In this document: positions 1-61,667 of the stretch, one piece after another
Numbering within the stretch: position 1 is the stretch's first letter
How the letters are laid out: each line of letters starts with the position of its first letter
Origin: Perkinsus chesapeaki
Lineage: Eukaryota; Perkinsozoa; Perkinsida; Perkinsidae
Reading direction: 5' to 3'
Assembly: GCA_013115145.1 (NCBI GenBank)
Contig: JAAPAO010000151.1
Span: 1-61,667, forward strand
Length of the DNA stretch: 61,667 nt
The notes under the pieces: model-generated
Databases searched by the model: none
Told to the model about the DNA's origin: nothing
The model's input: only the letters and a program-made list of their open reading frames with translations
Made by a program: the position numbers and the translations under genes

Positions 1-1541
1 AGCTCGCTACCGCTCGCTTGCTTTCATGGATTTAAGGTGCACCATTCCTTGATTTCGACGGTAGCTTGGATTACGGTTTTGGAGCTTGGATTTCCCCATC
101 TTGCTTGGATTACCACACATAGCTTGGCTTACAGTGGTCAGCCCCACTTTATCGGATAAAGTTTATCCTTTCTTTATCGTCAAAAATGATCAAAGTATCA
201 AAATTTCGGTTCCTAGTCCTCGGACTCGGAAGCCCGTCGCACTTTAACCACCTCCAGATAACCTGAACCAGGTTGGGACATGACCCGTGCTACATCGGCA
301 GTTTAATCCGAGCAAATGGTGCGTCATAAGATCATTTGCATGGAATTAGATATTTGAAAAAGCGCGAGAAAACCATAATAAAATAACTTCGGTGTGCTGT
401 TTTTCCGTGCGCTAAATAATACGCAAAGCGATCCATGGCTTTTCAAAAGCTAATAGGGTGGACTATGGGCTCGATACTTAGCATTGAGCCCGGGCGTACG
501 GGCACTGTTTCTAGGTCAGACGGTAGGAAGTTTTGAAACCCCTTTAAGGAAGGCACCACCCAGGAGCCATGTCTCCGCGCCAGCACTGTTCTGACACATG
601 TTTTCGTTCACTGTTTCCATACCGGAGCTTCCAGTACCTTGCGCGTTGTGACCGATACTCGTTGGTGTTGCTCTATACTACGGCTACACCGAGATTAATT
701 ACCAGAATGGCATCAATTCTTTCGTAGAATCTTCAAAACAGAATTATTTCGGTGGAGCAGCTCCACTGGAGCTCATCTCCGAGGTGCTCAAATGCTCCCC
801 ACTGGAGTTCATCCAGATAGTAATGCCCTTCACCTACATATTACGACTTCTTCCGACCAAAGAGTCAATGAGGAGTCAGCGTAACCCACACGATCCCGCA
901 ACGGCCCGTTGCCAACGGGGACGGTTTTCAGGTATAAATCATCATGTTTCTTTGGTATCTCAAATTCCCATCAGCGCCTCGTTATGAGCCTCCCTTTGTC
1001 TCCAAGGGAGTCCTCCGTCCACGGTCCGATCGCACACTTTCGACCTGAGAGCGCTCTGTAGCTCATGCAGCACAAGTGTGCACCCTGACCTGGCCAAGTC
1101 CAGCGTAGCTGAAAAGCAGTTCTTGATCATGGGGCCAGTCGAAATCTAAATCGCCGCACGCTCCGAGTGGAGCGGCGTTTTGGGGAATTGCACCCTCTGC
1201 TCGTGAGAGTGAATATGCACATCGCTTAACGTCAAAAACGTTCTTTTCAAGCATTATCTTAGAAATCTCAGCGTCGTAGCGAGTTGACTCCAACGACACA
1301 AACTTTTCGCACACTGTCGATCTAACAGTGTCAGAAAGCTTGGAGGGCCCAAGGACGCCTGGAGATTCCGTGCGGGAGCCGTGGCGTACGCCATGCGCCG
1401 TAGCTTAGGCAACTCGTAGCGAGGACGCGAGCGGAGTTGATTGCGAACACGCGATCATGCACTTCAGCGCCTCGGGGTCTAGGTAATTTCGCCTTCCATC
1501 CCATTCTTTCAGAGTTGTAAATTCCTTACATCTTCAACATC
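1..1541. other. Region upstream of first secreted-protein gene, no gene seen
   Basis: No convincing coding frame. The first 140 bases contain a loosely repeated word (GCTTGGATT and close variants at about 60-135). A word with GGAGCAG...CTCC recurs near 755-815 and again near 3975 and 4370, so a diverged dispersed repeat is likely. Short open frames here have no recognisable domain. Confidence 0.5.
1511..1541 (+). promoter_or_regulatory. Conserved 5' leader with acceptor-like TTCAG
   Basis: The 29 bases before the ATG at 1542 are identical to those before the ATG at 4920. The shared block starts at a pyrimidine-TTCAG in both copies (AG at 1511-1512 and 4889-4890), while the sequence further upstream is unrelated. 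That fits the acceptor of a 5'-UTR intron or of spliced-leader trans-splicing; which one cannot be told from sequence alone. Confidence 0.45.
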
Positions 1542-2402
1542 ATGCTCAAGAGCTTTGTCGTTATCTCACTTGCCATTGTGGGGTTCGGTATTAAAATTGA
1601 CGAGGTAGATGAGTACGGCTACGACGAAGACTCTATGGCACAGCTGTTCGACTCCTTGAAAGAGCTTGAAACCGAGGTCAAGAAAATGAATGAGGAACGT
1701 GTCGCCTCTTTCCCCAAGGGCGTCCAGCAAGCTCAGGTTGATGATGGTGGTAAATTCTATTATCCACCTGGTTGCAATTCCACCACCCAGATTTTCAACT
1801 ACTCCTACTGCTTTCATGGTCAACTGAACCAGAGCGAGCAGACCACTATCGACGCCGTGGTTGACTTGTTTGATGTTGATGATCCGGGATATAATACCGC
1901 CATTGGCTTGAAAGCTGTTTATGATGGTAAAACTCAGTCAGAACTGCACGTCCACGCAGGTGGTGATGCCCAGATTATTTTATATAGGAAAAAGCTTGGA
2001 GGTGCCACGATCTACTTAAGAGCCTATGACGAGGATTTGTCTCAGTCTTCGGGTTTAGGTGATACCTCCAAGGAGAGCTTTGTAGCCATTCCTCATTTCA
2101 AGATATACGCTTTCAAGAAACAGATAGCGGATATTGATGTTCAGCCCGGCGAGAACTCAAAGAGTTATGTCTTCGCGGGTAAACCTTACAACCTTGGTTT
2201 TAATGTATCGGTCTACGTGGAGAAGAAAGTGAAGCTTGGCATCAAGATTGGTGCAGCATTGGACTTGTCTTTGACGACGGTCAAGAACAAAATAACTAAC
2301 TGGTTTTTGAAAGGTGCGGCCCGTATCGTGGTGAAGCCACCTATCGGGCCTAACGTGAATTTCCCTTATGATTATCTCTCGACGGTTATAAATATAAGGT
2401 AA
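1542..2402 (+). CDS. Predicted secreted protein, 286 aa, copy 1 of 2
   Basis: Family not recognised. An intronless frame of 286 codons starts with a short hydrophobic signal-like stretch (residues 1-16), then an acidic Asp/Glu/Tyr-rich segment. Two cysteines lie near residues 78 and 90 inside an Asn/Tyr-rich patch with N-x-S/T sites. The C-terminal half has alternating hydrophobic residues and conserved KPP.GPN and PYDY motifs, suggesting beta structure. The start is set by identity with the copy at 4920, including the 29-base leader. The first ~147 residues differ from copy 2 at only four or five places; the remaining ~140 are clearly more diverged. A secreted or surface protein of a lineage-specific family is the likeliest reading; the function is unknown. 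Confidence 0.85.
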   Translation: MLKSFVVISLAIVGFGIKIDEVDEYGYDEDSMAQLFDSLKELETEVKKMNEERVASFPKGVQQAQVDDGGKFYYPPGCNSTTQIFNYSYCFHGQLNQSEQTTIDAVVDLFDVDDPGYNTAIGLKAVYDGKTQSELHVHAGGDAQIILYRKKLGGATIYLRAYDEDLSQSSGLGDTSKESFVAIPHFKIYAFKKQIADIDVQPGENSKSYVFAGKPYNLGFNVSVYVEKKVKLGIKIGAALDLSLTTVKNKITNWFLKGAARIVVKPPIGPNVNFPYDYLSTVINIR

Positions 2403-4919
2403 ATTCCGTCAAAGTAGCAGTTCGGCCACAATGCAGCCTTGGTTGTCTGTATGATACAGTCTTTATGGATGCGTTGGTTTCGGGACATGTGCTCCCAACA
2501 GTCATATCGTGGTTGATATGCTCTGTTCTTTTTATTAACCATTTTATACGGTTCGTGTTGGCGCTTCACAATATTAGCTTACACGGCATTCAGTAGCCTC
2601 CGATAATTCCAGTGTTACTTGAGTTCAGAACTTGGAGGGTTTTCATGCGCGACCAACTACTTGATTGGCATTATCAGATAAAACCTACATTGCGGATTTC
2701 TTTCGGAACCTCCCGGAAGAGGAAGGTTCTGAGTTATCCGGGACCTTGAAGCTTGCATGCCGTATAGGTGAGTAAACTCAGATCAACATAGAGTCTCTAC
2801 CAAGTGTAATTCCGGAACGTAGGCGAAAAGAAATTTCTAATTCAGGAGCTACTATGTGGAGATATTTGACTCATTGTACGGAAACTCCTGCTGGTCCAGC
2901 AGTGCTGGAGCGTGCTCTTCGGGAGAGCCTCCTCCCGAAAGTTCCTCCACAGAGCGGAAACCGGGCGAAATTGGAGGTGTTCCAAGTTGCGCGTTCCAAA
3001 TTGGAACTTTCAATCGGCCGGTGATTCAACCGTTCTCGGCTATGCGGCTGCCGCTATGGTCCGAGACCAAAGATAAAAGCCTCCATCTCTGATAGGATTT
3101 TCGTAGACCCTCCGATCTTGCCTCGGATAATAATTTCCAATAATGTGCGCAATGATGACAGGCGGCCTGTGACACAGGCTGTCATTAACAGTTCCGCGCG
3201 GAGCTCTTTCGAGGGAGTCACTACCGCACTGCGCGGAATGTAGTGGTTTCTGACATTGAAAATTTAACATGGAGTGAATGCCTCACTGTAAGACGCGCGG
3301 GAGGTTCAGGACTTGGGCAGCTAGAGCTCGTTTAACTTTCTTCGGAGTCCGAAATGCACACTTCGGATCACCTTCATTTATCCGAAGTTTACATTACAAG
3401 GAACTCGGGCCCAGGAAATAATATAGTGTAAGCTTACCATAGCATGACCCCCCACGCCCTCGGAGACCTGGTCCATTGGACCGTTTTGTACGTCTGAGTC
3501 ATGTGACTCACCGAAAAGGTGGAGAGATTCGAGGCTGTAATTGCTACACCAGGTACATCGGTTGAGGATAACGCCAAAGATTCGGGTTCAGAATTGGACA
3601 CGAAACTCACCTACTGCGGTCTTTGCATAGGATATGACCATGAAGAGGACTAACTATAACCAAAGACAGCATCTGTTAGACAATACGCGATGGATGGTAT
3701 GATGCCCAGGATTTCTTGTGAGAGAGGAAGGTAGCAGGCGCTCCCGCAGGCGTGCCATTCCGGCGAATGCATTCCCGGGTGTGACGATCCGACACCTAGG
3801 GCTCCGCGGCTCTAGCTCTAGAGAAAGAAGAGACTCTGCGCTACCAAGTACTAACTGCGCAATAAGTTCAGTACCCCTTGAGACTCATAAGACTTGTACG
3901 ACGTCAAGTTAAATTCTCTTCAAATTGACGTTGGTCACGAAACGCTGGGCACTTCCTAATAGTATGGCGGTCTCAGTGGAGCAGGAGTCCTCCGGCGGGG
4001 GGAACTGCTGCGCAACTTTCGCAGCGCAAGGCACCGTGCAACTACGTAGTCACACTTCACCCGCGATTCACGATCCACTCCTGGTCGGGCATAATGACAA
4101 TTCGCCTTTTGTGGATCAAATGATTCCGAAACCGCGGCCCTCCGAGAATATTTCCTGCCGACGGGCCGAGAAGCGGGCAAATGCGGTGGTGATCCGCAAT
4201 CGCGTTTCATTGAAACCTCAAGTAAAGCCGTAGTCCCAGTACAAAGCGCGTTTCCCTGCAGGCGCGTGTATCGACCGAGTCGATTCGATTCGTAACTATC
4301 TCTTATCATGACTGCAGTACCAGAGGAAGCGTTATTTTCTTTGAGTTACCTCCAGACCGGAGCGTCTAGGGGAGCAGAAGTCCTCCGGATGGACATGGTA
4401 TGGAGCTAGAGCATCCAGATTGTAATGGACTCTTCTCGGCAGTGCGGACCCATTTCACCGCGGCGTGAGTGTCTAGCACAGAGCCAGACGGTTGCTAAGC
4501 CCAAGAAGAACCCCTAAACGGCGCTCGATGAGCGCAGCACTTGGGGTGTCGTGGAAACTGCGAATATTGACAGGCAAATGCACGGAGCCGAACATATCGT
4601 GCAGAAAACCTGTCTGATATACAGTCCACCCAGAAGCTGTGGTAAGTATGCGGAATGTCAAAACTTTAGTAGGGATTACAAGGCTCCACACAGTATCCTC
4701 AATAATTGAAGGAAATGCGGTATAACCTTACATCGTGATATTTGTATTGCAGGGTGTCAGATCGCGTGGAGGCTCTAGAGTGGAGCCACGGCGCATACTA
4801 TTCGCCACGGTTCGGAAATTACAATGAAAACCATAGTGAGTTCGAGCCCAGTGCGTTTCGGTGCTGTTGTCCTTCGCACAAAGTTTTCAGAGTTGTAAAT
4901 TCCTTACATCTTCAACATC
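2403..4919. other. Intergenic region between the two paralogs, no gene seen
   Basis: No supported gene in about 2.5 kb. Open frames at 3718-4309 on both strands overlap each other, are Arg/Ser-rich and show no domain, signal peptide or paralog, so they were not called. Confidence 0.45.
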
Positions 4920-5783
4920 ATGCTCAAGAGCTTTGTCGTTATCTCACTTGCCATTGTGGGGTTCGGTATTAAAATTGACGAGGTAGATGAGTACGGCTAC
5001 GACGAAGATTCTATGGCACAGCTGTTCGACTCATTGAAAGAGCTTGAAACCGAGGTCAAGATAATGAATGAGGAACGTGTCGCCTCTTTCCCCAAGGGCG
5101 TCCAGCAAGCTCAGGTTGATGATGGTGGTAAATTCTATTATCCACCTGGTTGCAATTCCACCACCCAGATTTTCAACTACTCCTACTGCTTTCATGGTCA
5201 ACTGAACCAGAGCGAGCAGACCACTATCGACGCCGTGGTTGACTTGTTTGATATTGATGATCCGAGGGACAATACCGCCATTGGCTTGAAAGCTGTTTAT
5301 GATGGTAAAACTCAGTCAGAACTGCACGTCCACGCAGGTGGTGATGCCCAGATTATTTCATTCGGAGATAAAAAGAAGGCTGCTGCGACGATCTACTTAA
5401 AGGCTTATGACGAGGAGTTATCTCAGCCTTCGGGTTTGGGTGACACCACTAAGGAGAGCTTTGTAGCCATTCCTCATTTCAAGATATACGGTTACGGTTA
5501 CTGGCTAGCGGATGTTGATGTTCAGCCCGGCGAGGATGCAAAGAGTTATGTCTTCGCGGGTAAACCTTACAATCTTGGTTTTAATGTATCGGTCTACGTT
5601 GAGAAAGAAGCGAAGCTTGCCTTCAAGATTGGTGCAGCATTGGACGTGTCTTTGACGACAGTCAAGAACAAAATAACTAACTGGTTCTTGAAGGGTTCCG
5701 CCCGTGTCGTGGTGAAACCACCGATCGGACCTAACTTCAATTTCCCTTACGATTACATCTCGTCATTTATAAGTATAGAATAA
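4920..5783 (+). CDS. Predicted secreted protein, 287 aa, copy 2 of 2
   Basis: Paralog of the gene at 1542, same strand, about 3.4 kb downstream. Signal-like N-terminus, acidic segment, two cysteines near 78 and 90, and the same KPP.GPN and PYDY motifs near the end. The first ~425 nucleotides differ from copy 1 by about nine substitutions counted by eye. After residue ~147 there are many replacements and a one-residue length difference around residues 148-155. The contrast suggests gene conversion of the 5' half or diversifying selection on the 3' half. Function not recognised. Confidence 0.85.
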   Translation: MLKSFVVISLAIVGFGIKIDEVDEYGYDEDSMAQLFDSLKELETEVKIMNEERVASFPKGVQQAQVDDGGKFYYPPGCNSTTQIFNYSYCFHGQLNQSEQTTIDAVVDLFDIDDPRDNTAIGLKAVYDGKTQSELHVHAGGDAQIISFGDKKKAAATIYLKAYDEELSQPSGLGDTTKESFVAIPHFKIYGYGYWLADVDVQPGEDAKSYVFAGKPYNLGFNVSVYVEKEAKLAFKIGAALDVSLTTVKNKITNWFLKGSARVVVKPPIGPNFNFPYDYISSFISIE

Positions 5784-6999
5784 ATTTATTCAAAAAGGAA
5801 TGTCGGCCACAATGGCGCTTTAATCTTCAGACATGCGCTCTTGATAGCCATATCAAGGCCGATTTTTTATGTACCTTTTTTATTGAGCTCTCTTGCTTGT
5901 GACTCTTATTGGCTACTAGTCAATGACTAGTCGGAAGTTAGTATTGAGAGATGTCTATTAGCCCATAACACTGCGGGTGTGACCTGGGTTGAAATAGTCA
6001 TGACGACCAAGACCAAGCGAAATAATCTTGCCGGGTAAGAGTTTCCGTTGTCAACTTTGTGTCTATTTTGTTGTTACATTATGTTCAGGATATATGTGGA
6101 TGTACGCCCCTCTTTTAAACGGTAGAGCACAAGCGCGGTTAGGTCTCCCAACCATCTTATCCTGGCAACTTGTTACTTGAGTTCATTCAATATATCCGCA
6201 GTACGCTAAGTGCAGACGACAATAATGCGGAAGCTCTGCTACAAAACTGGAGATTCTCCAGTGGATAATCGCCAGAGCCGATCAACTTCAGGTTCAGCTT
6301 GATCAACCGGGTTGGCCCTCACTTCACAGAGGTCAGGCATTGGAAGTCTTGTTCTGCACTGCAGTTCAAACCACACTGTTCTTGTCACTCCAGCGGCAAT
6401 TCAAGTGTGTAGCTGCACGTATGTAGACCCGTAGCGCTGTCCAATCACCGTTGAAGTCGAAAACTCAGTGGTCGACGAACTCAGTTGATTCCTTGTTTCC
6501 AAACACGGTTTCCTGAAGGCCGTCTCCGCGTGACTACCAGCAAGAAGCACCTACGTGAGATCGATACGCACCGAAACCAGGACCTAGTAGTAGTAACTCT
6601 GGCCTTTGTAACATTTTTCAATCGATAAGCATAGATTGCCGTTGCGAGTCTTCACAGTGAAGCCACAGTGATCGAGAGCCACCATCTGGCTGCCAGATTC
6701 TGGCACATTTTCGGCGAACCTCTAAATCTTGGAATTATCGAATTAGAAAGATATTAAATAACAAAGCTCATAATTGGTTCTCAATCCCAAAGAGGAATGA
6801 GCAGTCCGTATTCAATCCTTGTCAACATGGCGCGTCCTAGGTCTCATCTTGGACAGGCTTGCAGACACCTCCAAGGTTCTTAGTAACAACAACTGTCTTA
6901 GTGTGTGACAGACCGGTTCAGAGTTCGTGGCTTGCCTCAACGACCGTTGGTCATCCTTAATTGACCGACTCGAACCCTTGAATCCAACAGAAACAACTC
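5784..6999. other. Non-coding stretch, nothing recognised
   Basis: About 1.2 kb without a supported gene. The first ~60 bases share a short word (TCGGCCACAATG) with the 3' flank of the paralog at 1542-2402, so the duplication includes a little 3' flank. No other structure was seen. Confidence 0.4.
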
Positions 7000-7186
7000 T
7001 CACGACCATTCATGGTAATTATCCTCCAAACGTTCTCGCGACTTGATCGTTTTCTGGTCGGCAAGTCGCTTGTGGTATCGGCGGACAAAATTGGTATTAG
7101 GTTTCTCCACAGGTTGAGTGTCAGCTTTCTCTACTGTGTTTGGTATAAGCAATGGATCGTCGTTATGGTAGGGCTCGTAAGTTGGA
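7000..7186 (-). CDS. Terminal coding exon of an unrecognised gene
   Basis: A minus-strand segment with an acceptor-like TTTCAG just upstream (exon from 7186) stays open to a TGA at 7000-7002. It encodes about 62 residues: a Pro/Asn/Asp-rich start, then a strongly basic stretch (VRRYHKRLADQK, KSRERLEDNYHEW). The charged composition and good acceptor suggest real coding sequence at the 3' end of a gene whose other exons would lie above 7.2 kb. I could not join any upstream exon and do not recognise a family. Confidence 0.4.
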
Positions 7187-8060
7187 CTGAAACACAATAT
7201 TAAGATAAATTCAGAATTCATGCAGAGTTCAAAGATGAACTCAAGTTACACTAATTTTGCCTCCCACGTCGCGACGTCAGGATTTCAGTTGCAATTATCT
7301 CTTCCGTTCTTACATTCGGAATAGGCGGTGCACTCCCCAGAGTTTTCCCTTATCGCTACGATTAGGGTGAGGCACAGAAATGTATATGTCAGAGATGTCG
7401 GATATTGCACACGACCGAATCGGATAAATGGGTGCTGGTCGGAAATAATTGTGACGGGCCGGATATTTGCCTGCGGTATCTCGGAAATAAGTGCGCATGT
7501 CGGAATCATGACCGGGAAATGCTGTAGATTCGCATACTGTACTCCTTCACGTACGGTCCTTCACAGTCTGATTGAAAGCTTGTCCCGCGCCGATATAAAT
7601 GAGTTATCGATCGAAATTCGTAGGCCATCCCAGATGTATACGACTCGCATCTACACGAGGTGTGAGCTCTGAGAAATCCCTAGCTTTTACAGAATTTCTG
7701 GCGACCCAACAAATAAAAGTGCAGTGTAAATAGCATACCAATATAGGTACTGTAGAGTATTGCACTATTAATAGTGCAATAGTACAGAATAAATGATCGC
7801 ACAGAAGCCCACCTCCGCTCCGTCGAAGGAACAACTTCGTGTGGTAGTTCGACAGCATCCCACAAATCTTCACAGTGCGATGATACCTCATCCTCAATGT
7901 ACCTAGGAGTAAATCTCTCCAAGAGACAGATGACCTACCAGCCGAGTTTGTCAAAAATCTCTTGCATATGTGGCGGGACAGGGGCCACAATGTCGATCTG
8001 CTCACCGCCGAACGAATGCATCGATATTTGCCGAGAGCACACCTAAGGACGACCATGAGC
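7187..8060. other. Unresolved stretch, possible upstream exons or decayed sequence
   Basis: Several overlapping open frames on both strands, none with a recognisable domain. A run around 7310-7500 repeats the word TCCGA many times and gives a low-complexity peptide. It may hold introns and upstream exons of the gene ending at 7000. Confidence 0.3.
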
Positions 8061-10739
8061 TTAAACCTCCTTAGTTGCCAGAGACGGTGGTTGCTCCAGA
8101 TCTCCCGCATGATCGCTCACCATGCGCTTCTGTAAAATGTCTTCTCCAAACATGTCGATTCTTTGTCGCATATGTTTCTCAGGGTAAGGGTCACTCCACC
8201 GAATGGCCTGCTTCGCATAGCTGAGGAGTGGGAGGAATACTTCATACACAGCATACACAGCGTTTAATGTTCCTCGTTTATGAGTAACAAGTCCCCGCAG
8301 TAGAAGCTGACGACTCACCACCGATCAACTCAAAGACCTTTCAGTTGGTTGAATTCCTGATTCAGACTATACGGTGGAAATGCAACAGCGGGAAGATGAA
8401 TACACGCAGGGAATCATCTGGCTTCACAGAAGTGTTCTCCTCGGAGGTCCAAAAAGTGGACCAGATATTATCGATCCAAACAGCTCCGAATAAAACCATT
8501 TTATCAGAATGCACTCGTTAACGAAGAGGGAACATCAAATGCACTGGTCCTTCTAATGCTAACATCTCATTTTTCTTTGTGACACAAAAACTGAGCCCAT
8601 GCCGCTACAGCTCGAAAACATTCATCCCGATCCGAGGTCCTACATTTCATCGCCTACAATTGGTGTTCTCAGTCCGAAGGCGCAATGTGCCTGTAATTGA
8701 TCACGACGACCGGTATACCTGCGAGATTCCATCTCAACCTTGCTCGCTGCCAAACGCTACGGTTCCAGCTTCAATAGTGTAACCCCTCCCGCAAAGGAAG
8801 AGTATTTAAGAATCTCCCACTTGGTGATCGCCGAGAGCTCCGCCGAATGAAATGATGCGGGAACAACGTGATGGCCTCTGAAATGAACCCACAACCTCTT
8901 CTGAAATCCAAGATTTTGCGTGGGAATCTCAGGAATATCCGTTCGGCTTCTTCCTCAACCGCTGGGTATGACTTGTGAGCTGGATTTCATCACCATGTTC
9001 ATACCGGACTTATGGTCAAAAAGCGTGTTTTTGGCTGATCGGTATTTTCCATATCTCCTTCAACATTTTCTCAGGCTCGACTACAGATGTAGCCACCCAC
9101 GTGCAGTCTTCCAGGGAAGTCGGTGATCTTCGCAAAATATGAACTAGCAGTTTCGCGCCTACTCGTTGCGTTCCGTCAACATTCGAGCTCGAAAAGATTC
9201 AGTATCAAAAACCACTACGAGGCGGAGAATGCTCAAAGATCTTGATCAATGTCTCCAGATCTTCAAGTTGAATAATTTTCTTAACATAATTTTACTGAAG
9301 TTCAAGAAAATAATTTCACACTTTTCCAAACGCTATCCCGCAATATCGTCTTCCAGTTCTCCTATGCTTTCATAAAACCTCTCTCCCCAAGAAGTAAACT
9401 TGCGTGAACTCCACTAGGAAGATTCGTGTTTGTCCTCGCACACAATTGGCTGTCTCCTTTCAAATGAGCCATTTATGATATTTTGAAATCTCCCGACGAG
9501 TAATGCTTGCATAAGACGGGTAGGATACTTCACGGGTGTCTAGCTCCGACCTGGTGCCCACCTGTGAACTAACGGTATATTGATAGTTCCACTGAACTGT
9601 CTTGGACCAAGCTCAACCCTACCCCAAACCAGCGCCCAATAGATCCGGCTCCAAAATGACCTAAACAAATATACTGTTTCAATCACTGCGGTCGGAGGAC
9701 ATCCTTCTTTCACCTCGCCCCAATCCGATCCCTCGCCATGGTCGCCGAGGCCCTGTGTCGTGCAAGTAGCTGTACACCAGCAGTTTGCGTGTCCAGCCTG
9801 TGAATGAGCGTTGGTATCTCCGAGGAGGAGGAGGTGGCGAACGCTCGAAGGTGACGTTGAAGACTAAAAAAAAGAAATAGCAAGTACTAAATTCTCTTCG
9901 GTTCGCCGCGAAGAAGGCGTAGGGGAACATCAGCTGTCTCCGAAATGAATGCATTGGAAACTATTTTCTAACTTTGCTCTTCACATCCTCCACATCAGGA
10001 ACGTTTCCCGAACCCGAGCAACAAATCTCTGTGAGGCCAAATGACTCCATTTTCATCGCCGCTCTACTTTACGAAGTAGAGCTTCTTTTATATATTGTAA
10101 TCCAAATCACTGACAAGCCCATGATGAGACTTTCACGTGCCACAAGTGATGAGATTGAGTGTCCAAGAACGACAAAGTGAGCTCTCGATCCTATTTGATT
10201 GACAATTCCACGGAGATTCACAATCTACCTAATTTCTGTGCTTTGGATAGGAAATTGGGAAAAAATAAAAGCCTAAATTTTGGCGCGAGTCTGGGTCGGA
10301 ATACCTGTCCTTGACCTTTGGTCCATCGGTTACAGAAAGCCCCCATGGCTTGTTAATCGCTATGTAGTCAGCGTCTCGGTATAATACCGCATCCTCCACA
10401 CGTGCTACGTGAAGAGCCTGAGAACACTTTTTTTATCTTCCATATTTTCATTGTCGTTTCTCCCATGGTTCGCTACAGGTGCACCGAAGCCTTTTAGCCT
10501 CAACTTCTCCTCACCTCGGCAGCTCTTGCCTTGAAATCGCCTTCGCTGAATTCTCCCTCTCGAACAGCAGCCGGCTTCTTCCTCTTCCTTTTTTCCTCTG
10601 AATCTTCCGGCCTAGCATCCCCGAGGTTTTTCACTTCCGGTGATTTCGATAATTTCATTTTTAATTTTCTCGAGGCTGTCGTGACCGGTGCCGATTTAGC
10701 CTCACTGAATCGTCTCGTCGTGGTTCGTGGTAGAAACAT
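8061..10739 (-). CDS. RluA-family pseudouridine synthase, intron-containing
   Basis: Predicted to convert a specific uridine in rRNA or tRNA to pseudouridine; the basic, Arg/Ser-rich N-terminus suggests an organelle. Exons read: 10739-10515, 10417-10305, 9863-9714, 9660-9562, 8756-8644, 8313-8061. Phases agree for the first four and for the last two; at least one exon between 9.56 and 8.76 kb is unresolved. Motifs in order: Lys-rich N-terminus; INKPWGLSV (the NKP element); IHRLDTQTAGVQLLAR (the HRLD motif with catalytic Asp); YWALVWGRV...GTINIPL; RRYTGRRDQLQAHCA...PIVGDE (matching the TGR-H-Q-R and GD motifs). The family His of TGRxHQ appears as Asp here. The family assignment is strong; the substrate is not known. 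Confidence 0.8.
8905..9110. repeat. Diverged copy of an intronic segment also at 15930-16110
   Basis: About 180 bases in an intron of the pseudouridine synthase align by eye with 15930-16110 in an intron of NAD-kinase copy A. Shared words include GTTCGGCTTC, GTATTTTCC and GACTACAGATGT. It is a dispersed intronic repeat or a relic of a small duplication. Confidence 0.6.
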
Positions 10740-11317
10740 TGACAAAAGTATCGAACGATGAAACTGTTGTTGGTCTTCTTATGGCCGCGACGAGCGTCGG
10801 ACGCTGTCTCATCTAAGCAGTTCTAAAAATGATCAGAATGAGTACCTATAGGAATTGGGCGGCCCCATTCTTGCCAAGAAAATAACCGAGCCTTGCGTGA
10901 ACGACTGGTTGATTTTCAACAGTTCCAGACGAATTCTGAAAATCTCTTTCCACAATATAGGCTACGAGATTCTGACATCGTCAATTGTCATATCGCATTG
11001 ACAATGCCAACATAGAACTTACTAGAAATCTTTGCGCCAAGATAGACAAAATCGATCAACCGTTTCAAATGCGGAGTAGATATGATCCTCAACGTTCAGG
11101 TACTAGTTTCGAATGTCTAATAACATAACAGGGAAATACAAGAGGATTTGCAGATGGCTGACCAATCAGCGGATGAGATGATAACGGAGAGCTTTCATTG
11201 TGACTTTCGCTTGTCAAGAATGTATATTATGCTGATACCAGGCTTGGTCATGTTTTCCCGCGCGCCCTTTTATTATTATTAAAAACTAACTCAATATACT
11301 TGACCAGTGAAAGATGA

Positions 11318-14300
11318 TCACCGAAGTTGTTTTGCCCAGTGGAGCTTACTTGTTAAACTGTGGAACCAATCATCGAGGTGCTGCGAATATGAAACGAACG
11401 GTACCGGTGACATACCTGCATATCGAAGGAGTTATATGTGCAAATCGCCGGGGTGAGGGTGTAAAGCCAAGAGAACCATGCCAACCACAGATTTCTACCC
11501 CACATTAAACTTAGTTGCTGAGAGGTAATTCTTATGCACCGTATGGATCGATACCGCACGCGATCAATATGGTGCGTTAAGATATTCAACGTGATGGCTT
11601 TGCAGCAGTCTCCATCGCCGCTGGCCTGGGTAGTAGTCGACGGAATAGTACCGGCGGAGCTGGGCTAGCCAGCTTGTTAGGCACTGCTGCTGGCTGGCTG
11701 GCTGCCACCGGGACAGTGCCGTAGATTTCACACCCGCCTCCGTCGATCAGATTCATATTTCGATCTGATCATAATCGAAACGTACTTGTTGTTATTCGAA
11801 CTCGTTGGCTTCGTTCAAGTCCAATCTCAATTGCTCCATCAAAACAGGCTACCGGAAGGCTTCTAGTATTTCGAGGAATAACAATCTGAATAGGAGAGAA
11901 ATGCTTAGGGTGGGATTCGAACCCAGGAGAAGCCAGGGCCTGCAAACCAACTCTCAATGGTATTTCAAGGGTACGTGGAGAACGCTGAAGTGCACTTGTA
12001 GAAGTTATGAAACAACAAAGCTCGTCAAAACGTGATCCACTTAGCGTCATCACAAACCGTCAAATTCCATAGATTGAAAAAAACTAGTACTTCTAAACCA
12101 TCCATTTGGGTACACAGAATGGCTACTAGCAAGCCTGACTCTAAGGAGACCGGAAATGCCCAGTGGGAGGTGCCACCGTGAAGGCATACTCTCGGCCTTC
12201 AATTTCAAGTGACAGCTCAGAGAGATGGTTAATTATGAGAATAGAGATGACTCGACTAAGTTCAAGCGTTCGCCCCCAACATGAGGAGATCTTACTGCTG
12301 AATTTAAGATTGTATTTATCGATTAATGTATAGTAGTTAATTTCTCATATTAACTTCATGAATTTTTATACAGAATGTGCACGTTTTAAACCATCATCTC
12401 CTCTCACTGATTCGGCGGGTAAAGATTCTCAATACATTTACCCTTCTCTATACACTCGGATACATAAGTCAGCTTACCTCTATAGAGGCACTGGCAGGCA
12501 AAACTAATGGGCGTTGATTCAAACCGTGAGGCGCAATCGGTGTTATCATAATACACGGCACGTTGGGGGCGACCTGAAGGAGCACCAGAGATATCTGCCG
12601 CCTGTAGTATCGATATCTTTCAATTGAGGCCGTAATAATCGTAAATGCACGCCCTACAGTACGTCTTGATAGTCCAAGACGATATAGGAAAATATAACGC
12701 TATGAGACGTCGCTATTTTATGAAGTTTCATAAATTTGGTTACCATCCGAGATGAAAGGTTGACTTTTTCAATGTAACTCTTCAGCAGTATTGTGATCGG
12801 TGAAAATAGAAGTGATCTTACACACGTTAGAATAACAAAAATGATCGAAAGGAATGTCCGAAGCAGAGTGCAGCACTTCGAGGAATGTCCGAAGCAGAGT
12901 GCAGCACTTCGAGGAATGTCCGAAGCAGAGTGCAGCATATCGATGAGTGACAGGTAAATGTAACATCAAATGTTATTCAGAGAGATTGTCTTGTCCCTCT
13001 CGTCCGCATCTGCCACAATGAGTCGGAGTTAGTAATATATCGTACTACTCCTTATTAGGATATCTTATACTCCTATATCTCCATATCTTAGAGTGTAGAT
13101 ACTCAAGAATTTGTAATATGGAGTTACTAACTTCACAATAGAATTGTTTACTGACTACCGCGAAACGCTAAAGTTCCATAATCCCCGACGGTGCATCCCC
13201 AAAGCAGTTTGAAAAAGTGAATCTTTCACAAATCCAACATCGTCCTCTAGTTCAGACTCGTTCAGATTTCGGACATTATCCTCCCCTTTCTCACCAGAGA
13301 TCCACCAGCTGCCATGCTGTACGCACTAGATCCGCTCGGTGTGCAAATAATCAAACCATCGCCTTGGAACTGCGTAACGTATTTCCCATCCACAATGAAA
13401 TCAAACCGCTGCAATGCGGCTTTGGCTCCCCTGAGCTTCACCATAATCGATCAACTGGGCGTGCGCTTTTTACCTCGCTATCACGCACTCGTTCAGCACT
13501 TGCTGCTGCAATATAACTTTCTCAGTGACACCGTCAGTCCCCTCGGGAGCGTCTGATGCGTCGATGGGCGACCCGTCCGGACTTGTTCGAATTTTACTGA
13601 TAACTTCACAGCGAAGTCTTGAACGCATTGTGCAAAACACCTGTGGAGCAATAATCGATCACGTGATCGATTTCCATAAACCTTTTCGGAGTAAACATCA
13701 TTCGAAATACCTTATTGTACAGCAAAGTATCCGAGGCACACAACAGGAACTACGCCCAAGGAACTTCGTATACAGTGTAGACGAGGTGTCATGGTGTAGA
13801 CTCTACAACTATACCCATATATATGCCTAGATCTGGAACGTAAGAAGGTTCCCCATCGATCAGAAACGAGAAGCCATAATCGGACGAAATTGAAAACTAG
13901 TAACCTTACTAGGATTAATTTAAAATAAATTACTTTATAGGACTAAGTCTTCTATGAAGTTTTCCAATATGAACGATGTTCGACAGCAAAATGCTTGACG
14001 CCCTAAGATGGGAATGATCCCTCTTGAGGCTGCTGCCGAAAAGACGCCCCTATTGTCGACATCAGGGCACAGCCCTCCATCGTAGTTGTTCCTGTTTACC
14101 TTGGATTTGGCTTCGTCATCCGCTTTAAGGACATTTTCAATCGGCGCATCGAATACCTTATTCAGCAACTCACGATATCTACAAAGGGAAGATACGAAGA
14201 AATGCGAAGGAACTTTTCAACGGTTTGACACCTGAATAAAGGTTAATAAACTTAATTTATCAAACAAGCCGAATATTTCCTCGAATTTTAAGCCTTCAAT

Positions 14301-17300
14301 CGCTGTCAGCTTGCCGGAATACGGCAAGCCTCTGGCACCTACTGTGAACACCCTTCGTGCACGCAAACGCAACTCGCGTTACGCAAGTGATATGTTCGTC
14401 TTCGGTCATGCACTACCGGGACAGTTTATCGCGAGGGCAGTGTGTGATAAGCATCTTCGATTGGCTATCGTCGACGAGCCAGATTGAGGAGACTCTCCGC
14501 CGGAGTCTCCGGCCCGGAGACATATTAACATACTTTGTTTTAGTATCGTCGTTTTAACGAACTGCCCAAAGTGATAGCCATGCGAGGTATACTCCCACAT
14601 AAATTACAAACAGTAGCTCCGGAGGACGTAGACTGAACTGCGTTATGTTGCCGATACCATATTCAAAGTTCCCCGATCAATATTAGCTGCCTTTCAGTGA
14701 ATTGTCTCTAGAACCTGCTACATAAGGCATATTCTGGTACGAAAGATTTCGTAGACATGAATATATTCTTTCCACTTGAGAGGGATACACTTGTAGTCGA
14801 GCGACTTGAACAAAGACAATCCGAGATGGGACTCCCGTTCTGCAAATATCTGCATAAGTTGTCCCAGAATGAGCCAAGTCGTGTGCGTGTCCTCGTCTGA
14901 ATGCATGAGAGCCAAACCAGGAGTGTTCTCGTTACCAGAAACTCGTTAAAACTCCTTAAGACAGTGTTCTACCTCCTAGAGGACTCAATACATGTAGCTT
15001 AGCCTTCCCCATATGGCTTAACTGTCGATAGCGACCTTCTTTTACGAACATGGCATGTGCTCAGCTCAGAAATGTCAGTATAATAGTCACGACTCGGTCA
15101 TTTGCGGATCGTTTCAAGTTCCCATTTGAAATAATTCGTGAACCTTCATGTCTTACAGTCAGGCTCAGACTGGATAGATTCCCTCTGACTTTTCAAGTCA
15201 CAAGGGACCAGTAGGCTGATAAGCGTAGAATGTCGGGCCCGACAGTCTGTCAGAACCCACCAACCGTGTGCTAACCCGCCGCTGTTAGACTCGGTAAGTG
15301 CTCTCGACATCACATTTCCTGATACCCTATCCAGGTGTTGCATCAGTGGGGGCTCTGGAGGCAAAGGCCCGAGCCACCTGCGGTAGGTGACCTACCATGC
15401 AAGGGATGAGTGTCCATAGAGAGGAGAAATTAAAGGCAGTTGAAGGAGAGTGAATCTGTTGAGGGCCTTTCACCGCTTGGTGATATTTCAAAATACCATT
15501 CACCGCTTAGTTAGCACAGAACGACGTGCATGCACGCACATTTAAGCACGAGTCTCACCAGCAGATCATCATCTTTAGTTGTTGTTGTTGTAGCTGCAAA
15601 ACTAATGAATACAAAAAATAACGACTCCAATTCTATCACCCGATAGCCCGACTAGCTCATTTGTGAATCACAGTCTGTGATGCAGGCACACCAGCGGCTG
15701 CAAATTCGCAAAGTTCAGACTCAATTTTTTTACCCGGTATTCGCATTCTTAGTTTTCCAGAAGCAGACCAATAGCTTACTTTTCAAAGGAATGCGGTGTC
15801 AAAAACCCCAAACTCCCTAGGGCGAATGCCACTACTGGCGGAGGCATCAACGACACTATGTTCCCACGACGATACAGGTTATCAGCTGAAACAAGGAGAC
15901 ATCGTAATCCTAAGCGATCTTGCATCGTTAAAAATTCACTATCAGTGCGGAAATATCTGTTGAACAGATTCTGTTCGGCTTCCTCACCGATGAGGACTTG
16001 CGAGCTGGGCTTTCTCATTATTTTATACAGGACTTAAGTGTTTTGACTGGGTATTTTCCGTATTTTCCTCCAATTTTTCTCACGCTTGACTACAGATGTT
16101 GCCAGCCTCGAGCATATTTCTCGCACCGTTTCCTACATACATATTCCACATACAAGGTACTGTATTGATTAGGTGCTAGAGTTTTCTTAACTCACTGAGT
16201 CCACCACGTCGCGAAATCCCCTTATTTTTTCGAAACCATATTTCATATTTTCCATTTCTGTATTGATTCAATACTATTGAAGTGAAACCTTAACCAAGCG
16301 TCAAAATTACACAACAAAATTTTTTCTTATTTTCTTAAATATAAAAAGGATAAATGATAAAATTCCGGCAAAGAATTTCAGTACCATGAAGACTCACTTT
16401 CCAGCCACATGATGGTTCGCAAAACCGTTCCATCTCCTCCAAGGCAAATAACCAAATCGACCATAACAGGCTCACAATCGTACTCATCCGGATCGGTCAA
16501 CATAACTTGTTTTCCGTCACCCATGACCATGCGGACTCCCTGCGTTGAGAAGATGCAAGGTAACACAAGATTACAAGATTCACCTCTCCTCCATCGCCTT
16601 CAATACAGCGCTTTCGGCAACCGAGGCAGTGAAATCGCGAAAGCGGGCCGTGCTCTCGCTGCGCAGCAACTGAAAATACTATGCAGCAAAACCGGCAGAG
16701 AAATAACGGATAAATCGCTTCTGCCGGGATTCGAACCCGGGACCCACCGTCAGGATCATTCGGGTCCAACAAAACACTCAATCCTCGTTCGTCCTTCACC
16801 CAATCTGCCACTTCCACGAGCGCCTTAGTCGCTTCCTCATCTCCCCATTTTTTAGTTACCAAAACCGTCCGAGGCGGCGAGCTCCTGAAGAGGCCATCAG
16901 TCGATTAACCAGGCGGGGTCCAGTAGTGACAAATCCTCTTAGGAAATATAAGATTCCACCCTCTTGCGCACACCTCCAAGAATCTACAATATATTTCCAG
17001 ATTAGTCCAATACAGAGATTCTACGACCGCACAATATAGATTTGAAAACATACTCATACTAGGTCTTCGTAACGAAGTGGCGGAGCTCGCTCAGCTGCTA
17101 GTTTGCTCATTGTTAGTTCGTCATCGCTCGTCTAGTGCTTTGGCGGTGCGAGCGAATGATCAAATCGCGCAGAAACGATTTAGAGAAGAAGTCTTGGGTT
17201 CGAATCCCACAGGCTACATTTTTCTATCAAAAAAAATGTTTTCGCGCTTTTACTCGACACACGGGGTAGCTTTCTTAAAATTGCTAATTTTCTAGGCATC

Positions 17301-18857
17301 CCCAGAGAAAGGGGAGTCTTTTCGTTTATATACCATCAGCTAGTTTGCTCTGGTTAACGAGAAATAATTCGTACGCACGCACGGCGAAATGATCCATTTC
17401 CAGATAATAAGCTCCGCTCGCTTCGCTCGCTCCGCAATTTTAGCTCGCTGAAAAGGACCTCGGTTATCTCGATACTTGGATACCAATGAGATGTTCTAAT
17501 TAGCGCACTGTGGAGATTTCTCTCACCACGCCAATTTGATGCTTCTTCCATCTCGAACTGGATGACTTCTCGGTAACTGTGGTTCATCCGTCGGTGTATC
17601 TGGACCGTTCAAGCTGCTCTGCGATCGGGCCAGCCAGGCGATTCCCAGAATAAACTCCTCAATGTCGATGGTGCCGGACCTGGAAAAAGATACTGAAAAT
17701 CGATCACGTGATCGATTTTACCTGTCAATGTCGAACGCCTGGAATGCACTCAAATATGTCACTCTTGCTAAGGGAATGCTTGTGTGCTTCTCTGAAAAAA
17801 ACAACTTCTGAAATTTTCCGGATTTTCCCAAAAATATAAGATTTGATCAAGGAATTGGAAAACGTGAGTTTCGATTTAGCGTAATCCAGCAGAGCAAAAT
17901 CTCCGGAAAATTTCTGCCAAGGGAAATTTTTTCTCACCTCCGTAGTGGTCATAATTAAGGAAAAAATTGACCAAGGCATATCCGTTCTCAAAATCGACAG
18001 GATCCAGATGCTTTTTCCCGCGCGCCAGAGAATGGAAAATAGTCGCTAATCGATAAAGGGTTTCATAATTGAAGCCGGTACCTGGCGTTGAGGAAATGCA
18101 AGATTTAGCAAGATCAACAAAATCCTTACGTTGCTGTAGGGATGATACTACTTTCGCTTTATCAAGCCATTCTTGCAGTGCCTACCAGGGGAAAAATGCC
18201 GAAATTTTCCAAAAATTCCCAAAACCATGGAACGCGATAATGACTGATCAATTACAGCTAATTATTGAGCGGAAAAACCCGCCGGAATTTTGCGAAAATT
18301 TTGTCAATTTTCCCTTTCCGATGCACGCAAGGGAAGACGCGCCGACTTCTCCAGACTTCCAAAATAATTTCGAGTGCGAAGCTGACTGTTTCCGAGAAGA
18401 TATGTTCAGAGTAATTCATGAAAACCTAGCATGAAGCTAAGATACTCATACCGGCTTGAGCTCTGGTGAAATATTGCCATCAGGTGAGATTCCCGGAAGA
18501 TTTGCTTCCTGTGCTGCCTCGCGACAGAAATCGATGACCGACTTTGGAGTTAGCGAGCGAGCCAGTGCTGGACTTTTCTGAAAATGAAAAAATGAATGAA
18601 TATTATCAAGTATACCGGGACCGAGAATTGAACCCACGACCTCCCGCTTACTGTATCCTGCCATCCTTGAATCAACCCACTTCGCCGCGGAGTTTTCCTC
18701 TTCCCCTCCGCTCGTGGACTCACTTCCGCGGGTGAATCTGCGAAATCGATCATGTGATCGATTACAATCTTCACTTACTAGAAGTCTGATTTAACGGCAA
18801 AGGAGTCGGTATCGATGACGATGAAGACGGTGTCATATCCGGAGACTCCTCCGACAT
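11318..18857 (-). CDS. EF-hand/NAD kinase fusion protein, copy A, 588 aa, 16 exons
   Basis: Predicted Ca2+-responsive NAD kinase making NADP+ from NAD+ and ATP. Exons: 18857-18779, 18737-18652, 18577-18452, 18181-18130, 18081-17938, 17791-17722, 17679-17527, 16884-16748, 16535-16398, 15885-15780, 14178-14100, 13640-13474, 13430-13295, 12573-12478, 11885-11786, 11415-11318. They total 1,767 nt = 589 codons with every phase matching. Residues 1-90: Ser/Pro-rich, basic. About 120-195: helical segment, then a canonical EF-hand loop DIDRSGTIDIEE near residue 182. After a ~45-residue linker the kinase begins at LVTKKW. Motifs: LGGDGTVLR near 314, [52 protein letters not shown], and the C-terminal DDWFHSL...LHW. 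The EF-hand exon ends TG and the first kinase exon starts G, so the two read as one frame. Confidence 0.88.
11890..11955 (-). repeat. tRNA-like element at the 3' end of a NAD-kinase A intron
   Basis: Sense to the gene. A T-arm/B-box GGGTTCGAATCCC is followed by a GCATTT tail and then the CTATTCAG acceptor of the exon at 11885. The acceptor stem does not pair, so it is not a tRNA gene. Confidence 0.7.
12851..12943. repeat. 31-bp tandem repeat, 3 copies
   Basis: Three adjacent copies starting at 12851, 12882 and 12913 share GGAATGTCCGAAGCAGAGTG. The third diverges at its end. The array lies inside the 721-bp intron of NAD-kinase A between the exons ending 13295 and starting 12573. Confidence 0.95.
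13431..13473 (-). other. 43-bp intron carrying the word ATCGATCAACTGGGCG
   Basis: Intron of NAD-kinase A between the exons ending 13474 and starting 13430; phases agree. On the plus strand it contains ATCGATCAACTGGGCG followed by TGCGC. Nearly the same word (then CGCGC) lies just 3' of the eIF4E stop at about 56634. Confidence 0.75.
13653..13672. repeat. 20-bp palindrome (P20), perfect copy
   Basis: AATCGATCACGTGATCGATT near the 3' end of the 459-bp intron before the exon at 13640, about a dozen bases from the CAG acceptor. Confidence 0.95.
16685..16747 (-). repeat. tRNA 3'-half-like sequence starting at a 5' splice site
   Basis: The intron starting at 16747 opens with a T-arm (CCGGGTTCGAATCCCGG, a perfect 5-bp stem and 7-base loop) nine bases after its GT, then GCGATTT. 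Only the 3' half of a tRNA-like unit is present. The equivalent intron of copy B has no such element. Confidence 0.75.
17065..17215 (+). repeat. tRNA-like element, antisense within a NAD-kinase A intron
   Basis: A B-box/T-arm TGGGTTCGAATCCCA at about 17191-17205 is followed by a T-rich tail, with an A-box-like GAGCTCGCTCAGCTG about 100 bases upstream. It lies in the 642-bp intron joining the EF-hand and kinase parts, on the opposite strand. Confidence 0.55.
17680..17721 (-). other. 42-bp intron built around the P20 palindrome
   Basis: Intron of NAD-kinase A inside the EF-hand loop. It starts GTAAAATCG, contains the perfect palindrome at 17698-17717, and ends TTTTTCCAG. Removing it restores the loop DIDR|SGTIDIEE. 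Confidence 0.9.
18605..18690 (-). repeat. tRNA-like sequence straddling an exon-intron boundary
   Basis: The T-arm GGGTTCAATTC lies in the intron starting at 18651, while the D-arm/A-box-like part (GGCGAAGTGGGTTGA) lies in the preceding exon. GT of the 5' splice site is 17 bases before GGTTC, the spacing expected if it occupied anticodon positions 35-36. Confidence 0.55.
18738..18778 (-). other. 41-bp intron built around a P20 variant
   Basis: First intron of NAD-kinase A: GTAAGT, then the palindrome with one change (AATCGATCATGTGATCGATT, 18744-18763), then CGCAG. Phases on both sides agree. Confidence 0.9.
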
Positions 18858-18904
18858 GGTGAAATCAGAACAGCTACAAAAAATAGGAAAACGGAAAATA
18901 CGAT

Positions 18905-18985
18905 TAAATGCATGAGAAACCGTCACTGGGATTCGAACCTGCGGCTGTTATTAACCACAACTTCACGCAAGATTATGAAGCCTTG
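18905..18985 (-). repeat. tRNA-like element upstream of the NAD-kinase A start
   Basis: A-box-like TGCGTGAAGTTGTGGTTAA and B-box AGGTTCGAATCCCAG are followed by GCATTTAATCG and a TTTTTTGTAG acceptor-like end just before the ATG at 18857. It may be a 5'-UTR intron. Confidence 0.6.
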
Positions 18986-19021
18986 TAAATCTTTGATGAA
19001 TTGTATTTTACAAATAAATCA

Positions 19022-19110
19022 CACACAACCAGGAATTGAACCAGGGACCTTCCGATAGCCCCAAAAACAGTCAGGCGCTCCCCTATCTGAGCTCTCTTGC
19101 CCAATGCAAT
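19022..19110 (-). repeat. tRNA-like element overlapping the stop codon of NAD-kinase B
   Basis: A-box GAGCTCAGATAGGGGAGCG and T-arm CCTGGTTCAATTCCTGG lie on the minus strand. The A-box part encodes the last residues and the TAG stop (19083-19085) of NAD-kinase B. It has ~10 extra bases in the anticodon arm and no pairing acceptor stem. Confidence 0.7.
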
Positions 19111-22100
19111 TTACTCCGCAAACTATGGAACCAATCATCCAAGTGTTGTGTTGTCGATACAAACGGTACCGGAGACATGCCTAACAGAACGAGAAATGTG
19201 ACTCATCCAGTCCACTCGGTCATCACCTTTAGAGAAAACGGAGAATTTAAAATCCAGATTCTTTAACAGACTCAACTTGCCTTCCTTACTATATCAAAAT
19301 CAACCAATAAATTTCCAAAAATTTTCCATGAAACTTTAAAAAATACTGCCTTATACAAAGTATTAAAATTTCCGGAAATTTTCCGAAATTTTCCCCAACG
19401 TACTTGTCGTTATCCGAACTCTGTTTCCCCTATTCAGCTCGATATTTGTTGCTCCATCAAAACTAGCAATCGGCAAGGTCCTCGATTCCTTCGGAATTCC
19501 AACCTGCAATCAAAAGGTCCCTGGTTCGAATCCCCCGGGAGGCATTTTTTACTTCAATTGTTGCTCCTGCTGGTAAAATCAATGGTCGCTGAGACAGGCC
19601 GTGCGGCGCTATCGGTGTTACCAGAATACAGGGCACATTTGGGGCAACCTGAAAAAATGGAAAATTCATGGTTTAATATCTACCTATTTTTTCAACAAGT
19701 TGTTCTACTTGTCGGTAAGGTAGAGTACCAGTCGTTCACCGAGGAAGTACTAGAGCGACGACCGTTACTTCTTCAGAAAATGAAAATTTTCAGTCGATTT
19801 CTCAAATTTTACATAAAATTTTCATCTATGAAGATCCTTGTTGGAGTTCGAGCATGAATGGCAAGCGAGATTCATGGAAAATGAGGAATTCTGAGATTGA
19901 AATGATTATCTGGACAATTGCCAGCCTTCCGCACTTCAATCATCTACAATCGGACAAAAGGGGGAATGTTTTGGAGATGCTAGGCAAGTCTGCTAAAATC
20001 GAACCTCCAACCGCGGTAAATCCACGTGAAGATCATCATGCTACCGTACCCCGGTTATGCTGGTTCGAAAAGTCATCAAACCTGCGAACTGCTCATCTTT
20101 ACTAAGCAGTGGGGCAAATTGAAAGATTGGAGAACATCACAGATTCGGAAGGCCTCAGTAATTTCCTTACCAGACTTCCACCAGCTGCCATGCTATATGC
20201 ACTCGAACCACTCGGTGTCGCTATTATCAATCCATCAGCTTGGTATTGGGTCATTAGTTGGCCGTCAACGTAGAAATCAAACTTGTGAAATGCTGATACG
20301 CATCCTCTAAGACAAAGGAAGAATATAATCGATCACGTGATCGATTTTGACAACTGATAAATGTTTAGAGCGTCTTGAATTTGTTTTACACAGATATCCA
20401 ATCTATGTTTGAATGTATACGTAGTCAAATAATTAGGGAGCCAGCTTTTGAACAGATACTGACTAGCAAACCTAAATCGATCACGTGATCGATTATCTTA
20501 CCTCGCAATCAAGCACTCGTTCAACACTCTGTGGATTCCAAGAACCTTTGGATCTTCCTCAGACTGGATCACTTCACATCGAAGTCGAGACCGAAGCGTG
20601 CAAAAAACTCTCTAAAAGTAAGGAATCTTAGCTTGAACCGTACAAGATACAAACTAGGTGAACTTTCTACCTTCTTTTTTGCTGCCTCGACATCTTTATC
20701 ATCTTTTCCCAGACAATCCTGTACCGGCGCAACTATCACTTGATTCAATAACGTCTTGAATCTACATTGCACCAAACAAAATGCATCCGAACTGCACCAG
20801 AATGACCTAATATACTTATGTCCTAAACAATATCATTTCATTTGCCCTGTTGTACCACACAACGAAGCTATTACAGTACCCGTCAACTGAGGACTGTATT
20901 TACTTCGCCGAGCTAGGCTGCGAAGTTTTAAACATAGAGGGTTTAATTTACGACAATTACATTGCGCACCTCTACATTGCTCAAAACAGTCCTTGGTGAC
21001 GGGTACTGTAACGCTCGCTTCGAAATGTGATCGCCAACGAACCGCCGCATGCTTGATTTAATTTCCCCTCCCAATCTACGACCTTACTACAGCTACTTTA
21101 ATTACAAATGATTCTCCCCGAGGCAGAATGACCGCGTGAAAGAGAAAATATTCCAAGTTAAATTGGCAATTCTGGCACGCGCAAAATTTTCGCTCGCCCA
21201 TATCAGTAACTAGGCATGAAACGGTTACAATATTTTGACAAGTGGGTCTGAACTACCATATGCGTAACATATCCGAAAATGAGCACTAAACTTGTTCCCG
21301 TTGTGAAGTAAGGATATTACTTCAAAATATTCTAAGTTTATTTGGAGGACTGTAGACCAGAGTTGGCCGAGGCGGCGCAAGTGAAGAATATTCTCTTTAC
21401 GTCTGTTCTGACTTTCTTTTTCACTATTCACGAATACTTCACATTATTTCTGCTATCAGATCATAATGGTACGATAAACACTTATAGGTTTACCGGTTTT
21501 ACTTTTTGACCTGAGTTATCCCTTATAACAATGTCCGAAGACACCTGCCGGCTACCTTCTCACCGACTCGATACAGAAGTCATACCATTCATTGCCGTGA
21601 GAAAATCGGTCGGAATTTTTCCGAAATTTTCCTTCCTTGCCAACAGACGACCACGTCGATATATTCGAGCAGGAAGTAGTTTTTGTAAATTACTTAACTC
21701 AGGTAAAAAACAATGCCAATCCTGTCCAGCTGCCGCATGCTGAGATTCAAGTCAGGAACCAACCGCAGCATGAAACAAATCGTCGAGCAATTACGATTTT
21801 TGAAAGGCAGCCTTCGCCCAGTAATTTCACCAATAAGCTCAACAACATATAGCTCTGAACACACCACGTATACTTTGGGCCGTGAACTGAACCAGCCATA
21901 AATTTACCCTTTCGATCAAAAAATCACACAAGACGCTGAAAAATGAAATTTATACTCTTCACCACGCCTGAAAGTGCTCATTCTCGACAGCGATATCCGC
22001 TAAATACGTTTTTTCTATCAGAATCGAACACACTGCAAATATAAATGATCGTGAATATCTCTCCCAACTTCCCACCTATCAAATGGATGGGGTGTCAGAA

Positions 22101-25100
22101 ATCCCAAGCTTCCCAAAGCAAATGCCACCACCGGAGGAGGCATCACAGTCATAGGTCGATTTCCTGGAGGGCTACCAACATCGGCCGGAGAGGCTGGTGC
22201 GTTTAGGTCATCAGCAGAAGCCGGGAGAGCTGAAAATTGACAAATAAAAAACGCTTCGCTCCGCTAGAATCACATTACTAACCCGGAAACAAGAAAAACT
22301 ACAATGAAAAAACGCTTCGCTCCGCTAAGATCACCGAATTTCTCGTTCTATGCATTATACGGTTTTGGCGTCTTTGGAACACATTTTGGAATTTGCTTTC
22401 TATTATATTCCTTTGCACTTTGATTTCTAGTTTTACCAACACTTCTCCCCGTGACATTGAAGAACAAATGTATTCAATTAAACACCCATTAAAAATGCCC
22501 CCACCAGGATTCGAACCCGCGTCGTCTTACATCGTCCTTCCTCCAACCAGTTGATAGTTCTCAATACCGTCCCATCTCCCCCGAGACACACAACCAAATC
22601 AACCATCAATTGCTGATCCGAATTCTGCTCAGTTGCCGACTCCGTATGATGCGAATCATTTTCATTTTCGATTCCATGAGGGGCAAATTCGGCGAATCTT
22701 CCACATCTAGCGGGTGCGATACCACCAACTGACAGATAGAAAGACCAAATCGATCACGCGATCGATTTAAAATGATGTTCAACTAAAATTCTTCTCTCTA
22801 CACGAATTCAATTACTGAGTGACTGATGATATATGAGAATCCCACAACATTTCTCACTCACACCACACCGCTCTCACCAATCTTAGCAACACGAATTTCA
22901 CGTGAAAAGTTGCCCTTGTAAAATTATTTAATCGATCAACCTCCAATCCGTGACAAGACTCCAAAGACCATCTTATTATTCGCAGAATAGTTACACACTA
23001 ACTCATACCAAAACGTAACATTTGACATACAGATATTCGATATTGGCTCCAACTGTCCACGCTTTAGTCTACCTTAAAATACAGTGCCCCAAGGTTTAAC
23101 ATTTTAAGTCAGAGTTAAATAAATATCTTTTCAAAAAGTGAAGTGCAAGCTTCAACCTCCCCCCGATATAGTACCATCCGGATCGTTAGGATCCATCACC
23201 ACACGAATGTCATACGCAGTTTTAAGCCATCTACCAACTTCAAGCAGAGCCGCCTTCGCTCGATTACTTCCCCATTTCTTTGTCACCAATATGACTTGCG
23301 GACGCGAGCTCCTGACAGAGAGAGTCACGCGCCACAAAATTCCGGACACCCTCATATGTCTTATAATATTACATCTCCACACTAGCCAACAAGATATTAC
23401 TATTGAAGAGAAGAAAACCTCAAAAAGGGCTGAAAAGTCGTCAATTCTAGTCCGCTACAAATGACTATCGATGTACAATACTTCCCAAATCCGCGAGGAG
23501 GCACACAGCGGAACGCCCCTTCAAAGCTGCTCAAACGTGTTAGTCTTTATTATAAAGTAGTAGATAGTACCATACTATTACAATACTTAACACTTGATGA
23601 TGATATAATCCAGCTCACGATATCATTACCCAACATTGTCCAAATATCAATTATCACTGAATTACCTCCCCCCCCCCAAATTACTACCAAGCCAAGTTGA
23701 CATTCCTGCCATCTCGCACCAAATGACTCTTCGGTAACTGCGGTACTCCATCCCCAAGACTGTCAAGAGTGTTCAAGTTGGCCTGCGATCTAGCCAACCA
23801 TGCAATGCCTTGAATGAATTCAACGACATCTATGTTACCCGACCTGGAGAGAATAGGGAACACAAGTGATAGAGTTCGAGCAGCTGATAATGATTCGGGG
23901 CGATTTCGATAGACTATGTAATATACACTAAACAACTCCTGGGTCCGTGAAAAGACGTAAATTCAAAAAAATTATGAAAATTACGTGGCCACTCCAACTA
24001 AATACATACCATGAGGAGTATCTTCGTCAGCCAGATGGATACCCAATAAAATTCCAACCTTATAAATTTTCCCCGCTACGTTCCCCGAGCCCGCTCGCTC
24101 AATATCACCTGTCCCTATCAAATGCTGTAAAAGCGCTAAGATACGTATCTTTAGAAAGTGGAACCCTCTTCGGTGGGTGGCCGCCTGATGCTTCATAAAG
24201 GCCTGAAAAGACGAGAAAAGAGAAAAAGAAAATTGAATAATTTCTATCTGGCCCGTTCATCAGTTCCACAGATCACGAAAAGAATTATTCGGCGACAAAG
24301 CGGGTATGTTCACCGCACTGAGCTTGCAAACATCAACATAGTCGAGTGGGCTCCTGTAGTACGTTTCGTCTCGAGTTCTCGATTATAAGGTTCCGAGAGC
24401 ATTCAAGTATACCCTCCGCGACCCGGCCCGCCGATGCTCTCGATAGGCCGGGATTTTCGTGCAGATTAAAATTCGCTATTTATCCACTGCAGGGCAACTA
24501 ATATAATATTATCCTCGACAGTCGGAGGGATGATATGGAAGTGAGAGATATTAGTTTTATTATCATACTACCTCGAGGAGAAGGCCTCAATCCAGGGAGC
24601 CTGGAAAACACCTTCGCCTTTACTCGATTAAATGTTTCTGAAACCCAGCCAATCGAGCATTGACTGGAACCTAATTCTACTGTGTAAAATAAATTAAGAA
24701 TCGACTATGGACTGGGATAACACTTTGCTATCGTATCGATTGTACGGTAGGAGGAGGGGCGACAGATCTGTCTGTGACTTTCCGTTCATATCTGTCAGCC
24801 TACCCAACCCAGCCAAAACTGCCAAAAACCGCCCAGAATTTTCCTAGAAATTCCGTTTCCTCGCGAGATAGCTACAACGTAGAGCCATTCCAATACTGAT
24901 AGAGATACACTATGAAATTTTCAGAAGTATTAAAAACCTGCGGGATGCCTATTGCACTATATAGCGGAGGAAATTATATAATCGAACACCGCCGCGGGCG
25001 TGGCCTCCAGTATTACTAGAGTACTCCTCGTAATTTATGAAATAGTTGACCAGAGCAAATCCATTGTCAAAGTCGGAGAAGTCGAGCGTCTTCTTTCCTC

Positions 25101-25349
25101 TCGCCAAAGAATTGAAAATCGATATCAGATGTTTCATCGTCGCGCGATTGAAACCAGTACCTGACATGTTTTGTATCTTGCACGCTCAGCCTAAAGATAC
25201 TCACGCTGTCTTAAACCAACCACAAACTTCTCGTCATTCCACCAGTCTGGCATCGGGCCTGCCGGCGCTTCATCTGCCCTTGTCGAGATGCACCTCGCTT
25301 GAATTGGCAGCAATGCAGACGTTTGGGGAAGCAACGGTGGAGGCGCGAA
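19083..25349 (-). CDS. EF-hand/NAD kinase fusion protein, copy B, N-terminus unresolved
   Basis: Paralog of copy A, same strand, immediately upstream. Exons read: 25349-25205, 25160-25017, 24202-24109, 23843-23688, 23311-23175, 22728-22531, 22229-22076, 20761-20671, 20611-20502, 20306-20171, 19648-19553, 19503-19404, 19180-19083. They total 1,659 nt (552 residues plus stop) with all phases in agreement. EF-hand loop [12 protein letters not shown]; kinase motifs [67 protein letters not shown]. Seven of its exons have exactly the same length as in copy A (144, 137, 136, 96, 100, 98 and the like), while introns differ completely. The first exons, somewhere in 25.4-26.2 kb, could not be joined; an open frame from an ATG at 26191 is a candidate. 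Confidence 0.85.
19504..19552 (-). other. 49-bp intron made of half a tRNA in antisense
   Basis: Intron of NAD-kinase B. Read on the plus strand it is AAAGGTCCCTGGTTCGAATC, then CCCCGGGAGGCATTTTTTAC, i.e. variable loop, T-arm and trailer of a tRNA-like unit. Reversed, it supplies GTAAAA at the 5' site and TTGCAG at the 3' site. Joining ATTGAA to GTTGGAATTCC restores the NAD-kinase frame. The same slot in copy A is a 592-bp intron with a sense tRNA-like element. Confidence 0.9.
20327..20346. repeat. P20 palindrome, perfect copy
   Basis: AATCGATCACGTGATCGATT near the 3' end of the 195-bp NAD-kinase B intron 20307-20501. Confidence 0.95.
20475..20494. repeat. P20 palindrome, perfect copy
   Basis: Second perfect copy in the same intron, starting seven bases after the GTAAGAT 5' splice site, so that intron has a P20 at each end. 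Confidence 0.95.
20612..20670 (-). other. 59-bp intron containing a GTATCTT element (E28)
   Basis: Intron of NAD-kinase B; E28 at 20623-20650 (GTATCTT...AAGATTC on the minus strand). Phases of the flanking exons agree. The equivalent intron in copy A is 459 bp and carries P20 instead. Confidence 0.85.
22505..22555 (-). repeat. tRNA 3'-half-like sequence at a 5' splice site of NAD-kinase B
   Basis: The intron from 22530 starts GTAAGACGACGCGGGTTCGA, then ATCCTGGTGGGGGCATTTTT. It follows the exon with the LGGDGTVLR motif. Confidence 0.7.
22749..22768. repeat. P20 palindrome variant
   Basis: AATCGATCACGCGATCGATT, 21 bases before the CAG acceptor of the NAD-kinase B exon at 22728. Confidence 0.95.
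25161..25204 (-). other. 44-bp intron consisting almost only of the 28-bp E28 element
   Basis: Intron of NAD-kinase B: GTGA, then the element (plus-strand 25173-25200, GTATCTT at one end and AAGATAC at the other), then AAAACATGTCAG. Phase 1 on both sides. The same-position intron in copy A (18082-18129, 48 bp) has unrelated sequence. Confidence 0.9.
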
Positions 25350-25703
25350 CTAAGGAGATAAAATGGTTCAATGGAATCTATCCTTAATTCTATTATTTTA
25401 GGATCTATTTACTAAATACGATTTATTTACTAAATAATTACTATACTAAATATGGTATTATAATATAAATATGACGCAATTGATAATTGTCAATGTAACT
25501 TTATTACCGTCGATGATGAAGAGAAGGCATGAGTGACCGGCATGAACCCCCCATTTGTATTGGTTCGTCGAGGCGGATTTGATGCCATTAGATTATAGAG
25601 GGGAAGGAGGAGGCAGCGGTGATGAGTGGTGAGACGAAGGGGAGAAGAAGACAAAATGGTGGGAAAAGGAGATAATTAAAAACCCAGCTGAAGTGACCTC
25701 AAG

Positions 25704-25988
25704 CATATCTTGCACGCTTGACCTCAAGATATCTCACTGCTTTCATCGAAAGTAGATTACATGAGGTAAAGCTGAAGCAATCTTCGGATAATATTGAATA
25801 ATTATGATCATTATTCTTACCAATTTTGTATCTTCCGCGCTTGACCTCAAGATAATTTGTTGTACCTGCTAATTTTCATCGATTTCTCGAGATGCCCAGC
25901 AAAATTTGAGATTATCGGTTCTGAAGTGTATCGGATGGGGTTCCTACTCCGACCCAATTTGTATCTTGCACGGTCAATTTCAAGATAC
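25704..25988. repeat. Three further E28 elements
   Basis: Copies at about 25704-25733, 25828-25855 and 25961-25988, each with GTATCTT- or ATATCTT-like and AAGATA-like ends and a CACGCTTGACCT-type core. They lie in the unresolved 5' region of NAD-kinase B. The first is flanked by GTGAG and CACTTCAG as if it were a whole ~50-bp intron. Confidence 0.85.
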
Positions 25989-26387
25989 CGCCTTCCAACA
26001 AACTGATTTCGAGGCGCGCGCCAAACAAACAGCACAGTATAAAAGTCGTTCGCCCAAAAACCTATTCCATATCTTTTCTGCCAAGTCTTGACCTTCTTTG
26101 ATGCTGAATACTTCTGGAAGTCCTCCACAACAGTTAAGAAATCAACCCATCTCTGGTGAGTCTTTCGATACAATGCAATGGTAAACGGCATAGAGTTCGA
26201 TAATTATCTTCAAGACTTCTTCATTTACTATCAACTTAAACTTCAGTAACTATTCAATATTACTATTAATTATATTGACTAGATTACTACACTTGTGCAA
26301 CATGCTCGTATCCTTCACTCTATAGCTGTCAAACTAGTTTGGCAGAGGTGTAGATAATTATCGAGGTACAAGTAACTTTTAGTGAAT

Positions 26388-26420
26388 TATACCAATCGTG
26401 AAAGCTTCACGATTGGTATA
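26388..26420. repeat. Perfect hairpin, 15-bp arms, 3-base loop
   Basis: TATACCAATCGTGAA then AGC then the exact reverse complement. It is one of many unrelated hairpins between 26 and 48 kb. Confidence 0.95.
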
Positions 26421-26528
26421 GTTTCACGGTGAAACTAATTCGGATCGTTGTTTTTATTTGCCCGAAAGCCACCACTACTTGGAGAAGTGGCTCGCTTCCC
26501 CATATAGTATTTTGTTAGCTTCATTGGC

Positions 26529-29500
26529 TTGACTCCTGAAGGGTTCTTCAGTCCCAGAATATGTTCCTTGAATCAATCGGGACCATTACTGGTGGTTGAT
26601 CAAAAGATTTCAGGTCTTCTCGAAAGATACCGCATGGAGCTCTCCAAGCTGATTGAGAAAACTATGACGGGGTCAAATAAGGACAGCAAAGAGATTCTGT
26701 TAAGAAAGCTAGAACTGTCGGATGACAGGTTCATGGAAATGATCTTCGCGGAAGAGTTTGGTGAAGAGACTGATCCCATAGCAGCTTTCCGCGACAAGTA
26801 AGCTTCAAAAATTGGGGAAATTTTGAGAAAATCGGGGATTTTTCGCGGAAAATTTCGAGTAAAAGTATCTCGGGAAAAGTGCGTGACATTTTACAACGCT
26901 GATTGGAATGAGAATCATCAGATTCACTGAATGCCAACGATCGGGAAAACTGATATTTTTGTGGGAGGTTTTGATGATCCCCTATGACTTCTGGAATTTA
27001 TACCACTGTTGATCATTGCTGAAAACTGAGTACAGATTTTCAGATACGTTGCCTCGAAGGAACCGTTACGAGTGGAAAATGCCGGGCGAGGTGGTGACGG
27101 GTCGCCGGACAGGAAGGTGAGCATTCCAGAAGGGCATTGTTACTAGGGAGGCAGTGATCAGACTATGTGCACCATCTCATTAGGGGAATCGTAGTCGTAA
27201 CATAACTGTCATAGATTGGGCTCATAGTTAGTCACGAGATAGGTCAGGGAAGAGAGTGAGCAATGGGTAGAATATCACGAGTAAAGAAAGCTAGTAATAC
27301 CGCGGTACAACACCTGTGCGGTAGACAGGGATTGTGTCGGGAGTTATATAGTGTAGTTGTTAGGCCAGACAGAGGAGGTTGGTCATTTGAAATTCGTTTC
27401 GGTTTGGGGGGCATATTTGTAGCAATGATTCCATGACACATCATTCAGATTGTGAACCTGTGAGGCTAGGTAGCTCCCGGAGGAGGGGCATGTATTCGTG
27501 CGGAGTTTTAATCGATTATCGGAAGAATGATAGAAGCTTGGTGATAAATCTCGGATAAGCCTCTGAAGTCCTACACATATTATTGATGTTTTATGGACAA
27601 CGCGGGGCGGATAAAGCGTTCTGATTTCCAGTTTTATAATATCCTGACTCATCAAAAAAGATATCTGAGGAAGTTGAATTCCCGAGTCCTGAACGCTGAG
27701 AATCCCTGAGTTATACACTGCGCGTCAAATTCTTATCTTAAAATTTCGATATCGTATCACTCACCGTGCGCTCAGAATTTTGTTAGTATAACTGATGTTA
27801 TTGATGTACACACATGCTTCCAGTGAGATACTCACATGCGTACCGGATATATCGGAAAAGTAGCTTCTCAGCGCGCGACAAATTCTTATGTGTATACCAT
27901 GTGCAAAAAGTTTGTTCACAAATGGAAAGCTTGCAAAAGCAAGTAAAATATATAGTGATAGGACGTATAAGTTGTTGATATATGAGATGCGCTGGACGAG
28001 CTTCAAGCTTAGCTAAGGCGAGGGGGACAGTTATTGTGTCACAAGCTATCAGCTAAGTGTGTGCGGGCAATCAAAGCCTTCGCCCACGAAGGCCTATCCT
28101 CAGGCGCTTTCATGTCGCCGTCGATCGGAGCCCAGAATCATAGATTCCCAAGTTAAAAGCGAAAGACTGCGATCGCTGCATGACAGACATGCCAAATTCA
28201 TCGCTTCCACGAGTAGGTCGATGACAGGCATATAACGGGTATCTTTTTGGGTACTTCTGTTGAGTTAAGACAACTAGTTCGGCTTGGGGAAATGGAAATT
28301 AGGGAAATTTCAATGATGGCGTATTACTTTGTAATTTGATCCCAAACACTCGTTGGCAGGGATAGTAATTGTGTCTTGAATCATTTCAAATGACCAATTG
28401 CGTATTGGAAAAAGTATACCTTTACAAATGACTCATTTGTATAGGTACACTTTTTCCCTTTTTATTAGTTACATAAAGAAGTTATGCGGAGTGTTATTCG
28501 CATGGCGTCAAAAAGGGTTGGTTTAATGTATTCTATCCGCATTTATATCATTACGAGGATCTCCAGACACTTTGAAGTGGATTTGGTGTGATTCTTGAAG
28601 AGCTTGTCTAACTCAAAGCGTTATGAAATTAGAACGAATTCGCAGATTGCCTTTGCGAATTCGAATGAGTGCAAGGTGGAAAAATGATTACAACGAAACT
28701 CGAGTTTCGGTTGTCCACCAAGATCACTCGTTACATACATAAAGTTGGTGCACAATTTGCGCTGTAGTGCTTCAAGGTTTGTGCTGCACAAACCTTGGAG
28801 CAGTTGAAACGGTCCGAGGCTCCAAGGGATGAAGGCCCAGAGGTCCCAAGCCTCTAAGGAGCGACGTGAAAGGCCGAGGTCTTCGATCAGAGGGACGTGT
28901 CTGTAGCAATCATGACAAAACTATAGGCAATGAGATTGTTGTATTGTGCTCTGATCGTCACTAAAGGCCATTTCAATTGGCCCACAAACCATCTTCCGAG
29001 GTCGATTGAGAAAGTTGCCTCTATATTAGCTTTTTTCATCATGCCGGGTGTAAGCGTTGCGGCCATAGCACGGCTTCAGCTCTCTACAGAGCATTATTCT
29101 GATCCGGTAAGTGTTCAACCTTCAAATGTGCTGTGTTGGAAGAAGTTCTGTTGGTTTTTGAGTTGTGGAATTTTCTAAAAACAGAAATCTTCATAGCGAA
29201 GGTTCTGCAATCTACATAGACGAAAATGTTGTTGAGGTTGAAAGTGCAGGGAGAAATCAGGCAACTTTACAAAAGCTTCGCGATGAGTATCGAAAGACGA
29301 AGGGTGCCGCACGAGCCGCTCCTGGGCTTATTGCTCAACGGACTAGTCCAAATTTGAACTCGTCAAGATCGATTAAGGTGAATGCTTGCTTGCGGTTGAA
29401 AGGGCCAGAGTGTTGGTCTCAGAGGATGTCGACTGGTGTGTCGAGCAGGTCGGCGCCTGAGAGGTAAGAGAGGGTTTGTAGTTCACTGTTTAGTGTTGGA

Positions 29501-30468
29501 TCGATGCTGCTAGTAGCTGAATCATTCACAATACTAATAATATGATCAGTGCAGTAGTTGTTATACTGGTATAAGTATATTATATCAAATATAGTGTATT
29601 AAGTATTAGCGGTTTTCGTAGTTCCCAATATAACCCTTAGCTATCGCTGTTTTCTTGACTCTGTCAGCATTCCATTTATGAACTCCATTATCGGATGCTT
29701 CAGTCAGGCCAGACGGAAGGAATGCAGTTTCGTGTTTCCGTCTGGTCTACGAGCATATTTTCTAGCACAGTGTTCTTCCGCATTGGAAGCACTTTCCAAT
29801 GGGATTGTGTGAGGACCCGCATGAATGAAACTTTCGGTGAGAGTTCGGGGAACTTTCAAAATAGTAAGAACTAATTCTCTGATCGTTTAAAGTTTCGAAA
29901 CATTCCTCTATAAGACATTTTCCTACCGAAGACAGAAGCGTAGTTTTTCACACAACCCGAGTACTTCTTTAATGCCCCTCTAGAACTTCTCTTGACATGC
30001 CGCTTAGGTCCCGGTCAAACGAAGCGACGCAACATTCCAAAACGAGTCGGCGTCGTCATCGGAACGCGATAGCAGAGTCACCGAGGACTGTGAGAGCGCT
30101 TGTCGTGAGCGCCTCGGCCTCAGACTGGCGGGAACAGTTTATGGAGGTGGTCTCATACGGACATCCACGTCTGGCTTTGCAACTGATCATGGAGTCATCT
30201 TTCCCCTTCATCCGGAAGAATTCTTTGGTTTTACGCATGCTGAATGTCGGAATTGGAAAGCATCTATCTGCGGCTTAATCTCACCGGGGGAAAAATCATT
30301 AAGGGCAAATTCTCCGCAAATTCCTGGCGCTCGTGTATGGGGTCCCGGCAGGTGAAAAGAGCTCAGTGGCTTGAAAACTTCAGTGCTTACAGGTCTCAAG
30401 CTAGAGAGAAAATTATAGAGAAACACCAAGTAGCTGCGTTGGAAAACCACTTGATCATCAATCATTGA
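26529..30468 (+). CDS. Unrecognised protein, 333 aa, six exons
   Basis: Exons 26529-26797, 27044-27116, 29069-29106, 29185-29377, 30008-30351, 30384-30468 total 1,002 nt = 334 codons with all phases in agreement. The start at 26529 is the first ATG of the open frame and is uncertain. N-terminal part: charged, helical (ELSKLIEKTM, LLRKLELSDDRFMEM). Middle: basic and Ser-rich. A region around residues 200-300 has an aromatic/Cys content (HPEEFFGFTHAECRNW). The end is charged (REKIIEKHQVAALENH). Intron 2 is ~1.95 kb, so an exon may have been missed or the 38-nt third exon may be wrong. The last intron (30352-30383) is only 32 bp. No family recognised. The gene ends 100 bp before the next gene on the same strand. 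Confidence 0.55.
28407..28457. repeat. Imperfect hairpin in intron-like DNA
   Basis: GGAAAAAGTATACC...ACAAATGA is followed by TCATTTGTATAGGTACAC and TTTTTCC, giving a long stem with two small bulges. Confidence 0.8.
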
Positions 30469-30568
30469 TGCGTCTTTGTTCACTAGAATTATATTTCCTA
30501 TCAAACTTCTTTCTATAACATCTCCATACTGCTAAGAGCACTTCTGGGCTTTCAAGAAACATGTGTTT

Positions 30569-32021
30569 ATGAGGTTGCTTGGATACCTGACTACGGGCAA
30601 TTTTCGTATCGACTCATCTCAGGAAATCAGAGAACATCCGCGAACGCCAGAGCTTGACGATGCGATTTATAAACTGTTCAGAGCCCTCGCGAGCACCCTC
30701 CACAATGCGATTACCAAGAAAACATTTTCAAGGTGAAGGTCGTGGGAACGCTTTGGACGCGTGGTGATTAAGTTAGTATTGGATATTCTGGCACCTGGAA
30801 TCCGGGGACGCGTTTCCCCAAATGTTCGGGGAATCTTTGAGTCGATGATTCGGAGGATCAACGACTTTAACCATCGAGAAACACGTTCGTATGGAGCAGA
30901 TGCTAATAGCACTCAACGCTATGATTGCGCGAGCTGGCGTGCTGGTCAGATTCCTGCGACCGTTGTTGAAGTCGCATGACGGGACGAACATCGACGCCGC
31001 CGGCTCATCGGAGCGTCGTAGCACATCCCTAGTTAAAAGACGCGTGCAGGAGGGTGGACCGAGACCTATGGGGGTAAAGGGCCGTCGGCGGCGCCACTTC
31101 GGTAGCAGCAGCGTTCATCTAAGGTTCTTGACCGCCTCTTCACACTTTTCGACGCCAGCGAATATGGCAGCATCTGTCAGTATGATTTTGTCTCGACCAT
31201 AGAATTGTTTTGGAAGGTAAAGTCATTGGGAAGTCCGACTCGGAATCTTTGGGGCTGTCGCGATGAAGAAGAGTAACGAAAGATTGATTACGATTTTCTC
31301 ACCGGTCGGTGGTGGTGGTTCAATATAACTGTAGAATCGGTAATTTGAGCTCAAGACTTGAACTTCAAGTGGCTTGCTAGAATCTATAAGCCTGCGAAGT
31401 ACAAAAGAAACCAGTTTTCTATTTGTCCAATATTCTCTCTGATTTTCTATTGGCCCGTTCAATAGGGTCCTGTTGATGCCCAGCTGCGCTGTGCCTTCCA
31501 CGTTTATCGGCTGTCGAACAGTCACCGGTACGTCCGAGGCAGGTCGGTTGAAGTGGTTACACGAGAAGATCTTGTAAGCATATCTTAGCTTCATGCGAGG
31601 TTTGAACACGCCTCAGTTTCGCTTGATTAAGCTGGATGCACCTGACTGTGTGTGGATGACCGGCGACATCCGCGGACTCTTGAAGATCTTCTGTTCAAGA
31701 GCAGACGAGTGTCTAGAACGTAAAAATCCAAATCGATTACGCGATCGATTCTGTGTCTCTCAGGCGGCTTGCGATATGGTTCGTCAGTTCAAGGTCTTTG
31801 GGAGGCACAAACGCTACATCCTAGATTCAATCAAAACAACGTAACCATACGACGACTGAACCGCACGGAGCTGACCTCTTTAGATTTTCCTGTATGATGA
31901 CGAGGAAGTCGAGAAGGATGACACTCGAAAGTTCATAGACGACTTAATCCAGCGAATCTCTGAGGAGGACGGATACAACTTAACAAGTGGCGCAAGTACG
32001 AGAAGTCACCATTTCTCTTGA
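30569..32021 (+). CDS. EF-hand-like protein, 311 aa, eight exons
   Basis: Exons 30569-30732, 30777-30811, 30856-31073, 31124-31216, 31466-31573, 31617-31719, 31764-31840, 31884-32021 total 936 nt = 312 codons with every phase matching. LDRLFTLFDASEYGSICQYD fits an EF-hand helix-loop, followed by FVSTIELFW. The next segment (QLRCAFHVYRLSNSHRYV) has the form of a second, degenerate EF-hand of calcineurin-B/NCS type. It ends in an acidic helix (DDEEVEKDDTRKFIDDL). Calcium-binding positions are only partly conserved, so it may be structural rather than a sensor. The second intron uses an unusual GTTTCC donor. The two introns around exon 6 are 43 and 44 bp and carry an E28-like fragment and P20. 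Confidence 0.7.
31720..31763 (+). other. 44-bp intron built around a P20 variant
   Basis: GTAAAAATCCA, then AATCGATTACGCGATCGATT (31731-31750), then CTGTGTCTCTCAG. Splicing it is required to keep the EF-hand-like gene open (phase 1 on both sides). Confidence 0.85.
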
Positions 32022-32814
32022 ATGCCGGATGATACCGTCGATGACAAGTTGTGAAACGGTCGATCGATGGCGGCCGTAAACGGTTCACGACGAAGAAAGG
32101 GGAGTCCGCTTGGGGGGACGCCTGCCTTTATGCGTTAATGCGTTAAACTATAACATTCTAGCATGCATCTTAAAAGCGATTCATCCACCTCTCCTCTATT
32201 TGAGTATCTACTCTGGCTCATATTTGGCACTAGCCAAATCTCCGGTTATAAATGTCACTCTGGGAAAATTCGTCGGAAGTTCACTCGGCAGCACACGTCG
32301 ACTTCACGCGCGTACTTATATCATACAATGCATACGAATACGAATATCTCAACAATGTCGAGCTACCACCATGATTGCTTCTTCTCTGTACAGCCTGCTT
32401 TTGATTGGTATTATACAGTAACATTCAGTGATACATCTAAAATAAATCTTTTTTGGTATATATGGTATGCTGGGCGAGTCTGACCCAATCGGATAATTAT
32501 ACAGTAAAGATCGGACCCGGTCAGGTCTCTATTGTACAATTAGCATTTTCTGAGCGAACCGAGTTCAGGTCCTATTCGCGACTATATAACGTTCGACGAG
32601 TTCAGATCGACGGCGCGAGCGTGCTCGTTATCAAAATTCTTTGATCACTTGGTAAGTTCCGTGAGGCGATGTAAACGCATAATTATCGGCATCAGATTTC
32701 TTGCTCCAACCTACCAAAGCGGAGATCCGCATGCAAGTGATGATTGCCTTCATCCAGGCTACTATGCTGCCTTGTGTTCTCCAGTAGGTTACTCCTGACC
32801 TGGCCATCAGGGAA
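32022..32814. other. No gene seen
   Basis: Two overlapping plus-strand open frames (32110-32483) lack any domain, and I see no acceptor or donor sites that join them. AT-rich DNA. Confidence 0.4.
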
Positions 32815-32991
32815 TTACTCGCTCTTTGAAGGAATAAGTATAAAGGAACTTCCACACGCCTTCTGTTTGTCCTCACAACCGCGAACGAAGGGGACGAACT
32901 TGCACGCCTCGCAAGCGGCGCGGGCGCCAGCAGCTTCTGATGGCCCAACGAGGATGGAGCACAGTAAAGTGTAGCACAGATAACGAATCAT
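32815..32991 (-). pseudogene. Truncated paralog of the Cys-rich secreted protein
   Basis: A 58-residue frame starts MIRYLCYTLLC and resembles the protein at 35592-35903 in its signal peptide and first Cys module (CEACKFVPFVRGCEDKQKAC aligns with the CEVCKYAQFVPRC region). It stops where the paralog continues into CGG..CPCC and a second module. It is either a short one-module gene or a truncated copy; downstream sequence in other frames does not restore the rest. Confidence 0.55.
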
Positions 32992-34547
32992 TTACCGGGC
33001 AATACAAGAGCATGACTTAAAATTAGAGATACGAAACAACTCGACCATGGCGATAAAAGCAAATAAACTCCCTTAAGACGTTTTAAGAGTCTTAAAACAA
33101 GTGATGAGCGGCTGGAGGGTGAAGTACAACTTGCCAAGTTGACTATAGAACAGGAATAGCCGCGAGTAGCGCGACCCGGGACTGAGCCAGGCTGTACTTC
33201 ATATATCCTGAATTCCCGGGCAAGGACAACGTTTGTATATGCGTGCAAGTTGGGGGACAATTCGTTGTGTCACGTTGTTAAAGCTTGTATTACTTGACGG
33301 TTTGTGAGACAAAAAATGAACTTGTTGCGCGATATTGTACTGAATCCCCTGGTTCTTTATTGCATCCCGATCTATTTCGCATATACTGTAACACTGGAAG
33401 GACCATCTGCTGTAACATCACCGACATCAGATCATACAACCAAAGTGTGTTAACGGTGATGGTTAGTTAAGAATGTCGCAAAAGGAGGGCCCTACAAGGT
33501 AGGGTTACCAAGTTCCGGCTCGTTCCTTGCATGGGAATGTGCATCAATTCACTTAGTTGAAAAACGAGAACCTCATGAAAGGTTCGCGGTGAGTCCGTGT
33601 TGCGACTCGCAGTGTATAGCTCATCGTACGCATGTCCATGTACCGGCAAACATTGCCTGACAATGGAAATGCTCAAGCAGAGCTCCGTGGCGCAAAGCCG
33701 CTCCGTTTCCGTAACCTGCTGAATGCAAGCTCGCATTCTGCTCGATTTCCCATTTTTTCCCAAAAGAAATTGAATTTAGAGAAGAAATTCTCTTTGGAGA
33801 GATTGGTCACCGTGCAAAGCTTGCAGTTTAAGCCTTGCTAAACCGAATCCAGGTATGATTCGAGGCCATAATGTACGTCGTTTAATAAACGACACATGAT
33901 ACCACATTATAGTATCATGTGGTAGCGAATGATGGTCGCAAATTGTGCGATGAGTACCAAACTGTATGGTTTCACGCACTCCTGAAACGCGAATGTATAG
34001 ACCATACGTTCGCGTTTCACAAACGGCTTTACAGTAGTTACAGACTCTAACTTACAGTAAGGAACGCAGTTTCTTACTTTCACTCGATAAGACCATAATA
34101 GCAATATACATGCTGTTGTCAAAGAGCGAAGAGCGAGCCTATTGTCATGAAAGCGAAGGTCCGCATGTTGATTACCGGCTTATCCAAATCTTGTGCGGAC
34201 TGCGAGTTTCTCGAATTCGTAGGCTGTGGCCGAACCAATAGGCACATAACATCGCGCGAACAATTCGAGACTAGAGTCCAACTAAAAGCACGTAAGAGTA
34301 TCTGCATTCCGCCGAGGCCCTCTGGCAGAAACTACCTGAGCAGGTCGCCCCCAAGCGGGAACTTTATGGACAAATTGTGGTATTGTTTGGCGCGTGACTT
34401 GTCACGGTGAGAAGCTCCAAACTCGGATGTGTCGATGTCATCTGAATGATAACAAGTGATCGAGAAAGGGAAAGATTAGGAGAATCTCTGAAAAGTCCAA
34501 TCCTCCGTTTTTATATTCTGATTAGGGGACCTAATACTGATCACAAA

Positions 34548-34588
34548 CTCACTGTTCCAGGTCCTAATTTAGGGCCTGGAACAGTGAG
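34548..34588. repeat. Hairpin with ~20-bp arms, 1-base loop
   Basis: CTCACTGTTCCAGG...CCTAA against TTAGG...CCTGGAACAGTGAG, one mismatch. Confidence 0.95.
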
Positions 34589-34976
34589 CTTGTGGCGCCT
34601 TCAAGTCGTGCTTCGCTCGCGGATATTCGTTGCGTTACGTACTTTAAGTAGTCAGAAAACTCTGTGGGGCAGTTTTGGGATATGTACGTACGATATATAC
34701 TTAAACAGCTGACAACGCACCTTTACAATACAGCACACGAATACTAATACAATAATAATATCACACGCCGAACAGTCGCGACTTGCAAATTCTTCCTGGG
34801 TTTCGGTCGGGGAGGGGTCAGGTCACCTGACGGGATTTAGTCTTTGAAACTGGGCACAGAGAGTGTGCTGGGTACACTGTGCCTTGGTTTTGTAACTTAC
34901 AAATTGTAAGCCGTTTCGATTAAACGGTATCAGTCGTAACGCTCACCAGGCTATTAGGTATGATGAACAACTTGAC

Positions 34977-35045
34977 TAAATATTCGGTATTGCTAGCTCA
35001 AAGTTGTGCCTGACTACGATGCGGCCGTTTAGCGAGTCAAAGCAT
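34977..35045. repeat. Diverged repeat shared with 37693-37775
   Basis: Both begin with TATTCGGTATTGCT and contain a CGTTTAGCGA-type word; one has ~12 extra bases in the middle. Confidence 0.7.
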
Positions 35046-35061
35046 TTCCCCCAGATTACAG

Positions 35062-35107
35062 TCGCTCCCAGCTTGTGCACATCTTGCACTGCACAAGCTG
35101 GGAGCGA
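35062..35107. repeat. Perfect hairpin, 17-bp arms
   Basis: TCGCTCCCAGCTTGTGC is followed after 12 bases by its exact reverse complement. Confidence 0.95.
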
Positions 35108-35591
35108 TTGCCGATTACAATGCAATCGATTGCATATGATTAATGATTAATCATTACATAGAAAGCATTGGCAGTCAGAAAGATCAGATTTCCTGCGGAT
35201 CAGCTGTTTGTTGTGTGACGATGGCAATAAAACGATGCAACAGTGGCATCGTGCGTTCCATTGCTCGGCGCTCAGTCGAAAACAATTCATTCTCTTCGTA
35301 GTACGAAGTCCGTACAGTTTGCACGTATAAATTTGACAATGATATGCGAATATTATTCTTATTGCAACGCAAGGCAGGAACACTTCTCTGAGATTGAGTC
35401 AATAAGACGGAGATGAAAGAGGAGACAAGGGGATCTTCCAACAGACTATAACATTGTCCGATACCCGCAGTCTCTATCATAATGCTATCGAGGCACGCGC
35501 CATGTCAAGGTTCACCAACAAAAGGGCACGGCATAAAGTCTTAATAGTTACTATAAACTAAATATGACAATAACCTGAGTCATTATCGTAG

Positions 35592-35903
35592 CTACTCTTC
35601 GAGGGAGGATGGGCACTTAGTGGTCTTCGGACGACAGCATGGGCAGCCTAGACCGCCGCAAGCCTTTATGTCGCCCGGGCAGCTGGGCGTGATGAACGGC
35701 AGGTAGCAGCTCTTGCACTTATCGCATTTGACCTCTTCGCAGCACGGACAATTCTTGCCACCACACTGAGTTGTTTCATCACGGCAGCGTGGCACGAACT
35801 GAGCATATTTGCAGACTTCGCATATAAAGCAACTGTCCTTCTTATTAGCCTCGGCGAGCCCCATGAGCATGAAGCAGAAGACGGCATAGATATAACGCAT
35901 CAT
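35592..35903 (-). CDS. Small secreted Cys-rich protein with two tandem modules, 103 aa
   Basis: The N-terminus (MMRYIYAVFCFMLMGLAEA) is a clear signal peptide ending near residue 19. The mature part has ~18 Cys arranged as two modules of the same design: CxxC, a short aromatic/Pro stretch, C, then CGG..CPCC (first near residues 27-56, second near 60-92). The internal duplication suggests a disulfide-rich extracellular protein. Intronless. A one-module relative lies at 32815-32991. The family is not recognised; it could be an effector-like secreted protein or a metal-binding protein. Confidence 0.8.
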   Translation of the reverse strand: MMRYIYAVFCFMLMGLAEANKKDSCFICEVCKYAQFVPRCRDETTQCGGKNCPCCEEVKCDKCKSCYLPFITPSCPGDIKACGGLGCPCCRPKTTKCPSSLEE

Positions 35904-35969
35904 TTATTGACCTTATAAAGAAGATCTGAAAGACGAGCCGAAGTTTATGCGATATATTCAACGAAGGCT

Positions 35970-36374
35970 TACAAGCTTGTGTTGAGTACACAACAAGAGT
36001 GTTGTGCAGCTGCGGGGTAAGGTGTACGCAGCTCACATCGATAAGACTATGGCGCGTGGATCCTACGGAGCGGCGCCAACCTTTGCGTTTCATGTCTACG
36101 AACAGAATGAGACTAATCGGAGATCCGAGAATTCCACCAGAATTAGACATAGTTTGACTTCCTCGCATAGAAGTGAACACTTTGCTGTGAGATACTTATC
36201 ACTGTATCGTAGAAACTGGAACACAGGTGTAGATCTTGGACTAGCAAAACCTAGGCCTCCAGTGGAGTTGTACCACGTGCTCCACATAATAAAGTGTATA
36301 GTCATACCTATAACCCATATCCTCCTTATGTTGACTCCAGATTTACTTGGATCTAGTGGCGCATTGTTTGCCAC
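35970..36374 (-). repeat. ~400-bp segment duplicated in inverse orientation at 42640-43020
   Basis: The minus strand here aligns by eye with the plus strand at 42640-43020. Shared words include GGTACAACTCC, GGTTTTGCTAG/GGTTTCGCTAG, AAACTATGTCTAA and GCCGCTCCGT. Parts of both copies are open in the same frame, with similar peptides (WYNS.GGLGFASPRS), so an old coding or transposon fragment is possible. Confidence 0.75.
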
Positions 36375-37361
36375 TAAATGATTCAGCCTCGAGGGGCTGA
36401 TTCAGAGTAATACTCTCGCACTAATTGTTCGCGGAAGGATACCACTTCCAGTGATCTCATAGACGCGCCTCGGCGCACGTGTATTCTCGCCGTGAACTCC
36501 GCAAATATGTCATGGCCGAAGTTTCATGCACGGTGGAATCAAATTTTCTAGGCTTTATACTATGGACTCCATAGTAGAGTATCTATATGAGCGAGAGCCC
36601 TTAGTATAAGTTCGTCGGCTTTTCCTTTTTCTCAACATGGCGCGGTAGCCTTGTCGCTGATTGTAAATTGCTTGCTGAGACCTTATTTTTACCAAGTAAG
36701 AAGTACCTTTCTTCTTTTCCACGCGAAAGCCGCCTCGCGTGAACCAGTTTTTCACCCAAATCAGGTGGAACTCCAATGGGTATGTGGAAACACCGTCCAA
36801 ATTGGTAGTGTGTTAACCACAAAAGCGCCACTGACATATCCCCTATGCCAAACCCGCTCGAGCCAAGCGCGGCTAATCTGCGGACCACAGATCTATAGTC
36901 TTCGGACCACAGAATATATAGCTGCTTCTAAACGCACTGGGTCAAAGTCACGTACTCTTCTCTACAGCGTTTAGCTCTTCCTTACAGTTCGACTCAACCC
37001 TAAGCCATAGTTGAAACTTTGAAGGAATTGATCGCAGTCTACAATTTTAGTGACTAAAATTTAGTCTCTGGAAACGAGCAGTGCATTGCTGAGGGAGGCA
37101 GAGGATCATTAACTCAAAGGCTATCATTTGTACATAGTGGGAGTGAGAGCGTTCCGAACGCTCTTATTCCCCCTCCAACGCTGCGTTTGCCTTGGTGCTC
37201 ACAATGTTCCACAATAATAACAAGTATACTCATGGTTTAAGGAAGGTATAGGGAATCCCCAGAGCTCCCTGCTCGGGTGCATTCTGTGGACGCCCATACA
37301 TTGATCGATTATAGCATATTTTCCGACTAAACCAGGTTAAGCAGCTTGACTATAGCTGTCT
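36375..37361. other. No gene seen
   Basis: Overlapping short frames only. Contains a hairpin AGAGCGTTC/GAACGCTCT at about 37146-37164. Confidence 0.4.
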
Positions 37362-37502
37362 GTTATTCATTGTGCGCCGCTCGCTCCCTTGTACATGCGT
37401 GCACAGCTAAATCCCCCTGCGAATGTAAGCTGAATAAGAAGAAGCCTTTGTAGACTCCCTTCTCGCCTTGTGTTCGTCCATATGAACGAAGAACAAGCAA
37501 CA
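37362..37502 (+). repeat. 141-bp direct repeat, unit 1, structured-RNA candidate
   Basis: Repeated at 37531-37671 (169-bp period) with one clear mismatch (GTGCAC versus GCGCAC). The 3' part folds as CTTGTGTTCGT...ACGAAGAACAAG and ends GCAACA. A diverged third copy at about 48470-48582 keeps the CTTGT...ACAAG stem with a different loop. Confidence 0.9.
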
Positions 37503-37530
37503 AGTCATTTCTCTATTCGGAGGGGAAAGT

Positions 37531-37671
37531 GTTATTCATTGTGCGCCGCTCGCTCCCTTGTACATGCGCGCACAGCTAAATCCCCCTGCGAATGTAAGCT
37601 GAATAAGAAGAAGCCTTTGTAGACTCCCTTCTCGCCTTGTGTTCGTCCATATGAACGAAGAACAAGCAACA
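37531..37671 (+). repeat. 141-bp direct repeat, unit 2
   Basis: Near-identical to unit 1; a 28-bp spacer separates them. No open frame is shared with the diverged copy near 48.5 kb, so a non-coding RNA fits better than a protein. Confidence 0.9.
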
Positions 37672-38239
37672 CTGTCACAGCAGAAATACGATACATATTC
37701 GGTATTGCTGGCTTGAAATTGTGTCTGGCTAGTAGCCAGTGGATACTATACAGTCGTTTAGCGACCTGGCTAAGGCTCAGGGTTTAGGACAGCTTAAGGT
37801 GTCTCAAGATCATGCTTCGCCAGACAAAAATTTCACCGTGAAAAAGTCATGGCGATGAGTTGTTCAGCAATCATACAAGTAATCGTTAAGTTATCCCGTG
37901 CATTCTACTGACGCAGCTCGTCGATGGAGGACGTCATAAACTCATAATGACTGAGTGAGCAGAGCAGGTTACCTGCCGCACGCAGATACAGAGAAGAAAC
38001 TGCCTAAACGATATTATCTCATTGAGATAGGAAGTCTGTACTACTGGTCCAGTGGACCAGGTCCATAGAGTATGGTGACTTCCTATCTGATTTAGATTGG
38101 TGATATGGTTGACAATGTGAGTTTTGTAGTGGGCAATAGCTGAACCAGCATAATCGCTACTATGCTGGGATGAGCTGTCAAGTCCAAGTGAGCCGTCTAC
38201 TAGAAGTGGGAAGTATCCGACCCGTAAATGAAACCTTGC

Positions 38240-38345
38240 CCACATTAGCGCAGAGGAGTGTAGCAAATATACAAACGCTACGCATTCGGATGGATAGGCT
38301 ATCTAAGCCTTCTTCGGCGTTGGCCTATAAACTCACAAACACGCG
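38240..38345 (+). repeat. Dispersed ~90-bp repeat with core CTAAGCCTTCTTCGGCGTTG
   Basis: The 20-base core is exact here (38303-38322), on the opposite strand near 41865-41885, and near 48106-48126. Flanks (TATAAACTCACA downstream, GGATAG upstream) are partly conserved. Confidence 0.85.
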
Positions 38346-39093
38346 TTCCTTTCATTACTTGTATTTACTATATTACTTATATTTATTACGCGTTACTTTT
38401 CCATCCCTCAGACAGTGAGGGATGAACCGTGCTAAAACAATTAGATTGTTCACATGTTAAAACATGTCACCGCTGTCGGGCATGTTGTAACAATTTGTTA
38501 CGACATGCTGCCTGTTTCCGAGTGCTAGTAGACCGCGCTTCCACGGCTTGCGAAATGGAGCAGGAACTGTGCTGCACGGTGCTCCACGCTTGCACTCGAT
38601 GTGATCTAAGCGCATGAGTTGTGCTGTAGAGGTGCCATGCTTGTAGGATATGAGCTCCTATATGATATCACGACTGTCACATAAAAGCTTAGAAGCGGAA
38701 AGCGGACCATGCCTTATGCGAAAACCTGGTTTTCAACGTGGCGCAGTGAGTCACTCAGTCTGAGCATGATGGAGCCGTCATGTTGTGAGGGACTCCCTGA
38801 GGGAGTCTCCCTCATTTTGACGCACCGGGTTCGAGGAGTAAAGCCACGAGTGGGTAACAAAGGCAAAGTATACGACCATGTTGGCAAGATAGGGAGAGGG
38901 TCTGCTTTGTTCGGCAGGGGACGTCCGAGTTAAAAATACAGATCGAGAAAGAGGTAGACAAGGATTTGCTCTTACAACTTGCACAACGGAGCGAGTGGCG
39001 CTTAGTGTGCTATACGGTCACTGGGGTTTGCCACGTATCCAACTAGTAAGGTTCATCATTATTATCCTTCCTTCAGCTCACTTGCAAGGAATT

Positions 39094-39555
39094 ATGTCAG
39101 TGCCTTTGCTGAGGACTCGGTCGTCTCGATGGATAGTGGCCGCGACTTTGCTCATTTGCATTATTGGCTCGCTATTGGCCTTTATCGTTGCCTACCTACC
39201 AAGCAGGGTATCTAGGATCATCCTGGTGACCTTCACTTTAATCGTCCCCCAGCTATTTCTCGCACTTTCGTCATTTTGGAGGAGCTATCGTTCGATAGAC
39301 CCTTTAGGGTCTGACTGTATGGATGAACACATCATATCCACCACGGTTATCTCTCTCAGTGACCAGAAAATAACTCTTAATCCAACGTGCGCCATCTGTC
39401 TCGCTGATTTCGAGCTGAACGGGGGAGTGGCCGAACTTCCCTGTGGCCATTTATTCCACAGTCAATGCTTTGATGCTTACATTGATAAACTGACGCCCGA
39501 AGGGAGGTATCATCAATGTCCTGTTTGTCGGTATGAGCTCGGCCCTAGACTCTAG
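39094..39555 (+). CDS. Membrane-anchored RING-H2 E3 ubiquitin ligase, ~153 aa
   Basis: Two hydrophobic segments near residues 14-35 and 40-62 come before a RING-H2 domain at the C-terminus: CAICLADFEL..., PCGHLFHSQC, CPVC (order C-x2-C ... C-x-H-x2-H-x2-C ... C-x2-C). Predicted to pass ubiquitin from an E2 to membrane-linked substrates. The start at 39094 is chosen because MxVPxLRxRS is conserved in the copy at 44595; an in-frame ATG at 38995 would add 33 residues. Intronless. A hairpin made from the last codons (CCCTAGACTCTAGGG) follows. Confidence 0.85.
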   Translation: MSVPLLRTRSSRWIVAATLLICIIGSLLAFIVAYLPSRVSRIILVTFTLIVPQLFLALSSFWRSYRSIDPLGSDCMDEHIISTTVISLSDQKITLNPTCAICLADFELNGGVAELPCGHLFHSQCFDAYIDKLTPEGRYHQCPVCRYELGPRL

Positions 39556-40172
39556 GGCCTAGAGTCCAATGTGCTCTGCTTTTAGTATCCAACTGTTGCC
39601 TATGCTGTACATTTGCCAGCTTCAAGTCGCTTATAACATCATGCAGCTTGTATTGAACTGAGCACACTACCGGGTAGTGACTACCAACACCTAAACTTTT
39701 CTTTCATTCGTTGGTCGGAGGGGTTACAACGGTTTATCGTAGTTTCAACTATGACTTAGCTATGAGTTAGACTGTAGACGAGTGCTGATACACAAGGAGA
39801 AGAACAATAACCTTGTTAAGGCTACGTATTTAATCAGGCGATGCTTTCGGAGGCGGCCGTTAGCCGACTGGCACTCAGACTGATACAATCGACGTTGAGT
39901 CGTTCATAGATTAACTCAAAGTTTGAGTCTCAAACTCTATGACAACGTAGACTAGGATGACAATGATTGTCCGAAAAACGAAATTGATTTTCCTAAGTGA
40001 GTGAAATTGAAAGTACCTCCTGGGTTCGGACGAAATGGGAAGTTCTAAGATGAAATTGAATGTTCCAAACTCGTACAAGATCTTTCTATTTCGGATTTGG
40101 ACCTTCAACGTCGCTCGCCACCACGAAATTGATGTTACCAAGGACGAACTTGAAAAGGTGTAGTATCAGACT

Positions 40173-40219
40173 CAAATATTTGTAGGATCTCTGATAATCA
40201 GAGATCCTACAAATATTTG
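40173..40219. repeat. Perfect hairpin, 22-bp arms, 3-base loop
   Basis: CAAATATTTGTAGGATCTCT followed by GA, then TAA, then the exact reverse complement. Confidence 0.97.
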
Positions 40220-42372
40220 CCACCCAGTGGATTACAGGGAATATCTAAACCTTAGAGTTCCAGTTGCAATAGACTTGTCTTTATAATGCTATTATGTTGG
40301 TACGAATGTAAGTTGAACTTACTAAGTTTCATATCGAAAACATTCACCCCTGGGCCTGGCTCTGGTCAAGCTTTTCTATGTTGACCGTCCTTATAGGAGT
40401 TTTCTTCTCCCTTGAAGGGAGTCCCTTCCCTTCCCATTTTTCTTCTTTTTCTAGGATATGAGGAGTGCACTCACCTCAGCTCTCTGCACTTGAATCACTC
40501 ATTTGTGTGAGTCTCACACTGTGAGATTTAACGAGAGTGCTTCGATGGCTGGGGCAGACTCTGCTCAGCAGAGTCTTGCTTTATAGGCAGCTTCGCCTCC
40601 ACCACTTCACCTTTCGCCTTCCAGTCACCCATATCTACGAATCGATACACAACACATCGCGTCTTTTCAAGTTTTAATATTCGGCACACGAAGTGTTTCG
40701 AAGTAAAATCTTGACTAATCCGCCTCTATGACGGGTTATTGTAATAGTAACTCAAAAGCTTATTCCGTCTGAGGATACAAATGGTTCGTAGGTGAGGAGG
40801 TCGATACCGTAAAAAAGCTTAGAAATTTTATACGTTTATTATGAGTTATGGACCGAGTCCACTAGCTAGACGCTAGGAATCTTAGCACACAATTGTGGGA
40901 AACAAATGGCGTGGAAAACAGCACAAAAATTGGGGACAGAAATAACGTCAGCACAGAGAAATTGTGTTGCACGACAATAACATGAATGCCGTTACCGGCA
41001 CACCTCTCGGTCACGCACGCATGCGCATCGGCGAGATGCCACGCTTCATTATAAGAACCTCATGTTGAGAGTTAGTGTCGGTAATGCATCCGAGCTTTGA
41101 TTGTCATCTTTCTTGACCCACCCTACTCCCACCCGTACTTGAAGGGGATGTCCAGCTCGTGACATGGTTGATAATATCTTATTGATATTACCTGTATCAT
41201 TCAGTCCGAGCTGTTCGCTTTCCGTGATATGAGCTCACCTTCCCATTTTCTTGAGTAGCTAGTTCGCGGTCGAACAGTCAGGATTTTACACGACGCGAAA
41301 AACAGTTCCACGCCCTAAAACGGTGAAACTATACCGTGTTAGAAAGTGCAGACGAAAACGGCGGGAAATTTACGCAGGAAACTTTCCAGGGAACTTACGC
41401 GAGATTTCCAAAAGATTCAGAAAGATTTCACTGCAACTGGACTGCGACATTTTCTCGCAATCTACTGCGAGCCTAAGTATGCTCTTCGGGGTATACAAGA
41501 TCACCACGTCTCTCGCCACACTCATGGACCATGAGTCATGTTATACAGCAAAATGCTCGCTCCGGGTAGCCCGCATCCAGAGCTAAGCTCCAAGAGTCAC
41601 TCAGCGCTCATCACTGGTTCAATCGAGTCTTGGGACCCAAGATTTGAGCCATCGTGAGTCCCGTACTCAGAACAGGTAAGATGGATGCATTCCCCTTCCA
41701 GCTTGTTCTAAGACCAATGTTCTTGGATGTTGTAGGATGCTCAGTGCATCGCTCATGTTACTGGACAAAAAGACTCGATACTCTGCATATTAACGACATG
41801 GTAGTATGATCAATTATAATTTGATCATACGTGTGTGCGCGTGTGTGTTTCTGTGTTTATAGTCCAACGCCGAAGAAGGCTTAGCTAGTCTATGAATACT
41901 ATGTGCAGCTTCCTAACAAGAGTTTAATACCTATACTGTCATTGTATGATTCACTCCTTGCGAGCTTCGGAGGCCTCGGTCACATGTTCTTCTTGCATGA
42001 TGCAAGTTGCATCCTCAGTGAGAATACGAACAGAACAGAATACGGCTGGCGCGGCTTCACGGCGTGGGTCACGGCGTACTCTCTGTAGGAGCACCCTGCG
42101 GAGGCTGATGCGAAGCCATCTAAAATTGTCCGTCCTGAGACAAGGCCTAAGCGCTTTTAATATTTATTCTCTGCCCTCCCCCACGGCGCTGTGAAAAAAA
42201 TTCTGGCACAGACATAGCAAGCAATTTACAATCAGCGACAAGACTACCGCGCCGTCTCTTTCACTTCAAAATAACAAAAACAATAAGTCGTCAAAAATGA
42301 TGAAAAATGGGGAAAACTGACAAATCTCTACTAAGGTATCTACTATATCTAATCTAGCTCATATAGACCACA

Positions 42373-42441
42373 TACCATGGTGTGACACCATGGTTCGACT
42401 TCACACAACGGACACCATTGGTGTCCGTTATATGAAGTCGA
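42373..42441. repeat. Two adjacent hairpins
   Basis: ACCATGGTGTGACACCATGGT, then a second stem CGACTTCA...CGGACACC/GGTGTCCG...TGAAGTCG. Confidence 0.9.
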
Positions 42442-42639
42442 AACTTGGTTCTATCGCCGATAGTTTCCGTTTCCGTTGGCCGTTTCGTTTCGGTCATGGC
42501 CGGTGTGTGGATTCTGGAGCGAGTCGTGCGAGGATACAAAAGCACCGAGGCGCGTCGACAAGATGAGCAACGTAGTATTCTTCCACGACAGGCTAATGCA
42601 AAGGTATGACTCCAAATCAGTCGCGCGAAGATTGATAGA

Positions 42640-43020
42640 CAATGGGCCATTAGACCCAACTCTATATGGAGTTCACATAAGGAAGATAGGGATTAAGGGA
42701 GTTTCTATATTTTTTTCTCGCCGGAGCCCATGGTACAACTCCGCTGGAGATCTTGGTTTCGCTAGCCCAAGATCTGCATCTGTTTTCTAATCTTCACGAT
42801 ACAGTAACCAGTACCATAGCATCTGTGCGAGGAGGTTAAACTATGTCTAACTCTACAGTAGTAGAGTGCTCGAATTTTAGATTACTTCCGTTTCTTTCTT
42901 AGACATGGAGCGCCAAAAGTTGGAGCCGCTCCGTGGGATCCACTCGCCATATTCTCATCGGCGTGATTTGCATGCACCTTCCACAGCTACACAACACTCG
43001 AGTTACGAAGCCTTTGTTAA
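42640..43020 (+). repeat. Inverse copy of the 35970-36374 segment
   Basis: See the partner at 35970. The homology continues to about 43020 (CAGCTACACAACACTC against CAGCTGCACAACACTC). Confidence 0.75.
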
Positions 43021-44125
43021 GTATAAGATATCTGATGTTACTTAGCCTAAATCCTCCGTCGGCTTTCAGCGTTAAGATGTGAACACAGTATATGTATCAG
43101 GGTTTCCCAAATCCGCGCAGGATCTGCGCGTCTGCGCCGCAGACGAATTATTTCTTTTCGAAAAGTTTTCAACAAGAAATCTCACAAGAATTAAACAATT
43201 GAAAAAAATCGAGAAAATGATGCCCCTAAAACCGAACTTGAACGAAAACCGCACCAGAGGTGGGATTTAAGAGCAAGGCTAGGGAAATAGGTCTCGGGCA
43301 TACACTTTCCGAGCGAAAAAAATTGCAGGTGCCTTTTTTAAGCGCGGAAACGGGGTTTTGCTCATCTTTGGTGAGAACTGCCTGCCGCAGCCTGGCTGCC
43401 AGCCAGCCACCGGCAAGTAACCTGTCTGCCAACCCGCTGGGGGGGGGTTTCTGGAGGAACTATGATAACGCAGCGCGTCCGTATCGAATCAATACTATCA
43501 ACTTCCCGGGGAAGTTTTTCCCGCACGAATTGTAATTAATATAATAATTATTCTGATAATTATTATCACGACCCCTACAGCAGGGGCCCTACTGTCTAGA
43601 CTGGGTCCATAGCGCCGTAGGTGGTTCACCGACTGTCGACGACAGTCCATCATTTTCTATAAATATTGACAGCATTCTCGCCTAGAATTTCTCGGTCACG
43701 AAACAACAGGCCGTCGTCAATGACCGCAACAGCAGAGGCAGGAACAACAACGAGAACATGCAAAATTCTTGGCCCCGAATGGCGGTGAATTTTTTGTGAT
43801 TGTTGTTTGTTTCTTGTTTAATTATTTCTTTAAAACTTTCCGACATGAAATAATTACCCCGACCAATGCATTTGGGGAACCCTGATATGTATCGCATCCT
43901 CTAATTCATAGTGGAACTCAACGTCAAACCATAGTTGAAACAACGATAACAGTTGGAATATATCCGACCAACTAATAGGAGTGAAGCTTGTAACAGAGAG
44001 CTTATTATAGGATGTTCACCTCAAACTTGGAAGAGACTAAAGTTTTATTTAGAAAGAACTGACAGCAAATGTACAACAAACTCTGCTGAGCAAAGATATA
44101 AATCGGGTGCTCGAAATCGGACAGA
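43021..44125. other. No gene seen
   Basis: Short frames only. A GGTTTCCCAAATCCGCGCAGG/GCCCCGACCAATGCATTTGGG-like pair about 800 bp apart is too weak to call. Confidence 0.35.
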
Positions 44126-44595
44126 CTAGACCCTAGGGCCTAGATCATACCGGCAGACAGGACATTGATGATATCTCCCTTCGGGCGTCAGTTTATCAAT
44201 GTAAGCATCAAAGCATTGACTGTGGAATAAATGGCCACAGGGAAGTTCGGCCACTCCCTCGTTCAGCTCGAAATCAGCGAGGCAAATGGCACACGTTGGA
44301 TTAAGAACCACTTTCTGGTTATTGAGAGAGATAAGAGTGGTGGGTATGACGTGCTCATCCACTCAGTCCCTTGGGCCTCTTGGGGGATTGCTTCTCCAGA
44401 GACCGATAGTAAAAAATTATCGGACATATATTATTAATTACCAATAATTAGAGAGGACACCACTAGGACAACCGTAACTGTTCTGCTTGGTAGGTCAGCA
44501 ATCGAGCAAGTGAGTAGCACTCCGATAATGTATATGAGTACATCCGACACCGCTATCCATTGAAGCGAGCGGATCCTTAGCGAAGGAACTGGCAT
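44126..44595 (-). pseudogene. Broken paralog of the RING-H2 gene
   Basis: The minus strand matches the gene at 39094: MPVPSLRIRS start, one hydrophobic segment, then an in-frame TAA at about 44434-44436. The intact RING-H2 part resumes near 44362 (CAICLADFEL..., PCGHLFHSQC, CPVC). The segment between them, holding the second hydrophobic stretch in copy 1, is replaced by shorter, unrelated AT-rich DNA. It is either a pseudogene or now a soluble 78-residue RING protein from an ATG at 44362. The homology extends to about 44700 upstream of the start. Confidence 0.75.
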
Positions 44596-44701
44596 AATTT
44601 TTTGAAACTGAGTCGACAAAAATGATAATTGTGGACCTTGATTTTGCGATATGAGACAAATCCCAGTTCGCGTATAGCGTATCAGGCGCCACTCGCTTCA
44701 T

Positions 44702-45543
44702 TGTGCATCATGCACAGTGTATGCGTGTACAGAGTGCACCATGTTTGCTTTAACTCGGAAACTCAACACGTTACGGAGGATAGCTAGCCATGATTAGCGA
44801 TCTAATAGAGTTATAATTCATTATGAGGCTGGTTTCCTCAGAACCTACTGTAACCGTTGCAGTACCAGGGCCTACATACTAACTGACGAGCGGGAAAAAC
44901 ATGTCACCTAGCGAACAAGTCCTGTATGATTGGGATTGTGCAAGGAAAAGTACCTCCTCCCTGCTTGATTCTGTAGATTGAGATAAATCACCTTGCTGGC
45001 TCCCTCGTAGATAGAGTCAGAGTCTAAGACTCTGTTACGTTCTGTTCATTTACTGATGGCCCCAGTGGCCCAGAAGGTTTCTCCCGTCAATGATGGGCCG
45101 TCATACCTCATTCTCGCACCCCCCCACAATTGAGATACCACGTGGTTGTCGTACTATTAGCAGATATATATCATACGAAAGTCCTCACCTGGGAGTACAG
45201 CACCTTTCAACTTTATAATGCAACTCCCCAGTTGCAGAACCCCACGTTGTACAGCAACGCTTTTACACTCGATTTGTCCAATTTAAACTAATTGTAGCGC
45301 AGGGTTGAGGTCCCTGCAGCACAACTCGTGCTCCATGCTTTGTTGACCGGGTGGAACTCCCTCCGAGGACATTCTACAATGTCAGTTCTTGGAGACAGTC
45401 GGCAGTACTGATTCAGTACATCGCTCAGAAAGGTAAGAGTTTTATTTAACAGGTTATTATTTGCAATGCCAATAAGCGTATTGGGACTTCATGGTGAACA
45501 CAAAACCATCAACTGTGGGAAGTTACCCGTCTTGCTGTAGAAT
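44702..45543. other. No gene seen
   Basis: Contains a hairpin AGAGTC...GACTCT at about 45013-45036. No coding signal. Confidence 0.4.
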
Positions 45544-46731
45544 TCAGCGACATGAAAATCTTTTTTCGCTCAACGGCCAGCAACACACTCTGGGACGACG
45601 ACACTCATGCCTGTCTAGTAAATTCTCCCGAATTCGAGTGCCTATTCTGAACACTACCACACCAATGAACATCGCTAGCAAAGCGATCCACTCAAACCAG
45701 GGCACTTGACAGGAGCCTATAAGCGGCCAATTGATAAGAGACATAATAGCCGACAACGGCAAAGTTAATGTAACACAGAGAAATGCCAGTGTGCTTGAAG
45801 CTGTAGCTAATAAATAATATAAACTAATATTGAATAATACATTGACAACCATATAACAAGTAAAGGAATTTCTGGCGACACTGTCCATCATCAAAAGTGT
45901 CATACCCTCGGTGAGAGTGTTAACCACATTAGTATGACCGATGAAAGTTTCAATTAACAATGAAACGGGCAGGACACTCACCATCCCAATGAAATGAACC
46001 GAGCTGCTCATGAGAAAAACGTTCAAGTCTAGTTTTTCCAAACTGTGACTCCGCGCGTACGTGGTGTATTTGACAAACATGAGCTCTTTTACAACGAAGG
46101 CGCAAGCTTGAATGACCATAGCCAAGGAAAAGAGTAGGTAGCCCGACACACTATTCGAATCAGCAACTTCACCGTCAACGCACTGTAGTATAATAGATAT
46201 CACCGCCACGGATAAGACAATAACAACCGCTGAAAGCTCTTGTAATATGTAAGATGTATGCAGTATAATAACGGACCAAAGCATAGTAGCTGGTACGATA
46301 AACTGTTGTAGAAGCTTGTACATGACTATTGGCATATTCCCTTGAGTAGAAAATATTAAGAAATCCGCGGTCACTTCACACACGGCAGAAATAACTGCAA
46401 ACTTGATATTTGGAAGCCAAGTGATGAAACGAGAGATTCCAGTATGGGTAGTCTGGTTGGGTAGCAGAATCCAGACCAACTGTTCTCGGGGAACTCGACC
46501 GAATAGCGCCATAATCACACAAGAGGTGGCGTAAGTGATAAAGTAGACAATTTCACCAACACAATTGGAGACAACACCGGAATATTCTCCCAACGCAACG
46601 GCTCGTATTTTACCGGTGATGGAGTTGAACGTGCCACATAATACAACCAAAAACATAAAGAAAGGCACCAACGTCCGCAAGGATAGGTTAGTTCTGGATA
46701 GACCGTCATACGACCAGTAGAAGGACATCAA
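45544..46731 (-). CDS. CRT-like / drug-metabolite transporter superfamily protein, 395 aa
   Basis: One intronless frame with about ten hydrophobic segments spread over residues 15-385, the topology of the drug/metabolite transporter superfamily. LLQQFIVPATMLWSVIILH followed by a hydrophobic helix with AVVIVLSVAVISI matches the central region of the chloroquine-resistance-transporter (CRT) and CRT-like group, which in other organisms sits in vacuolar or plastid membranes. An IxxMFIGVVVFRIGTR segment near the end is the typical last helix and basic tail. The substrate is unknown. It could also be a more distant member of the same superfamily. Confidence 0.75.
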   Translation of the reverse strand: MMSFYWSYDGLSRTNLSLRTLVPFFMFLVVLCGTFNSITGKIRAVALGEYSGVVSNCVGEIVYFITYATSCVIMALFGRVPREQLVWILLPNQTTHTGISRFITWLPNIKFAVISAVCEVTADFLIFSTQGNMPIVMYKLLQQFIVPATMLWSVIILHTSYILQELSAVVIVLSVAVISIILQCVDGEVADSNSVSGYLLFSLAMVIQACAFVVKELMFVKYTTYARSHSLEKLDLNVFLMSSSVHFIGMVSVLPVSLLIETFIGHTNVVNTLTEGMTLLMMDSVARNSFTCYMVVNVLFNISLYYLLATASSTLAFLCVTLTLPLSAIMSLINWPLIGSCQVPWFEWIALLAMFIGVVVFRIGTRIRENLLDRHECRRPRVCCWPLSEKRFSCR

Positions 46732-48718
46732 ACGGCCAAAACTGCCTTGAAGAACTTTGTGCTACTTGCGATGCTGTCAGATTGAAAACTTCGCTGTACG
46801 ACTTTGGAATCCTAAGCACCCCTCGTTGATTTTCAGTGGCATCTGAGACGAATTGTGGAGCAAGGAAATTTTGAGAAAGTTTCGCGAAACTCCAGGGGAT
46901 TTTCGCTGAAGGTGGTTTAGCGACGGCCACGGATCTAACCGTCGAAGGGCAGTTTTATCAATCCACGAGGAAGTCGTTACTGACCAGGATTGACACTCGC
47001 GCGCGCGTTGCTAATGATGTTAAGATCTCGCGGGTGGAGTCATGATTGATAAGTCGCTTCGCAGTGTCAATTTGACACTACCGGTGGACGATGGCAAGTA
47101 ACACAATTCGAAGGCTTTGTACCAAGTAGTCCAGACTCTGGACTCCAGAGTAGTCACCCACTGCCTGGTAGCCCTAGCTGGCGACCAGCTCAGCTACGAG
47201 GTACGATAGCTTGAAGCCTCGGAGATAGGTAATGAAGCGTAGTCGCCAACACCCGGGTGAAAGATTCCCGCGAATCTCCTCCTCTCGCGATTCACACCGT
47301 ACGCGTGCGCACGGTGCCAATTCGCACGCCTGCGACCGACCACAACGGCAGGGGAAAGCAAAGACTTGCTGTTGGATGTGACCAAATAGAATAGATTCAC
47401 AGACATGGATGTAGGCTACATCATGTAGCAGACACACCGCTATGAAGGGTTCGAAAAGGAGAAGTACAGGAAGCTTTAACCACGATGTGCTTTGTCTTAG
47501 CTGAAGGATATGAACGCATATACAAGGGTGCAACCATTTTTCCCGCAATTGTGTGATGAGCTTATTCTCGAAAAGTTAACTGGACCATTTAATTGAATCA
47601 GAAGGGAATTCACGCGACACCTAACGTAGAAAAAAAACTATTGTTGTCATTCGAGCATACATTTGCTTTATCCCGGCAAACCGAATGAGCAGTCGAACTT
47701 CGAGGTTGGAGGTGTGACGCGGGATATGTGAGTGTCAGCAAACATCAGCAGTGCTAATTCAACACCTCTCGACCGGAGAAAGACGAGAGCAGGTTATCAG
47801 CTTCGGTAACTTAACTCATCCAGATTCTGCTCGTAATACATAAACGTATTTCGCTTGCCAGTTGGGAGCTAGGCGGCGTCATACAGGTTTCAAAGTTCAC
47901 ACACTATCGGTGAAAATCACATCACCTTGCCAGCCGTTGTGCTTTTGTGGTTGCACACAGGCCCTTGGATGCGTAAGGGAATTCTGCTAGGAGAAGTAGG
48001 ATCTCTTTTGACTAGTTAAATTCCCTTGAGTGAACCGTACAGTGGAAATAACAGTATAGGTATTAAACTGCCGTTCGGAAGTTGTACATAGTATGGATAG
48101 TCTAACTAAGCCTTCTTCGGCGTTGAACTTTAAACTCACACACATATATGAATAGCTTCACAGTACGATATACAACATATCCCCATATTGCTCGAAGTTT
48201 CCGAGTCGGACATTTATACGTTCTGTGATTGAATATATAGATTCCTCAAAAACTCTATATCTAAATCTGTGCGGGCTTTTCTTGGTCAGACTAATAAGAA
48301 CGGATGATGACGGCCAAAATGCTCATACACATGATTGAACTCTATGTTAATAAGTATAGCAACTAATAGTAGATGCACCCAGAATCGGTTATTTATCTGC
48401 GGGAAGGGTAAGGTTCGAACGTTAGGCGTCCTCAAGTGCAAGGCTGGCAGCAAACCCCTAGCATTGGTGCTTCGCCGCCGCCCGCTCCATGGAAGATGCT
48501 AATTCACCGTGCGAGAGGCTAATTGTAAGAAGTAGCCTTTATTGACTCGCCTCTCGACTTGTGTTCGAAAAACAAGCAACAGTAATTGAGTTACCCCTCT
48601 TTTCGAGGCGAAACAATGTTACTAGAAAAACTCAGAGCAACATTGATGTGAATAACAGAGAAACATTAGAAAGTGTTTAAGTGTGATTCCGACTCAGTCT
48701 TGTAACAAAATCATTTCT
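46732..48718. other. Gene-poor stretch
   Basis: No supported gene. An open minus-strand frame at 47174-47548 has hydrophobic and Cys-containing parts but no recognisable domain. A hairpin CCAGACTCTGG/CTCCAGAGT lies near 47131-47152. The CTAAGCCTTCTTCGGCGTTG repeat is at about 48106. Confidence 0.4.
48470..48582 (+). repeat. Diverged third copy of the 37.4-kb structured repeat
   Basis: Keeps GTGC..CGCCG..CGCTCC, AAGAAG.AGCCTTT.TTGACTC and the terminal CTTGTGTTCGAAAAACAAG hairpin followed by CAACA. An additional stem CGAGAGG/CCTCTCG is possible here. Confidence 0.65.
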
Positions 48719-50640
48719 TTATTCAAGATGGGAGTAACCATTCTGTGAGGAACCGATCGCCGAAACACCCTTCGGCTTCCGGACGTGCGCCTCTGCGTCG
48801 GCGACGTAGACGTCGGCCTCGCCACGCGCGTCCTCCTAAAGACAAAAAAACAAGTCGCGATCGTAGTTGGCTTTATCTTACGGGAGCTGCTCGAAGCTCA
48901 TTGGCCTTCTCAGCCTCGCGAGTATCATTAGTAGGAATCAGAGGTTCAGTCGAGCGCCTAAGATTAACGAAATGACAAGACCAGGAAATGAACCAGGGTC
49001 GTTAGAACTAAAGACGAACGCTCTACCGCTACGCCATAGAAGACTTACTCTGCGTCAGGTAGGCCTGCATCAGGGTTTGATTGTTCTTGCTGGACAATCT
49101 CTGGCGTTTGCACTTTCGGCAAAACTGCTGTTCCCTGGACGACCGGTGTGGCGGTCGCAGTTGCTACCGCTGGTTGAGGAACTTCTATCTTTGCTACCAT
49201 TTCTGGTATGGTTTGTGACAGAGCGTCGACACAATCACGGTTCTGTGTAACCGTCGAGGAGAAGTACTGCGACAACTGAGGGAAAGAGCTTTTGAATACG
49301 AGCTGCTTGCACGAAGAAATGTGAACATCTTTCGAGTAGCCGTAGAAAATACACTCTAAGAGGAGATCTACAGATCGACGATCTAAAATAACGAAGTGAA
49401 AATCGTTATTATTAACGGAAAACCTAATTTATAATTTTCATGGGAAGCATGAGATATTCATGCACTCCAAACGTAGGTTCAATTCATGAATCTCCAGTGG
49501 GTCCCGATGAGGTTCAGCTTAAATCTTTTCGTGAATCCCCCTTAGTATAGTTGAATAGTGTAGAGCCTGGGCAGCCAGTGAGCCGGTCAGGCAAGGTAAT
49601 ACGTTTAACCGAATCAGTACGAGTTAAAAACCATTCTCACCGCTTCGACAATTTCCCCGACATCCTTCTGTCGTCGACCGAGTATGTCTTTGATGTCTCT
49701 GTCCACACTGCGATCTAGACGATCGCAGTTCTCCTGTGCTTCTCTGAACTTCACCAGATTCTGCAAAAAATTTAAAATTTCCGGAAAATTTCCAAAAAAT
49801 TTACTCTGTCCAATTTTTCCTTAGCAGAATCTGAGCTCGATCCGTTCTCAACTTTCTTCTGGTATTTCTTCTGCAAGTCATCCGTCTTGACCTCGTAGTG
49901 CTTCACCAATCCGTGCGCTCTATCTCGGTCAGTCAGATCCGTCTGGGCAATGTAAAGAGCGCTCGCGCAGATGATCGATTATATTAACGCTCACCCTTAG
50001 TGTCTTGATTCGGCCGTCCAGTCTGTCAATCTTGCCCTTGGCTCTCCCGAGACATGCTAGAGAGTTTTCACCGCTATGATTGAAATGCGACATTTGCTCC
50101 GAGAACACAGCGAATGCGGCGGAGGTGTCCTGAGTAGGACAGATTTTGCGTGTTATGAAAAATATCTTCTGATAGAAACCTTTCTTTTATTTCTCCTAAT
50201 CTAGAAGCACGTTGATGCTCTAGGTATGCACTCACCTCACTGCCGGCAGTGGACTCTGTGCTAGTGGAGCTCTTCGGGTCGGCTGCCTCCCGAGAGAATC
50301 TTGCAACATTGAGATATCTCGGGTTCATCTGCTGCTGATTGGCGGTGATGTGATCGACTTCCGAGGAAAGTTGCTAAAATAGAGGACGCAGAAATGGAAC
50401 CAGAGGCCTTTGGTATACAAAACCGATGCTTTAACCGCTAGGCTATTTCGGCAAATATTCTCACCAGCAACTTGGAGTTGTAGTCCAATAAATCCTTCCT
50501 CTCGCCGACCAGCGGATCCTCATCAAACTCCTTCACGCCGAACATCTGAGCATCTCGCCATAATTTCGCGGCGCGTGACCGTACTCTCTTACCTTCTCCT
50601 TCATACTCCTGAAGGTCTTGTTATCAAACCATGAAGTCAT
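48719..50640 (-). CDS. BAR-domain (amphiphysin/endophilin-like) protein, 359 aa, nine exons
   Basis: Exons 50640-50593, 50545-50465, 50373-50236, 50129-49995, 49942-49805, 49760-49641, 49275-49049, 48957-48882, 48835-48719 total 1,080 nt = 360 codons, phases all consistent. Residues 1-~240 are long charged helices (DRAHGLVKHYEVKTDDLQKK, EKLDRNLVKFREAQENCDRL, then LSQYFSSTVTQNRDCV), the pattern of a BAR dimer that senses or bends membrane. The Pro/Thr/Gln-rich tail (~250-359) replaces the usual SH3 domain, which is absent. Likely role: membrane curvature in endocytosis or organelle shaping. Introns are mostly 40-95 bp; two are tRNA-like. A 55-bp tandem array lies immediately upstream of the start. 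Confidence 0.8.
48958..49048 (-). other. 91-bp intron formed by a tRNA-like sequence
   Basis: GTAAGTCTTCTA is followed directly by the A-box/D-arm TGGCGTAGCGGTAGAGCG, an anticodon-arm-like stretch, the T-arm CCTGGTTCATTTCCTGG, a CATTT tail and TTAATCTTAG. Removing it joins GCAGA to GCGC in phase 2 and keeps the BAR protein open. The acceptor stem is not paired. Confidence 0.9.
49440..49505 (+). repeat. tRNA-like T-arm, antisense in a BAR-gene intron
   Basis: GTAGGTTCAATTCATGAATC on the plus strand inside the 365-bp intron 49276-49640; the A-box is weak. Confidence 0.5.
50374..50464 (-). other. 91-bp intron formed by a Thr(TGT)-like tRNA sequence
   Basis: GTGAGAATATTT, then GCCGAAATAGCCTAGCGGTT with a D-arm, an anticodon arm with 7-base loop TTTGTAT (anticodon TGT, four of five stem pairs), a 5-base variable loop, T-arm TCTGGTTCCATTTC, then TATTTTAG. 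Same length as the other tRNA-like intron in this gene. The acceptor stem does not pair. Confidence 0.9.
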
Positions 50641-51466
50641 AATGTTAGTAAATTATTAGCAATAACAAATCTGATGGAAAGTTTGATAGGAAATATGTTA
50701 CTAGTGATACGGAGGAGGAGATATAATAGAAAGGAGTTTGATAGGAAATATGTTACTAGTGATACGGAGGAGGAGATATAATAGAAAGGAGTTTGATAGG
50801 AAATATGTTACTAGTGATACGGAGGAGGAGATATAATAGAAAGGAGTTTGATAGGAAATATGTTACTAGTGATACGGAGGAAATTAAGTCAAATTTGGTC
50901 TCTCCCAGTAGTAAGCTTTTATAGCTCACTGTGACTCCTCGACAACATATCCTTACCGATCTACGATGACCTACTAGAATTCATACCGACACTTCCACTA
51001 ATTACAATACTTCCCACAATAACACAACAGACGTAATAAAAACGATTAAGTAGTATCAGCAAGTATGAAATCTAGTAATCTTAAACACTCTTGCATTTCC
51101 TCATCGGTCGCCTTCTCCCCATGTCTTTATATCACTCCGAATGAGCGCCTCACAATCACCACTGGTTGCTTGGAAACTGATGAAGGTTCAAAAATAAATC
51201 AAAGACTAACTTTTTCGAGAAAAAACTAATGGACAAATTTGAGCAAATATATTTAATAATCGACGAAATTATCATTTTCATATTTTAGGACGTAATCGAA
51301 ATTATGTGACCAATACAATTGGTCGGAAATATAAGTTTTTGGCACTAAAGCGGAAAATCTGAGAAATACTCGACTCGACTAAACACACATTTTAAAATTC
51401 CCTATGCTGCAATAGAATCAATTTCAAACCGTAAATTCCATTTTTCCCAAAATCCATCCTCCCTTA
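50641..51466. other. Upstream region of the BAR gene, no gene seen
   Basis: Contains the 55-bp array (50681-50881). The remaining ~580 bp is AT-rich with nothing recognised. Confidence 0.5.
50681..50881. repeat. 55-bp tandem repeat, ~3.65 copies
   Basis: Units start at 50681, 50736, 50791 and 50846 with GTTTGATAGGAAATATGTTA and contain GATACGGAGGAGGAG. Copies are identical by eye, suggesting recent expansion. The array lies 40 bp upstream of the BAR start codon (minus strand). Confidence 0.97.
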
Positions 51467-51790
51467 TTACACATCAAATTCGATCTCCTCTTCCTCTCCT
51501 CCACTCTCCTTGTTCAATCTACCACTCATCAGTCTGACGGCCCATTGGGAGCGCTTATTATCGGGACGATCACCGTCAATTCGACCAACTACAAAGATGA
51601 CATTACTGAGCCAGCAAGAGCAGAAAATAACAATTATCAGTTCAAAATAAGGAACATACGGCACTGCTGCATATTTGTAAAATTCATCGACGGCCCTCCA
51701 CCGAGCCGTAAAATTCTTCGAGGACTCGGCACAGGAAATTAGTTCTTCGAAGCAAAAATGATCCCCTCTCGATAGCAGCTTCGGATACCA
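51467..51790 (-). CDS. Possible C-terminal exon with one membrane segment
   Basis: A minus-strand frame contains one strong hydrophobic helix (YFELIIVIFCSCWLSNVIFV) followed by a basic stretch and an acidic end (ESGGEEEEIEFDV, stop at 51467). The composition looks like a real C-terminal tail. It is uncertain whether it belongs to the gene at 52388-53702 or to a separate one, and the exon start is not fixed. Confidence 0.35.
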   Translation of the reverse strand, partial: WYPKLLSRGDHFCFEELISCAESSKNFTARWRAVDEFYKYAAVPYVPYFELIIVIFCSCWLSNVIFVVGRIDGDRPDNKRSQWAVRLMSGRLNKESGGEEEEIEFDV

Positions 51791-52387
51791 TGACAGACTT
51801 ATCAGCTACTTGCCGTGAGAGACAGACGATACTTCGGGAAATCAAAGATTTCCCACCCCCTGCTGTGAAGGCGAGGAGAGGACACAGACATTCAAGCTCT
51901 GGTAGGCGGCAGAGACGATTATTATTTTTAAGCAATGCTCTTAAACCTATCAAAACCCGGGCAGATGCATCTGTGAATTAAAAGGAGTCCACTTCGATTG
52001 CCAGGCTAAGTTATTGATAATTTTTACTTCTATTACGTTCTTGGATGACTGGTGTCGTTCAATGAACCAATTTTGAACCAAGTCAGATTCGATTCCAGAA
52101 CTGCTTCTTAAGCGTGAAATGCGACACTGGAATCGATTCTGAATCTCCGTATTGATTTAACGAAACGTAAACTTAATTAACGTAATTTTTACATTATTTA
52201 TTTAACGTAAATTTAAATTTTTTTAGGGAGGCTGATGTTGAGAAAGTCAGGGGGCCATCTGGCCCCACAGACATAACTTCCTCAAGAATTGAAGCACCCA
52301 CATGAAATAATTGCTAAAATGTGTTCTTAGGGTTAAGGTTAACATTGTATGCATTCCACCTGAGCCTTCATTACGACATTCTCGCAA

Positions 52388-53702
52388 TCAGCAGCGTATC
52401 CTGTCGAGTTCAAGTCCTTCCCCGATTACATAACCGAAGCCGGTTCCCTTATTACCAGCCAAGTAAGCATACAACGCAACTCGTACTTTCGACCCTTCCG
52501 CAACAATAACGTACCTTGGAAAGGTCCCAGGTTCGATCCCGGCATGCCGCATTATTACTTTGGCTGCAATAATGCCGGCGGCAATCCCAACTGTTTGGTG
52601 AATTCGATACCGAGAGTGGTGTTGACCAACTGAGGCAGCCTCGATACTACTTCATCGCTGACCTCCGGTGGATTGCACAATCTGAAGGAGACCAAGGTGA
52701 CCTAGAAAATATCTTTTGAAGAACAGGCGAGCTAATGTGTGATATATTTCGATCTTCCTTACTTGAGCAAAGTCTCTGCAATTCTCCGCCAATCCTCCTC
52801 GGTGACATCCGATGGTATGCAAGGAGGATACTTTAGGCATCTGAGTTGATAACCAACAGCAGTGAAGCAGAGAAATCATATCGGACCGGGGTGAATCTTT
52901 CCGAAGTGCAATAGGATTGAACATGCTGCGTGGAGGACTGTGGGGTAGAAGGTATCTTTCCCGAGGCATGAAGAAGGATAGTTTCGAATGAAGGAGAGGT
53001 AGCGATATAATAAAACAGTGTCTCGGCGTCCCAAGTTGGACCACGATGAATACTAAATCTCATAGGGGCTGTGGTGGGAATGATAATCGAATTACCCGTA
53101 AGAATGTTGTTAAGTTATTGAGTTGCATCAGTGCGTCAAATCAATACAATTAAATTAATGAGAGCTATACACTTTAAACTGGAACTTAGATGTATTAAGA
53201 ATTACAATTGACAAGAATAGCGGCGAGACTCTCCAGCAGACCGGTACTAAAGTGTTAGGGATTTCGGGTTATAATACTACAGAGACTAATAGGCTACTAA
53301 CATTCGTTATATAGCGGGAAATGGTAATAAGGAAGGGAAGATCAAACTGGTCACTTCTGATAGAAAAATGGGAATCCAAATTTTAATTGGATTTTCTTAC
53401 CCTTTCGCTGCAACAAGGACATTCCCGCTTTTAGCGGCTCTAAAGAAATCACGATGAGCCTCATCGAGATTGATATCCGGTAAAGATACGGTGAAGCGAC
53501 CTAATTAAGTATCTTAGGTTGAAGCGTGCATGATACTATAACAAGTTCAATAGTTACCTTTCGGGGATTCCATTCCAGGTGGACATTTCTTTTCGTTGTA
53601 GTTTCGCCAAGTCCACCAAGCAGCCGTCAAAGTCACCGCCGCAACCGCGATGAGTATCTTAGGTTGAAGCAGGTCTTTCGTATATAAAAAAGATTCCTCC
53701 AT
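52388..53702 (-). CDS. Unrecognised protein with N-terminal membrane anchor, multi-exon
   Basis: Exons that join in phase: 53702-53558, 53500-53401, and later 52701-52559 and 52514-52388. A further exon starts at 53356, and 53068-~52750 also looks coding, but its internal joins are unresolved. The N-terminus is a single-pass anchor (ILIAVAAVTLTAAWWTWRNY near residues 16-35) followed by KKCPPGMESP, so the bulk probably lies on one side of a membrane. Recognisable stretches are INLDEAHRDFFRAAKSGNV, SSLHTIGCHRGGLAENC, VTLVSFRLCNPPEVSDEVV and ALYAYLAGNKGTGFGYVIGE. I recognise no family. It is divergent to the eIF4E gene, 335 bp between start codons. Confidence 0.5.
52515..52558 (-). other. 44-bp intron made of half a tRNA in antisense
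   Basis: Plus-strand reading: CTTGGAAAGGTCCCAGGTTC, then GATCCCGGCATGCCGCATTATTAC (variable loop, T-arm, trailer). Reversed it gives GTAATAATGC and TTTCCAAG. Joining AA to GTACGTT keeps the frame (K-Y-V-I-V). Same design as the 49-bp intron at 19504-19552. Confidence 0.88.
53501..53557 (-). other. 57-bp intron containing an E28 element
   Basis: E28 at 53509-53536; donor GTAACT, acceptor TTAATTAG. Phase 1 on both sides. Confidence 0.85.
53654..53673. repeat. E28 half-element inside coding sequence
   Basis: GTATCTTAGGTTGAAGCAGG on the plus strand. On the minus strand it encodes part of LLQPKI near the start of the 53702 gene, so here the element is exonic unless an upstream intron ends at CTAAG. 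Confidence 0.6.
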
Positions 53703-53724
53703 TATTAATAAAAATCTTTTAGCG

Positions 53725-53765
53725 GCCTCAAATGATCCCAGGTTCGATCCTCGGTGAGAGCATTT
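53725..53765 (+). repeat. tRNA-like T-arm in the divergent intergenic region
   Basis: CCCAGGTTCGATCCTCGGTG then GAGAGCATTTTT. Antisense to the 53702 gene, 5' of its start. Reversed it offers GTGAAAAATAC and ATTTGAG as splice sites, so a 5'-UTR intron is possible. Confidence 0.55.
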
Positions 53766-53956
53766 TTAATGTATTTTTCACATTTTTGGTCGCAAATGAA
53801 GGAGCCAGCAATCCCCTTTCTACGGTCGTGAGTGCTACCCTAAACGCATACGACCTCCGATCTAGTCTGAATCACGCGCTGCGTTACCGACATTATAATA
53901 AAATTATATCTCCTCACTTATGAAAATATCTTCGGTGGAAGAATGTTTGGCACCTA

Positions 53957-54013
53957 AAATATCTCAGCTTGAAGCATGCATCCCGCAAAAGCATCCTAAC
54001 TTGAAGCATGCAT
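53957..54013. repeat. Two E28-like elements before the eIF4E start
   Basis: ATATCTCAGCTTGAAGCATG and CCTAACTTGAAGCATGCAT in tandem, followed by TCTCCTCAG. They probably belong to a 5'-UTR intron of eIF4E. Confidence 0.7.
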
Positions 54014-54037
54014 TCTCCTCAGTTAGTAATCATCTCT

Positions 54038-56625
54038 ATGGAATCAGCAACAACAACTCCTACCATTTCCACTCCGAGTCCAGCCAACTTCGACCTCACC
54101 TCCACCGACGACAGTTCCGACTCTACGACTCTGGTTGCTCATCATCAGTTGCACCCACTCAATAAGACTTGGAGCTTTTGGTTAATGTATCAAGCTCAAA
54201 CTAAGGTGATCACTTTACCGCTAATTTCTCCATCTGAGCTTTCTTACCTTCAAGACATTTTTATTTTATTTATCATAATTTTGATGCGGGATATCGTCCA
54301 CGTAGACTTTATATTTTTTACTTCAAGTGGACTTAAACATCGTTATTATTTTATTATTGCAAATTGTATTGTTATGATTTTTATGTTTGTGGGAATCTGT
54401 ACCAAAATCGACCGACAGTAGCGACTTTCTAACGGTATAATGTTACTATGCATATAATTTCACCTGTCACTTCTTTGCATTTCACATTGTGCAGTTTTAT
54501 ATGTTATCGGCTCTCTTTCACCCAGTTAGGATCATCTAACCGAGACTAGACCCATCCCTTCTACTGGTTGACTTCGACCATTTTTACCTATACTTTATAC
54601 GGTCGACTTTCCTCTACCCGCCTTCTCTCGCGCCAATGATCTGTCCTTAGTTCTACACTAGTCATTTTTGGAGATTCTCGCCGAATCCAATTTCATAAAG
54701 CTTCTCTCATTTTCGATCGGAGTGACACCATCACTGTGACGTGACTTGCCGGAAAATTTTCGCTCTTCCCTGCTTCCCAAATCTTTTTCTTTTCTCCTTT
54801 TTTGGTGGAGTTCCTAATTCCTCGGTCAGTCGTCCAGTCTGACCTCTCATCCATCTTCAAGTGGCTCACGGTTGTTAATCTTCAAAGTTGTAACATTCTC
54901 ATACGAATAATTTGCTTTCCTACCGTTACTTTATTTACCGTACGTTATACGACACTTCTTCCTCGAACAGCTTGTATAGTCACAAAGCGGCAGTTACGGT
55001 TTTTGTTTTCATTAAGGAATTTCCAGTAAATTTTTTTGTATATTTACCAGCTCCTGATTCTTGCTCCTCTGCCGGAATTTCGCTTTACTGTATTCCCTTG
55101 ATCAAATTTTCATACCAACTTTTCCTCAACTTCTCCCCTCAGGATAAAAAGGATAATTGGAAAAATACACAGAAGAAGATTTTGGACTTTTCCACCGTCG
55201 AAGATTTTTGGCGAATAGTCAACAACGTTTCGGCGCCGAGTCGACTGAGTTATGCTGACTACAGTGTTTTCCGGGATGGAGTATCGCCGATGTGGGAAGA
55301 TCCAGAATGCGCCAAGGGTGGCCGATGGATTGTGGCAGTTGATCGATTTATGAGACGGGATGCCCGTTCGGAGGGCCAGGAGGAGGTGAGCAACTTTTAG
55401 GGGAGATTCGGTTATAATGTGATATCACTGGATTCGTTCCAGGAAAATGCATCGCCATTTTCGGACAATTCTGTTTTATTTTGGGATGGTTCAAATTGCT
55501 GTGGAGAATTTTATGCTTTCGAGTTTAACTCTCAGTTTGGATCGTCTTTCCAGATTTTGTTAATGTCCCTTTCCAGTGCGTACTAGTGTGCGGTTTTGGG
55601 TTGAGCGATATACATGCTGTTTGAAAATATTTTTTATAAGTATATAAATATTATATAAAAATTTGTTGTTAGTTAATATTTTATTTGGGTATTCCGGTTA
55701 GGAAAATCGATGTCAGTTTGGGTCTCTTAGCATTCGTGAATGATGAGGTGCGGTTTACTTTGTGGGGGTATCGAGTCGGAGGTACTGGAGAGAAATAATT
55801 GTTTTAGTTGTCGAGATTAAGATTGGCAGCGTATCTTCTATTTGCGTGAAATGCATGCTTCGAGCAGATTATCGGGGGGAAAGAAACTACTATCTGGATG
55901 AAATGACACAGGAAGATTGTTAGCGAATCTTATATCGATATGGAATGCACGTTTTAAGCTCATTCTTATTGATGAAATGTACGCTTCAAGAAGATATCTT
56001 TTCCCTGTATGGAGTGCATGCTTGAACCTCTTCTCTCAGGCCTTAGACGAGAGCTGGCTTAATGTCGTTTTGTCTCTTATTGGAGGCGCTGCTTATCATG
56101 ATGAAATTCGCGGAGAAGATTTGCCTGTTTGCGGTGGAGTATGTTCCGTCCGAAAATATAATTGCAAAATCGCCCTTTGGGTTGGGACGTCCGAGGAAGG
56201 GTTACTCTTAAAAGCAGGAAAGCAGTTTCGGAAATCCTTGAAGTAAGGGGGTAATCGATCGATTGATCGATTTGGTATAGCGTCTTATTTTGTAATGCTT
56301 GCGAATATTGAACCCGCGAGGGGCCGCATTCGTTGGTCATTCTTACCATGTATATGGAAGAATATACTAGCAAGAAAAGCTATGAGTTATATCAGGGTAT
56401 CTTAGCTTGACGTGCGCAAGATGCAAAATAGCTCATCGTTACTCCTTCAGGCCTCTCATCGATTATATGACCAATTTGGATAACAACACCTCTTCCGAAG
56501 AAGAAAACTCCCGTCGTCCTGCAAGGCCGTCAGTTCGATCGAAATCAATTCAGTTTGAGTTCTTCTCCAATAACATAAAATCGGCTGCTCCTTTGGAGCT
56601 GCCATTCGTCGAGGAGGAAGAATAA
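54038..56625 (+). CDS. Translation initiation factor 4E-family cap-binding protein, 262 aa
   Basis: Exons 54038-54205, 55143-55385, 56040-56242, 56451-56625 total 789 nt = 263 codons, phases all consistent. Ser/Thr/Pro-rich N-terminus, then HPLNKTWSFWLMY, STVEDFWRIVNNV, DGVSPMWEDP (cap-stacking Trp and the Glu that contacts m7G), GGRWIVAV and ESWLNVVLSLIGG, in family order. KIALWV is the later Trp-containing strand. A ~40-residue acidic, Ser-rich tail after the core ends in VEEEE and is not usual. The start is the first ATG in frame before HPLNKTW. Role: binds mRNA caps and recruits eIF4G; with an unusual tail it may be a variant isoform. The last intron (56243-56450) carries three repeat types. 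Confidence 0.88.
56253..56272. repeat. P20 palindrome variant after a 5' splice site
   Basis: AATCGATCGATTGATCGATT, ten bases after the start of the last eIF4E intron (GTAAGG at 56243). Confidence 0.9.
56292..56330 (-). repeat. tRNA-like T-arm, antisense in the eIF4E intron
   Basis: GCGGGTTCAATATTCGCAAG then CATTAC on the minus strand. Confidence 0.5.
56397..56424. repeat. E28 element near the acceptor of the last eIF4E intron
   Basis: GTATCTTAGCTTGACGTGCG then CAAGATGC, 27 bases before the TCCTTCAG acceptor end. Confidence 0.85.
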
Positions 56626-57626
56626 TAATACAATCGATCAACTGGGCGCGCGCTAATTGCAAATAGCGTCTGGAGGCGGTTGTTGTATATTTATTATATT
56701 CTATAGTTGCGCACTGTGAAGAATTGAAAGATTCTTTGTGGGAGAATCTTCTTTGCGATGATTGCTAGCTTGAAAGTATCTTAGGTTGATATGAGATGCA
56801 CGGTCGAGGTTATATATAATGTTACTTATTGACATAATCTAGTTATTGGTACAATCTTCGTCTGCGCATATCTTAGCTTGAACCGTGCAAGATACTTTAC
56901 AGGTTAAAGACTGGCTATACAGTAAAACGGTTGTCGATCAGTAGGTGTTATGATGATCGTTACGTATACTTATATTAGCGCTCTTGTTGAGTTGCAGTTC
57001 TTCAATCATTCAAAGAAATATTTTCTCAGGATACTTCGTAAAACCTTTCGACGAACCAATCTCGATGGGAATGCACTGAACTAAAATAAAATCGATTAGT
57101 GTTATGTGGAGTTTCCCGGACAATTTGCTGGCTCATGAAGCAAGCTACATTGTATGTAGGAGATCATAGAGGAGCATCAGAGATCCGTTAGGTCCACGAA
57201 GAAGAAGAAGGAGGAGGAGGAGGAATGCATTTTATATGCCTTTTGGTTTAATAACATCTTCTGGCATGATTTCTTAATGTGGGAATTAACAACACTCTCA
57301 ATACTCAATGGTGGCGCAATCACCTCAGAGGCGATTGCGTCAAAAATGTCTTCCGAGAAATTGATTTCGCCATGAAGGTATAGGTTTGATAATTCCATCT
57401 TTGGACACTTTCACGACGGCAGCTTTCGTACCGACGCCTTCGGTTCACCCAAGTTGGGGGTTGGATTTTATTTCTTGCGGGATGAAACTTTTTATCGAAG
57501 GAAAATTGAGCGGGAAAATTTTCATTTTACACGACTATTCTTTGTATGGGAAATGTTCACGAAGGGGAAAATATTTAACTGAGTCGATTTTCCATTTCCT
57601 CAGTCATCGTTGAATATTATTCTCGA
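56626..57626. other. Intergenic region between eIF4E and CDC50 genes
   Basis: Contains E28 elements at 56776-56805 and 56868-56895, the word ATCGATCAACTGGGCG at about 56634, and a GAA/GGA simple repeat at about 57196-57226. No gene supported. Confidence 0.6.
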
Positions 57627-60600
57627 ATGCTAACCGAAGATGACAGTCGTCGGCAGGCTCGGAAATATTCTGGCAATTCTTTCATGCAACAGCGGCTCAC
57701 AGCATGGCAACCTCTCTTGAGTCCTGGGTATTAATGGGAAGGGAGGGAATATACCTCTTAACATCGTTTATCACCAGTCATTTCATTACTTTCACTAGGG
57801 CAGATCAGGGTTGCTAAAAGTGGCTCAAGATTGGTGTGAATCGCTAAATCGCTGCCGATACTTAACCTCTTTCTTCTACTATGAATTTCGTCTACCCTAA
57901 TATTAAATATGTTTTTGAGCTTGTCGTACCACTTCCGCATTGTTTCTCTCTTCGGCCCTATTCAGAAAGGAAAGACGTAAAAAGATACTTCCTCGAGAAA
58001 CTGTTTTTCAGTTTTTTCAGTCTTCAGAAAATTTCTATTTTTTTCAGGTGGGTCATCGCGGCATTCGTTGGATTCGGAGCAGTTTTTTTGGCAATGGGAA
58101 CTGGGCTGTCGGTTGTAAGACTTGAAAGTCTCGTGGGATTTTCTATCGCTTGCTCCAGTGGTGAGAAGTATCTAGATATAGAATCTCATGTTGAAGCGTG
58201 CACGATGCAAACTAGCTTAGCCTCCAGGGACTTCCTGTTTGAAAGCCTATTCAACCTTCCTTATCGGATGGTAGAAATATATCTCTTCACCAAGCTCATT
58301 GCAAGCTTTTTCGTCACGTAAAATACAATCCGACCTCCCTTGATTTTTTTAATTTCGTGGCGCGTGACTATTTCTCATCCAGGCAAATGCGTCGTCTGGT
58401 GAGTATACGAAGGAGTACACTAGATTAAGTGCGAACGGAGTTGCAGTTGTTGAGATTGAAATTGGACAGGACATGCCAGCGGCGTCGACATACCTGTAAA
58501 AAGGTGTCCGAATTATTGAGGGTTTGATGTGTAGTTAAAGGGAGAGGATTCTGTAAGATTTCAGTGAGACTGTGATAGAGGAATTAAGTCGCATGTGTGA
58601 GTTGAATGGTCTCATTACGATTGGTTTAGAACAACACATTCTTTTATGGTATGATTGCCATTAGGAACATCCTTCGATTTTCGAGAAAGATATTTCTGTT
58701 TGGGATGGGTTGGCTAATATTATCAGGTATTACGAGATTGGTGATTTTTATCAGAATCATAGAAGGTTTGTTACGTCGAGATCTGACGAACAGCTAGCCG
58801 GTGATAATCGATCACGTGATCGATTTGGCAGGGTGGCAATATGTAGATCCCTCGAGCGTGAAATTCGGCGAGAAAGCTCCGTCGGAGTGCGAGCCTGCTA
58901 CAGTTGGCAGTAATGGAAAGGTGTAGTTATCCTTGCGCATGCGTGCAAAGATATTTTATAGCCCAGCTTTTAGACTTTACCCTTGCGGGTTGGTGGCAAG
59001 ATCGATCTTTAATGATAGCTTTGTAGTCGATATAAAAAAGAGGAGTTCTTCGAATGAGTGGAGGAGGGCAGAAGTGAACGAAGTGGGTATTAATCTGCTG
59101 CTGTTGCCCTAGCAGCAGCAGGTAGGAATCGTCTAGGCTCACAGAAATACAGTATGTTCATCGTGGAACACTGTAATGGACTTTATGCCAGAAAATATAT
59201 TCCTTTAGCCTTCTGGTTTGATGGGGCGTGGGTTCGATTCCTGGCTGGGATATCTAGAATTTTTGGAGGAAATCGTTTTTGGGAATCTCACCGAGTTTTG
59301 TGGCGCTCCTTTGAATTTTCGCGAAATTTGCGTAATTTTTCGGAAAAAAATCGAACACTGTTTCAATTTCAACACTGGTAACTCATTTTGAGTGTGAGGG
59401 AATTACTTCATTAACGAATTTAGAAATCGATCACGTGATCGATTTATTCCTCAGTCGGCGGAAGTGATTACGTGGAAGGCGGACTTGGCTCATAAATTTA
59501 AGAATTTGGTTCCGAGTGAGCAAGTTGCTGGCGGGAAGATCCGAAATGATGAAGCGTTCGATATGTGGCTGACGAGCATCTTTCCACCGGAGGTTTGTGT
59601 ATGATGGGCGGGTGGTTTTAATGCGACCTGTTTTGTATCTTACCAGCTTCGACTCTAATAGGAATCATGTAACATAATTTATGTTGGTATTTCAAAGTGT
59701 ACCGGCAAACCTGTTCCCTTGTAGAGATACCCTTCGATGACCCTGTGAGACTTTCTTTCTGCCAAGCTGACCTATTTTGTATCTTTCTGGCATATTGCAA
59801 TAAGTTGAAGTCGATTCCCGAAATTACGCATTGTGTCGAGGGGGACAGCGGGCGTAGCGAAAACCGAGGCATGTGGAGCACGCTAGAATGGCCTTCGAGT
59901 TGACCTGTAGTATGCAAGTATCATGCATGCTTCAAGTTAAGATACCATCCAGCGTTGTAGCAGAAGGTCGGTATGAGCCGATATTTGTGTTGAGTAGAAA
60001 AGATCGAACAGCGGCTTGCGACGGATATGATAATGAAGGTAAAGGGGGAAGATGTAAATTCACTAAGGTAATAGGAGACAATAAGTCTACCTATTTTGTA
60101 TCCTGCACGCTTCAACCTCAGGTACCATTTGGTGTAGAGGGCAGAGACCCTGAGTTCCTCTGTTCTGATGGGTACCAACGGAAGCCCAACCCTTCAGGTC
60201 AAAAAACCGGAAAAATTTTTCCCGAAATTTTTTTCAAGGTTGTTTTAACAAGTCCTAATTTTTTTCAGGTTGGGGAGTAGAGAATGCTCATTTTGTCAAC
60301 TGGATGCGACCGGCGGCGAAATCAACATTCCGGAAAGTTTACGGAAAATTCGTTGAGGAACTGCAAGTGAGAGCAAGATTGCAAGATTCCTGGCTTCATC
60401 CTTCGTAGGAAGGTGATGTGATACGGGTGACAATTTTCGACAACTTCCCTGTGTATAGTTTCGGCGGTAAGAAATCGACTGTCGTGGCGAGCGCTACTTG
60501 GTTCGGCGGAAGCAACAAATATTTGAGTTTGGCGTATCTTTTGGGCGGTGGAATATGTTTGGTGTTCGCGGCTATTTTTGGAATTAGTAATATGTTGCTG

Positions 60601-60645
60601 AAGAGGAAGTTCTATGATACGGATTATCGCGATTGGGAGGATTGA
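57627..60645 (+). CDS. CDC50/LEM3-family P4-ATPase flippase beta subunit, ~321 aa
   Basis: Exons 57627-57727, 58048-58114, 58383-58495, 58727-58800, 58832-58909, 58977-59032, 59455-59596, 60269-60366, 60409-60645 total 966 nt = 322 codons with agreeing phases. The ends of exons 6 and 7 (donors GTAGTC and GTGTAT) are least certain. Motifs in family order: QQRLTAWQPLLSPGWVIAAF (cytosolic lead-in and first membrane helix, VGFGAVFLAMGTGLSV), YEIGDFYQNHRRFVTSRSD, LYPCGLVARSIFNDSF, FVNWMRPAAKSTFRKVYGKF, VYSFGGKKS, and a second membrane helix (AYLLGGGICLVFAAIF). Two helices with a large lumenal loop is the family topology. It chaperones P4-ATPases that flip phospholipids. The start is the first ATG in frame. 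Confidence 0.88.
58115..58382 (+). other. CDC50 intron carrying E28 and the GGCGCGTGAC word
   Basis: E28-like sequence at about 58157-58200 and TTTCGTGGCGCGTGAC at about 58353-58368, 14 bases before the CATCCAG acceptor. Confidence 0.75.
58801..58831 (+). other. 31-bp intron that is essentially a P20 palindrome
   Basis: GTGAT, AATCGATCACGTGATCGATT (58806-58825), TGGCAG. Removing it joins GCCG to GGTGGC and gives LAGWQYVDPSS within CDC50; phases agree on both sides. Read unspliced, the frame shifts and stops at 58911. Confidence 0.85.
59165..59250 (+). repeat. tRNA-like T-arm in a CDC50 intron
   Basis: GTGGGTTCGATTCCTGGCTG at about 59226-59245, sense; the A-box is not clear. Confidence 0.5.
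59425..59444. repeat. P20 palindrome, perfect copy
   Basis: Ten bases before the CAG acceptor of the CDC50 exon at 59455. Confidence 0.95.
59597..60268 (+). other. CDC50 intron with up to four E28 elements
   Basis: Two complete E28 copies (59918-59945 and 60098-60125, the first with both 7-base ends intact) and two partial TTTTGTATCTT copies at about 59631 and 59769. A cluster of four in one intron. Confidence 0.75.
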
Positions 60646-60695
60646 AGGTTTGTAATCGAAAGGTCGATGGTTCAATTCTGGCCGAGGGTATTTTT
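60620..60695 (+). repeat. tRNA-Thr(TGT)-like element overlapping the CDC50 stop codon
   Basis: D-arm-like TATCGCGATTGGGAGGATTG encodes the last CDC50 residues and stop (TGA at 60643-60645). Then GGTTTGTAATC (loop with TGT), AAAGG, ATGGTTCAATTCTGG and a TATTTTT tail. A/B-box spacing is tRNA-like; the acceptor stem is unpaired. Confidence 0.75.
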
Positions 60696-60898
60696 CATGC
60701 TGTATTCTTGTCGTTAATAGTGAGGCTTTGCGTTGGGGGTTTATGACGGTTGAGGGAATTTTCGGAAATTTTTGGATTTTTTTTCGTAGATGAGAAATAA
60801 TCAGGAGGGGTTTCGTAGACAATTAAAAACTCGAGAATTTTTTCCCGAAATTTTTGACGAATTTTTTTCCAGTATTTCTGTTGTTTATTCTTTCCTTA

Positions 60899-61439
60899 AT
60901 GACCGCCCCTGAGTTCACCAAAGATAGATCGAATCCTATTGGATACGTCAACACTGAAGTTAGAGAGTTTGCTGTGGAATCGAGAAGGCTTCTGCAGAAG
61001 TGCCAAAAACCCGATATGAAAGGTAATAGCTTGGGACACGTTTTCGAATTCCAGTAAAATCGATGAAAATTATTTCTTTCTTCGTTGGCTGAGGGAATTG
61101 AAGATCTTCGTTCTATTTCGTCTTGTTCATTTTATGTAATTCGTTTTTAGGGTCATTATCCATCTCGACTGGTGGCGCGTGATATATTTTCCCTGAATTA
61201 TAAGATTCAGCCCTTTGAGCCGTTTCGTCATCAACCCTTAGCATTCAATCGTTTCTCCTTTTTATTGCATTTCAACTTCTCTAAAATATTTTATTTTCGT
61301 GGGAAGTATCTTTTTTCTTTTTTCAGAGTGGAAGCGTATGATGTACGCGTGCAGTGTGGGCTTTTTCGCGATGGGTATTATCGGTTACGGCATCGATTTG
61401 GTTTTCATACCGATTAACAATCTCATTATGAGGTCATAG
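60899..61439 (+). CDS. SEC61G: SEC61 gamma subunit of the ER translocon, 78 aa
   Basis: Exons 60899-61022 and 61327-61439, 237 nt = 79 codons. The order is typical of the SEC61 gamma/SecE family: amphipathic cytosolic helix (EVREFAVESRRLLQKCQKPD), then EWKRMM and a single membrane helix (YACSVGFFAMGIIGYGIDLV) ending IPINNLI. Usual family length is ~68-75. Joining K|G+AG gives the conserved Glu of the KPDxKE motif, fixing the splice. Role: clamps the Sec61 channel in the ER membrane. The intron contains the word GGTGGCGCGTGATA at about 61172. Confidence 0.93.
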
Positions 61440-61667
61440 ATTCGAAAGTGAAGGTTTTGCATTTCGCTGATAAACGTATGTCGTCGAGTGGTGATAAATA
61501 GGCGCGGGGGGGGGGGGGGGGGGGGGGGGGGGGCGGGGGGGGGGGTGGTGGGGGGTTTTTTTTTTTTTTTTGGGGGGGGGGGGGGTGGTGGGTGGGGGGG
61601 GGGGGGGGGAGCCCAAAAAGAGGAGGGGGGGGGGGGGGGGTCTGAAAGGGGGAAGAAAAAAGGAGGG
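61440..61667. other. Contig end, poly-G low-complexity artefact
   Basis: From about 61503 the sequence is almost entirely G with a T run at ~61556-61570. It carries no gene and is typical of erroneous G calls at read ends. About 60 bases of normal sequence precede it. Confidence 0.9.

What the first reader, a model, noticed from the sequence alone, without database searches (positions are those of the whole stretch)
48958..50464. Two 91-bp introns in the BAR gene are tRNA-like sequences with splice sites at their edges
Introns 48958-49048 and 50374-50464 both consist of a few donor bases, a D-arm/A-box, an anticodon-arm region, a T-arm/B-box and a short T-rich acceptor. Both are needed to keep a 359-residue frame open. 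The acceptor stems do not pair, so these are not tRNA genes. I know introners and tRNA-derived SINEs, but not introns that are a whole tRNA-like body. They may come from a tRNA-derived SINE that became spliceable.
Basis: partly seen in the sequence, partly recalled or inferred. Interest (0 to 1): 0.9.

Follow-up and report, generated by a model that had tools for sequence, protein, structure and literature searches.

The report
Introns built from tRNA-like sequences
In this single-celled eukaryote some very short introns consist almost entirely of decayed tRNA-like DNA whose ends lie at the splice sites, and where gene copies could be compared the intron's place in the gene was older than the tRNA-like filling.

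Summary
A covariance model built from ten real tRNAs of this genome, run over the host gene, singles out the two introns (26.6 bits, E=8.8e-8; 17.4 bits, E=7.8e-5; next 4.5 bits). It is not peculiar to this gene. Exact tRNA B-boxes in the genome (2155; reversed pattern 285) are followed within 4-30 nt by the 3' splice signal TTTYAG 226 times, by its reverse complement 24 times; in 65 of the first 100 the AG lies where a tRNA gene's T-run would end. Such introns occur in both orientations; in KH, CCT-delta and NAD kinase genes protein homology continues across them.

The proposed origin is only partly supported. Neither intron has a second copy, and where gene copies could be compared the intron position is old: intron 2's site recurs in three paralogues with other filling, and a tandem NAD kinase pair shares intron sites while tRNA-like pieces differ. 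Best reading: tRNA-derived sequence took over existing short introns and supplies splice sites. Splicing was inferred, not observed; the share of introns concerned is unmeasured and may be small.

The parts
   Evidence: model; distant paralogues in the same genome; no Pfam/PDB support for BAR
50374..50464 (-). intron 2, 91 nt, phase 0, GTGAGAATATTT...TTTTAG, whole-body tRNA-like
   Evidence: same site and phase read in paralogues L054, L055, L056
50380..50452 (-). tRNA-like body of intron 2; TTTTAG follows directly
   Evidence: R1 26.6 bits E=8.8e-8; Rfam tRNA 26.2 bits
48958..49048 (-). intron 7, 91 nt, phase 2, GTAAGTCTTC...AATCTTAG, whole-body tRNA-like
48973..49044 (-). tRNA-like body of intron 7
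   Evidence: R1 17.4 bits E=7.8e-5; Rfam tRNA 19.5 bits
19504..19552 (-). 49-nt intron I9 of NAD kinase copy B, made of an antisense tRNA 3' part (GTAAAAAATGCC...GGATTCGAACC...TTGCAG)
   Evidence: NAD kinase homology continuous across the junction GATIE|VGIPKE
11886..12477 (-). intron I9 of NAD kinase copy A, same position, about 590 nt, ending in a sense tRNA 3' part plus CATTTCTCTCCTATTCAG
   Evidence: exact B-box at 11913-11923
16727..16747 (-). donor of intron I4 of NAD kinase copy A followed by a tRNA 3' part (GTGGGTCCCGGGTTCGAATCC); copy B has the same site without it
22507..22530 (-). donor of intron I5 of NAD kinase copy B followed by a tRNA 3' part (GTAAGACGACGCGGGTTCGAATCC); the donor lies about 10 nt downstream of copy A's
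18578..18651 (-). 74-nt intron near the 5' end of NAD kinase copy A, GTAAGCGGGAGGTCG...TTTTCAG, donor resembling a Thr-AGT anticodon arm
   Evidence: (R1 17.5 bits at 18613-18681); exon frame by my reading, no homology support
19021..19101 (-). tRNA-like element at the stop codon and 3' flank of NAD kinase copy B (not shown to be an intron)
   Evidence: R1 24.8 bits
17187..17207 (+). antisense tRNA 3' part inside the long intron I3 of NAD kinase copy A

Best explanation
The two introns belong to a genome-wide class of short GT-AG introns whose body is decayed tRNA-derived DNA, often only the 3' part of a tRNA with its T-run terminator. Such DNA entered the genome many times and in both orientations (inferred). 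In introns it displaced most of the older intron sequence, so that one tRNA-like piece became nearly the whole intron of about 40-100 nt, and its ends now supply splice signals: in sense orientation the terminator T-run acts as the pyrimidine tract directly before the AG; in antisense the A-run can lie directly behind the GT; donors can come from tRNA-like stretches such as an anticodon arm (GTAAGC) or a D-loop (GGTAGAGC). The intron position is older than this filling in the cases that could be checked. Shown: the tRNA-likeness, its recurrence at 3' splice signals, the lock between terminator and AG, both orientations, homology across three junctions, and shared positions in two gene families. 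Inferred: the splicing itself, the take-over, and retroposition of T-terminated tRNA transcripts as the source, perhaps by pairing of the U-tail with A/T runs at intron edges.
For: R1 singles out the two introns in the gene. B-box with sense acceptor 226 against antisense acceptor 24 (the 226 include at least two intact tRNA genes). 65 of the first 100 listed have AG 27-31 nt from the start of the B-box, 18.5 expected for even spacing, 8 of 24 in the control list. In 20 acceptor-selected elements GTRAG lies within 50 nt upstream in 8, its reverse complement in 1, its reverse in 0. Shared sequence runs only from about -11 (GAAAGGTC) to +26 (GGCATTTTT) around the B-box. Homology across the junction: KH domain, CCT-delta, antisense, NAD kinase I9 copy B, antisense. 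Old positions: host-gene intron 2 in three paralogues; ten intervals between eleven matched NAD kinase exon segments are present in both copies, and B-boxes (up to one mismatch) lie in 5 of these 20.
Against: No RNA data. In one of the three paralogues (L056) the 48-nt stretch read as an intron is also an open frame, so an intron is needed only in the other two. Only two gene families could be compared; young gains may exist elsewhere, and the paralogues' introns could be older, unrecognisable tRNA pieces. No reverse transcriptase, target-site duplication or active source was shown. In 21 exact B-box elements picked without regard to acceptors (5 are intact tRNA genes) splice signals are not above controls: GTRAG upstream in 3, reverse complement in 1, reverse in 6; TTYAG downstream in 2 against 1. 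In 256 gene-finder introns only 8 hold an exact B-box, 4 sense and 4 antisense (shuffled about 0.05), and classes with 2 or more mismatches are near shuffled levels; the finder is poor.
Confidence: 0.5

Rival explanations
1. Introner: the tRNA-derived element inserted into exons and created new introns at new positions.
For: The element fills the whole intron and its edges are splice sites; 226 B-boxes are followed by a 3' splice signal, mostly at one distance; dinoflagellate relatives have introners (passages of PMC7789003 and PMC11453091).
Against: The testable positions are shared: intron 2 of the gene and the tRNA-bearing NAD kinase introns. No second copy of either intron. Intron 7 of the gene could not be tested.
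Confidence: 0.22
2. One old tRNA-derived SINE family, now decayed, simply lies in introns as it lies elsewhere; the edges match splice sites because short introns leave no room.
For: A shared 3' consensus GAAAGGTC..GGTTCGATTCCCGG....GGCATTTTT; elements also lie at 3' ends of genes; splice signals not above controls around unselected B-boxes.
Against: Eight whole-body elements are no more alike to one another than to real tRNAs; a D-arm string of intron 2 occurs once in the genome; the AG is locked to the terminator in 65 of 100, which mere presence does not predict.
Confidence: 0.2
3. The tRNA-like fold is kept by selection, for splicing or for tRNA-type processing of the excised intron.
For: Well-kept B-boxes; the T-loop A lies about 22 nt before the AG, a possible branch-point distance (inference). 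Outer T-stem pairs, 92 of 201, exceed partners slid by 1-3 nt (81, 62, 72).
Against: The same pairs are at the level of shuffled partners (93.6 of 201), so a shared consensus explains them; antisense copies occur as introns too; B-box exactness was the selection criterion.
Confidence: 0.05
4. Chance resemblance or a gene-model error.
For: One exact B-box of the sample lies in coding sequence of CCT-delta (L010 1514); no RNA evidence.
Against: E-values; 2155 exact B-boxes against 285 for the reversed pattern; 226 against 24; homology across junctions.
Confidence: 0.03

Closest known systems
Introners / introner elements (Gozashti et al. 2022 PNAS, PMC9860276; Amoebophrya, PMC7789003)
   Same: Repeated sequence makes up whole introns with splice sites at its edges; known in the dinoflagellate branch.
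   Different: Described as families mostly consistent with DNA transposition, in Amoebophrya with inverted and direct repeats and non-canonical splice sites (passages). Here the body is tRNA-like, the two introns are single-copy, the tested positions are shared by paralogues. The words tRNA, SINE and Perkinsus do not occur in the PNAS main text.
tRNA-derived SINEs and tRNA retropseudogenes (recalled)
   Same: tRNA body with A- and B-box, spread over the genome in both orientations.
   Different: No shared tRNA-unrelated body or A-tail seen; often only the tRNA 3' part with a T-run; copies act as introns.
Exonization / intronization of transposed elements such as Alu (recalled; PMC2394776 and PMC2911107 seen only as search listings with abstract starts)
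   Same: An element's sequence is read as a splice site.
   Different: There parts of introns become exons or parts of exons introns; here the element is nearly the entire minimal intron.
tRNA genes with introns (recalled)
   Same: tRNA sequence and introns together.
   Different: Reverse relation: here the tRNA-like sequence is the intron of a protein gene, with GT-AG edges.

Membership tests
tRNA gene | complete cloverleaf recognised as a tRNA | tested here: not met
   ARAGORN finds none in the window; 26.2 and 19.5 bits, under Rfam's 29; intact tRNAs here score 79.6 bits or more with R1
Spliceosomal (GT-AG) intron | GT..AG ends and restored reading frame | tested here: met
   homology across analogous junctions in other genes
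Spliceosomal (GT-AG) intron | removed from mRNA in vivo | not testable with these tools
   no RNA reads held
Introner | many similar copies in introns (definition recalled) | tested here: not met
   each of the two introns matches only itself
Introner | occupies new intron positions | tested here: not met
   intron 2 site shared with three paralogues, NAD kinase sites shared; only these cases were testable, intron 7 not
tRNA-derived SINE | tRNA-like head with pol III boxes | tested here: met
   pol III activity itself untested
tRNA-derived SINE | tRNA-unrelated body and A- or LINE-like tail shared by copies | tested here: not met
   no shared sequence beyond about -11 to +26 of the B-box in 40 copies
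tRNA-derived SINE | target-site duplications | not tested
   no statistics made
Structure-conserved RNA element | covariation in stems | tested here: not met
   outer T-stem pairs at shuffled level in 67 elements, 92 against 93.6 of 201; slid partners give 62-81

The most novel reading that the evidence does not exclude
tRNA transcripts have been a running source of intron sequence and splice sites here: T-terminated pre-tRNAs, mostly 5'-truncated, are reverse-transcribed into A/T runs at intron edges, so that the pol III terminator merges with the pyrimidine tract before the AG (sense) or follows the GT as an A-run (antisense), replacing old introns and sometimes founding new ones.
Probability: 0.3. 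Interest if true: 0.85.

Novelty: new variant of a known kind. Interest (0 to 1): 0.66.

Why it matters
Where intron sequence comes from and how splice sites are renewed is an open question. A genome in which tRNA-derived pieces make up whole minimal introns, with the polymerase III terminator placed as the 3' splice signal and intron positions predating the filling, would separate the age of an intron's position from the age of its sequence. It would also warn that repeated sequence in introns does not by itself prove intron gain. In eight literature searches I saw no description of it; the library holds open-access papers only and I saw the listings, not the papers, except for passages of three.

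Tried and rejected
A home-made gene finder was too weak for an unbiased intron set: in its last round it kept 3 genes in the window. In its 256 introns exact B-boxes occur in 8. In 101 introns under 300 nt from 13 of its better genes, 10 passed p<=0.02 for a T-arm score where 2 are expected, but that set holds false introns. It placed an intron exactly at the acceptor in 8 of 21 acceptor-selected elements, one of them wrongly in an intact tRNA-Thr. A low-threshold ARAGORN search gave 38 hits that I took as noise, 5 to 8 with introns allowed. The idea of split or long-intron tRNA genes was dropped because the 3' halves abut splice signals. The idea of many tRNA sources with paired T-stems was tested and failed. 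A shared D-arm string was tested and failed. A 99-nt intron of the KH gene that I took by eye for tRNA-like has no R1 hit and p=0.51, so I do not count it, though it is one of the eight elements; of those eight R1 lists four (both introns here and two of L022; L037 was searched without a hit, L060 and L066 were not searched). No KH-gene paralogue exists for a presence/absence test.

Literature: PMC7789003, PMC9860276 and PMC11453091 were read as found passages; all other papers only as search listings. Perkinsus features other than the spliced leader, and the spliced-leader sequence itself, are recalled.

Full report
What is there. The two segments lie in a gene read from the minus strand (48873-50640, 7 introns of 47, 91, 106, 52, 44, 338 and 91 nt). 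Introns 2 and 7 are the two reported ones, with canonical GT..AG ends. The genome (G000) has 35.4 Mb in 884 contigs. The dinoflagellate/perkinsid spliced-leader core CCGTAGCCATCTTGGCTCAAG (sequence recalled) occurs 8 times, the reversed control 0 times, so the organism probably belongs to that branch; Perkinsus is my guess from recall.

Is it more than chance. I built a covariance model, R1, from ten real tRNAs of this genome. Over 271,368 bases in 22 sources it found 5 intact tRNAs (79.6 bits or more), then intron 2 as the best other hit (26.6 bits, E=1.2e-5), and 10 non-tRNA hits at E<=0.05 in all. Restricted to the gene with filters off, introns 2 and 7 stand out, the next hit having 4.5 bits. 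Both also beat all 1000 shuffles for an A-box plus B-box score; the other five introns do not. Rfam's own model agrees below its gathering score.

It is general. The sample of window plus 200 kb holds 26 exact B-boxes GGTTCRANYCC, at least two of them in intact tRNAs and one in coding sequence. The genome holds 2155 (the palindromic form GGTTCGAACCC is counted on both strands) against 285 for the reversed pattern; intact tRNA genes, at least 62 of them, account for a part. 226 B-boxes are followed within 4-30 nt by TTTYAG, 24 by CTRAAA, the same signal on the other strand. Among the first 100 listed, 65 have a B-box-to-AG length of 27-31 nt, which is where the AG falls if it directly follows the tRNA 3' end and its T-run; even spacing would give 18.5, and 8 of the 24 controls fall there. 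Stretches around 21 of the first 22 hits show candidates such as GTAAGAAAGGTCGTGGGTTCGAATCCTGGTAATGTTATTTTTAG (44 nt); one of the 21 is an intact tRNA-Thr. Leaving that one out, 8 of 20 elements have GTRAG within 50 nt upstream of the B-box, 1 of 20 its reverse complement.

Evidence that they are introns. No RNA data are held. Homology was used instead. In the KH gene (L022) a 55-nt intron that is an internally deleted tRNA with a paired acceptor stem (GTAAGCAGCAAC..GTTGCTGCATTTCAG) interrupts the KH domain, which scores 53.5 bits over residues 338-395 when it is removed after residue 357; the same gene has a 98-nt intron by my reading whose body R1 finds (17 bits). In CCT-delta the spliced product matches T-complex delta over 441 residues at 476.7 bits; a 56-nt antisense tRNA-like intron lies after residue 412, with well-matched residues on both sides and one one-residue gap two residues before it. 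In NAD kinase copy B a 49-nt antisense piece is the whole intron, and the alignment to NAD kinase 9cr4_A runs through the junction without a gap. In Prp8 a long intron that holds an exact B-box (R1 14 bits, E=0.13) splits a domain that is continuous without it (165.5 bits, 83 residues on 83 positions); this intron is mostly other sequence. In L066 two tRNA-like introns of 53 and 82 nt, 117 nt apart, must both go for one open frame (Pfam support for that gene is weak, 17.9 bits against a cut-off of 20.5).

Where the intron positions come from. The gene has three distant relatives in the genome (31%, 31% and 25% identity over matched parts). At the place of intron 2 I read in all three an intron of 48, 50 and 52 nt in the same phase, with no R1 hit in it. 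In two of the three the intron is needed to keep the frame; in the third (L056) the stretch is also open if read through. The window also holds a tandem pair of NAD kinase genes. Eleven exon segments match; the ten intervals between them are present in both copies (one, E6-E7, holds further exons), their sequences are unrelated by eye, and B-boxes lie in 5 of the 20, in different introns or orientations in the two copies. At I4 and I9 the donor positions are identical; at I5 copy B's donor lies about 10 nt further on. At I9 copy A has a sense piece at the acceptor of a 592-nt intron, copy B is a 49-nt antisense piece. So the tested positions are older than the tRNA-like filling. The paralogues' introns may themselves be decayed tRNA pieces; this cannot be excluded.

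What the elements are. In 40 non-tRNA elements not selected for acceptors, shared sequence runs from about GAAAGGTC to GGCATTTTT around the B-box and stops there: the 3' part of a tRNA with its terminator; 22 of the 40 have the T-run. Outer T-stem pairs in 67 elements are at the shuffled level (92 against 93.6 of 201), though above slid partners (62-81), so nothing shows that the fold is kept by selection. Eight whole-body elements picked by eye are 49% identical to one another, 50% to seven real tRNAs, while real tRNAs are 59% identical. Neither of the two introns has a second copy. This is not a young, uniform SINE or introner family.

How it most likely works (inferred). tRNA-derived pieces, mostly lacking 5' parts, came in repeatedly. 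Their T-run next to an AG is a ready pyrimidine tract; in antisense the A-run after GT gives GTAAAA. Insertion into the A/T runs at intron edges by pairing of a U-tail would place them there in both orientations. Loss of the rest of the old intron then leaves an intron that is the element. The share of introns concerned was not measured well: in the gene itself it is 2 of 7, in the NAD kinase pair 5 of 20 intervals carry a B-box, in CCT-delta 1 of 14 predicted introns, in all gene-finder introns 8 of 256 carry an exact B-box.

Against this reading. Among 20 places with exact B-boxes chosen without regard to acceptors (21 elements), 5 are intact tRNA genes, several look like coding or intergenic sequence, and splice signals are not above controls. 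Elements also lie at the 3' ends of genes. Young intron gains elsewhere are not excluded.

Noticed in passing
window 13653-13672, 17698-17717, 20327-20346, 20475-20494, 58806-58825, 59425-59444 and variants: A 20-bp perfect palindrome AATCGATCACGTGATCGATT, 62 exact places in the genome, reversed control 0; several lie in NAD kinase introns near splice sites, one forming much of a 42-nt intron at 17721-17680. Possibly a second repeat that makes up introns.
   Followed up: partly
window about 11321-18830 and 19086-25200 (-): Tandem pair of genes with NAD kinase domains; compared intron sites shared, intron sequences unrelated.
   Followed up: partly
window 20622-20674, 25170-25988, 56396-56919, 58180-58232, 60095-60125: Another dispersed repeat, GTATCTTGCACG..TTCAAGCTAAGATAC, imperfectly palindromic.
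   Followed up: no
window 22221-22334: Repeat AAAAAACGCTTCGCTCCGCT; its other strand recurs in NAD kinase intron I5 of copy B.
   Followed up: no
window 1521-2402 and 4899-5783 (+): Tandem pair of intron-less ORFs, by eye a secreted protein; 99% and 87% identical DNA over two 300-nt stretches.
   Followed up: no
window 45547-46761 (-): CRT-like transporter family member (Pfam PF08627, 48 bits).
   Followed up: no
window 39313-39555 and 44126-44368: 243-nt inverted repeat, 90% complementary; one arm lies in an ORF that by eye has a RING finger.
   Followed up: no
L027, L028: Long ORFs of a degenerate repeat rich in ELP/RE/RAK motifs.
   Followed up: no
window 61507-61667: G-rich low-complexity end of the contig.
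   Followed up: no
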